In this document: positions 1 through 64,000 of the stretch, piece after piece | Numbering within the stretch: the stretch's first letter is position 1 | How the letters are laid out: the number at the start of each line of letters is the position of its first letter | Assembly (NCBI RefSeq): GCF_949628265.1 | Contig: NC_088789.1 | Location: forward strand, 16,050,886-16,114,885 | Direction of reading: 5' to 3' | Length of the DNA: 64,000 nt | DNA from: Cloeon dipterum | Lineage: Eukaryota > Arthropoda > Insecta > Ephemeroptera > Baetidae | Notes under the pieces: model-generated | The model's database searches: none | The model's input: only the letters and a program-made list of their open reading frames with translations | What the model was told of the DNA's origin: nothing | Made by a program: the position numbers and the translations under genes

Positions 1-255
1 TAGTTGGAAATTAAGTTTTGACTTGTTTTTTGCTTTAAGGGTTTAAATTATAAGATGTGCCCTCAGCACTGCACAGGGTGCTCAGACTAAGAAGGCTTTG
101 ATATGATCTGGCAAATAAAAATCTTATCCAAATCACTCAAATCAGTTTGATAAGACATTAAAAACATAAGAAAACTGCAGTTATAATAAAATAAAATTGT
201 CTACTTTCTTAAAATGAATAACTTGGATTTGGAACAGTTCCTGTTACAATTGCAG
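1..255. other. AT-rich intron-like sequence upstream of a partial gene
   Basis: No coding exon is visible here. The stretch ends in a good splice acceptor (pyrimidine-containing tract followed by CAG at 253-255), so it is read as the last part of an intron of the gene whose final exons follow at 256-774. Confidence 0.5.
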
Positions 256-774
256 TTCATGACGGCAAATCAGGCAACTCAAAGCGCGACGTGAAAAAAC
301 AAAGGCAACCAAAAGGAAGCCAGAAGCTATCAATGGGGACCAACATCGTGGTTCGTCAGTTGCGGACAGGCAAGGCTGGCTACGGAGTGGACAAGTTCAT
401 GTACGCATTCCAAAAAGGCTCAGAGGTGGAGGTGCACAAGTGGGAACTGATGAGGAACGGCACTAATTCTAAATTTAGAAATGAGCTCGTCAACTTTGGA
501 GATTTCCAGATCGAGTACCACAGCAACATGCTTCTTGGCTGTATTTCCAAAAGTAACTTTATTGGTTCAGTTGTAGGCAAATATATTTTTTATCTCGTTT
601 TGCATTTCAGAAATGCTTAAACATATAAAAAATCGAGAGGGTAAAATCCAAGAGGATTGCACAGGGTGGATCAGGAAATCAGAGGATCAAATCAAGCAGT
701 GCGGCACTAGAATCAAGCTACTACTCAACCATCTGGAAGATCACGCAGTCCCGTGTCCAGCGAGGAAGAATTAG
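256..774 (+). CDS. 3' end of an unrecognised protein-coding gene (two last exons)
   Basis: I do not recognise this protein. Two exons fit together: 256-552 (acceptor CAG at 253-255, donor GT at 553) and 611-774 (acceptor CAG at 608-610, stop TAG at 772-774). The phase-1 junction keeps one open frame of about 152 residues. The first exon is basic at its start (RDVKKQRQPKGSQK) and then aromatic/charged (VDKFMYAF, EVEVHKWEL). The second is charged and likely helical, with several cysteines, and ends CPARKN. Because the first exon begins out of phase after an acceptor, the gene must start left of the window. Short intron (58 bases) and codon continuity support a real gene; function cannot be assigned. 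Confidence 0.6.
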
Positions 775-1276
775 GTTTAGAGCTCTAAAGTCCATTTTAA
801 CGATGACACAAAATGATAATAATTCAACTCTGGATCGATTGCGTCACTGCCAAAATAGCAGCTCAATCCGTATGCCTCGTCAGTTGAGCAGTTTTAATAT
901 ACAATCCGTATTACTTATTGTGCAATATTTAGATCCGTTTTCAACTTAATGGAGACATTCCATGTGCATTTAATAATATGAGTTACCTTTACTGACATCG
1001 ATTTAATAAGCATTTTTCTTTCGTTTGTGGAAACTTGTAAAAAGTATTTAAGACAACGCAAGTTTAAAACATCGCCAGTAACTTAGATTTGTACATTTTA
1101 ATATTTTCATAAAAATAGGTAGATTGAGATGCTTGCAGTTGAACTAACCTTAAGTTGAGCACTTGAAAGAACACCACAGTCACACACTCACATCATCCAG
1201 ATGATTGTGCACATCTATCTTTCCGAAATAGAACTCCTGAGTCGGTTAAATGTATGTACATGTGAAAACTGCTGCA
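775..1276. other. Intergenic, tail-to-tail spacer
   Basis: AT-rich sequence between the stop of the unknown + strand gene and the stop of the - strand RNase H2C gene. It should hold both 3' UTRs. I see no other gene or repeat. Confidence 0.5.
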
Positions 1277-1956
1277 CTACTCTAAGTCTTTGTCGCTGTC
1301 GTCGTCTGCATGGAGCTGGAAAATTGAGCAAATAAACAGAGAACTGAAACCAACACTTTTAATTAATATTTCCATTACCACTTCTGACACGCTGATCCAA
1401 TCCCAAACCTTCTGTGCGACGTCGTTTTTGCTTGGCAGTTTGTCGTAATTCCAAGCGGTGAACGACTCAAAAGTGCTTGTCACAAACGCTTTTTCAGAGG
1501 CTGACTGGCTTTTGGTGACAAACAGTCCTTGGAATTTTTCAGGAAGCTTTACGTGCTTTCCATTCAAAGCCCTCCCATGGATTGACGTCTGTTGCACTGA
1601 AAAAGGTGAATTTTATTGAAAATTAAGTCAGAATATTATGTGTATCATATATACATAAAGATATAAATGTTTTAATTGAAAAATTGCAAAAAAATATAGT
1701 TTCCATAAGACAAAACAATTAAATTTTATCCTAAATAATTATTGTAAAATTTCAACACAATTTTGCTCCTTGAAATTATACAAATTTTTGTTGTATCATA
1801 CAGTATTGCAAATAAATAGAACTCACTTTCATTCTCCTCGTTCTTTTCGATGTTGACGTATTTTGAAAAATTAGAGGCTCCGTCGTAGTGAATTTTACAG
1901 GGCAAGAGGTGAACTTGCTTGCTCTCAGGAGCGGCTTCGTCGTAGACTAGCTCCAT
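1277..1956 (-). CDS. RNASEH2C: Ribonuclease H2 subunit C
   Basis: Non-catalytic subunit of the heterotrimeric nuclear RNase H2, which removes ribonucleotides from DNA and cleaves RNA:DNA hybrids. Three exons on the minus strand: 1827-1956, 1379-1596 and 1277-1315; phases agree and give 128 residues. Family signatures seen: LLPCKIHYDG near residue 18, followed by a block containing GRALNGKHVKLPE and then GLFVT, and FTAWNYDKLP before the acidic tail HADDDSDKDLE, which parallels the HAQVPED end of the human protein. The start is the first ATG of an exon rich in acidic residues (MELVYDEAAPE), as in other family members. It lies head to head with the pogo-derived gene at 2504, so the 547 bases between them probably hold both promoters. 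Length is slightly short against vertebrate orthologues (about 160). Confidence 0.88.
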
Positions 1957-2503
1957 TTTCTATACTCAAGTGAAGAAAACTCGCGAAAGGAGATCAGAAG
2001 AAGACACTTTGATGTCAATTTAATTTTGATGAACTGCTGCTTGCTGCTGCAAGTTATGTTCCCGTTGTTTTTGTTATCGGGGTTTTTGCTTGAACATCTG
2101 CGTGCCGTCCCTGGTCCCCGCGAAAAGTTTCAATCTCTGTGCGCAAGCTCTGTACGACACACCCCCTTCTAGACGTAAACAAAACAATACGATTTAACCA
2201 CTAAACTTCATCTGAAAAACATCTTTATGAAACGCCGTAAATATGCTAGATAGAGATCAATATTAATTTAACTTTTACAATAATAATAATATCATACATC
2301 ATTTGAAAATTTATCTTTGCATTGCTTTCAACCTTAAGAACTAATTTGCAACTTTTTATCGTCGAGCCATCGGATGGTTTTTATGCCGACTAGCTATTTA
2401 GCTACAATTTTTTTGCATTAGAGAACGGTTTGTATAAACATTTCTTTTCCATATAATCTAATGTTGTTAAAAATGTTTTGTACCTTCAAGATTATTCCTG
2501 ACA
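1957..2503. promoter_or_regulatory. Divergent intergenic region, likely shared promoter
   Basis: 547 bases separate the divergent start codons of RNase H2C (-) and the transposase-derived gene (+). The RNase H2C side is less AT-rich than the rest and contains a GC-richer stretch near 2100-2130. No clear TATA box was placed. Promoter function is inferred from position only. Confidence 0.4.
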
Positions 2504-5500
2504 ATGTCAGCCATCAACGAAACGAGCGTCTGCCTGACGGCTGCATCAGAAGAAATGCTGCTAAACAAAATCACTGCTCGGAGCTACAGCGGCTTTCTTC
2601 TTAACAAAGTCCAAGTGAAGGCTGTGGCCAAAAAGGTGCTGGTGGATGCGTACGAGGGGCACGCAAACAAGCGCGAGGTGCAGCAACAGTTGAAGGTCAC
2701 CGATGAATGGTTTATCTACTTTACCGACAAATATCCTTCGGTCAAAGAGAATCTGGTTAGTGGCAAGCATGGCAAGTCGAGTCAGGAGAAAAGCATTTGC
2801 ACTCAAGAAGAAGCCATACGGTGGCACGGAAACCTTCAGAAGCACATTCAGACGTCGTTTGAGGAAGAATTGGACGCTGACAGAGTGTTCCTTGCAACTG
2901 TGGACAGCTTTTTGTTCAGGGACCGAATTGGGAAATATGTTCTGCAAGGCATGAGAGGTGTCGATGACTTCAATCACATCAAGAGAGGCAGACCGCACGA
3001 GAATCTTTCGAGCATCACGACTTTTAGTGCTGCAGGAAGGCTGGTCCCAGTGATGCTAACCTTTAAATCCAACAGAGTGTCTCCTCTCTTCAAAGACAGT
3101 CTTCCAAAGGAATGGTAAAACAATAAATCTAATTTAAAACGTTTTCCAAGATAAATATTAGTACAAGTTGCATGAAGAAAAATGCTAAAAAAAAATTCTT
3201 GATCTGCTTACAGGAGTATTGAAACAAACGCAAGTGGCTGGGTAGACACAAACTCATTGATATTCTTCATGAACAAATTTATATACTGGCTCGGCAAAAA
3301 CAAAGTTAAACTCCCAGTGGTGTTTATACTGATCTCAGAAAACCTCTACATGCACATAGACGTGACCGAGTTTTGTGAGAAGAACGGAATCATCCTGTGC
3401 TGCCTCCCGAAGAACATCTACGACACTCTCGTTCCAGAAGACAATGATGTCAATGTTGTGTCCAAAATCAGAGAAAACTTGAAATCGCTTGACGCGGTGA
3501 CAAGACTGAATTTCTCAGGCCATTATTCAGGCATCCTTGAGGGCATTCCCAAGTCGACGTTCAAGGAAACATTTTCGCGATGCGGCTTGTTTCCCTTGGG
3601 GGCAGACACGCTGGATTTTTCAAGATGCGACGCTGACTTGCAAAGAGAATTAACGCCAGCTGAACAGTCTTTGGATGATTTGGAGAAGGTCCTGCCTCAG
3701 AAGACCCTCTTGCAGTTCCAAAATAACTACCCTTACGGAATCTGGCTGAACCACAGTCTGAATTCTTCACTCTTCAACGCTTGGCTCAAGCTGAAGCAGA
3801 AAGCCAGAGGGGTCAGCAAAAAGGATATTGATGACGTGGTAATATTTTAATTCTTAATTCATTTAACATCTTTATTATTTCAATTACGTTTTATTAATTT
3901 AGATTTTTATTTTTTCAATTTATTGTCGTTAGCTCCCCCACTCTTCATAATTTAAAATTTGCTTATTCACATGCTCTTCCCTTGAAAACTGTTTTATGGG
4001 AAGGATAATTGTTAATGCTTAAAATTAGTCAAAGATATTATATAATTAGAGTAGGAATATTGAACTTCTCAACGAATATTTTTAGAGAATATGGCTGCAA
4101 ACATGCAATGGCGAGAATTATTTCCCTGCGATTATTTTATTTCTCAAAAAGGAATTTCTGCGTCATAATGCATGTACTTTTGGATGGATTTCATTGAGAA
4201 GAATGCTGCAGGGCTGTGAAATTTAGACAAATGACCTTGGTTGGAATGAAGTGCTAGAGAACGTAAAAAACAATCGACTCTTGCAAAAAATATTTAAAAA
4301 TCACAGAGCGCACAGAATTCATATAAATTTATAAATTTGTGATGAAACAATGGTCAATGCACTGATATTTTTGTAGGAAATTGGCAAAAATCTAATTTTT
4401 ATCTTAGCTTGTCCTTTTTATAGTTGTGATTTCTCGAGTCTAATAAAAAAATAAACCACATCTCTTTCAGGCCAACATGCAACATTTTCAATATTCTTGC
4501 CAATCAACTTTACAGATTTGGAAAAAATTTTAGTTAACAATATTGCAGTGCATTTGATTAAATCGGATTTTGCCTAATGAATGCACTTCTTATTTTTTAC
4601 GTGAAAAATTATTTTCAAACTTGCCCTCAAATGTAATAAAAGTCGCAGATAATGATATCACACTCTATAGTTTTATCAGAAGTTTAATCGTTTATCAACA
4701 ATTAGCAGACAAGATTGCTGTGGAATCGGAATAATTCTTGTTGATAAATAAATTGGTCTACTCTGCGAGGACTGTTTAAAGTAGTGAAATTGGATGGAAA
4801 TTGTTTTTCTTTACTTTTTAAATTAATTTTGCTGATTTCCAACTCTACTAAATTGTTTGCTCTTGCAAAGCCGATACATAAAATACACGTCGATTAAAAG
4901 AAAATGGTGGAACAATGGGCTAGTAGATCTGCCTCTCGCCGCACTGACTATTAGCTGAAATTAATAGCCAAAAATTGTTATTTCCTGTATCTACCATGAC
5001 AAACAATTTTTAAAATTTTATTTACATAAAAATAGCAGTTCGTTTAGTAATACAAAAAGTGACTAGCCAGCGGTGAAAATCCATAAAATCCAACCCCTTA
5101 TAAGAGTATTACTGTTGTTTACTCTTCCTCTTCAAGAAATAAATTTAATGAACATCACAAAATAGTTAAAAAATGAAAGATGCATCCTTTCAAAAAAATT
5201 ATTAAATTTAAAGTTCTTAAAATAATTCTATTTTTCATTGTGTGTTGCAGTATGACGAAGAGTTCACAGACGAAATAGCAGAGTACATGGAGGTGGACGC
5301 TGGTCCGCATCCTCCAACTCCAGAACCTGACACGTCTGCCGCGATCGCAGACGAGCAGCCTGACTTGCTTTCCTCACAGCATGAACATACGATCCACATC
5401 TCTGAGTCAGATGTCGCCGTCGCTTCGATCCAGCACCTGAACAGTGACAACATGCACGACACAATCGCCATCGCGCTAGCCAACATGGGAGACTTGGACT

Positions 5501-5844
5501 TTGTCAAGACGGAAAAGAGGATGGCCGACGAGAACGACTCACCGGTGCCGTTGAAAATCACCAGGTGCTCTACGCCTATGTGCGAGACCAACGCGGAGGG
5601 CTTGGGCGTCATCACCAGCTTGATGCAGAACAACACCACCCAGGTGAAATGCCACTCCCCGTCCATGCCGATGAACCCCAACATGCCGAGGACAGCGTGC
5701 AAAATCATAAGTGCCGAACTAGCGGAAGCCAGTGTGGACAGGCGAGTCGCGGCAGGAGTCAGCATGAAGGCTAAGCTGCCAGCGTCTGTGCTGGAAAAGT
5801 TGAAAAGCAACGCAACCCCAAACAGTTCCAGGAAGAAGAGATAG
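2504..5844 (+). CDS. Pogo/Tigger-type DDE transposase-derived protein, probably domesticated
   Basis: Three exons, 2504-3114, 3214-3838 and 5251-5844, join in phase (2, then 0) to a 609-residue protein. Residues about 31-85 look like a CENP-B-type helix-turn-helix. About 125-290 align with the DDE_1 core of pogo/Tigger/jerky transposases: TVDSF (D134 kept, following E replaced by S), ASGWVDTNSLIFFMNKFIYWL, FILISENLYMH where the second catalytic Asp is replaced by Ser244, GIILCCLPKN, and LVPED (D279 kept). Loss of the second acidic residue predicts no transposition. The third exon (about 197 residues, acidic, Pro/Ser-rich, ending SRKKR) is unlike transposases and may be host-derived. Typical intact elements of this class have an intronless ORF and terminal inverted repeats; here there are two introns and I saw no terminal repeats. 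Likely a nuclear DNA-binding protein. A polyadenylation signal AATAAA lies at 5972-5977. Confidence 0.78.
3839..5250 (+). other. Intron 2 of the transposase-derived gene
   Basis: 1.4 kb of AT-rich sequence between donor GTAATA at 3839 and acceptor TTGCAG ending at 5250. The frame is phase 0 on both sides, which supports the join. No other coding exon or repeat was recognised inside it. Confidence 0.6.
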
Positions 5845-6700
5845 GCTTTTCGCTATCAAATGCTAAGCCAAAGATTTGTAATTATTTGTCCATTTTGTAT
5901 TCATTTGTTTTTGTGTCTGAAAGTTCCAGATCTGGACAGGGTAAATAATTGTCTTTTTTCAATGAAAGAAAAATAAAGGACGCAGATAATTTTAAAGATT
6001 TATTTTGTATGAATCAGTTTTACACTTATGGTTAAAGCATGAATTTTTGATGAAATAAATTTAATGTGCAAGAATTATTTGATAAAAATAGCGCTGATTA
6101 AAATTTAGAAACAGTACACAGGCAACCTTCTACAATTGCTCTAAACAAAAATTAATACTTACATTTTGTATTTGTATCAACACTTTTGTTACTAACTCTT
6201 TTTGAACACATGTAATGCATAATAGTTGGACAGAGTTTGTTATACTTGAAAAAACACAGTAGCACTCTAAGAATTACAATATCAAGATGTAATGAGCATT
6301 ACAGTTGATTAAAATGTTTACAAAGATCAAAAGATTGAACAAACTAACGCGCACGCAGTCCATACAAGGCATTTTAAGAGTTTTGGCCGAAACACTTATT
6401 AGATTTGGTTCATGCCATCATAAAAGTTCCAGTTTTATGTTTACATTAGAATACGCACAAGGTGGAGAGAATGAAGATTCTGGTTTGTTTTGCTGGAGAA
6501 ACTTCTTAAGTTTATGCAGCATTATCATCCTTGGTGAGACTCTTCATCTGCAAAAATAATTAAGCTCATTTTAACACCCAATAAAATATAACTAAAGCAA
6601 AAATGAGACGATATAATTTGTGAGCCGCCTGCAATGATTGTGTCAGCTATCTAGCCACAACTCAAAGAATCTAGTCTACGTACTACATCGTTTTTAAAAT
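5845..6700. other. Intergenic, tail-to-tail spacer
   Basis: AT-rich. It holds the 3' UTR of the transposase-derived gene (AATAAA at 5972-5977) and, on the other strand, the 3' UTR of the aquaporin gene. Nothing else is recognised. Confidence 0.5.
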
Positions 6701-9700
6701 TTAATAAATTGCCAAGATAAAATTATTCTGAATCCTACACTGCAGCGGAACATGCACTTTGGTAACTTCAGGCTCGACGACGGCAGCCATAAATTTAGTT
6801 TCGTCGTCCTTTGTCACACAAAATTCGAATTACTCATTTCAGCCCCGGACAAGTACAAATTCGGATTGTTGCAACATACCTCTTTCTCCTCAACTCTGAC
6901 TGGGCTGTAGTCGGTGTCTCCTTGGCTGCGGCTGGTCGGGGCAGGAGCCGCCAGGCAGTGCTTGTAGATGAGAGCGGCGGCGATGCCTCCCAGGATGGGG
7001 CCCAACCAGTACACCTGAGTCATTTCACTAATTAATATTCCAGTCCAAAAATGATTTAAGCCGCTCTTTGTGCCACCCTTTGTTCAAGGATTATTACTCA
7101 CTTTGTTATTTCAAGATGAACAAAGGCCATTTTCAGAGCATTATATTAAACAGTTACATAGTGCTCTCTTATACAATGATGGCATAAAATCTATTCGTTA
7201 AAATTTATCACATACCCATTGGTTATCCCAGATGCCAGAGACCACAGCAGAGCCGAAGGTACGGGCAGGGTTGATGCTGGAGCCAGTGTAGTTGATCTGG
7301 AATATTATTAGAATTTTTTTTAAATATAATAAAGACAAAAAGGGGAACATTTTTCACAAAGTCAGAGGGATGAAATTTAATAAATAAATAAATGCTCACG
7401 GCAGAGAAGTGGCACGCGGCGACCGCAAGACCGATGGCGAGGGGAGCTGATCCCTTGACGTCGTCGCGGTGGGGATCGCACACTGCAAAGATGACGAAGA
7501 GCAGCAGGAAGCCGAGGAAGAATTCCATGCCGAAGCCCTGCAGGGGGTCCAACATGTGGTGCACGGTGGTCATGCCAAGGTTGCCTCCCAGGTTGACGGG
7601 GGTCAGCGCCTGCCAAATTGATAAATTAGCACGTGACAAAAATAAATGCGCGCGAGAAGAGAAGGTGCGAGTGCCGCACAGGTTGCATAACTCACCCTGA
7701 GGATGGCGGATCCGACGACGGAGCCAAGACACTGGACGACGATGTAGAGCACACCCTTGATGATGGTGATGTTGCTGGTCACCATCATGGCGATGGTCAC
7801 GGCAGGGTTGATGTGGCCTCCGCTCACATGGCACACCACCTGAAATTAACATTTTCATTTAATTAATTAATCTGATTGGATCAAAAGGTTTATAGTTTTC
7901 ATTGCTGCGTCGTTTGACAGTTTGCCTTTATAGCCATAAAGCTAATTAACACATATCAATGTTAGCTTTTATTGTTCATCTTCATTAATTGCAGTCAGAT
8001 GGGAAGGCATAATACGTAAAGGTCGGCATGCGTGAGTCACAGATCAATACACGCGACTAATTTATCATGTGGTGGACCGTGTAGTGTGCTTTTCATGACA
8101 TTTTTATCTCCATACACGAGAGCTCTCATTCATTACAGCACTAATCCATAACCATAAAATACGATTCAATTAAATCGTCTGCAAAATCATCTAGAAAGTA
8201 CGATCCGGACAGAAGACTATAATAACAAGAGTACATATAAGTACTCGCTCAGTTCGCTCGTAACATCAGCAATCGCGAGCCGGGTTTGACGTCAATGGAA
8301 AATTGTCTCTTTTCTGGAAGAGATAAGAAGAAGAAACCAAAAATTTGTTTGATTTTAAAAAGCACAAGCGACGTGTAGTAATATTTCTCGCAAAAAGGTG
8401 CGTTTTATTGAGGAGGTGATTTACAAACACACTTGTGTTTGCTTTTGAACTTCACACTCTTGAATGCGGGTTTGGTCTCTGCAAGAAACCAAAAGGGGGG
8501 AAATTTATCACATTTCCGTGCCGCGTGGTCGGTGAACGCGAGTACATTTTAATTGTTGTCGGCGCGTCAGCGGTGGGGCCTCAGATAAATATGAGAGCAC
8601 TTGCCGCAAATAGGTGAATGTAGGTGTTATCTCGCGGCCACCAGCACAACACCGCGTAGCTTGAAATGTGTGGGAAAATGGAAATTATCTACTTTTATTT
8701 ACTCGTGCGGCGTTGGCTTGAAAAATAGCGTTCTCCGATAACTCCCTTGCCCGTTCCGGTTTTGGCTTGTCTTGACCACAATTAAATACTTTGGGGTTAA
8801 CCAGTCAGCAAAACAATGTATTAATTAGGTGCTTGCGAGGGATTTACTGGATTTAAGAAAATAAACGATCGGTTTCTCGGAACTCTATTTCCCCAGCATT
8901 TGTTCAGCTGATTTTATTGCTCTGTTTGCTATATTTTATTTTACGGCTTTCCTGTCGCACCAAATCACATATTTGCCCATCGCTCCTTACGTTTGCAACA
9001 AAACAAGTGATTCATTCGCTACAAATCCAAGGATGTGTGTCAAAATAAGAGATAAGAGATTGCTAGCGAAGACGAAAGACTGCTTAATCCGTGAAACGAG
9101 AAGGATATATAGGGCCAGATTCTGTCTGGCTATATCGTTGTAAAAATCAGTTTCCAACTCTCGCGCAACGCAAAATTGCGGATTTTAGTTTTGCCGCGTT
9201 CTCGGAATTCTGTGGTTTGTTATGATTTCGGGAATTTTGAAATGAGGCCAGGTTTGAAACATGGCGACGGGAAGCGCGGTTGCTCGTTCGTGACACAAAA
9301 GTCTCAAAATCATGCGCGTGGTTTAGCTCTTTCTAGAACAGAAATTTTTTATATTTTGCCCACATTTCACCTTCAAAATGAAGGCTAATTTAATTTTTAC
9401 TGATAAAGATGAGACTCTCCAAATAAGCTTTGAGCGAAAACCTTCGAGTCTCTTATGTTTTATGCTCCAATAAAGTTTGATAAAACAATAATAGAGCTTC
9501 CAATTTCTAGCAGTGATTGCAAATCCCTAGAGAAACGTTGAGTCTACGTCATCAATCACTCTTCGACTGGTTATAAACTACGATGTTCTCAGATTCCAGA
9601 GAGATTTTACAGAGTGCATGAGCTATTCTTACCTGAACGACTGAGGCGAGCACGAGACCGAAGGTGAGAGAGATCAGCAGGTTACTTGAGGAGCCGGTCT

Positions 9701-9842
9701 CGTTGAGCACGACCACGGAGGCGCAGCCGAGCAAGTTGAGGAACATGTTGCCGATGAACTCGGCCAGCAGGGGCCTCCAGATAGCGCGGCGACCCTTGGC
9801 CACCACCTCAGACCATCCCAGGCGTTCCTTTATCCACGACAT
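6701..9842 (-). CDS. Prip: Aquaporin, water-selective PRIP/DRIP type
   Basis: Six-membrane-segment water channel of the plasma membrane. Coding exons on the minus strand: 9633-9842, 7696-7839, 7400-7609, 7216-7296, 6880-7014 and 6701-6808, all joined in phase 0, giving 295 residues. Both pore motifs are present: NPA in HINPAVT (exon 2) and in SSINPART (exon 4). The aromatic/arginine filter reads Phe (SLTFGL), His (ACHFSA), Ser (TGSS) and Arg (NPAR), the water-selective pattern; the mercury-sensitive Cys of vertebrate AQP1 is absent. The block GMTTVHHMLDPLQGFGMEF and the N-terminus (LLAEFIGNMFLNLLGCAS) look more like insect PRIP than DRIP. An acceptor CAG sits one base before the ATG, so the 5' UTR must come from a separate upstream exon (probably about 16446-16570). 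The last exon (35 residues) is a cytosolic tail and the least certain part. Confidence 0.9.
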
Positions 9843-12800
9843 TCTGTGAAAGAACAAAACAACACGATGGTCAGTCCAAAATCGCACGTTTGGCAGGTCA
9901 ATATAATGTGAAAGTTGAAGCGTTGTGTAAGTTATATGATGCGTGTATATAGTGTCAAGTCAATAAATTAAAATGTGTTCTGCATATTCCATTGTCTTTT
10001 CAATGAGAGTTACTTTGACTAAATTGGCAAGCAAATTGAGCTATTCCTTTTGCATGAATTTCGAAAAGCTTTTTATCTTCAAATTATCTTTCAAACAATT
10101 TTCAATAAATGAATTTTGAAGTATTGTAAATATTTTGGAAATTAAATTATTAAATATCTTTCAAATGAGCTTACAAGGAGTCACTACTTTAATTATTTTT
10201 ATTTTAAGTTTAAACCAAACATGAGTCTTTTTGGTCCTTGCCAATCTTGGCATTACCAAAATGTATTTAGGCTAAAAATTTCTATAAAAATCTCAAAAAA
10301 ACATACGTTATTTGGTCAGTGTTTGCGTCATGTCTTAATATTGTCGGCATGTTTTGTTTGGAATAGAGGAGAGATAAAAGAAAGTGTGAGTGGACACTTA
10401 AAAGTCATAATTGCAGAGATATGACTCTCGTGTTTCAAGCGCTGCACGTCGCGACAGGCTGCGCCCCCATCCCTCTTACAAATGCACACAATATTGTCTC
10501 AAGAGGCCACTTTAGCTGCACAAAAAGTGTAATCCTCAATTTGTAATTACAAGAGTCGAGCGGTTGCAAGCAAAGCGTAAAGCTGCACCGCGGTATGGGG
10601 GCTCATTCGTTGTCAGGCAGTCGAGGAAAGAGGAAATCTCGTGCAGCTCGTAGGCGGCCCAATTTAACACCCTCATAGCAATTGAGAAAGCCGGCCCCGT
10701 CGATCATAAATTTAGTAATTTTATTTGACAGCGACGATTGTTTGGTAGGAGTCATTTAATCAGCCTTATTTGCAAGGGTGTTCTCAAGAGCAATTTTCTT
10801 TTAAAATTGGACTAAAATTGCGATATTGTGGACAAGATTTAAATTTTTATCACGCTACTTTGCGCGAGTCGAAGTGCACCATTTGCTTGAAGTGTTTAAT
10901 ATCAATGAAGTGCGTTCAATTAGATTTTTATCTCCCGATCAAGTTCTTCACACACCAGCAACCTCTTGATATTTTCAACGAAACCTGAAACCGTGATTTG
11001 AAACGAAATCCCACAGCAGCTCACACCGACAATGGGATACGTCCAGATAAAACGGAAATGCGATGGTCCATCTCAGACTTTGATTCGTTTATGGACCACA
11101 TGGCCATGGGCCCCCTTTTATGGCACTACCGCACGTGCATCGAATTACCCGCTTTTGCCGGTGCACTTCCTAATTTACCGAAATTGGATGCAATTAATGG
11201 TTCATCCTAATATTCATACTCGATAGGTTGATTGAACCCATGGCTAACGCGTTTAAATAAGGAGCCAAAAAATTTTAAATGTCCATCCGTTATCAAAGCA
11301 TAATCAACGATCATCACCCACGTTAAGACAAAACCCTTTTGTGTTTTTGCGTCCCTCCGAGCAGCGAGAGTTAATTATAGAAATCCAATTATGAAGTGTT
11401 GGTGATGAAGATGAAAACACAAATTCGTTCTCCCAAGTTCAATGACTTTTGTGTTGCCGATCCGCTTTGTGCGAGAGCTAGAACTCATTATTCATAAAAG
11501 TTGGGCGGTCCCTCTGCGCCGGTAGCCGCGGGCTGAGTTTTTTTATTCGCGCTGAGATTTTACAATCTGCCAGCGCAGGCCACTTTTCAAACAAGTTGCC
11601 ATTTCAAAGAATCAACCGACGCGTAGAATGTGTTAAGTGAATTTAAATATATCAGTTTATTGCTCGTCACTGCGTATTTGGCTTATTTATTGTCTTTTAA
11701 ACTGGCCTGGGCATCGCACAATCGCACACGTGTACACATCTGTTGCGCCCCTCGAAGAGATAAACCGATAGCATCGCTACAATTACGCGCCGCCGCACAA
11801 TTGATTCCATCGCACTCGTTACTAATTATTTTCCAGCTTTGTTATTTGTTTCCTCTGACGCTATCGGATCGTGAATAAATATTTCAGCGCTCGCCGCAAT
11901 TCGATGAAACGCCAGCGCGTGGCAATTTGATTCCGCGCTGACACGAATACTGATGTTTTGAGTCATAAAAATGTCAATTTTCTAGCAAGTACAACATAGT
12001 TGTAGGCACACGTGTTTGTTCGTGAATACACGAAAGCAAATTTTACTTTGAGGTTCGTGGTCCGTCGCTTTGTTTTGAAGCCAGTCAACAGCTTGTAACG
12101 GTCACCGACGATTCGCTTCTCATTTTAAAAAGCAAAACGAACCGCCCTCACACTCGTTTTAAATCAAAAGGGACAATGCACTTATTTTTAGGCCTCGGCC
12201 GACGCGCGTCTCGTGAAAAATGGATACGTTCCAAGAACACGAAAAGCGCGGAAAAAAGTGGTCGGACCAAACGAGACACCACTCTGAGTCTGGTGCATCG
12301 GCGTAAACTTGTTTTGTTTTCGAGTTGTGGACGCGGCAGCGAGCATCGGAACGCAACGCTCGCTCGCTCGTCCGTCGAAAATTACACACCTGGGACACTC
12401 GGGGCGTCCGCGGAAATTTCGGAGGGCCACACCTCGCGTGCGTCCCGCTCGGGTGCGCGGTCATCACGCCCCCGAGGGCCGCGCACTTCCTCCCGTGTTG
12501 CGTTTCGCGCCGTGCGGCCTGCTCTCGTGACGCCTGATTTAAGAGCGGCCAATCTCGCTAATTGAAGTCGACTTTTTGTGCTTTCTAATGAGTAGATGCA
12601 CTCACACGGTCGGCCGCTAATGGGGCTCTGGTGTGCACTTGCGGGATTGGGTTACTCTCAGCCCTCACACGCTGCCAAACTCGGATTGGCTGCCTTTTTA
12701 TTTCGTTTAGCCGATCGGCGTGAAATTTTCTTGCTCGTCAATTATGCTGATGATTGATGGGATGCATAAATTGACTCGTCAGCTCAACTTAATGTTAAAT

Positions 12801-15800
12801 ATTTAATTTTAATGATTTCTTGAATTTACGTAGACTCCCAGCCGCAGGAATGTGTCAATCGCCCGTTGCCGGCCGATTGATCAACCTTCGAGAATGAGTC
12901 TGCGTGCCTGACAAATCCGCTCTATTTCGTCCGGTCGGGTGAAAAATACCACGGCCAACCAATTTGCAACACAATTAGCTCGGATTTATCACCTAAAACG
13001 TTTGTTTCGATGGTTCAATTAATTACCGGTCCCGACTTGTACTCGTGCCAAGCAGAATTGTTCGCACGACGACGTGCAACACGACACAATAAACATTTTC
13101 TCTCACACCTGTGCGTTGCGTTTGAAGTTGGAGCAATTGTGTGGCAAGAGAGCCTTTCATCGAGGAGTTGATGAAATTAAAATCTCCAAAAGATATTTAA
13201 AATCTGTGTCAGGCAGTGTTGATATTTAAAATAATCTGCACTGCATGATCAGGGAAATGAAAATGTTGCCAAGCATGTTGAAATTTCGTTTCTCGTTACA
13301 AAGTTAGTTTGCTCATTGTCAGTAATTTCTCAGACTCGTTAAAAATCGTGAAAGCACTTTTCGCAGGAAAATAAACACAGCGCTTCTATAATCCTGTTGT
13401 TGCTCTGAGGTCTTTGGCCGATCGAGAGGGTGCGACGAGACCGTAAAGTAGCACCCAGACACTGAGATGCTGTGTTGTTTTGCTAGCGCCGCGTTGAGTA
13501 ACAACGATAAATAGCACTTTTGTTTCACTGATGTTCTGGCATTTTGACAATTTTCTCTTTTATCGTCTTAATGATCCTCGAATCACGCGCTCGAGTACGC
13601 TCTCAACAGAATTCAGAATTTTCTTTTTTCTCGAAAGTGTGGGACTTTTGAAATCGGAGCAATAGTTTGGATCAAGGAGATTCGTGAGCGCGTACACAGC
13701 ATATAATTTCAGGTTTGGTAAATTGCGCTGGAAATATCACTGTCACGGTTCAATGTCAAGGAAACGACGCTTCCCGACTGGAATTTATGAAGTGCAACAG
13801 ACGAAAAACAAGAGGTAAGACCGCAACGACCTTACAAGCCAATATATATGAACAAATGATAATTAGTGCTGAAGCCGGTTTCTGTTTTTGATATAGCGCC
13901 GACTTAAACAGGACGATACTTCTGAGAAGCCGTACGCGTCATGAGATTAAATTCAATTAGGCTCCGTCTTAAAGGACAGATATAATCATTTTACAACCAT
14001 GTGAAATTGTTTCAAACGAAGTGTCATTATAAATTTAGACAAATTACTGTCCAAAGCAATCAAAGACGTCCAGCTTAAGAAAACAATAATTAACTGCGAA
14101 ACAAAGTTTTGAGTTGATTGCTGTTTTAGAAAAAGCAAATGAACTGTTAACGCGCTAATCAAATCAGCCTTCGACACTGAATCATTCGATAATCTTGGAA
14201 ATTCCTCTTGCCAGGGCGTGAAAATTACATAATAATATACACAAACAAAGTGAGCCTTTCCTTGTCTGATTCTATCATATTTTAAACATCATGAATCACT
14301 TTACAAGATCTCTCGCGACGGGGAAGAAAGGTGCAAAAGAGGTATTAAAAAGGCCTGCGAGCGAAACATGCTAACTCGTTTCCAAACACGGTTCGCGGAA
14401 CTGAGAAATCGGCTGGAAATATCCTGACAATAAAAGCGTCTCTTCCGAAAATATTTTGCAAAATGCGCGAGGCCTGCGGGTCCGCTGCCATTTACGCGGA
14501 AATCCCCGCTGCGCGATGCTGAGTGCGAGTTTTGCTCGTTTTTGTTGCATTTCTTTCGTCACCGGCGGAGCGGCAGGTGGTAATTTGAGGAGGAAAATCA
14601 CTCTGGTAAAGCATGCAGACACACAATAATACCACGGCAATAAAATTACATAGTGGTCTTGGTGCCTCTTGTGTATCGAACGTAAAGAGAGAGAGACTCC
14701 ATGCCTGTCACTGATGCACTCAGGTAAACACGCGACAGGATGAAACAATAATAACACGATGCTGGCACACACCCTTCTAAAGTTAAGCAATAATAGCAAT
14801 AACTTAGAGGGAAATGACGCAAAATGTGTCACAAAGTAAATCAAAAAGTGACGCGTGATGTCAAACAACAGCAGGTGGATTAAAGCGCGACATAGAACGA
14901 GGAGATTAATTGAATTAATCAATAATTAACCTACATTTTGAATTTCACAGGGGAATTCTAAGAGATTTGTTTGTAAACTACAAAGAAGCACTCCTAAGGT
15001 GAATCAAAATATTCTTAAAATAGCAGAGCTTTCCGGATGTGAGAATTTAAAAAAAAGCACAGCTCAAGAGCATTTTTTAGTTTGATGAGCCATTTAAATT
15101 GTTTTAAAGAAAACAAGCAAATATTTGCTTAAGAGATGATTCCCGAAAGTATGCGTTGGAATGCCTGTTCATAAAACGCCGAAAAGCGAGCGCAGAGCGC
15201 GATGTGCGAGATTAGAAAATAAACTGCTGCGTGTTTTATGCGTGCACCAAAACTATGCTCTGTCATTAAGATGTGAGATCACAAAGCAGCCAACAGGCAC
15301 GCCAAAGAATATGTACAAATATAGCAAGAGGAAATTAGGGTGCAGTTAAAAATAAAAAAATAAAATCGCCTGGCATTTGAACAGGTGGACCACCGTTTTG
15401 AGGAATTCAAGAGTCGCTTTAAAAAACATAACGTGTCGTTTTGATTCGCATTTCACCCACGCTGAAGAGGAGATGTATAGATAATGGCGTGAGAGCAAAA
15501 AAAAGTTCTAGAAAGATTGAACGGCAAGCGGTGATCAAATTATCGCGTGAGCGAATCATAGACGCACAAACAAACAAATAAGGATCCGCACCGCTCGTAA
15601 AGAGGAAAAGAGCAGCGACGCGTCGTTTGGTTCACTTGCTCGATCTTGCGGTGGAACTCGACTTTTCCACGCACTGCTCAAGCTGATCCGATTTTCATTG
15701 CGTGACGAATCGTCAATTGGAGCGGCATCCGCGGCGCCGCTCAATTTCTTTTCGGCCGAGAAAAAGATCAGGTGGAACAACCGAATCGTGCGTGCATGTG

Positions 15801-16445
15801 ACTGGTAAAAACAGGTATTTTCCGAAACGCAAAAAACACGAAAATAATACAGCGCCGTGAATCACTCTAATGAAAATAAACTTTAAAAATTTAAGTTAAA
15901 ACTTTTAATTTTAAGAGCCAATTGAAGCGGATGCGGCTAATTAGACATGTCTATAGCCGCGCCCTTTAATTACTTTTTTGAGCTGAAGATTAACCGGCCA
16001 AGTTGTCAGGCGGCGTTGTAACATAATGCCTGGTTGCCGATTAACTGACGGCAATTCAAGTCACTTCAAGACCGCAGTGGATAATTAATATTGACCAGAA
16101 GAGAGAAAAGCGTTGCTACTTTTTAATTTTAAAATCAAATTCAAAAATGATTTCAAGTAGTATTACTATCGGAGAGCCTTTTAATCAAACAGATGAGAAA
16201 AAACGATTTATGTTAATTTTTAAGAATTCTGCAAGGGATCTTATCAGTTTGTAATTAGTTTGATTATCGTGAGAAAAAGGAAGCATAAAAAGTTTTATAT
16301 ATTTTATCAGTCATGAGAAAATTGATAAAGTAGCATCTGTTTTATAAAATCATGAAAGGCTTAAAATTAGTTAAATATTGCTTCTCATTTAGAAAATAAA
16401 TTAAGCAATTTTGAGGAACAGATTAAGGAAAAAGAGGTTACTCAC
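9843..16445 (-). other. Probable large 5' intron of the aquaporin gene
   Basis: About 6.6 kb between the acceptor abutting the aquaporin ATG and the donor GTGAGT of the proposed noncoding first exon. It contains many short, overlapping open frames on both strands without family features. A GC- and CpG-richer patch at about 12180-12570 contains a possible donor (minus strand, CCCAG followed by GTGTGT at about 12390) and could be an alternative first exon, but this is weak. Confidence 0.4.
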
Positions 16446-16601
16446 TTTTGATTTGTGTTGTTGAGTGGGATTCGAGTGCTGAATAGGCCAAACCACTGGC
16501 TGGGCAGTTGAAACCACCAACGGCACTGAGCGAGGGTTCCGCGCGTGCGACCGACAGAAAGCAATTTGTCCCTTTGCAGTCCGAGCACTCGGCGTTATAT
16601 A
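16446..16601 (-). promoter_or_regulatory. TATA promoter and noncoding first exon, probably of the aquaporin gene
   Basis: On the minus strand a clear TATA box (TATATAA, 16601 to 16595) stands about 25-30 bases before a predicted start near 16570. The following transcript segment reaches a strong donor, AAAA followed by GTGAGT, at 16446/16445. The aquaporin coding exon begins with an acceptor CAG directly before its ATG and so needs a noncoding first exon on this strand; this is the best candidate upstream. The link between the two is inferred. Confidence 0.5.
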
Positions 16602-19600
16602 GCTCCCCCTCCTAGTCGCGCATCGCGGCCGATAGCTAGGCTCTCTGTAGCACCCAACTTGCAAGCGTTGAGCATCCTTTGCTCCGTGTGCACCAACATC
16701 GTTGGCTCAGTTTTCCCAGTTCCTGTTGAACGCACGTCAACTTCCTGGAATTTCGTCATCCTCACAAAAAGACTGTGATTTTAGGTTTGCGGCGAAAATT
16801 TTCCCAAAGAATCACCAGAACACGCGCTGCACTGAAAATATTTCCTAATGTGGAAAACGCTTTCAAAAACCACGGACCTAAATGCTTCCAAGTCATGTGC
16901 TACCGCCTGTGAAACTAAATATCCCCGGATATGTGTGGCTATTTTCGAAATTTTATGTTCAACGGTATGCCACATTTTTAAAACAATTTAACCAGACTTT
17001 TGTGACTAGACTTACGAAGTTGGTCTCCCGGTTTGTTTGGTGTCAAATGTAGAACATTTTTCTCGCCAATTTTGGGATCTACCTCAATTCCCTGAAAATT
17101 CGTCCCTGAAAAAAGTCTTTTCAATGACCACAAACTTAGAGCCCCTGCGTAAAATAAACAATTGTATGAACATTATAGGGTGCGACATAGGAATATTAGG
17201 GCAACCTCCCTAGCTATTCTATTTCGTCCAAATCCGAGGACCCATGCCAGCAGTGTGTCCACAGTGTTTATTTTAAGCCTGATCGATTTTCCCTGTTCTG
17301 ATATTTTGTTGCTATTTTTTGGATATTGTGATGTCTGGGGTAAATTAACCCTGCTGGCCCACAATAAACGTAATTTTGAATCTAAATCATTTTATTAATG
17401 AGAACTTTGTGTTGGATGACAAAATTGAAACTCAAGGAAAACAAATTATTTTCCACAGCAAAATAAATCAAATTCAGCACAGTTCTTGAATTTGTTTTTT
17501 TTTTCATCGTCGCTTTCTGTTTGCAATTCAAAGGCGATTCAATTAATGCGAAAGTCGCGAATAGTGGCCATACAAGTTTGTTTCATGACAAATGCACATG
17601 TGGCTGATTTTGCGCACATGCAATTGTTGGCACTGAAGGTTTTATTCAATTTATGACGTCTCTTGCATAAAATAAGCTGATATTTGCCATGACCTTCCTA
17701 TGTGTTGCTGAGTGAGCTCTACTTGACAAAGAATGCGAAGCATTTTCTGCAGGTGGAATCGTATTTTTCTAATAATGACATAATTGATGTCGATTGGCTG
17801 TGGTTATCTTATTCCATATTTCCTGTCTGTCTCTCACGTCCCATCAGTTTCTTCACGTTTTCTTCTTTTGCGAATGAAAATAAAAATCCCGTGTGCCTTA
17901 TTATTACTGAAACAGCTAAAAGCCTCCAGCTAGAGAAGTCTTGCAAGAGCAAACGACCGAGAAGAGCTCATAAAACCCGGAGCAATTAACCACACCTCCC
18001 GGTTTTCGACCCAGACCGGCGTGAGCAGCGAACAATCATAAAATGAAATTTCAACTGCATCCTCCCACACACCATGCCGTCGGTGCGACCACCAAAAAGC
18101 GATTTTGTGCAAGCTGGTGTTTTTTGAAGCGGCGGCAGAACTAATTTTCTCAGAAGCAGTGCATTTTTCATACGCGCGCACTTTATGCTCGCGGAGCAGC
18201 CAAGCATCAATTTTTGGTGCGTGATTTCAAAAGAGGATTCAAAGTTGATTTCCACCGCCGCTTCCTACGATAGCATCATTTTAATAATAACCATGCTTTA
18301 CCGGATATTCTGCATTACCCTAGCCCTGCAGCTCCGGCCAGTGCACAAAGCAGAACTTGTTGTTTTTTTGTACCTGTACAAGCTTTGAGCCGGTAGAAGT
18401 GCTATGGACAAAAAGTACTTTGTGAGAACACGATGTACAACAGCACGCTGTGTGGCCGAGTGAAAACCATTTTAGCGTATCAGTCCCAAAATATGTGAAT
18501 TATATTATTAATATTTTTAAAGATAAATCCAAGAATTGTTCTTGTGTTGAAATTGAAGCTAAAATTCCAATTTTACCTGTGATAGAATTTAAGAATTTAA
18601 GGAATGCGACCGTTGTCCTGACTTGTTGTGTAATGTGTAGAACGTTTAAACAGAGGAAATGAAAATTCCATTCGGAATTAACAAATTTGATTTTAGTGTG
18701 CAGCCAGTTAAAAAGAATGAAAAAAACCATTAAGAAACTAAACATACGCATAGTAGTGCTATAAATAATCAATCTTGATTTAAGTTTCCTTGCAATTATT
18801 TAAGCCAGCTACAAAATAACCCTTTCTATACTTCTTAATCCTTTGTTTAACAGAAACCTTTCCATAACCTTTCATAAATTTTTATTTGAATCTCGCATTT
18901 CATCTATTTGTCGATGCTTCACAAAAATCGATTTTATTCGCTGAAAATTCTCAAGGGAAGAACTCGTTACTGTAATAAATATGCCCGAAACCACGTGGAA
19001 GATGATCGCGTGCGACTATATGCGCAATTTCACGTGAAATTAAATTTGCGAAGGCATCATATGCACACAATAAGAGCCGCCGCCGCCGCGTGCTACTCTC
19101 GGAGGGCGTGACACGATCCACCCATGACCTCCGTGCAGAATTAAAAGCTCTCCCGCGTTTACTTGCACATGGGTGTTTGCCATTCGCACTGCACACTCGC
19201 ACTCTCGTAGCAGCTTTCTGCGTGAGAACAGATTAACTTTATTAGTGCTAAGAGCAAGCAGCGCGCGTCTCCCTTTTGTGTCTTTATTATTAATATAACA
19301 CACGCATGGGTCGCAGAGAGTGCAAGTCACGTCTGCTGCATTGAGAACTTCCTAATCTTCTTACTGACCCCTCTAACCCCAAGGTCAAAACGGAGATCTT
19401 TTACCATCTCATGGCACTATAAATTACAACCAATATTCGGGATGTAAACAATGGTATAAAGTGAACAGTTTAATTTAGACGTGTATATATAAACGAAACG
19501 AAACGTGACATTTTACTTTTTTCAAGGGGTTGATTTCAAGGGGTCTACTGATTCAATAGACTGGTGTACATTTAATTGAATTTGCTTGACCTAATACCAA

Positions 19601-20799
19601 TTTTGTCCTCCTACCCGTGTTATTTTCTCAATGAGCATCTCCAGAAACATAATACTGAACTTGTTGGCCTTCTGAAATGAGATTTAGGGAATTAAATATT
19701 ATTTTGAGATAGAAAAATTGTTAATTTTGATAACCAAATTAAGAATTTACGATGATTTTTTATAGTGCTTGTAGCAATAGCATTGTAAAATTTCCTGCAA
19801 AAGAAAAATAGTTTGTGCTTTCGGTGCCTTTTTACATATTTTATTACTAAGCAAAGGCTATGGGGTGTCACAAATAAATTCACCACAAATTGGAAAGAAT
19901 GTTCATGATAATTAAAATTATTAAAAAGTTCTAGTTCTTTGCATGAGTCACGATGTTTTTCTTCAAATTTCCTCATCGTTTGGCTGTGCGTCAGTCAAAC
20001 TTTCGTGCCAGAGGACATGAGAATTAGCCTTTTTGCAAAACCAGAAGTGCGTAATAAGCTTAACACTCAGGGAAACGTTTAGGGGCAACTGAGGTTTCAC
20101 TATCTCGAAATTGTGGCTCATGCATTTGAGCTTCCTGTCAACAAAAATCTCGGAAGTTTTCGTCCAACGTCCGCTGCTGCATATTTACCCTGGCTTTTCT
20201 TCGCTATCTCAAATTCATTACACACACAGTCTTCTTTGGCGCAACCGCCGTCAAAATAAAACACGCACACAGCGAGATGTTTTCTTGGAAGTCGCACAGA
20301 ATGGGGAGTTACGCTTCGCGAGCCTGCACTAAACTTTAGATTTGTAGCGTGTACATGAATGAAATGATAAACTTCTAAAGCATCTGACACTGAATTGGCA
20401 ATTAATATTTCCTTTGACGGTGACGCAATGTCGCTTCTTTACACCTGCGGCTTTCCTTCTTTTTGTACCCAACGCGCAGCAAACCAAGGCCGAATACCGC
20501 CAGTTTAAATGCAAATTATATTCAATTCTTTCGTAACCCCGGTAATTTAAAGAGACCGTTCACTTATTTCTCAACTAAAATACGCGTTTTCTATTTTTGA
20601 CAGTGACAAGTTTTATACAATTATACAACATCTAACAATAAGGCATGAAATTAATAATAAAGTAAACGCGGTTTTGCATGGGTATTCAGATCTTGATGAA
20701 ATTTGGTGCTTAATTATAGATTTTGAGCTGCTTTGACACACACAAGATTAAAAATAATTTACTATGACTTTTCGAGGATATGGTTTGGGGTTAGGACTC

Positions 20800-20820
20800 A
20801 CCCCCTTCTCCAGAGGGGGT
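20800..20820. repeat. Short C/G hairpin
   Basis: The 21 bases run from ACCCCCT to AGGGGGT around a 7-base loop, a perfect 7-bp stem. There is no U-run or other context that would make it a known element. Confidence 0.4.
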
Positions 20821-22214
20821 TGGCATTTTGAGTTAAATTAACTTTTGGTCATATCGGGGCGATTTTGGTGTCGTTATAAATGTTTACTGTCACTGAAAAC
20901 TAAGAGTTAAGACTCATTTTCATCCTAGCTCACTCCACTGGTTCGTAAATCCTAAAGTTCGCAACTTTTGTTATGTCCCAAGTGATCGTTTGTAATAGAG
21001 GGTTGGTAAAAAGTAAGTTAATAATCCTCATTAATTATAACGCTAAAATCCGGATTCAAGTCTGACAAGCACGTCAACTTCACTCTCAGGGGCACGCACC
21101 GTGGTCACAAATTGAGCAAACCAACAATGGGTCATTATATTCGCTTTCCTCTGACACACACCGAGCAGAAGCGACGCCGCCGCCGCATTCTGCTTGGTGC
21201 ACTTTTGGCCGCAAAGGAGCGTTGACCTGCACTTGATGGCCCTTGATTGAATTAATTGCACCTACGAATCTCCCAAGCACGAGAGAGGAGGAAATTCGGA
21301 GAACATGATTTCTGAATTGCTGAAGAATATAACACGAGTCAGGATTAATTGCAATGTGTATTAAAAGTCTCGAAAATTTAGCTGGAAATTAATTTGATTG
21401 TGTTTTTTAAGGAAAAAATCTGCCAGTAAACGGCGAAATTTCATTATTTGATGGACTCCTGCTAGATTTAATCCTGTTTTCCAATCACTAAACTAAACGG
21501 CTTTTTATTAATTGCCCTCCTCTGTGGTTACTTGGTTTCCATGCCCAGTTTCCGACTGGTTAATGGTTAATCATGTGCTCGGTGCACCTGCACCCTCCAT
21601 ACTTTTAACATGATGTTGTTGAGACCCGGTGAGTTCATAGCCCACAGGATGTGCTGAGCAAGGGATTTAAATATACTAAAAAATTTGATAATTTTTCAAA
21701 TTAAATTATTCATGAGAAGAGCCCTTGGATGTTTTTCAAAGAATCGATTTGCAAAGGTTCGTTTTTGCACATCAAACCAATACTGTGCTGGCAATGTCAC
21801 TGAATGGTGAAATAGTTGCTATCGAGAAATCAAGTAAATTGTTGGGAGTGCTCATTAATGAAAACCTTAACGGGAGGAACAGTAGTGTTATAGTGTCGCG
21901 GCCAAACTGCGTAGTGTAACTTACTTATCTATGATAAATTATTCTTGGTGACCAAGGACACAAAAAACACACCTTTGACAGCTAAAGAACTTAATTTTTG
22001 AAGCTGGAGATAATTTTATTGAAAATTACTTACAGAAGGGAAATTTAGTTAGCTCCGAATTGTCCAAAAACCTCCTTATAGGTCTCGCCAGCTCCAGAAA
22101 AAACATATCTGCAGAGGAATTTATTCATATAGAAGAATACTGAGAGTGCTCACCTGCACAAGAGTCAGTACTAGAATATCTCCCTTATTTTTACTCGTTT
22201 CCTTTTTATATTAT

Positions 22215-22240
22215 AAGAGGATATATATATATATCCTCTT
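22215..22240. repeat. 26-bp AT-cored perfect palindrome
   Basis: AAGAGG, then an alternating AT core of 14 bases, then CCTCTT. It is followed directly by a long CT-rich strand (to about 22280). This is most simply a microsatellite next to a pyrimidine tract. Confidence 0.6.
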
Positions 22241-25200
22241 TCCCTCTCTCCTCCCTCTCCTCGCTCTCTTTTGGGGTCTCCCGCCTCATTTCGACATACC
22301 CTCATCGTTTTGTATAGCCACATCTTCTAAATCCTAGCCACCCCTCTCTTAAAGTTTCACATACCCCTTTTTTAAAGCGCACCCTGTCATGTGATCAAAG
22401 CTCCCTCCACAGTGCTCTTGCTTAAAAATTCTCTTCAACGGAGTCATCAGTCAAGTGGTGAAATATATTATATATATATTGAAATATATTATTGCATCGG
22501 ACTTTAATCCCGAGTGATAATTTGTAGCTACTTAAAAAAGGCATATATAAAAGTCTTGATTTTGTACGGTTGTTTTTCACAGTTTCGTTTTCGTCGACCT
22601 TGGAACGCGCGCAGCGTCCGTGGAATGAGACGCTGATTGCGAGTGGACGATCCTTTTGGAATCCGACGCCGTGTGTGAAAATGAAAAGAAGCGACTTGGC
22701 CCGCGGGCGCTTGGTCATCAAGGTGTGTACGCTGCGCTGTCGTGATTTTTTGTGCCTCGCTCTCGATTCTCGGCCGCTGATAATTAGACGTTGTGCCAAT
22801 CATTAGTCCCTAGACGATGCCTCAGCAGTTACGTCACCCACCGAGCAATAAAATGCACTCACATACACACACAATGCACGCATGTAACTAATTTTTGTCA
22901 CGACGCCGACCTGCGGGCGTAAATGGTGCGTACGTGCGACTATTATGCAATAATAATGCGAACAATAACACACAAAGAGCCGCAGGTGTGTAATTCACAA
23001 CTCTATTTGAGCAGGAAAGCGTGAATGATATTCAAATCGAAAACGTAAATCAATGAGATGGATATGAATTGATTTGATAATAATTTCAAACATTTGAATT
23101 TCTGAATGGGCAGCAAAGGTGAATTTAAATAAGGAAAATATAACTCGTGCTGCTCAGCAACTCTTTTGACCCCCCAGGCCTCCTCTGCAGCTTTTATGAC
23201 TGGCAGACCGAAATCATCACTGCATCAATCTGCCTCAGAGGCCATTACAGTTTCTGGATTTTTTGGTCAGACCAAGACTTAGTCTTTTACAGCCCTTTAT
23301 CAACTAATTTTTTATTTAATATTTTTATACAAAATGAGATCAATGAATCTTACCGCTCTTCCTCCCTGTCTTTACATCTGAGAAATTTAAAAAAAGTTAT
23401 AACAGCGATTCATTTTATTCTGAAGAATGTTATATGGCTTACATAGTTCAACATTGCAAATATTGTTTCTGTTTTTTAAAATGTGCCAAACTCTTTTTAA
23501 GGAGATGAAACACACGGAAAGCTCATAGAGGAAAAGGACCTTTGTATTATGAGGCAATGGTTCGCGCCGAAAAGCGGCTCCGTTACGATGACTTGTATAA
23601 CACGCTCTTCAATTAAAGAATCAAGTGCAGCAGTAGCGTGACAGACTTCAAAGTGGCTGGCCGGGTGCAGCAAAGTTTCGGCTGCACGCTAAGACTCACT
23701 TGGTCAGCATGTTTTTTATTATAAGGATAATTAAAGCATGGCATGATCCGCTGTTTCAGATTACAGCCTATAGTGAGAATCGTTTCTCAAAGGATGAAGT
23801 TACACATGTATTAATTAAGTTTAACCGGTAGGAACTTTGACATAATCTCACAATTTTAATCAAGTGTTTTTCCTGGTAGCCAGTTTAATTTGAAATAATT
23901 CCAGAAGATAATTATTTGACGAAGAACTAACACATTTTTTTTAAAAAAAATATATATACAAAGGTCAATTGTAGGATTTAAGTGCCTCTGATTATGATGA
24001 TTTTATTAACAAAAACCTGAAAAAGAGCCATTTATTAATATACCTCGTAATTATATCTGAATATTATTTCATTCTAACCAGGAAAAATAGTAAATAATCG
24101 AATCTCTTTATCCATCAAAATTTCTTAATATAGATGGCAAATATTTTGATTGAAAATATAACCATTAAGTGTGATTGATTTTATTTGAGCCCCAAAAAGG
24201 ATTTTTAAAGATAACAAAAGGAATCACCCTACGCATTAAAATGGAAATGAGCTCTTTATTAAAAGCAAGTTTACATTTTTTCCTCCTCGCTATCAGCAAA
24301 GTTCATCTCGCTCACTCAGAAGTGTATCTAAAATTCAATTCTTACTCTCGTAAAACAAGCGGAATCACGATAAAAGGAGACGAGGCTCATTTTTCACGGC
24401 CTGAGTGGAGAGGCTCTGTGTGCGAGCTTTTTTCAAACGGCGCGCCAGCATTTTCGACTGCCTGTTTATTTCGGCGGGCAATTTGCTCATGGGACTTTTA
24501 TGGAGCGTGTTATTTCGTCCCAAAGCATCACAAGAGTAGAAATAATGCTGGTGGCGAAGCCCAAGATGCTGAACTGCTTGCGGTCATTATGTATCCGCGA
24601 AAATGCCTTTTCTGCTCAAGTGTACACCTGTGCGCAAGAGTTTTCTGCTTGCGTGAAGGAAATCACTACCTAGAGCTGTCATGCAGAAAATCCGATGAAA
24701 ATTAGTAAAAACTCCAAGAAATCAAACATTTATATATTATAAAATTTAAAACCACCAATCGTTTATTTCACAGTAGACCAGGCAAATCTATTTTTGTAAT
24801 TTGGAATTTACACGTAATTTTTTACTACACATTTTCAACTCTTCATGAGAAACTCCAGAAAAGAAGTTTATGGAGCGCATTAGTAAGCAATGGAGGCTCT
24901 TTAACGAATTCCCTGTGAGAACAAATCGTAAATTTTCGACAGAAATTGCTGCAGGTAGGGATTAAGCTGAATATAAAAGATTTAACGAGACGCAATTCAA
25001 AGCGTGAGAATATTTGAATGCGTAATTGGCTTTTGCGCGAGCAACGTGTAATTTGAGTAGTAACAAGGCGATCATTATTACTCAATTATATTTTTACAAT
25101 GTAAGCATAAATAAAGCAGACTGTGCGTGCACACAGCACACACGTTCGTATGCTGGTGCTCAACAAGATTTCAAGCGACGTGCAGTCATTCAAGTCTCTC

Positions 25201-28200
25201 TTGGTCCATTGTACAGGCAAACTTCTCCATCAAGCTTTCTTTTTTGACAATTTCCATTTGATTGCTATATCCATTTGTAAGTTAAAATCTTTTAAGAGTA
25301 CCACCTCATAAATTATAACAATTTAGCATTTCAACTACATTTGTTATAAATTCTTATTTTTCACTTATTCAGTTCATCACTTTCGATCACATAAAACGAA
25401 TAAATAATGTAACTAAAGTAGAGAATGAGCATCGTGTATTGTGTCCTCTTGAGTCTTGTGGCAATTTTTTAATGTTTTATTGAAGCAGGAGAATTCGATC
25501 CGGCCAAGTGTGGTTGATATTTAATAATAAGAACAGCAGAGAGGCTTCTTGACATTCACCGGTCCTTTCTTGTACATGCATGTGAACGCTGCTGTACAGA
25601 GGCGACTACTGCGTCTCATTTTCCTTCTGTTCGCCTAACAACTGAGACGATGCTGATTTATTTCCATCGATCTTGTCCTACACATCTCGGCTGAGCTTGA
25701 GAACCGCAATGCAGACGTAATAAAGTTTATTTTTTGCATATTTCCAGATATTTTTTCATTTGGGAAATGTAAAGAAAGCAGGTTAATTTATTAACACCCT
25801 TGATTTATTTTTGCAGACTTTGATGATTCGTCCAACCACTTTAATATTATTTTAAAGTCAAAAACTTAAGTGTGAAAGTTTAATTTTTACGATTTTTACT
25901 AAAAGCCCTGCACTTACAATCATAGTGCCACAAAAAATGTGGAATTCATTAATTAATCAAGAGTTTTAAACAAAAACTGAGTAAAATGCGGTGCGAGGGG
26001 AATTTATGTGTGCCGGCCGGTTGGTCGTTGATGATGATGATATACCTGGTCTCGTCGGCGCGCTGGTGCCATTCGTTCATGAAGGTAAAGAGTGAGATTC
26101 GAATCAGCCATCTGAAGAGTACGAACAATTACGCAATCGTGCCTGAGCTGCGGTAACAGGTCGGCCTTGTTTTCATCCAACACTTCATCCCAAGAAAAGT
26201 AGCTGAACAGTGACACACGCCGTGCAGCTCGATTTTAATCCCATCGATTGGTAGTTTAAGCGTGTGATGAATATTATATTATACATGGAATGAAGTCACT
26301 TTCATTAAAATGCAACTTTGCCAGCTGCAAAGTGGAGGCTTAAAATTCAATTAAGAATATATTATCGTGCATAAAAAGTAGCAAACTCTGCATCTGGACT
26401 AAAGACTAACAACTAACTTTGCTGTTAATATGGCATTTTAATTATTAAGTTTAATTTTAAAGATTATTAATTTCAACTAAAAAACCGGATGCAAATTATT
26501 CCAAAACTTGAAGTTAAAAAACACTATAAAAGTGTTTAAGGTGGATTTTAATAAAATTTTAACAGGAGAAACTTTTCTTTCAATTTAATGTTGAAAGAAT
26601 ACACCTTATAAAAAAATTGCCGAACAGTTCTCATTGTTCTTAGCGTATAACAATTTAAACGTGACTTTTCAAATTTTTTACTCACGGAAGTTTTATATGA
26701 TAATGATGAAACACTGATTGGTCGGAACAAAAATAGTATGCAAATACGCTTCTGAATAATTCCTATTGTGAAAATTTCCTACGCCGTGAAAATGTATAAA
26801 CTGTTAGTATATCAAAGCTAGTGTTGTATATAAATCGTTTAAAATGTGCCACTTTCCATCTTTGAAGCTTATGTATTGGTAGTACACAGATCAATTAAAA
26901 ACTAAATGCTGTGCAAGCTTCGTCCTTGACAATACAAATTTGGTAAAAAATGCCAACACATTATCATGAATGTATATGAGGAAACAAGACAGAATAATAA
27001 ATTAACAATTTGACACCAAGAGCTGCTCCAGGAAAGACGAAAGGTTGTTAATTTTTCTCGATTTTCTGTTCTGCGTGGTGAGGAAAACGCCGCTCCAGGG
27101 CGCATGCATTACAAACAAGGCGCGTCGCTGGCTCACTTAAAGAGGACGGGCCTAATTTGGCGCAATTTAATTCCAGCTGCTAGTTTTCTGAGGATGTTCT
27201 TGTGGCGTGACACTGAGAGGTCAAAGACAAGGACATATGCCAGCGATCAGCGACTCAAAAATGCCACAACACTCTTAATTATGAACACACAAAAAACTCG
27301 CGCGCCCAGGTTAATACAAACATGAAAAATAAAAGTTTTGCGGAGTTCTCCAAATGAGAGCGTTGCTTTGATCACGTCGTCCCTTTTTTTTGGTGCTGAC
27401 GTGAGAATAAAAGTGGTTTTGAAGCTCTACTGGCTTTTAATTTGTAGCATTGGATGGTGTTTAATTGACGGTTACATATTTTTACTTAAATTAATAAGCA
27501 GAAAGACCATAAACGCTTTATTTGACCATGAAAGTGATATTTATAAATTAATATTAGTTGCATATTAACAAATTTCTTAGTGTGCAGGCCATGAATTTCC
27601 TTGTGGTGTAAAAGTGTGTAGGTAGAAAATAAGCGGAAAAGAGGCTTTCCTCACAACTTCCCGAACACGCCATCCATAATAACGTCGTATCAGATCCAGT
27701 TTCAGGCAGATCTTAAACTCCGCCTAAGTGTTGAAGCACAAAAATCGAGCAGTGAGAGTGATTCACTTGTGCATCCTCTGATGTAATAGCACTCCCAAGT
27801 GAACGCGTTTCCCTATTGTGCGGTGTTTAATATTTCCTGTTTTTTGACGCATCACGATCATTCTGGGATCAGCTCACAGAGAACCACACCTGTTGACGCT
27901 CAGCGCTGGAATGAAAAGGCACCTGAATGGCAGCGAACGCAACGAGCCAAATATGATAATCTCCCTGAAAGCAATAATTTATCCTTTGTGGCGCGCGGCC
28001 GACGTGAATTTTACCTTTAACATATATGTAACGCGGCACACAAAGAGCCGAGCAAACCGAAAGTTGCTATCGCATCTGTTTAAATTTAAAGCGAATTCCT
28101 TTCTCAATCCGCTAGCTGTGGGATTGGTCAGGTGGTTCTGAAGCGATTTTTTAACTCAATTATCCAGCTTCACAATGGAAATGGAAATTTCTACTGGAAC

Positions 28201-31092
28201 ACACAGTGTATTAAAAAATTCTAGGGTTGGGTTTCTGCTCTCATTTATTTCCAAAAACAATGGCGAAAATTTATATAGCTGTTTATTCTCACAATTTGAT
28301 TATAAATGAAAAAATAGAATCTCTGTTGAAAGGTTGGTACCGCGTAGACCTATTCAGCTAACTAGAGGAACCCAAGACTAGTCGAGCGGTGGCGAAATTT
28401 GGAATTCTGACCATTAGAAACTAAAATATGGGCGTGATGGCAATATTTTCAAAAACCTGAAATATACCATAATTTTGTATACTGTTTCTTTTTAATAAAA
28501 AATTCAGGCAAAATGCCATTCCAGATTTTTACGTTTCAAAGATGACTGAGTCAAAATTGAAAATATTCATTTTCAAATTTGAGTTCCATTTCAGGAATTC
28601 AACTTTAGTGACCTTTCCTGGACATAGGCTCAGATGGTTTAACGTTATACCATCCGTGAATTTCCAAATGACTATATTAGTTTCGTAGTTTGTAGCTTGA
28701 CCCACGCTCTGATACTCGTGGAAAATTGTCCATTGCGAGCAACGGAGCGAATCTTCAAAACCCCCTAATATTACTTGCTGCTATATATAGTGATAGTTTC
28801 AGAGTCCCAAAAAAGGAGCACGCGCTTACATACAGCGCTTGTAGCGAAACTTTTCCCAGGTTGTGAGAAGCGCGGCGGTGACCAAAAAGCAAAACTGGTT
28901 TCTTGTTTGAGAATTACAATAATATTATAATGAGAATAAACATGAATAATAAAGCTGACACAAAACCTTACTTGCGTGAAAAATAGTTTTTGTGTGATGA
29001 CGAGCCAATACACATTTCCTTCTAAAGTATTTTTTCTAGGACTATATTTATATAATTTTTCTTTTAAAATCAAGAGGAGTTTACTTTTTAATTTCGAAGA
29101 TGATAGTCGAATCGAAAGTGATCATTGAGACATGCACTTTCGGTGTGCGTAGTGCTCAATGAACGGACTCGTACTGCGCAACCACATTAAATATGATCCA
29201 TTATTTCTACACACGATTACGATTACAACTGTACGTGCCAAGTGAATGGATAAGTTTCCAACAATTACGTTTAATGCAACATACCATGGTATATTTCGAG
29301 CACTTTTATTCAACGTCTCAATTGAATTATTTTTAACCAAACTATTGGCTACCATTGTTGAGCGCAAGCTTTGCGTGCACTTGCAATGTGAGACTCCGAG
29401 TGATGTTTGGGGGGTCGAGTGCGCGATAATTTGCACTGGTCTACGTTTGACTCTCTGCATTGCAATTACTTGGTCCATTCGGATTTAGGTGGATTGCGAA
29501 AACTTTCCGACTCGCTAATACTTGCTAGTTTGCACCTTTGCAGCGTGCGTGAATTAATTTCACTGGGCGAATGTCTTGCGGTTCAATAAAAGACCTCGGT
29601 GCGGGGGTAGTGACATGAGCTGGTCCTTTTCTGGAGTGAGCTTCCTCCAATGAGGCCCGCGCGCCTATGTTATTCGTTCGCGATGTGGTTGGGACGTGGG
29701 GTTTTCGTGAGTTTACTTTGCGAGGTTGCCCATTTCAAAAAATGTGAACCGTTAAAAAAGTAAGCAATCAAAAATTGATTTTTGTGGTATGCATACATAA
29801 AATTTGATCTGGCTTTCTTACTAAAGCTTGTAAAAAAAGCTGAATGCCTCTCGTCATAACGGCCGCTATATTTAAATTTTGATGAAACGTGGTTTGAATT
29901 AAAAAAAGAATCATTTTTTGTATCTTTAAAAAATTTTCAAACTATTTTTAATCGAGGCTGTTTTTTGTTAATTTGATGCTGCAAACTCTACTCGTCAAGT
30001 TAATAGAATATCACATGATACTTGAACTGTTCTACATTCAGAAATTTCCAAAACTAGATTGTTCTCTTTTAAATTTACATCGCTCAATCATTCTGCATTA
30101 TATGTGTATGGCTAAAAAAGCTCAAAATATATTTTTTACTTTGGTATGTAGGCAACCGGCATTTGGTCCCCGCCAACCCGGTTGCATACGTGTAAATATT
30201 GACTGGTCATGATTTTTCTCGAAATTATAAAACAATGTTCCTTAATTAGATTCAATTTTCCCTTTCTTTAACACTTAGGCGCACCCTAATTATTATTATT
30301 CGTTATTAAGTTACTTGAAATCTTCATTGACAATGCAAAGGACGGCAATAAAACTTTTTCCAGTCAAGATGATTAAACCCTAAACGGCACAGGGCCCACT
30401 CATGACCACGAAGAAAAGCTAGCCAACTCACTTTTAATCAAACTGCACTTAAAATTTGTGAAATTCTTAATTACCATATAGCTCATGAGTCATGATTCAA
30501 AGAAATAAAAATATACTGCTGATACCCAACTACCTGAGCATTTGACAAGAATTAAATAGAGCAGCTTTCCATCGTAAGGGATTTGAAATAAAGAACTATT
30601 TTTCTGCGCACTACGTTTTGCTGGCCCTTTGATCTTCAACGGGTTTTTAATTTTATGATTGTCTTTGTACCATTCAGCATGAAAATAACCAGATGTAGAT
30701 ACATTATTCTTCAGAAGAAATATCCGAATTTTTAGCGTAAATGTGTTGATAGGTATGATAAAGAGTTCCAGTATGTCCATAATATTAGCGAGTTTATTTG
30801 TAAGACTTAAAAATACACCAATCGGTTACAATTCTAAAGTCTTAAGCATGAAAGAGCTTATACTCGGCTTAGAGTAGTAAAAATGAAAATAATTGATCAG
30901 TTTAAAAATGACAAGACAGTGGTTTTTGTAGATCACACAAAAGCGATCACTCCAATCATACAGATTTTCAATACTTTCAAGTTGTTAGTTTTAATGCAAA
31001 GAAAATAAATATGAAACATCAAGCCCAATAAGGTTGCATTGAGACACCACAGAGTGTGGCAGGGCTTCTGTTTGTTTGCGTTTAGAAATGTT

Positions 31093-33944
31093 TTAACCGA
31101 GGCTCTCGACCGCAGTTGTAGTGATGCCTTTTCGGCCAGTATTGATGGTAGTCTTGAATTGCTCAGGCACGGCATACTCCATCTGTAAACACAAGGACAA
31201 AATTTTTAAAATAAAACTATTTGCAACTGGCAGATATCGTACATAGTCGCCCGATTGGTCAGGAATCATTATGTTCATTTCAGAAGACTTCGACGAGATG
31301 ATTTCCACGTTTACAGACTGCTCGTTCAGGTACATTTGGCAGCCATCCGTCTTTTCCACTGTAACGGTGGGAACGGTGCCCAAAACCTGAGAAGAATTTG
31401 AATTGTTACTTAGCCAAAGGAGGTCCCCGATTTAAAACAAACCTGCATCTGCACAGACTGGCAGTTGACAAACTCAACTGACGAGACAAGCGAGTCAAAA
31501 ACTACAGCAGACTTTTTGCACGAGTCCATCACCACGGAGTTGAGCTTTCCCTTGATGGTGAGCACGCAATCCTCGCATTTGAACATGTAGACCACGTTGT
31601 TCATCTCAACCTGATCGATGACCAAATCTTTGCGGCCCTTGTGGTATTCCTACACAAATACAAAACTTTTAAGAGACAGGACTCCAGTGCAGTATAAATA
31701 TAATTTCAATGCAATTTAAAAAATAAGGTGTGCTTTAGATTACTGTCACAAAAACCAATAGAAATAACACCAAATTTGATGTCCTAAGTCATGGTTAAAA
31801 GTCGCTACTGTTTAATTTGATTAGTAGTTTTATAATTTAGTTTTGGAAATGACCTCAGGATTTTAGAATTTTGAAAATGTGTTTAACCGTTTTCCCGTTA
31901 CATGAAGTGTAAACTATTGTGAAAGTTTCAGAGTGGTTTTCTCTGTTGTTTGCAATAGTTTCCACTTAAAACTTAAACAAACACATTCTTTTACTTTTTT
32001 AAATGTTTTTCAAAAGTCCACTCCAAGTTATAACAATCAATTTTGCACAAACTGAACACCGTTAGACTCTTCTCGACCTCTCCCGACCAGATGAAGGGTG
32101 TAGGGGTGCTTACCCCTACCCCTTTCAGCCCGGTCAGAATTTTAATAGCAAAAATTTTGGGCTTAGATATATTTTAGATTATCCAAATCATTATATCAAT
32201 TATTGAAAGATAGTATTTGGAAGTGGAGCAACAATTTTTCGTGAACATATTCAAAATGGATTTTCTTGAACTTAAAGATCAAATTGTTTGTACTCACCAC
32301 AATCCACTTTTTTCCTTCCTTGGCCATGAGCGGCGGTTTGGAGACTGGCGCACTCACAGCTTTGCCTCCAGATGAAGCACTTCCAGGGGGAGCCTTGAAC
32401 GGAGCAGGTCCTGATCTGAGCGATGGGTTCTTATGAGTCTGCATGTCAGCAGTCACCTTCTTGAGTCCTTTATTAAATATACTTTAGAATCATTGTACAA
32501 AAAAAATTATATTCGGTTTACCACTGGTAATATCGGCGCCCTTATTAATCTCTGCAAAAAGTGCTGAGCGATCATTGCTGGCGTCTCCGTTGGACACGTT
32601 CAGCTGGCTCATGTCCAGGACTGGGGGAGGCGGAGGACAGCCAGGTGGCGGCGGTGGCGGAGCGCCACCAGTCGCCTGCTGCTTTCCAGCCCACACAAGT
32701 CCGGTGGTGTGGTGCTGCTTGATGAACTGCTGCAGCGCGGTCAGTGCTTGGACCCATCCATGCACCCAATCAACGTGCACTTTATCCCTACAATACCGGT
32801 GAGATGTTAAAATGGTGTGTCTAAATATTATCATAGAAATGCGTACTTTTCCTTCCACTCCTTAAGTACTCTGTTGGTGTAAAACTGGCCGGCGTCGTTC
32901 ATCTCCTTCACATAAGGTCCAGGCGTCGGTGACTGTAGATATTAAAATAGCAACTCGCGTTTTGCTTGTATCACAAAATTTACTTACCACAGCAATCCAG
33001 CCGAGAGCGGGGATGCTCTCGGAGATGGCGCTCAAGTGGTTGAACAGCTTGGAAGCGCGGTTCTTCTCGCGGAACTGCTGGATGGCCGAGATCTGGTCAG
33101 ACGTGGGTTTCAGCAGGGTCTGAAGCTGAGCTGCGGCAGGTGCAGCACTGGTGCTGGCCATCTCCAAGTATGCCCTCTGCACGCTGTAAAAATATATAAT
33201 GAGCTTCATGTCAAGCACAATAATAAACTTAATAATTCCATTTTTTAATATATGAAGAAAAATGGACATCCCTTGTTGAAAGTTGTCATTTTATTCCTCC
33301 AACAAAGCAAGTTTGTGCCATGAATTTATTCCTTATTTTCTGTGTAGTTTTGACTGTATGAATTTATTATTTTTTTACTATTCCACGAAACAAGGCAACA
33401 GTTGACATCCAAAATTAGCAGGCATAAATAAAAAAAAACACGACTCTCAATAGGAATGGCCAATTCTCTCTTCTTCCTCTAGCATATTTTTTTTAGAATG
33501 AAGCTCACCTGAATGCCTTTCGCACCAGGTCGGCGTGAGTAGCCACATCCCCTCCGATTTTCGTCGAGGCATCAAAGTACGCGGCCAGTGGCCCTTGCAG
33601 GATTTCGTCAAAAGCCTGCACTGATGCACTCATTGCGCAGATTCCACCTGCAAACCAAAAGCATAGCCAAAATTAGTTGCAAATCATCGCGAGTCGAACA
33701 GGAAAACGACGAGTCAAGCAAATAAATCAAAATCACGGACAGAAAAGTCAGGGAAATTTCAAGGGCATTCAAGGGCAGTGCAAGGCTCACTCAAAACCAA
33801 ACGAGGGGTGCACTCTGCCTTACGCGGGGGCGCCGTCGGGGCTAAAGGGGCGGGCTGGGGGCCCGGAGGCAGCATCGACTCGAGGCGGGTGGCAACAGCC
33901 TCCAGCCGGCCCACCAACGCCTCCAAAACGCCGGCATCGGCCAT
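31093..33944 (-). CDS. capt: Adenylyl cyclase-associated protein (CAP/Srv2, capulet), canonical isoform
   Basis: Cytosolic actin regulator that recycles cofilin-bound actin. Minus-strand exons: 33791-33944, 33509-33647, 32988-33183, 32847-32932, 32522-32787, 32298-32467, 31443-31649, 31243-31386 and 31093-31182; all phases agree, giving 483 residues (human CAP1 is 475). Residues 1-50 carry the N-terminal helix pattern ([19 protein letters not shown]). The helical folded domain follows ([33 protein letters not shown]). A polyproline profilin-binding segment lies in exon 5, then a WH2-like segment ending THKNPSLR, then the C-terminal beta-sheet CARP domain ([48 protein letters not shown]). The second exon also contains an internal Met ([12 protein letters not shown]), so a shorter start is possible. 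A second coding first exon at 35042-35264 is described separately. Confidence 0.95.
32085..32135 (-). repeat. Imperfect stem-loop in a capulet intron
   Basis: The left arm starting GACCAGATGAAGGG and the right arm ending CCTTTCAGCCCGGTC pair around an inner stem TAGGGGT/ACCCCTA with a 4-base loop (GCTT). It lies in the intron between the exons 32298-32467 and 31443-31649. It could be a foldback element or a small-RNA precursor; pairing is about 20 of 25 bp by eye. Confidence 0.45.
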
Positions 33945-35041
33945 TTGCCAAAGCAAATTCCCAGAAAACTGAAGCGAGATAGAGTGCGTTTAAATCCAAA
34001 ATTATGAGCGACGGTGTTTGGCGTTTTTAGTGCGATCCGCGCAAGAGGTTTCCCGCAGACTAATAATTGCCAGTTGCGCGCGGGACGAATTTAGCCTCTC
34101 TGCTGGAGGAACAAGACGCGAGAGTTCAGACATTTTTCTCAATCCGGCTACACCGGTTTCAGACTTCAGTCAGCTGGAGAAGTGGAAGCAAAATTCAAAC
34201 TGCATCTTACAGTGCATCTCATTTTTTTAATTTATCACTGCCGCTTGGATCAAAGCCAAGAGGGGAATGCAGTCAGGAAATCAGAGGCTTCAATCCTAAC
34301 TGGATATTTAGAATAATTTTGATAAATAGTTACTTTAGGTAGAAATTTTAAAATTAAACTTCAACAGAAAAAATGGAGGGTTCATTAAATGCAGGAAAAT
34401 TGATAAATATAGTATCAACAAAACCGCAAATATTCTATATCTTAAAATTTTTCATATTTGGAAGAAATGTCGAACTACTGATATTTCATAGTTTTTCCTA
34501 TGGGCTGATTGACACAATGAACTTATCAGAAGTGTTGCATGTTTTTGCCACACAATCAAAGTAGAGATAAAAGAGAAATAAACAAGACAATGAAGAGCAT
34601 TTTGTAATGAGGACATTTTTATCAGATTAATTATCGCTTTGTGACAAATTGAAAGAGTAACCATCCTTAATATGGCATTTACATATTATATTATTCAACG
34701 AAAAATCCGATATTTAAAATCGCTTTAGGATATAATTACTGAAGTAAATAGCTGACAAAACAAATAATAAGTAGTGTTACTAACGTCGTTATATGAACTA
34801 GAGTGAACCCGTTTATTCAAGCCGATCGAGTTACCCTATGCTGCGACATGAAAAAAATTCACTTCTGCTTTTCGTATTATTGTTTCTGTAATTTGATAAA
34901 GCGTGAAACATAATAAAGTGCAAGCAGCGCAGTTGGTCGTGCCACGCCCAAACAGGAAAAAAGCCGGTTTCGGCCTCAAATCGCCGGAGCGGAAATTCCT
35001 CTCGACCGATAAACTCGGTGGCGAGATAAGCAGTCGCTCAC

Positions 35042-35264
35042 CTTCCCTGAAGAAGCGGAGGCGGCTCTCGCGGAGGCGGTCGCGCGCCCCCGGCGACGGC
35101 TCCTCGACACTCTCTGTCTCTGCGGCGGCGGGTGCAGCCTCCGGAGGCGGCGAGGGCGGCGCCCTCTGCACAACGGGCGCGGGTGCCGGAACCGCCGCCG
35201 GGGGCGGCTCTTCGGCAGGGGGCTCCGGGGAGTCGGGGGCCTTCTTGGGGCGGCAGCACAACAT
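35042..35264 (-). CDS. capt: Alternative coding first exon of capulet
   Basis: An open frame begins at ATG 35264-35262 on the minus strand and ends at a strong donor (GGGAAG followed by GTGAGC) at 35042. It is 223 bases, so it ends in phase 1, exactly like the canonical first exon at 33791-33944. Both can therefore splice to the exon starting at 33647, giving a 506-residue protein here. The encoded 74 residues start MLCCRPKK, with two adjacent cysteines next to basic residues (a plausible palmitoylation site), then a long Pro/Ala/Glu-rich stretch and a basic helix (RDRLRESRLRFFRE). No ATG-led frame on the opposite strand is convincing. Membrane anchoring is an inference; the phase match is seen directly. 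Confidence 0.65.
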
Positions 35265-37524
35265 CGCCTGCCCCCACGTGCGACGCCCCCAAGAGCTGCT
35301 CGCACTGAACCGGCAGCGCCGCCGCCACCGCAGCCGAGAACCGGTTTACCAAACAACCGCGGCGCACGAACCACCCCCGAAATGAGTCACCCCCTTCACA
35401 GAGAGCAACCCCCCTTCGCCATAATATTTTCGGCTGCCGGAATAAATGCGCTGCCGAGAGAGATCACGTCATGGCTAAAACTGCGCTGGGTGCTGCGAGA
35501 TCAGAAATAATAATCGGCCTGCGGTGAAGTTTAACGGTAAACTTCGGTGCCGGATGCGCGCATGCTGGCTCGCTGCTTTTCAAGTTTATTTTTGCATTTA
35601 GTTTTCGATGGGCCAGTGCACAAATTACTAGCGTCAGAGCCGCCAGACGGAAATTTTGATAACCAAATATGCAAAATATTTATAGGATAAGAAAGAATCG
35701 CAGACACACCGGCCATCAAATAAAATAAATGTTATCCACTGTCGAAATTATCGCAAAAATATTTTTACGAAAGAAAATAACAAATTGCAATTATTGTTCA
35801 TTAAACCATTATTAAACTATCTCAAGCTCCAGCAAATAATATTATGTTGATGAATTGTTTGCTTTTTATTTTTAAGTGATTAATTATGTTAATGGAATAA
35901 AATAAAACGCAATAAATTGCCTTGGCGTAATATTGCGTTATTTTTTTGCTAAGGCACCATCTGACTTCATATTAAAAATTTATGTACTTTAAATTTACTA
36001 TCACGCGTGCACCATAGTGTTCACAATTCTCATTAATGCTCTCATCATGTATAAAAATTTAGCATTACTAAGTTAGCGCTTTCACAATAAATTTGACAAA
36101 CGAATCCTCTTAAGTCTGATAGTTTTTTTTTTTTTTTGTAATGGTGTCTATCGCAGTTAAGAGAGTTTGAACTTTAAAGGAAATTTTTAAGAAACCCCAT
36201 TTTTATTAATGCTAGAGGATGACTAATTAATTCTAGGCGATGACTCAAATTTCTAAACATTCTTCGCCTTTTTAAAACATAGAACAATTCAAATTCACGA
36301 TAAATTTTAGAACGTGTAACACGGCCGGATCAATTATAGCCACTGGCAAAAAGCCATAATCTTGGCGTAATATTGTTCGCCACAATTATACACCACTGCT
36401 GGTGGCATGGTCCAGTTATTCAAAATAAATTAGGCTAAAAGCATTCATGTGTAGTACTTATAATTATATTTTAGGTTTCTGCTTTATACTCAAATATTTT
36501 TGCAGGCCAATATTCACAAGATAACAATATTTATGTAATAAAATTGCACGCCAGTTCCCATTTCCCACAGTCAATTATTGTGGTGTAAATAAGTATAAAA
36601 GAAGATTATTATTATTCTTTAAAACTATACCTGTCTAAATAACAGTAAATTTTGTTGGAAGCGGTTTTGTGGCACAAATCAAGTGGTTTGCTAACAGGAA
36701 ATGAAAAGTTTCGAGATAAAACAATGTTTTAGAATGAATCACCCGGCCAAAGCGAAGGGTGTGCCGGCTTGGTAGATTTCCAGCCAAATTCAGCCCTGAG
36801 CATTAAGAAACTGTTCGAAAATGTTTGCTAATGCGTGATAAACGTCGAAAAATACTTAATGCAATTCAAAATGTTCAATTCTACTGCGAAAATATTAAGA
36901 TTTCAGCTAAAATCGTACCTACCTTTCAACAGAGAGGCGAAACGTCTGTATCAGTGTGACAGCTGAATTGCTATCAATGGTGCCAACCTTGAAAAGTTGA
37001 TCGTGGTGCGAGAATACATTTAAAAGGGTAGACATTGACAAATTGCAAAAATGCATATAACTGATATTATTTCGAAAACTTCTCTCAAAATAAAATTTAT
37101 TAATTTAACATGTGAAAAGGAAATGATTAGGGATTGATTTAAGACATATTACTATTATCTCTGTAATTCATATAGTAATATAATTAAGGTGTGTTCCTTT
37201 ACGTTAGTAAATAATGCTTTTATTTATGCTCCCATCATTGCAATACCAAAATAATCAACAATAATATGTTATGGTTAATCAAAGATGGGAATAATTTAAT
37301 AAATAAATATTGTAAAAACAAAAACAACTAAAATGTTTTTCCTGTCATGTTGAAATCAGTGTAGAGGAACAGAAATTAAAATAAATAACAAGTTTTAGTA
37401 AAGAAAATTATAGCAATAATTATTATTTCATTACAATTTGAAATCGCACAAAGAATACACATGAGACACATCTGCGCGTGGTACACTTTACATAATAATT
37501 GAGGGTGCAAAGAGAAAACTAGAA
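35265..37524. other. Intergenic between capulet and Derlin-2
   Basis: GC-rich promoter-like DNA just above the alternative capulet exon (to about 35400), then strongly AT-rich sequence with a T15 run at about 36123-36137. An identical 15-mer (CTTGGCGTAATATTG) occurs at 35921-35935 and 36361-36375. No gene was recognised. Confidence 0.45.
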
Positions 37525-38827
37525 TCACTGGTTCCTTTGGTCCTGCTGTTGCTGCTGCTGCTGGTTGCCCCAGTTGAAGCCTCCTGGTCGCTCTTCTGGC
37601 AGCGGTGCATAGTCGGCATCTTCAGGGTGCGGATCCAGCAGGACTTTGAGCAGCTGCGGTGTGCGCAGGACCCTGAATCCACCCTCCTGCTGCGGGAAGA
37701 CATCCTCAAGGAAGTAGTAGAGGTGGCCGACAGCCATGCCAATCAGGTCGACAGAGAACGCGTTGCCGAGCAGCACCGAGAAGCCCAGCAGCACCCACGG
37801 CAGATAGGGAGCCTGTGGGATTGAAATTTATTTTATTTTTTCTCTGATTATGTTCAGAGGAATCAGAACTAAAATATTTTGAGGTAAAAAAATTATAATA
37901 AATAACATTGGCACGATTGGTGGAATTATGGCTTACGTGGAAATTCAGCAGGCCGAAAAAGTTCATCTGAACGTAGGGATTTCTTCTCGACCAAACGTAA
38001 ACAAGCATAATGGTGAACGCCTGGCCCAGGAACAGTAAATTCACGAAAAACGCACAACACTGAGAAAAGTTAATGATATAGCCCAAAATATACAATTTGA
38101 ATGGGAAGCATACAATCATCCAGAAGCCGCCGAAGAGGAACATGACGACAAAATCAGCTGTTCGTCCTCGGAATGAACCTTCCTCCAACATCCGACAGTA
38201 TCTGTACGTGAAGATCATGTTGAAGAAGAAATTGAATCCTATCGTTCCGAAGAACAAGAATGTCGTTACAAGTCTCCATAGCTGAAAATATGACACGAAG
38301 CTGATGAAATGAAATTATTACATCATTTTTCAAGCTCCATACCTGATATTGTTTGACTATGAGAATAGGGTTGAAATACAGTTGAAAGGGGGACACCAGA
38401 TCCAATTGCTAAAAAAAGTAGAAACGCAAATTAAAAGTAGGAAATTTACAATCGTAAATCAATTCATTTTATCCAGCGCAGATCAAATTATGAAAACACA
38501 CTATGTTAAGAGTTGTGTACAAATGTATGACATGTTGAATAACAAAAAATTACTGAATTCCAATTTGGATGAAGTTCATTCAGAGGTTTCCTCAATGGTC
38601 AGAGTGTTTTAGACAAACTAGGACGTGATTTCACGGAAGAGAACTGCTCTTCCAACGATGACTTTAGAGTTTTTCGTGTTTTTTATTTTAACGAAATCGA
38701 AAAAATGAATAGGGACTGCAGTTTTGAAACTTACAACAGCTATAGTGGTGACGACGCAGGCTGTGGTGTACGCCCTGGTGACAGGGGGCATCTGCAGGTA
38801 CTCCTGCCTGAACGTCTGGTACGCCAT
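37525..38827 (-). CDS. DERL2: Derlin-2, ER-associated degradation pseudorhomboid
   Basis: Multi-pass ER membrane protein that helps retrotranslocate misfolded proteins. Five minus-strand exons, 38735-38827, 38343-38408, 38114-38281, 37937-38059 and 37525-37812, all phase 0, give 245 residues (human DERL2 is 239). The start [25 protein letters not shown] matches only Derlin-2/3-type N-termini in layout (shown here as family-typical residues 1-20 and beyond). Further signatures are QLYFNP, the WR motif ([12 protein letters not shown]), [39 protein letters not shown] and [16 protein letters not shown]. The tail contains [13 protein letters not shown] and then a run of seven glutamines where family members usually carry the glycine-rich SHP box that binds the p97 ATPase. 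No active-site Ser/His pair is expected or seen. Confidence 0.95.
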
Positions 38828-39905
38828 ACCGTCCTCACATACCCTCCCGGTGTCCAGAAACAGTCCGAAAACGTCACGACGTCAGTTCTCGGTCCGACTT
38901 CAAGCGGCCAGCTGACGACGCTGAAGTTTTCAATCCTCGACCAATAGCAGCGACTCAAAGTTGTGGAACGATCCTATTCGCCTCTGCCTTTGAGTTTGCC
39001 GGTAAAGCGCGAAAATCACAGGTGCGTTTAGATTGAAAATAATAATTAAAATAAGTGCATAACTCATTGTCAGACAACTTTCTAGTTATTTTTCATTTAT
39101 TCGCACACTCTACATCAGGCATCTAAATTTGCGTTCAAAACTTTCAAAGCTTTGTTAAGCACTTACAATTATTAATTTATTTATTTTTGTGGCGAATTAA
39201 AATTTGCTGATTGAATATCATTTTCTTAATTAATTTGGTTTTACAATGGACGTTCCCATAAGCAATTAACAAGGAATGTAAGGCTAAAAAGTCGAAAAAT
39301 TGCAAAAAATAATAATAATATCAAATCAGTACTCGTCCAGTACAGCAGCTGTTGCAGCATGGTAGGCCTCATTAAAATTAATAATATTTTTTATCATTCC
39401 TCTTTCAATTTTCTTTTGTACCCCCCCCCCCAACGCAAAAGGGTAATTTAAAATTCCTCAATAAATTATTAGAGATTTATTTTTTTTCACCACCATACAT
39501 CAATTATTGTAATTTCTCACTGCAGAATAGTTTCAAAATAAATGGAAAATTTTAAGGTGTATTATGTAATTGGCAGCAGCAATTTCCTTTAACCTTCGAC
39601 ACATTAAGGGTAGTTTTTTTAATTTTTGTCCAATTGTTGAAAGATTTTGCTAATGCATACTCGAATTTGCATTTCATTTTGAGACACTAACTAGAGCCCC
39701 GGGAACAGTGGTCGTTCATTCCTTAAACACCCTGTGCTTAATAAATGGCAATCACCGCTGCCACTGCGAAATTTTTCAATAATAATGAATGCAAGTTAAA
39801 ACCACCACAATCAATCGTGAGTCTTGAGAAAAAAATGATTAATAATATTTTATTTAAATTTGATTTAAATGGTGCTCTTGATACTTCAATATATTCATGA
39901 AAACC
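38828..39905. other. Intergenic between Derlin-2 and the downstream lectin-OBP gene
   Basis: AT-rich, with an 11-C homopolymer at 39421-39431. It contains the 3' UTR of the lectin-OBP gene on the minus strand, with AATAAA at 39854 to 39849. The Derlin-2 promoter should lie at its left end. No coding exon seen. Confidence 0.5.
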
Positions 39906-42900
39906 CTAATATGTGACATATATTTCGGCTTTAGGCTGACAAAAAAAGTATGGAACGGTTAGAACATCCATCTCGCCGTATGGTATTGACTTCAAATTGT
40001 AAACGCCAACACCAAAAGGACCCCGAAAACCTTTGGGCAAGTAATAGACGGTGCTTTCGTATTTCACCAGTAAATCGTCATCGGATAACAGTGGGTCGAC
40101 AGTATCATGATTGCTGCACCACTTCTCTTCATCATTCAGCGAATATGTCTCATCAAAGAAATTATCATTTTCTAATCCTTAAATTATGGTCGAAATGTAT
40201 CAATGAAATAATTTAATCTATTAAACAAGTAAGTATTGATTACTTTACCTCCCATCCAATCGGCCAGGGCCGATATTTCCACTTGGTACCGAACAACTGG
40301 CAAGTGCATATCCAGAGAGCAACAATATTTAAAAGCATCTGCGAATTTCTGTTGAAATATTTTAATAACAACGTTGCTTTTATTGATTTAGTGTTTCATT
40401 TACATGCGCGCCTCTTTCAGATTTATACCATGATTCTCTTGCGTAAGTCACAGCTGAACCTCCTTCAGCAGCTTTTTAATTGTGAGAATTAAATTGAATT
40501 ATTAATTAAAATATCTAATGTATATGAAACTGACTCATTCCTTCTTTGAAAAACGTTGCTCTTCGCGAAGTCTATATAAATGCGAGTGTTGCACATAAAA
40601 AATATTTCCAATTTGTCAATATAATCATTACATTCAACCTGCATTCGGACTCCAGATTATTTTTACAAATACGACCAACGGGTACCGGAATCTGAAATAT
40701 GTGACAAATATCAAGTGGTGGTTGAATATATAAAGTCGTTACTTTTTCGTCAACTGGTGCATCATCCTCTTTTTGCACAGCAATCACCCTTCTAAATACA
40801 TCAGGTGCCTTCTCTTTCACGCATTTGTACAAGTTGTACGCGTTCTGGCACTCATCAGCCGTTGGAACTTAAGAAATATTTAAATAGTTAGAGGTGTTCG
40901 ACTTCCCACCATTATAATTATAAATACTTCAACATATCTGTCCTAACCTTGCTCAGATTTGCATTTGATGACAGCATTTGTTCCCTTATCAAAGTTTAAA
41001 CTTGCGTCATATTTTCTAATAAGGCGAAACACATTTCCCTCTCGCAGTGTTCCATTTACAAGCTGTTTTTTTATATAAACTTTTTATATCTTATAAAATT
41101 CAATTGTTTGTAGCAACCATTCCTAAATTGTCCCCGAGGCATTTCAAATAACACTAAATTGTATTATTATTAAATAAGATATTGGTTATGCAAATTCATT
41201 TTGTTTCTCAAACCTTCATCGGATCTGTGTAATCGTTAGAACTGTAGAGTTTATTTACTTCATCTGTAAGCAAATTAAAAAATTTAAAAGAAATTGAGAT
41301 ATATATAATTCAAAAAAAGAAGAAGCAAACCATCGCTAAGACCGATCAGGGAAATGCATTCCTTTTGCACAGCTTCAACTGTAATGCCAGACTGACGCAC
41401 CTTTAAAGATTAAATTTGCTTGTTTAGTGAGCAACCACCGACATGATTTCAATTTCACCTCGCAAATGTATCGCTTTTTGGCCTTGCACATCGCTGTCTG
41501 CAGAGTAGTCATAGCTGAGTAGCCGCTTGTTTTCACCGTCACGCAATGTCCCCTCTTACTGTTTGGTTCACCGGCGGCCCAATTGATTTCGTGCTTGAGG
41601 AACGCTCTGTCCACGGAACACCATCGGTAATTGCCTTCGCAGTCCAAATCAGTGCCGGATGTCCAAAACTCGCCACTGATGCCACTGAAGTCTCTCGTGA
41701 GTTTGGCCAGACACTTGCGCTTGGCTGTAGTTTTGATGGAGAGGAGCTTCATACCGAGTGCACAACATCTTTCGCGAGCGTCGTAATATGTTTCCTGTAT
41801 AAAAAGCAAGTAAGATTATATTCATATTTTCCTTAATGTTTTTTAAATTAATTGAAGCGGTAGTAAATTTTTGTAATTAATGCAAATTAAGTGATGCCTT
41901 TTTAATAATTCAAGAAATATTTATAGCATAAAACGTAATAAAGTTTATTTCATGCAGGAAAATAAAACTCTTTAAGAATAGCCGCACTGTACTCACATAT
42001 TGTTTTGAAAACATAAAGTATCTGCCACATTTCGACGCCCATATACTGTTACTATATCTGTCTAAAACTCATCGATGAAAAACACAAATCAGATTGTCTC
42101 TTACTTCATAGTGTACCTTTTAATATATTTTCCCCTTTTGAGTTGAATTTCGAAAGCACTTCCTGGTCAAGTATCGGTACATGAGTCTTCAGCAAATGAA
42201 ATAGTTGTATAAAATTTACGTTTCTCTTGCACTGATGGTTGCTGTTGCATTTCTTCGTGCATCGAGGGTTTCCCACCTAATATTGAAAAAAATATATGAA
42301 AACAATTCATAATCAGTCTTCTCACAAGATATATTGCCAGTATATTTTAAGAATTAAAGCGCAACACGTTTTAATTATATCGAAACTTTTCTTAGACTGC
42401 GCTTATCATGAAATAAATAAGCGATATAAATATAATTTTATTGATTTTTGCTAAAATTATGAAAGGAAATTAAATAGACTAATAAAATGATACTTGACAA
42501 ACCATCATATCCATAGGCTTGACGTCCATTGATTCGCAGGCTAAAAAGACAGGCGTATTTTGAGAGGTCTCATTGCTGTCACACGAGACGCTGATAAAGG
42601 AGGTCCTCGTTTGATCGCCGGTCACCATTGCAACGCAGTGGAAGTCGTCTTCCCCTTGACTCCTTTGCAGGTCTGTTTCGTAGTCCATTGGTTCAGGACT
42701 ATCTTTGTTGCACCACGACCACATGTCGTTCAGCTCGTGTTTGAAGCCACCAGTCCAATAAATTACTTCTGGTTTGTCTCCTAAATACGGAAATATTTAT
42801 TGTGACCAACACCGTTTGAGGAAAAAATTACTGGTCATAGTGCTAAATGTTTCCTTTATTTGTGGAAAAATCACAGGCTGCATTCCAATTGAACAACATG

Positions 42901-44131
42901 TTCTCCAGTTGTCTGCCCAGGATAATTGCTGAGTTTTAAACTTAAATTTTGATCAGCTCTTTATATTATTATTTCTCCACTTGCCATCTCTCCCAGTAAA
43001 AATGTCTTGTCTTTGATCATCGCATACGTTCCGTAGTTGTTGGGGTCTTTAATGAAATGAGGTAAACATTTTCGGTGGTTTAGTATTTCCCTAACATACT
43101 CAGAAGTGCTCCATCACTGCCGAAAAGGGATAGCTGAAAATATCGGACGAAATTTATTGCAGATTTTTTTGATATTAGAAACATATACACTAAAAACTCG
43201 AGCAACAAGAAATTACTATAATTTTTTTACGTTTTTAAAACAAGCGTCGTAGCAATCAATTCCCTAAATATACATATTTATTTATAAACTAGTAAAATAT
43301 TTAATTAATTGTTTCATACGGCTTCAATATCAGGAGCGCTCTCTACAATGTCTTTTCAAACAGATAATTATTAAATACATGTTATTATCCTTGTTATCAA
43401 TATTGCTACTTTAACGGGGGGTGTTCTATTAAATTTGAAAAGAAATTGATAAAATAAAATTATAAATTAATTTAGAACTTCATCAGGTGTAAAGTCTTCA
43501 ATTATGGTTTGATTGATCAATGCGAGTTATAGAGAAATATCGCACCGTCAAGTGCCGATTTTGCTTTGGGCTGAGGTCTCTTCTTTGTCACTTTGATGAT
43601 TTTAGCAGTTGTGCTGGTTTTCTTTCTCTCTCTACCTTTGGGAACCGGTGTTGTCTTTTGTTTGATAACTTTCCCAGCGTTATTTAGCTTTCCAGATTTG
43701 CCATTCGACTGTCCCTTTTTTTCTGCCCCCTTATTGACCTTATTACTTGCATCAGTGAGAGTGATGGTCTGCAAAATTTATTTATTAACAGTAAAGAGAA
43801 AACGTCAAAATTGATTAAATGCTATTGAGTGCATAGCATAGGTGTGCTCTCATTTATTAGATATTATATATGAATGCAAATTTCATTTTAATAGGGTTTA
43901 AAGTGCATTAATAAATTAAATTTTGTTCAATGAAAATAGTAATTTCTTATTTGTTAAGACGAAATAATAAAAGAGTAGGATTAAAAAATCTGGCCAAAAC
44001 CATGAGAAAGGTTTTTATGAATAAACGTCAGAATTTTTAAGGATTTGATTTTGAAAGCAATAAACTGACTAGCCTCTTCATACCACTATAATGAGGATCA
44101 AGCATGAGGATACGACGCTGGGAGGTCTCAT
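39906..44131 (-). CDS. Secreted C-type lectin / odorant-binding-protein chimera, copy B
   Basis: A 742-residue model from 22 exons: 44084-44131, 43546-43768, 43320-43342, 43231-43263, 43100-43133, 42985-43046, 42832-42928, 42503-42780, 42220-42276, 42117-42162, 41997-42061, 41459-41794, 41331-41400, 41214-41263, 41118-41153, 40948-41062, 40743-40867, 40632-40691, 40535-40571, 40404-40471, 40249-40348, 39906-40171. All phases agree. Order: 16-residue signal-like exon (ends CLILIIV), Lys-rich linker, CTLD1 (LSWADNWRTCCSIGM, YWTGGF, MWSWC), cysteine spacer, CTLD2 in one exon (CCALGMKLLSIK, FWTSGTD, AAGEPNS), six-cysteine OBP domain, second spacer, degenerate CTLD3 (CCSLDMHLP, EKWC, FFCQP). The CTLD2 EPN motif is kept but no WND motif is seen. 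Exon 6 uses a GC donor. Exon 1 rests on similarity to copy A. Function (secreted glycan and small-ligand binding) is inferred. Confidence 0.82.
40743..41400 (-). other. OBP (PBP/GOBP) domain module of copy B
   Basis: Exons 13-17 of copy B. The six cysteines are spaced C-x25-C-x3-C-x40-C-x10-C-x8-C, inside the classical insect OBP range (25-30, 3, 36-42, 8-14, 8). Key segments: AVQKECISLIGLS, MKCYLKCLGDNLGM, GNVFRLIRK, AVIKCK, DECQNAYNLYKC. The module is 132 codons, enters in phase 0 after CTLD2 and leaves in phase 0. There is no start codon context or signal peptide at its beginning, so it is not a nested separate gene. Confidence 0.85.
42929..42984 (-). other. GC-AG intron in copy B
   Basis: 56-base intron between exons 6 and 7. 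The exon ends GAGATG and the intron starts GCAAGT, the strong form typical of GC-AG introns; it ends CTCAG. Using the GT two bases further in would shift the frame and lose the LSWADNWRTCC block. Confidence 0.75.
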
Positions 44132-44643
44132 GTCCACGCAAGAACTGATCTGACCAAAGCAGTCGAAGTTGCCAGCAAATTCCTTCTATCGCATCTCTAG
44201 TGTTAAACAAGTAAAAAAGAGATATCACAGGATGTTGAAACGTGCACGCGTAGAACACGGGATTCAAGGCCCAAACTGAAATGTTTTACAGGAAATCACC
44301 AGTCCCGTACCATATCCTATCATTTCTGATGAAACTTGTCAGCCATTTGCAACGTTTCAACTTGATTTCCACAACACTCAGCAATAGTTTAAATTGATGA
44401 AATTTTTAACAGAAACTTGCAATATAGCCTGCCGTAAATGATTTCCAAATATCGAAAATAAATTTAGAATTATTACAATATGTTAAATGAATTTATTTAT
44501 CTATTCAAATCATAAAAATAAAACTATAGTTTCAAACAGAATAAAACTTTCAATGCGGAGATGAGCATTTCAAAGACATTTTAAACTGCTTAGCTCCTGC
44601 TCCAAGACTTTTCTTGATTGCCTGTTTCTTCATTATTGGGTTG
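44132..44643. other. Intergenic upstream of lectin-OBP copy B
   Basis: AT-rich sequence that should contain the promoter of copy B. No clear TATA box was placed and no other coding exon recognised. Confidence 0.4.
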
Positions 44644-44786
44644 TTATACCACTCGCACTGGACACCCGGTCTGCGGCACAGTATTCCACTCCTTAAAGGC
44701 GTTTTATGACGCGGTGTTTCCTAACTAACAATAAAGAGTACCTCTCCGATTTCGCTCATTTCGCATTCTTTTACAAATGACAAAAA
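44644..44786 (-). pseudogene. Orphan exon-like pair between the two lectin-OBP genes
   Basis: On the minus strand, a 45-base segment 44742-44786 is flanked by an acceptor (TTTCCAG) and a donor (GAG followed by GTACTC). After a 50-base gap comes a segment from 44691 to a stop at 44644. In phase 0 they read FLSFVKECEMSEIGE, then EWNTVPQTGCPVRVV. Another frame of the second segment stays open longer and is Cys/Lys-rich (CRRPGVQCEWYNNP). It follows the polyadenylation signal of copy A, has no start codon, and may be a remnant of a third paralogue or an alternative 3' exon. Weak. Confidence 0.25.
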
Positions 44787-44920
44787 CTGGAAAGTCGAGC
44801 AATGAAAAAAGTATGTTTAGATTTATAGGGTAAACAAATTATCACAAACAAAAAGTTAAACCATTCCCAAATTATTGTTTATTCAAACACAAACCAATAA
44901 ATTTCCTATATTTCAATTGA

Positions 44921-47900
44921 TTACATTTCACCAGGCTGGCAGTAAATGAAAGGAACTGTGGTCCTGTCCATCAGTGAGTACGATACAGAACGCAGTTTGT
45001 ACATCGAGTACACGGCACCCTGTCGAGACATCAGAAAGCTGCTCTCTTTGTCCAATTTAAAGCTGTTATCAGACATGCGTTCATCGAGGATAACATCATT
45101 GGTGCACCATTTTTCTTGGTTCGTGTTCGGATCCGTGTATGTCTCATCAAAGAAATTGTCGAAATTCTTTCCTATTGCGTTTAAAATTTAAAGGATCATT
45201 GCTGTTTTAATTGATTTATGTATATCCTACCATCCATAAAGTCGTAAATAGTTTTGAATTCATCGTACGTTCTGGCATTAGGTAGGTGCATGCCCAGGGC
45301 GCAGCAATAGATATATGCAGCAGCAAAGGTCTGGGGATAGTGTGACAATAATCAAATATGAAAAGAAAAGTAAATTTCATTACGTAATTTCCACTCTTGG
45401 ATTTGTACCATGTTGTAGAAGAATTGATTGCCAGAGATGCTCCTTCATTGGCTTTTATGAATGATTGACGTGTTATTAAAATTTTGTACAAAATGATTTC
45501 ACTCTGATTGACTCACTCGCTCCAGTCTTGTCGAATAACGCTTTGACTGTAGTCTATGGCAATAAATTTTTAAATAAAATGCACATATATTTAAGTGAGA
45601 AATCAATACATTCAACGTGCACTTCAAGTTCATGTTGTTGTAACAAGTTCGTGGTGCTGTAAAATCAATAGGAGAATTGTTCTAAAATGTATCAGATTAG
45701 AGTTTGAACAGATATGAGAAATGTTGCTCTTTACATCCTCAGATGTGACTTCTTTGTACACGACCATTTTGCCAAACACAACAGGTGCCTCTTCTTTCCC
45801 GCACTTGTACATGTTGTACGCGCTCTGGCACTCATCACCATTGGGATCTTAAAAATCATCTTTACGTCTGAAATTCATGAATATCAATATATAAATTCAC
45901 CTGATTTGGCTTTGCACTCATCAATTGCTTTGTAACCCTTGTCCATGTCAGCTTGCTGGTTAGATTTTTCCATAAGACGCATCACATTTCCTGCTTGCAG
46001 TGTTCCATTTATAAGCTATATATTTAATTACTCGTTTTTCATATTTATTTTGAGGTGTAACATGTAAAAAACAACCATTCCTAAATTGTCTCCAAGGCAT
46101 TTCAAGTAACACTGTATATAAATAGGATTTTGTTTAGCAAAATTTAAATTTATGATAATTTGTCTTAACCTTCATCGTGTAGGTGTAATTATTTGTATTG
46201 TTGAGACCATCAACTTCCTCTATAAGAGTAATAGAATTAAATTTGCTTAGCTTGAAAATTTTGACATATACGAGGGCTTAGACCCATAAGGGCAATACAC
46301 TCCTTCTGCACAGCTTCAACTGTGGTTCCAGACTGACGCACCTTAAATTATAAAATTATGATCGACCTGAAATCGCAACGTAACATTTATCTTACTTCGC
46401 AAATGTATCTCTTTTTTGCGGTACACTCTGATGTCTGCAGAGTAGTCGAAGTCGCTTGGCCGGTTGTTTTTGTAGTCACGCAATGCCCTCTGTTGCTGTT
46501 TGGTTCTCCAGCGGCCCAATTAATCTCGTGCTTGAGGAACGCTCTGTCCACGGAACACCAGCGGTAATTGCCTTCGCAGTCCATGTCCGTGCCAGATGTC
46601 CAAAACTCGCCAGAGATATCATTGTAGTCTCTCGTGAGTTTGGCCAGACACTTGCGCTTGGCTGCAGTTTTGATGGAGAGCAGCTCCATGCCAAGTGCGC
46701 AACACTTTTGACGGGCCTCGTCAAATGTTGCCTGCGACGTGATTTCAAGTTGTATTTAAAATTTTATATTCTTATTTCTTTAACATCATGAATGTCAACA
46801 ACTCGTTTAATTAAATAGTGAAGTTTTAAAGAAATCAAAGATAACTTAATTTTGTCGAAAAAAGAAAAGATAAATACTTTGAATGGGTGGAAAGGAAAGA
46901 AGAAAATTTGCCACAAGGACGAGGTTATAATATTGGAGCAAAAAATAAGTAACTTTGAGAAGCACAGTCCAGTCGGCGTTGCTGCAAAATTAGGAAATAA
47001 CAGGATATCAACCCAATTTTTCAAATAGGCAAACAATAGAGCCGCGTCAATTCCCAGATTCATAAAATAACTTTAATTATTAGGATTTAATTTCTGTCCT
47101 GCTTAACAAAACGGTTAAAATAATGGAAAGCTTTAAGCTGTTTTATGAATGTTATAATAGCATGCTGTTCAATGGTACTCACTGTTCCGTTCGAAAAAAG
47201 AAAATATCTGCCACATTTAGACACCCATCTGCCATAAGTATATCTCTCTAAGGAAGCAAAATATTAAATTTAATGCACAGTAAGCTCAAATATTATAATA
47301 TACTTTCTAAAACCAGCTCGCCGCTCGATTTGAATTTGAATAAAGTTTCCTAATGAAACAAATGCCAATGAACAAAGAGCTTTTAAAATAATCTAATTTT
47401 TTACATTTCTTTTGCACTGGCGGTTGTTGTTGCATCTCGCAGTACATTTAGGATTTGCTATCTAAAAATAAAATTAAATAAAGTGTTGCAATGCTGCACG
47501 TTTTGCATTAGAGCTTTTTTAATGCAGCACTAACCACCAGATCATTGGTTGTTTTATCGATCGATTCGCACGCTAAATTAAGCGGCTCCGAGTCTTTGGT
47601 CTGGGTGATGTTGCAAAAAACATTGGTCAAAGTAGTACTTATTCCAGCGCCAGCAGTCATGATGATGCAGTTGAGGTCGTTATTATCTCCGTTGCTGCTC
47701 ACGTCTGTCATAAGGTCGTTGTCGATGGGCTCAGGACTGTCTTTTGTGCACCATGACCACATGTTATTAAGCTCGTGTTTGAAGCCACCAGTCCAGAATT
47801 TCACTTCTGGATTGTTCTCTAAATTTTCTCGTTGATTGCAATTCATAAAATCATACACTTAATTACGTGTGTTGGCGGTAAAATCGGTCACTTCCTTTGA

Positions 47901-50830
47901 CTCTGCGAAAATCACTGGCTGCATGCCGATCGCGCAACAAGTCATCCAGTTTTCTCTCCAGCTCATAGGCTGATGTTTGAATGACAGTTTTATAGTTTAT
48001 TGTATAAGAAAAACTCGAGCGTATTTTCGACTTGCCATTATTCCTAGCAAATATGTCTTGCCTCCGAACTCTATAAACGTTCCATACTGGTCCTTATCTG
48101 AAATAATAAAGCATTCACCTTTTGGCCTGCTCCTTCATGACCAACCCACCCTTAACAGACCCACTGGCGGTCAAAAAAGTCGACTAAAAACAAGATTTTA
48201 AATTTTAAACGGAAAAATATGTTTTAAATAAATAACTAAACATTAATGAAAATAATTTACATTAGGGTAGCAGGCATCATAGCAATCGGATCCCTAAAAG
48301 TGCAAAATTTAAACGATCCAACTGACGCATGACACAAGATATATCTTACAGCCTCAATATCAGGAGCATTTTCTGCAATACATGAAAAATATAAAGAATT
48401 TAATAACTTCCTTGACTATAACTTAAAAGTGATTATTGTTCGAATTGTTTAAAGCCGGTTTTTAAAAACCCGGGCGAAAAACATTGGTGCCCAAGTGGCC
48501 GCAGAGGAGTTTGTGGGCAATGTGGGCCCAAGGTTGCAATCATTTCGGATTCACGCACCGAGGTCTTTCATTGAAACGCCAGACATTTGTCCCTAAGGCC
48601 GCTGGAAAGATATGCGAAAACTAGCAAGTAGCGAGTTAGCGCCGGTGCTCCTGCTGCTCCCAGCCCAAATAAAAAGAGCTCGCTTCACACCAAGCATTTA
48701 ATTCATCTGACAAATACTCAAATATCTCCTATTGCCTTGGCTGTATATGTACATATAATGTTACATAAAAAATATTACCAAAAATATTTTCTGTCAGTGC
48801 GATCGGCAAAAGGATCACAAAATCCAAAAATTAAAATTAAACATATCGAACAAAACGAGCTCAGAGTTGTAAGAAAATAGTTTAAAATTGGATTCGTCGT
48901 GGTGGCGCATTGCTCAACAAACACACAAGTAGTGTCAATTGTTACATTGCTGCTTGCCCTTTTCTTACAAGAAGGAAATTCGCTTTTGGTTGTTGAGCTA
49001 TGAGCCATTTTTTCGCCACCACGACGGAATCTACATATTTTAGATATGAAATAATATTTCCCTACCGTCAAATACTGTTGTCATTGCTGATGCTGTGCTC
49101 ATTCTTCGCCTTTTTGTTGTTGGTTTGGTGGTGGTTTTTTTTCGTCTTTTGGTAGTTGGCTTCTTTGTTGTGCGCTTGTTAGAAGCTTTTGCAACGCCGT
49201 TCACATTATTAAGCTTTGCAGCGGTGTTCACACTTTTCGCGTTGCCATTTTTCTGGACCCTTTTGGTGTTTGGTTTTTGGTTAGTCTTCTTCTGAGCATC
49301 GACCAAAGTGATTGTCTACAAATTTCGAACCATTTTTAAGAATACTTTGAACTCTGTATATAGCTCAAAATTGATCAATTTAAAAAGATCCGCACTCTGC
49401 TATTATAAATACCTTTTGTCTTATATATGAGATAAAATACATCCAATAATGTTACCAGATATGTATTTTTAACACATTTTATTCACGAATTGGACAGTTT
49501 TGTTCTTAAACTATTTTCCGAAACCGAAATACTAACACAATTTCAGAGTTGGGAAGGAATTCTACAATTCTACAAACAAATTTTGAATTGAGCTTGGCTC
49601 CATTAAGACGCTTTATGGAGTGATTGTGTTGGTTTTATACTATTTTAACTGTTCCTTGCAAACGAAATTTTTACCCATTTAATATTAAATTTTGAGGAAG
49701 TATAAAGCAAATTATTTCGCAAGGTTAACTAAAACGAAAATAATTGTGCTTTAAGGTCTAAATCAATTTTTTCCCTGGTGAATGAAAATCTTCGAAATAT
49801 AACATTGAACTTGTTTAAGATTCTAAAACAGCCGGAATGATTTGTGTAGATAAATCTTAAATTTAACCTTCAATCGACCATTTTTACGTTTTTTCGATTT
49901 CTTTAGCGATTGGCCTCCGAAAACGGTTTTGGATGTTGTTTAGTAGCTCGAAATTCATAAAACTGAGTGATCCACATACTCATTGTCTAAAAGTGAATCA
50001 GCCAAAGAAAAAAGTCGACCGTCGTAAATTCTTAGTAATTAAAGTAACTTATGAACAAAATCTTTTAATAAGAATTGAAATTCCGGACCCTCGAAATGAC
50101 AAAACGTCATCTTTATTGCTCTTCAAAAGTTTCAACTTCTTTTGACAAAATCAACGAGTTTATAATGGGCGGAGGATAAAATTCCGTATAAAAGACCAAT
50201 GTGCGCCTGATCCTCTATCCATATCCAATATTTTTTCCAACGCTTCAAGCAGAATTACGGGATTATCCCGAATATCCTCTGTAAAACACATATTTAACTT
50301 CTATAAAATTTTTTTCCACCTAATGAGCATATTGTTGAGCTTTTTTTTAATTCGGTTTTCAAAAATTAAAATTTACATATATTATGTGCAAGTTTTTAGC
50401 ATAAATTTAATATTTATTAACGCACATCTTTCTCTTTTTTTAAAATTTGATCGATTTTGGATTGAATACTCAGCAAGAGCTGCTGATTTTCCCTATTTTA
50501 CGAACGTGGCTCGTGATTTGATGCCGTGTCCTTGGGGAATCTGGTAAATAGAACGCCAACATGGTGTGTATTGTATGTTTCTAATCAAGCTCAAAAGCTG
50601 ACCCTTCAGCAAACTTCAGCTATTAATTAAAAACAAGTGAAACTGTAAGTTTATCACTGAAACATTTATCAACAGATTTCATGATAATTGAAACGATGAA
50701 GCACACTTCGCTTTGCAGTCATGAAAGGCAAGCGTTTATAGATACAATAATCTAGAAAAATTCATATCATTGTATTACTTACCACAATAATGAGAGTTAT
50801 GCAAAAGATGAAGAGGCTGAGCCACTTCAT
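44921..50830 (-). CDS. Secreted C-type lectin / odorant-binding-protein chimera, copy A
   Basis: A 750-residue model from 22 exons: 50783-50830, 49066-49315, 48350-48372, 48261-48293, 48150-48183, 48036-48097, 47867-47969, 47535-47818, 47405-47461, 47304-47349, 47183-47247, 46396-46731, 46272-46341, 46170-46219, 46076-46111, 45901-46015, 45735-45847, 45610-45681, 45517-45553, 45384-45451, 45231-45330, 44921-45171. All phases agree. Exon 1 is a signal peptide (MKWLSLFIFCITLIIV). Then: an Asn/Lys/Thr/Arg-rich linker with KKPTTKRRKK-like repeats; CTLD1 (MSWRENWMTCCAIGM, FWTGGF, MWSWC); cysteine spacer (CTARCNNNRQC); CTLD2 in exon 12 (CCALGMELLSIK, CEGNYRWC, GEPNS with EPN); the OBP domain (exons 13-17); spacer (CYNNMNLKC); CTLD3 (CCALGMHLP, EKWC, FIYCQP). 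AATAAA lies at 44883 to 44878. It is the tandem paralogue of copy B with the same exon layout. Binding roles are inferred from the domains. Confidence 0.86.
45735..46341 (-). other. OBP (PBP/GOBP) domain module of copy A
   Basis: Exons 13-17 of copy A, 128 codons. The cysteine spacing is C-x25-C-x3-C-x40-C-x10-C-x8-C, the same as in copy B for all intervals. Segments: AVQKECIALMGLS, MKCYLKCLGDNLGM, GNVMRLMEKS, AIDECK, DECQSAYNMYKC. Two Asn-x-Thr/Ser-like sites (NNTNNYT) precede the second cysteine. Both flanking introns are phase 0. Alpha-helical OBPs bind hydrophobic odorants or pheromones; the ligand here is unknown. Confidence 0.88.
47970..48035 (-). other. GC-AG intron in copy A
   Basis: 66-base intron between exons 6 and 7: exon end AATAATG, intron start GCAAGT, intron end CATCAG. 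It is at the homologous position of the GC-AG intron in copy B, and both donors match the strong GCAAGT form. Confidence 0.75.
48891..49031. repeat. Inverted repeat (foldback) in intron 2 of copy A
   Basis: The left arm 48891-48920 begins GATTCGTCGTGGTGGCG and ends CTCAACAA. The right arm 48990-49031 begins TTGTTGAG and ends CGCCACCACGACGGAATC. The arms are complementary apart from a one-base difference and an internal loop, with about 70 bases between. Just outside and inside there is a second complementary pair (TTGTAAGAAAA at about 48868 and TTTTCTTACAA at about 48960). The arrangement suggests a small foldback/MITE-like element or a hairpin transcript; no target-site duplication was identified. 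Confidence 0.6.
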
Positions 50831-52305
50831 GTCAATGCATAAATTATTTGGTCGAGAACCACTACAAAATCTGTCACTAAACGGCCAAACGGAAGTACAA
50901 GCTAGCACACGCAGTGGTAAAAAGCATGATGAAACAAAGACCGTATGTATGACGTAGATCCGTTCGATCAATTCAGGAAACCAGCAGCCTTTGTGGGAAA
51001 CAGTACCTTCAGAGGCAGCCATTTTCGTTTCATTTTGCATAAATAAAAATTCAGCAGGTTTACTTTTTGTTCTGCATCGAGGGAAACTTTTAGTAAAATG
51101 AACCAAAAGACCAAATAAATAAATGTTCTCATGATAAAAATTAATTTATGGAATCATTCGGGTGTCGTGTAAACTTATTTACAACTTTTTTACTACAACC
51201 TTATCAGAATCTTGGCTATCTGCGTTTCTTTAATGAATAATATTCTAAAAGGGGCTTAAATCACTTTAATAAATGCTGCGTGAGATTTTGTTTACAAAAA
51301 TAATATAAATCAATACAACCACGCGGCAGCTTCAAAGTGTATCGTTAAAATTAGGCACCAACCAAAAAATTATAGAAATTACTGTTGATCTTCTTTCGTC
51401 CAATTTTCAGGAGGAATATATTATTTTGATTTGTATGACCAGGTACTGAAAGGATTCAACAGACTTTTGGCTTGAGACAGTCACTCGCGCTCACTGTTTG
51501 TGTGTTTAAGAGAGGACATACCCATTCAAATATGAAGTCTTTTTGTTTATGGTCAATTTTAAGAATATGAACTATGAAAGTTAGCTGTGCTAAATTTACT
51601 GAGTTTTATGTGTTGAAACAACCCATGACACCAAGCTTTGATGCACGCGAAACATTTAGCCAAGGTGTTGAGTAGTGCAGATGACTAACATCATATTATT
51701 TAATATTTTGACATGGAATTTAATTCTCACATTTGTTTCTCAAATTTAAAATTTAATAAAAGGACAAAAGTTGTGCTTTCATTAAAATCAACGAGGAATA
51801 AGCCTAATTTAAAATTTATGGTATCCATGGTACCTAGAAAATTACATCAGCTTTAATTTCGTGTGCGATTTTCTATTAGATGGAAAGAAAATTTGGTATA
51901 AAATATTGTACTTGTGAATGAAAAATTATATAGAATTAATAGAGTTAAAATATTTAACACACAGGCATATTTAATATTAATTTTCGCGCTATCCGCTTTT
52001 AATAATTTTCGGCCATTTGCATGTTGCACATTTCAATATTTCAAACAATTCCTGCTCATTTCTGCTATTTCAGCTGCCGGCGTCATCGTGAACACGAAGC
52101 TTGTTTAATGTGCAAGTAGTGTGAAGAAGAAGTAGTACATAGTGTCACTGTCGCTTTTCCCGCTGCTCCCCCTTCTAGGAATATTTGAAATTGGCGCGGG
52201 TTTTACTATCGCTGTGAGCGACCAGTGGCGTCGGGGTTTGGCCCCGGCCTTGCGTGACTTGTAAGTTTTTGTTGTGGCCATCAGCCGTCATTATTTGCTG
52301 AAAAC
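50831..52305. other. Divergent intergenic region between lectin-OBP copy A and Rpt3
   Basis: About 1.5 kb holding the promoters of copy A (-) and of the proteasome gene (+). The segment just before Rpt3 (about 52130-52260) is GC-richer than the AT-rich surroundings. No other gene recognised. Confidence 0.45.
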
Positions 52306-54232
52306 ATGGAGGAGATGAGTGTCACCGTTTCCGAAAAAGTGAGCTTTTTCTATTAGAATCAGTATATATTCGCTCAATTTTGTTGCACGAGAACCAGTGG
52401 TGCGACTAGATCAATTTTCAAACCAGGGAAAATTATTTTTAATTTGCTACATATTATTCTTCAGTGTTAATAGATATTAATTTTTCCTCTTCAACGAACC
52501 TTCTCGTCAATGTCTGGTTGTAATTTAAATTCTTTTTCCAGGAGGAATTTAATACCGATTTTAAACCAACGCCTCTGACAACCCTGACCTCTTATGATGA
52601 TTTGGACAACGAGGATCTTTACACGAAATATAAGGTATAGATACGACCGTACCAGACCGTACTAGAAAACAATAATATCATACAATAATAATACCCCATT
52701 GATTTTCACTTCACGTTGAGTGGAATATTAATTTTCAAAACATTGATTTAATCCGATTTATGCAATGTAGAAGCTGCAAATGCAACTTGAATTCCTTGCT
52801 GTCCAAGAGGAATATATTAAAGATGAGCAGAGGAATTTGAAGAATGAATACCTGCACGCCCAGGAGGAAGTCAAGCGCATCCAGAGTGTGCCCCTGGTCA
52901 TTGGTCAGTTCCTGGAGGCAGTTGACCAGAACACTGGCATTGTAGGAAGTACTACGGGTAAGAATACAACGCTAGTAATCCATAGCAATTTGAATTTAAC
53001 AATAATTAAACATCTTTTAAAGGCTCGAATTACTATGTAAGAATTTTGTCCACCATCGACCGAGAGTTGCTGAAGCCCTCAGCCAGCGTTGCTCTGCACA
53101 AACACAGCAATGCACTCGTGGATGTACTTCCTCCTGAGGCTGATTCCTCCATTTCCATGCTTCAAGCAGGTGAGCAACGCAACTAAATGTTAATTATTTT
53201 TATATTTAAAAAAATCCATAGGAATATCAATACGTTTAATTTTTTCATCTCAATAAATTATAGTTAATTTAGATTTTGTAGTTTTAGTTTTGAAACTTGA
53301 GTTTGACGCTAATTTAATATTATTTCTAGATGAAAAGCCAGACATCCAATACGCAGACATCGGAGGCATGGACATGCAGAAGCAGGAAATTAGGGAGGCT
53401 GTGGAGTTGCCCTTGACTCACTTTGAGCTCTACAAGCAGATCGGCATCGACCCTCCGAGAGGAGTTCTGATGTACGGCCCCCCTGGCTGCGGCAAGACTA
53501 TGCTGGCCAAGGCAGTCGCCCACCACACGACAGCTGCTTTCATCCGAGTGGTTGGCTCCGAGTTTGTGCAGAAATACTTGGGTGAAGGACCTCGCATGGT
53601 CCGCGACGTCTTCAGGTTGGCAAAGGAAAACTCGCCCGCGATCATCTTCATTGATGAAATTGACGCGATCGCAACCAAGAGGTTTGACGCCCAGACCGGC
53701 GCCGACAGAGAGGTGCAGCGAATTTTGCTGGAACTGCTCAACCAAATGGACGGCTTCGACCAGACCACCAACGTCAAGGTAATAATCTAAATCCAATCTG
53801 GATTGATTTTTTTCTATAAAATCTGTTCCAGGTCATCATGGCAACTAACCGAGCCGACACCCTCGACCCTGCTCTTCTCCGCCCTGGTAGGCTGGACAGG
53901 AAAATCGAGTTCCCCCTTCCCGACAGACGGCAGAAGCGTCTAATTTTCTCCACCATTACGAGCAAGATGAACCTGAGTGATGAAGTAGACCTTGAAGACT
54001 ATGTGGCGCGACCTGATCACATCTCAGGCGCTGATATCAATGCTATTTGCCAAGAGGTGCGATCTCTACATTTTCCTTCAAGTAGAATATTTATATTTAA
54101 ACATGGGTTATTTTCCAGGCTGGCATGCATGCTGTCCGAGAAAATCGATATATTGTTCTGCCTAAAGATTTTGAAAAGGGCTACAAGAATAACATCAAGA
54201 AGGATGAGTCTGAGCATGAGTTCTACAAATAA
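52306..54232 (+). CDS. Rpt3: 26S proteasome regulatory ATPase subunit Rpt3 (6B/PSMC4)
   Basis: AAA+ ATPase of the 19S base that unfolds ubiquitinated substrates. Seven exons, 52306-52338, 52542-52634, 52771-52957, 53023-53169, 53330-53778, 53832-54056 and 54119-54232, in consistent phase, give 415 residues (human PSMC4 is 418). The N-terminal part has the coiled-coil segment ([20 protein letters not shown]) and the OB-fold region ([21 protein letters not shown]). The ATPase has Walker A GPPGCGKT, Walker B IIFIDEID, the pore-loop area [13 protein letters not shown], sensor [20 protein letters not shown], and C-terminal helices ending HEFYK, which keeps the hydrophobic-Tyr-X motif that docks in the 20S ring. 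AATAAA follows at 54258-54263. Confidence 0.97.
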
Positions 54233-54263
54233 GTTTTTTCCCGCAAGTATTTGTCCTAATAAA

Positions 54264-55391
54264 TCTAAAAATTGCTTTGGTTAAATTGTGTTTTTCATTA
54301 AATGATATAACAATATAAAATTATTCAGCTGAAGTTTACATTCATGGTTGCAAGTTCATAAATTCTTTAAATTACTTGTACTGTAAATTAGAAAAATGAG
54401 CCATTAACAAATTTCCTCGCTCAAGGCCAAAATCTAAAGAATATTTCTTAAAATAAAAAATGACCAATCAATCGATTCGTCATGTCAAGTTAAGTCTACC
54501 TATAAAATATCACAATTGAATGAAACATGGCTTCAATTTTCAATTTGAATCATTTCACATGATGAAATCCATAAGGATTTTTTAACTTCAGTGCGCCATA
54601 ATTCGCTAACTCCATCAAATCAAACACTCTAACTCTTAACTCGTTGGACACTACACGGTTAGGCAAAAAATAAAACGTCAAATCCTTAGAGTGTGTAATT
54701 TCTTCCATAGATCGTCGCAACATGATTATTAGAAATAAATTTACACTTAAAATTTTTTACTTTTAAATATCATTTATTGCAAATTGCATTCAGTAAACAA
54801 ACTTTGGCATGAATATAGTTGTTACAATTTTAAAACAATCAAGCGAACGTTTCTGTAGAGCCCAGGTCAATTTTGGCTTTCCAATAGAGGGTGGCGATTC
54901 ATAAGTTTAATAACTACTAGCTAGTTGTTTCCAATCAGAGTATAGTTAGGACAATGTAGTCGAGTTTTTTTTTGGAATTAACACCATATTTTGCGTTATA
55001 AATGCTGCAGAACTAGCCTACCTTTTATAATGCATTTTTTAACAAATTGACTTTTCCGTCACATATCCTCAAAAAGTGTAAGATGCTGTGGGTTATATTA
55101 ATTATTGCATTACAATTTTAGCGTGAACTGTTAAAAAGGATATACATGGTTACGAGTATGCTTGGTTTTAATTAATCAACACAGAATTTAAATCGCCGAT
55201 TAGGAAAACTGGGAAATTAGTTTTGTCTACTGCTAGGTTGAGTTTGATACCGGCTGCTTGTCCAATAGTTTTATTTATTTTTCTACTGCGTATTTTTAAA
55301 TTCAACTTGGGGTTGTAGGACAAAGGTTGCTATTGTGTGTTTTTATTAGTTTCTTGTATTTTTTCTGTATTGGAAAATCCACTCACTTTAA
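54264..55391. other. Intergenic, tail-to-tail spacer
   Basis: AT-rich DNA between the convergent Rpt3 and TMTC1-like genes. It contains no recognised exon, RNA gene or repeat. Confidence 0.5.
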
Positions 55392-55649
55392 TCAAGCAGT
55401 CTTAAATTTCTTCAAATTGAGAGAAAAATCACAGAGACAGGCGTCATGCCAGTAAGTCGCAGAGCGCACGTAAATCAAGTACGTTGGTCCGGCGATCTTT
55501 GAACGAAAAGTAGTGTCAATTGACTTAATGTTGAATTTGACGCACACATTTCTTGGCGCGATCGACACAAACCATTCTTCGCATAGGGTCAGCAGGCTTT
55601 CATCGCTTTGCTGCACACTCGACTCGAGCCCCGACGATTCAAAGCAACT
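55392..55649 (-). CDS. Possible alternative terminal exon of the TMTC1-like gene
   Basis: On the minus strand an 86-codon open frame starts right after an acceptor (TTTTTGCAG) at 55650 and ends at stop 55392-55394. It is clearly GC-richer than its AT-rich surroundings, as exons here are. It begins SCFESSGLESSVQQSDES and contains several Cys and Trp residues; I recognise no domain. It has no ATG start, so it should be a 3' exon. The TMTC1-like gene just upstream has an in-frame alternative donor at 56273 (CAAAG followed by GTACCT, phase 2) that fits if the acceptor used is the CAGAG two bases later. Unproven. Confidence 0.3.
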   Translation of the reverse strand, partial: SCFESSGLESSVQQSDESLLTLCEEWFVSIAPRNVCVKFNIKSIDTTFRSKIAGPTYLIYVRSATYWHDACLCDFSLNLKKFKTA

Positions 55650-56145
55650 CTGCAAAAACGTAAATTAAATGAGAATGGAGAGTAGAAGTTTGAAAATGAT
55701 ATACATAATCGTGATCAGATCAAGAGTTAACATCTTTCATTTATAAGGGTTTTTTGAGATAGCCAAAAATAGGGAACGTCCGTTTTCCTGGAGTTCAATC
55801 TCGGAATTTTCCCATCTCTTAGCTAATACTTTTTAGCAAAATTCATCATAACTTAAAAATTTCAATTGCAAAAAAACCGTTCCAATTTGTCTAGAACTGC
55901 TCATTGAAAAAGTTAATGACAAGCAACCTACATAAATGAACAATTATTTAATTAAATCTTAAATATAGGGGATAGTTTGAATATGTTTAAATTTTGAGAT
56001 AAAATATTTGTGTTGTAAAACCATACAGCTTAGCGGAGCTGTTAGAAATTTCAGTAAAATATTTTTCTACTAAAGAAACTTGAAACAAACGGTTGAAAAG
56101 GCAGAATTAAAAAAATAGCTTGGAAGCATGTTAGCAATTTATATT

Positions 56146-59100
56146 TTAGTTCGCAAATAAAATTCCATCAATATCAAGAAGAGTGGACGCGCTGCAAACA
56201 CGAAACGGCAGACTTATCTGCCATTCGCAGTAATACACGTAATGGAAAGCGTTTGATCGATCGGGCAGGTACCTTTGTGCGAGCCGTATCGCCCTGGCAG
56301 CATGTCCTCTTGAGCGAAGAGCGATCGCGATACCCATCACCGAATCGCGGTGGTGCGGAATCATGGACAGAACGTTCTGATGGTTGACGAGCGCCTTCCA
56401 CTCGTGCCCTGCGGTAGAGAGAACGCGAGCACGATCAATAACACACGCGGCACTCTTAAATATGCAAATTAGATTTATTACCTATTACGTGCATCCAACG
56501 CGCGAACTCGACGATGTTGTCTGGGTTTTTCGGCTGCAGCCGCATGATGTGCTGCAGGATGTTTTCCACCGCGTTTGAGTGGTGTTTGCTACTCTGCTCC
56601 TTTACCAACTTGACGCACCGACGCAGCATTTGCACCGCGTCCGCGGTCCGATTCTCCAGCCTGCGAAAATCGAGTTTGTGAAGGCGCGCACTAAATTCGC
56701 CACGCGACTGTTGGCAGATTTAATTTTACGCGTGCCTTGTTCCTTTTTACAACTGCACGCTTTTTACGGCGCGTTTTCTAATTCAGACCGGGACAAGTGC
56801 CATTTTTAACGGCCGGGAAATTTTATGGACGCAGTAAAAATCATGCCATGTGATCTCACTTATAAATTTGCCCCAAGTTGTAATGGGCGTGGACGTGGTC
56901 GGGCGAGTGCTTGATAGCCTCCAAAAAATGAACTTTGGCTTGCTCCGGGATGCTCATGAGGGTGCCCATATTGTTGTGCGCGCTGGCGTAAGCCGGCCAC
57001 AAGCTGCCAAGCAGACAGAGTATATAAATCGAATTTTGGAGTCGTTCGAGCCACTCACCGAAGTGCTTGCTGGTAATGGAAGACTGCCTCGTCGTACTGC
57101 TCCTTGTCCTTCAAGAGGTTGGCCAGATTGTAGTGCATCTTGGCGTTGTGCGGCACCGCTTTCAGACCCGACCTAATTTCAGTAAAATATTTCAACTTAG
57201 AAATCGGTAAAAAGTTAGAAAAAAACACGCATGAATTTAAATGGAGAAACAATTAAATTCCAAACCGGATTTCTGAAATTTGTTTTGGTTTTAGAAAGAT
57301 TTTGTAGCAAGGATGGTGATTGACGGAGTTTCACAAGAGTTGGTCTTTGATTGTGCCCAGCCAGTAATTCAGAATATATTGCAGCTAAATACTGCTGCGG
57401 GAATTCCGTTTAAACAGGTAAATTACTGCCAAAGAGGCCTTAGGGGGCTGAAGCAGTGGCTGCGTCCAGTAAGAGAATGTGCGCGCGAGATAACTTTCTC
57501 CTCAATTATTAATTAATAGCCAACCCTCCTTGATCATTTTGAACATTTTTTAACTTCTATTTTCAATTATATGAACGTCTGAATTTTGAGGTAGCAACGC
57601 ACTTAATTAGAGCTTCTCTCGATGTCCAGTCGTTGTTGCGAACGACCGTCCGCCCACAGAAAATGAGCAAAAGCAGGCAGCCGCCGCTCATGAGCAGCCA
57701 CCGGTGCCGGATCAATGAACTCCACACAAGCTGCACTCCATACACGACTAATATTAGGAAGCCCAAACTGCGAACGGAGTTGTGTAAGGAAAGTGTAAAA
57801 TAGGATTTGAGCTTAACCGCACCTGGGGATGAAAAGTACTCTCTCAGCAACAACGAATCCCACTGTTATGATGAGATTGGTCGCCGGCAAAAACGGCATC
57901 ACCAAAAATAGGCAGCCCAAAATTAACGGAGTTTGCTTTTGTTGCTGAAATATTTTTAAAGTTGATAATCAAATAGGAAATTTCTCGAGAACTAGCAGAT
58001 CATACCTCAAAATCGCAAATGCTCCTGTAAATTAGAGCAACGCAAAAGCCGAGCAGTAAGATGGTGGCCAAATTCCGTGAATCGGCCACTGAAGTGATTA
58101 AGGGTAGCGAGCCCATCTGCCAATCGTGGCTCAAACTCCACGGGCACAAAATGAGCCAGCAGTTGTATGCCGCCAAGTAGCAGAAGGTCAGAAACCTGAT
58201 GGAATTCCTCGTTTTCAAACTGAATTTTTCAATTGGGGAGTGCGCAATTACCTGACTTGTCTGCTCGGGTGGAAGGCAGCTGGGTTGTCTTGGATCGAAA
58301 AGCGGGGCCAAGTGCCCTGCAGCAGAGCGAGTCGTATGGCCAAAAGGAAGCATAGCTGTGGAAAAAGACAAGAGAAATTACAAAAAAGAGTTGAGTGGCG
58401 GACAGGGTCGTCGGCCGGCGACTCACTGATATTAAAATTCTAGCAGCTCGTCTGGCGAATTGAACAGTTTCTTTGTTCCACTGAAGGCAAAATATCGACC
58501 TGCAAGATGTGAATTTTTCATATGTCAGCTCGAGCTAAATAATGCGACGCTCATTATCTTGCTCTCGTCGTCGTCCCACGTGAAACAAGAGACGACTGCG
58601 AGCGGAAGAGCGCTTGCGAGGAAAAGTGTGTACCTTTTGACGAATGGCCAGCTGCGATACAAATCGTAGAGCAAATTCACCAGAATTACGGTGACACCGA
58701 TTTCTTTTGACAACATGGCCAGCGCTCCGAAAAACACGCTCGTCCACAGCCCCACTGTCGAGATTTGGCAATCTTCCATTTCTGGCTTCCTGCAACGCGC
58801 ATAAAAACGCTTAGAAACACAGCACAGGGCGCGCGTATAATATATTCCCACAAAGCATTACGAAATACGAAAATAACAGATTTGCTAGTTCAGAGGGCTC
58901 ACGGGGAGCGAGCGAGAGAGTCGAGTCACACGCACGCACACACAATAGTTGTTGGCAAAGCAAAGAGCGCCTGCAAGCGAGGGTCGTTATGCAACCGGCG
59001 CAACTTAAGTGAAGAGCGGTTTGCCTCTTTCGTTAGCGGACGCTCTTTATGAATTCCGCGAGAGGAGGACTATGCTGCATTTGAATTCCTTTCAAACTTG

Positions 59101-61070
59101 ATGAAATATATTGGCAATTTACACTCTAATAGTCCATAATGAACGGCGACTAAAAGCCCTGGTCGTCCCCCCGATTTTTTTTATCTTCATAATCGCTCTC
59201 TTACACAACTTTCGCTTTAGTGCCGAGAAGAGAATTTTCGCTTGCAGCGAGGAGGAGGAGGAGCAGGCGGGAGGGACAACGATTTATCGACTTTTCACTC
59301 AATAAAAAGTTTTTAAAATTGGAATTGTTTCCTCGGGATCTTTTATTTGGCCCACGGAAAACTTTTTATGTGTCGGCATTTCAGAAGTTTTAGCGGTCCC
59401 GAATATCGACCATGAAATGCGGGAAAAGGCGACTGCTAGTCACACAAAGGAAACAAACATGCCATCTTCATTTCGTGCCGATACGTACCCGTGATAGGCG
59501 AGGAAAGACAAAAGGAAGAGGACGCACGCCAACACGTCGGCCCGGCCCACGATGCCTGACACCTGAAGCAAAATGTTAAATGTCACGTATGTGTGCTTTT
59601 CGTCTGTCGCCGCGTGCGGCAGCGGCACAAAAGCTGGGCAGTAAAATAATCAAGGACTCACCGCCTCCGTGTGCACGGGATGGGCGGCGAAAAGCGCGCC
59701 GGCGATGGCGGCAAATTGGGGCCGCAGACCGGCCACCACGACACACACTCTGGTGAACAGCACTGCAGCCATCGTGTGCAGCACGACGTTCCACGCGTGG
59801 AACCAGTACGGCTCCAGCCCGCTCAATATGTAATTGGCTCTGCGGAAAATTACAGCAGGCACACAAAAATGAGTCACAACAAATATTTATTTCTGTGCAC
59901 GGTCGATTTCTCGTTTTCCTCGGAAATTGTTAAAACATAAAATGGGTCTTTTATTATTATGCGTCAATTCCGAAGGCTCACAATGATGCAAATTGAATCC
60001 TGGTTACTCAAATATTCAAATTAAGCCTGCAAAATTAATTTAGTGTATAAACACTCTTGAAAATTCATTCAGTTCTCAATTTATTTAATTTGATTGTGAT
60101 GTTACAAAGATGTAGACAACAACAATTTATTTGTACTTCAAACGGCATTTAATTTCTACTTTGAAGCCTGAAATATTTAAACTGCCCACTATATATTTTG
60201 ATTGACATCATTAAGGCCGTCCATAAAAGCGATTAGCGTGTAGTGTGGCAGTTGGTCGGAATAATCAAGCCATCTTCGTCCCTGTTGCAATTACACGAAT
60301 ACATTCAAATGCTTTTTCGGTGTTGACAATGCCTGATGGCTTACTCGGCTGCTAATTTGCGCGAGAAAATCAATAAAGACAAAAAAATAAATGCTTGCAC
60401 GAAAATAAACAAAGTGGAGGAGGAAAACGCAGTCGTGTTGTTTTCGGGAATTGTTTCAACTGGGGGGCCGAATTGCAAAAGTGCAGAAAGGAGTGGCTCG
60501 AGGGTGCTAATTGCTCAGAGCTGCACTCTTCAAATTGGGTCAGTTGAGCGAGAAGGCGGATGCCTAAAGTCGGGCGTGTCGTGACCAAGGCGAGCGGAGC
60601 ATCAATTCAGCAACATTATCGCGCGCGCCAAACGATGCCATTTGGTCGTGAAAGTCTCTTAATCAGCAGCTCGCATCTAACGAGCGCCGCGTCTGCCGCC
60701 GCGGAGACGAAATTTGATCAGCTCGCGTAATTGGTCCACGCACGCCGCGGCTGGCGAGACGCACCAGGCGTCGTCGGGTCGTTTACCTAAAGGTCAGCAC
60801 CGTGAGCGGCCTGTAGGACTTGTGGCTGTTAGGGTCGGACATCCTGGTGCCCCAGAAGTCGTTGACGAAGAGCTCGGAGAGGCCGGTGAGGCCGAGCACG
60901 TCGCGGTTCTGCAGCACGGCGGGCACGTCGTCGTGCACAAAGTCACCTCCGAGGCTGTTGGCATAGCAGCTGAGCGCGATGGCCGCCACCGAGAAGTAGA
61001 TTTGGCCGCCGGCAGGGTCCGAGTGGCCGCTGGCCACCTGCGTGCGGCGTCGCTCGGCGGGCTGCCTCAT
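56146..61070 (-). CDS. TMTC1: TMTC1-like transmembrane and TPR protein, ER O-mannosyltransferase
   Basis: ER membrane enzyme of the family that O-mannosylates cadherins. Thirteen minus-strand exons: 60787-61070, 59662-59839, 59489-59562, 58634-58789, 58427-58499, 58252-58355, 58006-58195, 57823-57944, 57603-57767, 57059-57172, 56860-57003, 56482-56660, 56146-56408; phases agree, 681 residues. Key blocks: the luminal acidic pair FVHDDV, NDFWGTRMSDPNSHKSYRPL, AAHPVHTEAVSGIVGRADVL, LSKEIGVT, RFSIQDNPAAF, HDWQMGSLPL, GFVVAERVLF, then TPRs (VPHNAKMHYNLANLLKD, ASAHNNMGTLM, HAHYNLGQIY). The closest match by memory is vertebrate TMTC1 (NDFWG plus GIVGRADVLAC). Insect relatives are longer; the last exon loses TPR character after LAQR, and splicing at 56273 to another exon is possible. 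Start is the first ATG in a GC-rich exon. Confidence 0.88.
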
Positions 61071-61558
61071 TGATTGCGCGCTGCTCGCTCGCTCGCTCGG
61101 TGGACGGAGCTGCGGTGCTGCACTGCACTGCGGCTGTCGGCGAGCGGGCGACACTGCGGCAACCAGCACTCGCTAACCACTATCGTTTCCAAGAGCCGAG
61201 TCGCCCTGCCCGCCCGCGAGCATGCGCCCTCGCCCTTGACTGCAGTCGCTGGCAAGCCACCCCTGAATAAAGCAGCCCACCCGCCCGCCTCTAATATTGC
61301 TTTCGCGTTCGTTACTTTGGCGCTCGCCCCGCTCGCCCGCTGATCTCTTTAAAATAGCAGCCAGCATTTCGAATTCAGCGCATGCCTCCGGTCGGTGCGG
61401 TGCGCTCTAGAATAAATATGTTAATGCAGCATGCTAAAGAGCTTTTTGTTTGAAGAACGCCGGGTTTGCCGGATACACAAAGAAAGACGGGCTCTCCACT
61501 TTTCTTAAATACACGTTGACTTTATTATTAAAGAAGGGGAGAGGGAGTATGCATGCAT
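61071..61558 (-). promoter_or_regulatory. GC-rich 5' region of the TMTC1-like gene
   Basis: About 490 bases between the TMTC1-like start codon and the stop of B4GAT1 on the same strand. GC- and CpG-rich with CTCGCTCG-type short repeats near 61080-61100, as expected for a 5' UTR and promoter. It also holds the B4GAT1 3' UTR. Confidence 0.4.
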
Positions 61559-63694
61559 TCAGGGGCTGCTGCGTGCCGCCGGACTGTGCTTGATTCGAGG
61601 GTTCAGCATCCTCAGCGGGTCCTTTTGGTATCTCGCGAACACCTCCCTCTTGAAGATCTCGAAGTTGCGTCTGTTGAGGCTGTTCTGCCGCTCGCGCCAT
61701 CCCGGCCGGCTCTTTTTGTTCTGCAGGCCCCAGTGCACGGTGAAAATGGGGCTGAGAACGCGGAACTGGAAGCCGGCGACGAACGTTTCGTACACCTGCG
61801 GACATTTACGGCCCGAATTACAGCTACGTGACCACAATTCGTTATTTTGTTTTCGACGCCACGCGCGCAGCTGCGTTCATTTCGGTAAAAGCAAAAATAC
61901 ACATTTCCACCCCACACCCGAAAAACAGCATCTGCAGCCAGATAAACTGATGAAACTAACGAGAGAGCAGAGCGAGCGGCTCGTGTGTCGATGTAAATTT
62001 TGCTGCGCCAAACCCTCTCGCGTTCGCCAAACAGCTATTCGTGCACCGTTTTTTGCTCGTTGGCAATCTGCTCGGCCGGCGAGTCTGATTAATGTGAGCA
62101 GGAATCGCAAATTACGTTTTGCATTCGCGTCAGTTCGCGACGTCGCAAATTAACTGCGTCGTTCAGAGTTTTAAACACAGTTTCGGATATTTCCGTTGCC
62201 GCATAATGAGAAATTTATTCAAAAAGCCGCTTAACTTTATCCATTATCTGCCCATTGTAATGGCAAATAAATTGTTTCCCCTTAAAGCGGAATTGCCGCA
62301 ATTACACATTTGCATAAAATTAGGGGTTGCAGTGCCTTGGTCGCGGGAAGGAGATTTAAGTGTGCAAAACAAGCATGCTATACGCGTTTCAAGAATTATT
62401 GCGTTCAGATATTAACTCAAAATTAAATCTCTGCCATTAATATCTCTTTGTAACATAAAAATCATGTTTCTAGAGCAGAGTAAAACTCAAACGATTGACA
62501 ATTTTTGTATTATTTTCCAATCGTCAAGGGAAAATTATATGAAAATATGAATTAATAAATTTCAAGCTATCTAAACTATATAAAAAACCGTCTAAAAATT
62601 CCAAAACCATTCATAACCAGTCCAAAATTTCGTGAAATTGGCTAATATTTTGAAAAAGAAAGTCTCTCTTAGTGTTCTTAGTATTGAATAATAGGTGAAA
62701 TTGTTGTTTTTTTGCATAAAACCCGTGCGATTTGAATGAAAACGACGATCTTCAAATCTAAGAATCCATCCAAATTAGACTTATTTGATCCAAAAACAGT
62801 AAGATTTTCTTACAAAGGCTGAATTACGCAGTGTTAATCATATTTTTAGAGTAAAAATAATTGGCATTTTACACGTGAATAATTTTAGTATGTTTATCTA
62901 AAAATTTTAATGCTCAAAAACAATATAAATAAAAGAATATGTAATCATTCAAACTCAGAAAAAAGCTCCGTAATTTACATAGGATTCACTAATTAGATTT
63001 TTTTACAAACCTGAGTGTTTCTTGTGTAGCCGTAACCTATGAAACGTTCGTCGTGCGCAGGTACCGTGTCGGATGCCACATAAAAAGGCTCGTACAAGAA
63101 CTCAAAGTTGGTTACATTGTGGCTGACATGGACCTCCGGATTAATGTCTGGCGCCAACTGCCATCTGAAAAATGGAACGAAGCTGGGGGTTTTACTCGAA
63201 CAACCTGCATTTGTAAACCTTTACTTTGTGAAATTTGTAGCGAATTGATTATAAATGAAGACTTTTTGGTGAAAAGGTCGCGCGAGGCCCTTTTTGGCGA
63301 GCCTCACCAACTCAGACTTGTTTTGCGGAAAGCGCACGCGCTCGTCCAGTTCGTACGTGGGGATCACAAAGGCGCAGAGGCCGTCCGGACAGTGTTGCTT
63401 GCGCAGGAACGCGTCCAGCTTCTCGGCCTGCTGCCCGCTTGGCACAATATCCACGTCCGTTACGAACACGTAGCTCGTCTGGCAGTTCCTACGCGCCAGG
63501 TTGCGCATGTGGTTCTGCGGGTAGGGCAGCTTGACGCGCCAGCGCGCCGCCTCTGGCCTCCTATGACGCATCAGCAAACGCAGCGACGCCTCAGGCTTTG
63601 AGCAGTCCAGCTTCTCATTCTCCATGCCTGCCGACATTCGCGCCTCGGACGTGAAGCTCGGGTGGTCTCTTGGAATGGCAACGTGGAAGGTCAC
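61559..63694 (-). CDS. B4GAT1: Beta-1,4-glucuronyltransferase 1, C-terminal exons (partial)
   Basis: Golgi glycosyltransferase (GT49) that adds glucuronate to xylose and so primes the LARGE-dependent glycan on alpha-dystroglycan. Three minus-strand exons are present: 63225-63694, 63011-63164 and 61559-61795, giving the last 286 residues. Signatures: LPYPQNHMRNLAR, the metal-binding DxD in VTDVDIVPSG, FVIPTYELD, FPQNKSELVRLAKKG, then EPFYVASDTVPAHDERFIGYG and TFVAGFQFRVLSPIFTVHWG, followed by a basic tail. The first exon here begins at an acceptor, so the cytosolic, membrane and stem parts lie beyond the right edge. The tail after YQKDP (about 20 residues) extends past the usual family end. 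Confidence 0.92.
61796..63010 (-). other. Intron of B4GAT1
   Basis: 1.2 kb between the exons 63011-63164 (donor GTTTGT) and 61559-61795 (acceptor CCGCAG). AT-rich in the distal part; open frames on both strands carry no recognisable domain. Confidence 0.6.
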
Positions 63695-64000
63695 CTGTCC
63701 GAGGGGAAAGCGCAAACAGATGCATTTTCAGCAAATGATTAATTATTGGATTTAGCTGATACTCGATCACAGCTAATTATCTAAAAAATTAGATGTTTTG
63801 AAAATAAAAATTGCGGGTGTATACTTCCTAAAATAGTTTATGAACTGAAAACTGAACTGTGAAATTTGTGTAGTTGGTTGTATTTCTCCAAGAACTTGTT
63901 ACAATGAATTGTAAATCGGTGTGGAATGGCAAGATTGGCAAAAACGTAGCTGAGTAAAATAATTAATTTATTTTTATTTTTGTAGAAGTTCCGTTCAAGT
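63695..64000 (-). other. Intron sequence of B4GAT1 at the window edge
   Basis: AT-rich sequence ahead of the acceptor (TCGGACAG at 63702 to 63695). No coding exon is seen up to the window edge. Confidence 0.5.

Follow-up and report, generated by a model that had tools for sequence, protein, structure and literature searches.

An odorant-binding-protein domain enclosed by C-type-lectin-like domains in a gene family of the mayfly Cloeon dipterum

Ordinary insect odorant-binding proteins (OBPs) are described as stand-alone proteins of about 120–170 amino acids (PMC13205551). Two neighboring genes of the mayfly Cloeon dipterum raise the question of whether this domain has been built into much larger secreted proteins, or whether separate lectin and OBP genes have merely been joined on paper. 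The genes, referred to as copies A and B, are arranged head-to-tail on the minus strand of the window, which is the whole 64-kb stretch of DNA analyzed here (contig C4:16050886–16114885 in the genome searches); positions without a contig prefix are those of the window. The window also contains aquaporin (MIP) exons in two ORFs (7226–9959, minus strand; the second match, with 22.5 bits, lies under the Pfam cut-off), an exon for a CAP N-terminal domain (32865–33290, minus), a Der1-like (DER1) exon immediately downstream of copy B (37709–38314, minus), plus-strand AAA ATPase exons (53257–54281) located upstream of the minus-strand copy A, and an exon of Glyco_transf_49, a glycosyltransferase for dystroglycan (63224–63727, minus).

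In both copies the domain order is signal peptide (assigned from sequence), basic linker, two C-type-lectin-like domains (CTLD1 and CTLD2), OBP domain, and a probable third lectin-like domain (CTLD3). Copy A (44921..50830, minus strand) comprises 22 exons for 750 amino acids and equals NCBI LOC135943983. Its exon 1 (50783..50830) holds the start codon and the signal peptide core, and exon 2 (49066..49315) the signal peptide end and a Lys/Arg/Thr-rich linker. CTLD1, a profile match to CTLD2, is encoded by exons 3–8 (47535..48372), CTLD2 (PF00059) by exons 9–12 (46396..47461), the OBP domain (PF01395, six cysteines spaced 25-3-40-10-8) by exons 13–17 (45735..46341), and a divergent CTLD3 with the stop codon by exons 18–22 (44921..45681). 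Intron 12 (46342..46395, 54 bp) forms the CTLD2/OBP junction. Copy B (39906..44131, minus strand; 22 exons, 744 amino acids) has the same architecture with its own Pfam matches: start codon and signal peptide core in exon 1 (44084..44131), basic linker in exon 2 (43546..43768), CTLD1 in exons 3–8 (42503..43342), CTLD2 (PF00059) in exons 9–12 (41459..42276), the OBP domain (PF01395, six cysteines 25-3-40-10-8) in exons 13–17 (40743..41400), and CTLD3 with the stop codon in exons 18–22 (39906..40691). The signal-peptide exon of copy B is its own and placed as in copy A. As a separate database protein, copy B was not found among the 4467 candidates of the first protein search (E ≤ 0.001).

The window gene models were derived by inspecting splice sites, with a predicted NCBI model as a further basis. 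Phases agree exon by exon between the copies, and 16 of the 22 exons are equal in length; the differences in exons 2, 7, 8, 17, 18, and 22 are multiples of three. GT-AG borders are found at every intron but the sixth (47970–48035 in copy A and 42929–42984 in copy B, minus strand), whose donor is GC (GC-AG) in both copies. The first-pass annotation had proposed one continuous, phase-consistent set of 22 exons per copy, and this set could be rebuilt: the protein of the copy A model is letter-identical to the database entry P0001 (“uncharacterized protein LOC135943983 [Cloeon dipterum]”), and copy B matches it exon by exon. The two proteins share 398 of 726 aligned residues. Their dN/dS is 0.28 overall and 0.26–0.34 across CTLD1, CTLD2, and the OBP domain; for CTLD3 it is saturated. 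An independent start of the OBP exons, which the same annotation had named as evidence against a fusion, was not seen in the intron sequences. Intron 12 measures 54 bp in copy A and 58 bp in copy B, no Met precedes the first OBP cysteine (C1) in the frame of exon 13 in either copy, and this frame is closed by a stop codon three codons upstream in copy A and four in copy B. Phase-0 introns border the OBP cassette of both copies on either side. At the level of predicted coding sequence, the CTLD-OBP-CTLD chimera is thus confirmed as real, with one predicted secreted protein per gene.

The identity of the inserted domain is supported by several lines of evidence. The PBP_GOBP profile (PF01395) matched with E-values of 5e-14 and 7e-13 (52.8 and 49.1 bits for A and B, cut-off 22), and each protein contains one such stretch, so that two tandem OBP domains are not present. 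All six cysteines with the 25-3-40-10-8 spacing were seen in both copies, as originally claimed. Modeled alone, the domain is predicted to adopt an OBP fold (pLDDT 81.6, pTM 0.77); a structure prediction of this region had been among the suggested checks. The best 40 Foldseek matches listed for this lone-domain model were all OBP/PBP structures, and D7 structures were present among its fold matches. The domain is internal to proteins of 744–750 amino acids and not a small stand-alone protein with its own signal peptide. Judged from sequence, the OBP class label is therefore suited to the domain and not to the whole protein.

The flanking regions have lectin-like features. Lectin_C (PF00059) matched above its curated cut-off (6.5e-08 for A and 1.6e-09 for B, best stretch CTLD2), so that both profiles suggested for a check, PF01395 and PF00059, were recovered above the curated cut-offs in both copies. 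Profile comparison scored CTLD1 against CTLD2 at 97%, and CTLD3 at 92.7% to CTLD1 and at 85% to CTLD2 over only 28 columns; each CTLD scored <0.3% against the OBP domain. For the full-length protein, AF2 gave a poor model (mean pLDDT 46.4, pTM 0.30), of which only the CTLD2 region was used; this region matches CTLD structures. With this poor model, the best Foldseek matches were mannose receptor, Endo180, DEC205, and PLA2R; CTLDs fill the fold lists, and OBP structures were not among the best 50 matches given in each. Calcium-dependent sugar-binding C-type lectins characteristically carry WND in addition to either EPN or QPD. Copies A and B each contain one EPN (in CTLD2), no QPD, and no WND, and the EPN position reads HPx in all 30 loci examined from the big family described below. 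Because the canonical sugar-binding motif is incomplete, glycan binding by these CTLDs is doubtful, and these motif counts lend little to the glycan tethering initially suggested for the proteins. The linker is cationic and Thr-rich, with 21–23 Lys/Arg per 80 residues. The proteins contain 33 cysteines and 4–11 N-glycosylation sequons.

Related proteins were found in baetid mayflies. The protein search (4467 candidates) gave eight proteins at E ≤ 0.001 and the profile search (7990 candidates scored) nine at E ≤ 1e-10; every one of them belongs to C. dipterum or Neocloeon triangulifer, both baetids. The full domain order recurs in a second genus, in P0003 of N. triangulifer, and is also present in P0005 of C. 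dipterum; a search of insect proteomes for this order had been among the suggested checks. P0002, P0004, P0006, and P0007 are shorter models (P0004 and P0007 from C. dipterum), and P0009 and P0010 are additional C. dipterum family members. In the multi-CTLD protein P0008 of N. triangulifer, Lectin_C matches five stretches, and PF01395 gives nothing at E ≤ 1. A region-limited search of limited sensitivity for proteins of ~410–1310 amino acids with an OBP domain returned, among 59 candidates, only four baetid fusion proteins: P0001, P0002, P0003, and P0005. P0009 (948 amino acids) lacks the exons for the OBP cysteines C2 and C3, and Pfam reports Lectin_C only. Automated models broken in this way could be the reason that the fusion has escaped notice.

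The genome of C. dipterum contains many further loci of this type; the counts given here, all from one assembly, are minimum values for the searches performed. With 60 of 586 candidates scored, the copy A protein yielded 66 matches, among them a cluster at C3:8.76M and a copy at C5:31.19M. With the OBP domain alone, 64 matches were obtained at E ≤ 1, and all 55 outside the window genes were located ≤2 kb downstream of a CTLD2 exon on the same strand. The CTLD end and C1 shared one open frame in 7 of 12 loci inspected. Searching with a 93-aa junction-exon query (150 of 373 candidates scored; best 96 kept, E ≤ 1e-32, 60–100% identity) revealed at least 96 junction loci beyond copies A and B, all stop-free inside, of which 95 extend past C1. 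Since the CTLD2 end and C1 are thus linked in one stop-free frame, no assumption about splicing is necessary for these 95 loci. Outside the 96 are eight matches of 31–37% identity that reach the OBP part (seven at C3:13.74–13.78M and one at C5:13.18M) and one partial match (C5:30631624).

An OBP-core-exon query gave 181 matches. All 150 listed lie on the downstream side of a junction from the set of 96; none of these 150 was upstream of a junction or on the other strand. At least 88 of the 96 junctions are followed by one or more OBP core exons among the matches listed, and 90 if OBP-domain matches are added. The exon with C5–C6 has a median distance of 465 bp from the junction (79 junctions with that exon among the matches listed). 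We fetched 30 loci, and the 28 that could be parsed (all except L068 and L069) contain both the CxxxC exon (C2–C3) and the C-8-C exon (C5–C6). The distance between the last CTLD2 cysteine and C1 is constant in all 30 loci as well as in A and B, and the junction intron, present in A and B, is absent from the big family. CTLD3 exons were read downstream of the junction in L055 and L057, and CTLD3 was matched in 12 of the 28 loci; its absence elsewhere is uninformative, as the fetched loci end ~1.5 kb past the junction. Median dN/dS was 0.18 for the junction exon (80 pairs) and 0.32 for the C5–C6 exon (27 pairs; exon matched in 21 of the 30 loci), with no pair above 1. One spliced big-family member matched PF01395 at 2.3e-12. 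With A, B, three copies on C3, one on C5, and two at C4:31.1M added, C. dipterum has at least 98 chimeric loci; the OBP exons of the three C3 copies and of one C4:31.1M copy were read by eye. The two tandem genes of the first-pass annotation are real, but they are not an isolated pair, being 2 of these ≥98 loci. The big-family loci form large tandem arrays. Two junction loci with equal scores, C4:29309342–29309617 and C4:29315753–29316028, are situated ~6.4 kb apart and probably reflect a very recent tandem duplication.

More divergent loci were also detected. The P0010-type module reaches 23.4 bits against PF01395 (cut-off 22), with C3 absent by eye. It is represented by 40 further loci (C2:0.48–3.15M and 35.35M, C4:34.6M, C5, and C1), of which 38 are multi-exon, 37 of these with exons in order; a CTLD match lies directly upstream in the 9 of the 40 that were checked for one. 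The PF01395 profile run on the genome matched one exon at E ≤ 0.001 and four at E ≤ 10, a yield that is no measure of OBP number, since the exons are too short for counting in this way. The sole match at E ≤ 0.001, L001 (C3:3625362–3625665), has no close relative in the genome and no CTLD visible by eye within a 3.2-kb stretch at C3:3.63M, and is apparently a stand-alone OBP gene.

Several explanations of these loci were weighed. That separate, adjoining CTLD and OBP genes were joined on paper might be suspected from the small exons and from the way in which the window models were obtained. It has a negligible probability in view of the single stop-free CTLD-to-OBP frame, which recurs in 95 of 96 loci under purifying selection, the OBP exons without an in-frame start, and the recurrence of the domain order in a second genus. 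It is also very unlikely that the chimera is a precursor from which proteases release an ordinary free OBP after secretion. Basic clusters do occur in the linker and close to the end of CTLD2, but those in the linker are N-terminal of CTLD1 and away from the OBP borders, and the CTLD2-OBP spacing is invariant (30/30), unlike that of a free cleavage linker.

Two further explanations accept an intact chimera and assign it another role. The proteins might be immune or recognition lectins whose expansion is due to an arms race and not to chemosensation, with CTLDs that recognize microbes or other cells and an OBP domain for lipid delivery or sensing. This is unlikely, even though the multi-CTLD architecture, the mannose receptor-like matches of the poor full-length model, and the large tandem arrays would fit: the EPN/WND-type site is incomplete, and the dN/dS values of the two exons tested give no sign of diversifying selection. 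The proteins might also be a structural secretion such as cuticle, egg coat, mucus, or a silk-like matrix, with the OBP helix bundle as a ligand-free, disulphide-rich block. This would be consistent with the many cysteines and sequons, the Thr/Lys-rich linker, and the weak OBP match of the P0010-type. We regard it as distinctly improbable, because the window copies retain all six OBP cysteines and the predicted OBP fold, and the C2–C3 and C5–C6 exons are kept in every parsed big-family locus.

Our preferred explanation, which we hold to be probable but far from certain, is a lectin-scaffolded OBP that is immobilized or multivalent, has one fusion origin, and accounts for much of the published repertoire. 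A single event would have placed an intron-bearing OBP gene downstream of the CTLD2 exons in a multi-CTLD gene of a mayfly. The spacing from the last CTLD2 cysteine to C1, equal in copies A and B and in the big family, suggests such a single fusion, and the joining of a whole OBP gene rather than a retrocopy would fit the multi-exon OBPs of the heptageniid mayfly Parafronurus youi, for which 10 OBPs of 135–252 amino acids with signal peptides and 6–8 exons are reported (PMC13205551). The product would be a secreted multidomain protein with the OBP built in among CTLDs. It may be held in an extracellular matrix (mucus, cuticle, and the gill or sensillar surface are candidates) by its CTLDs together with the cationic, Thr-rich linker, while the OBP pocket would take up small hydrophobic ligands from the water. 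As the calcium/sugar motif is incomplete, the anchor may bind a protein, lipid, or acidic polymer rather than sugar. OBP-expressing cells may thus secrete tethered lectin-OBP proteins instead of small free carriers.

This bears on the OBP repertoire of C. dipterum, which with 191 genes (167 complete) is presented as the largest set described; 82 of the 167 are expressed in gills and 25 are gill-specific (PMC7250882). OBP199, OBP219, and OBP260 are among those with a reported gill localization. That set was obtained by Pfam-based HMM and TBLASTN searches, and the word “lectin” is absent from the main text of the same article (PMC7250882). For comparison, four OBPs are reported from a damselfly (PMC5381652). 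A domain search counts multidomain chimeras as OBPs, and many OBP-like genes in C. dipterum are parts of much larger proteins. The published repertoire may therefore consist largely of chimeras, a link made by size and method and not gene by gene. Such chimeras may also underlie, in large part, the record OBP count and the gill expression of OBPs from which a chemosensory gill has been argued. We give an even chance to the wider claim that baetids possess a new class of tethered OBPs, in which one fusion led to at least 98 loci (~138 with the divergent ones) that make up most of the C. dipterum repertoire and much of the gill and nymphal “OBP” expression. If this is true, the reported expression would largely represent secretion of lectin-scaffolded OBPs, suited to ligand capture under water. 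An OBP built into a lectin scaffold, in a large family, would be a new use of the domain. No OBP-lectin fusion was encountered in the titles and abstract openings of the literature searched, a scope that has supplements and most subscription papers outside it.

Compared with known systems, the mayfly module resembles classical insect OBPs in that it matches PF01395, is encoded by several exons, keeps the six cysteines at classical distances, and is predicted to adopt an OBP fold, but differs from them as an internal domain of a 744–750-aa protein without a signal peptide of its own. D7 salivary proteins consist of OBP joined to OBP, and to our knowledge the only longer OBP forms known are such OBP-to-OBP joins. 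The double-domain OBPs of Nasonia are of this kind (PMC3428353). The mayfly proteins share with double-domain or dimer OBPs and D7 an OBP domain inside a longer secreted protein, whereas their single OBP domain is joined to CTLDs. The tandem CTLDs, with CTLD2 matching PF00059 and CTLD structures, are in turn reminiscent of the mannose receptor family and of P0008 from N. triangulifer; unlike these, the mayfly fusion has an OBP domain placed between its CTLDs.
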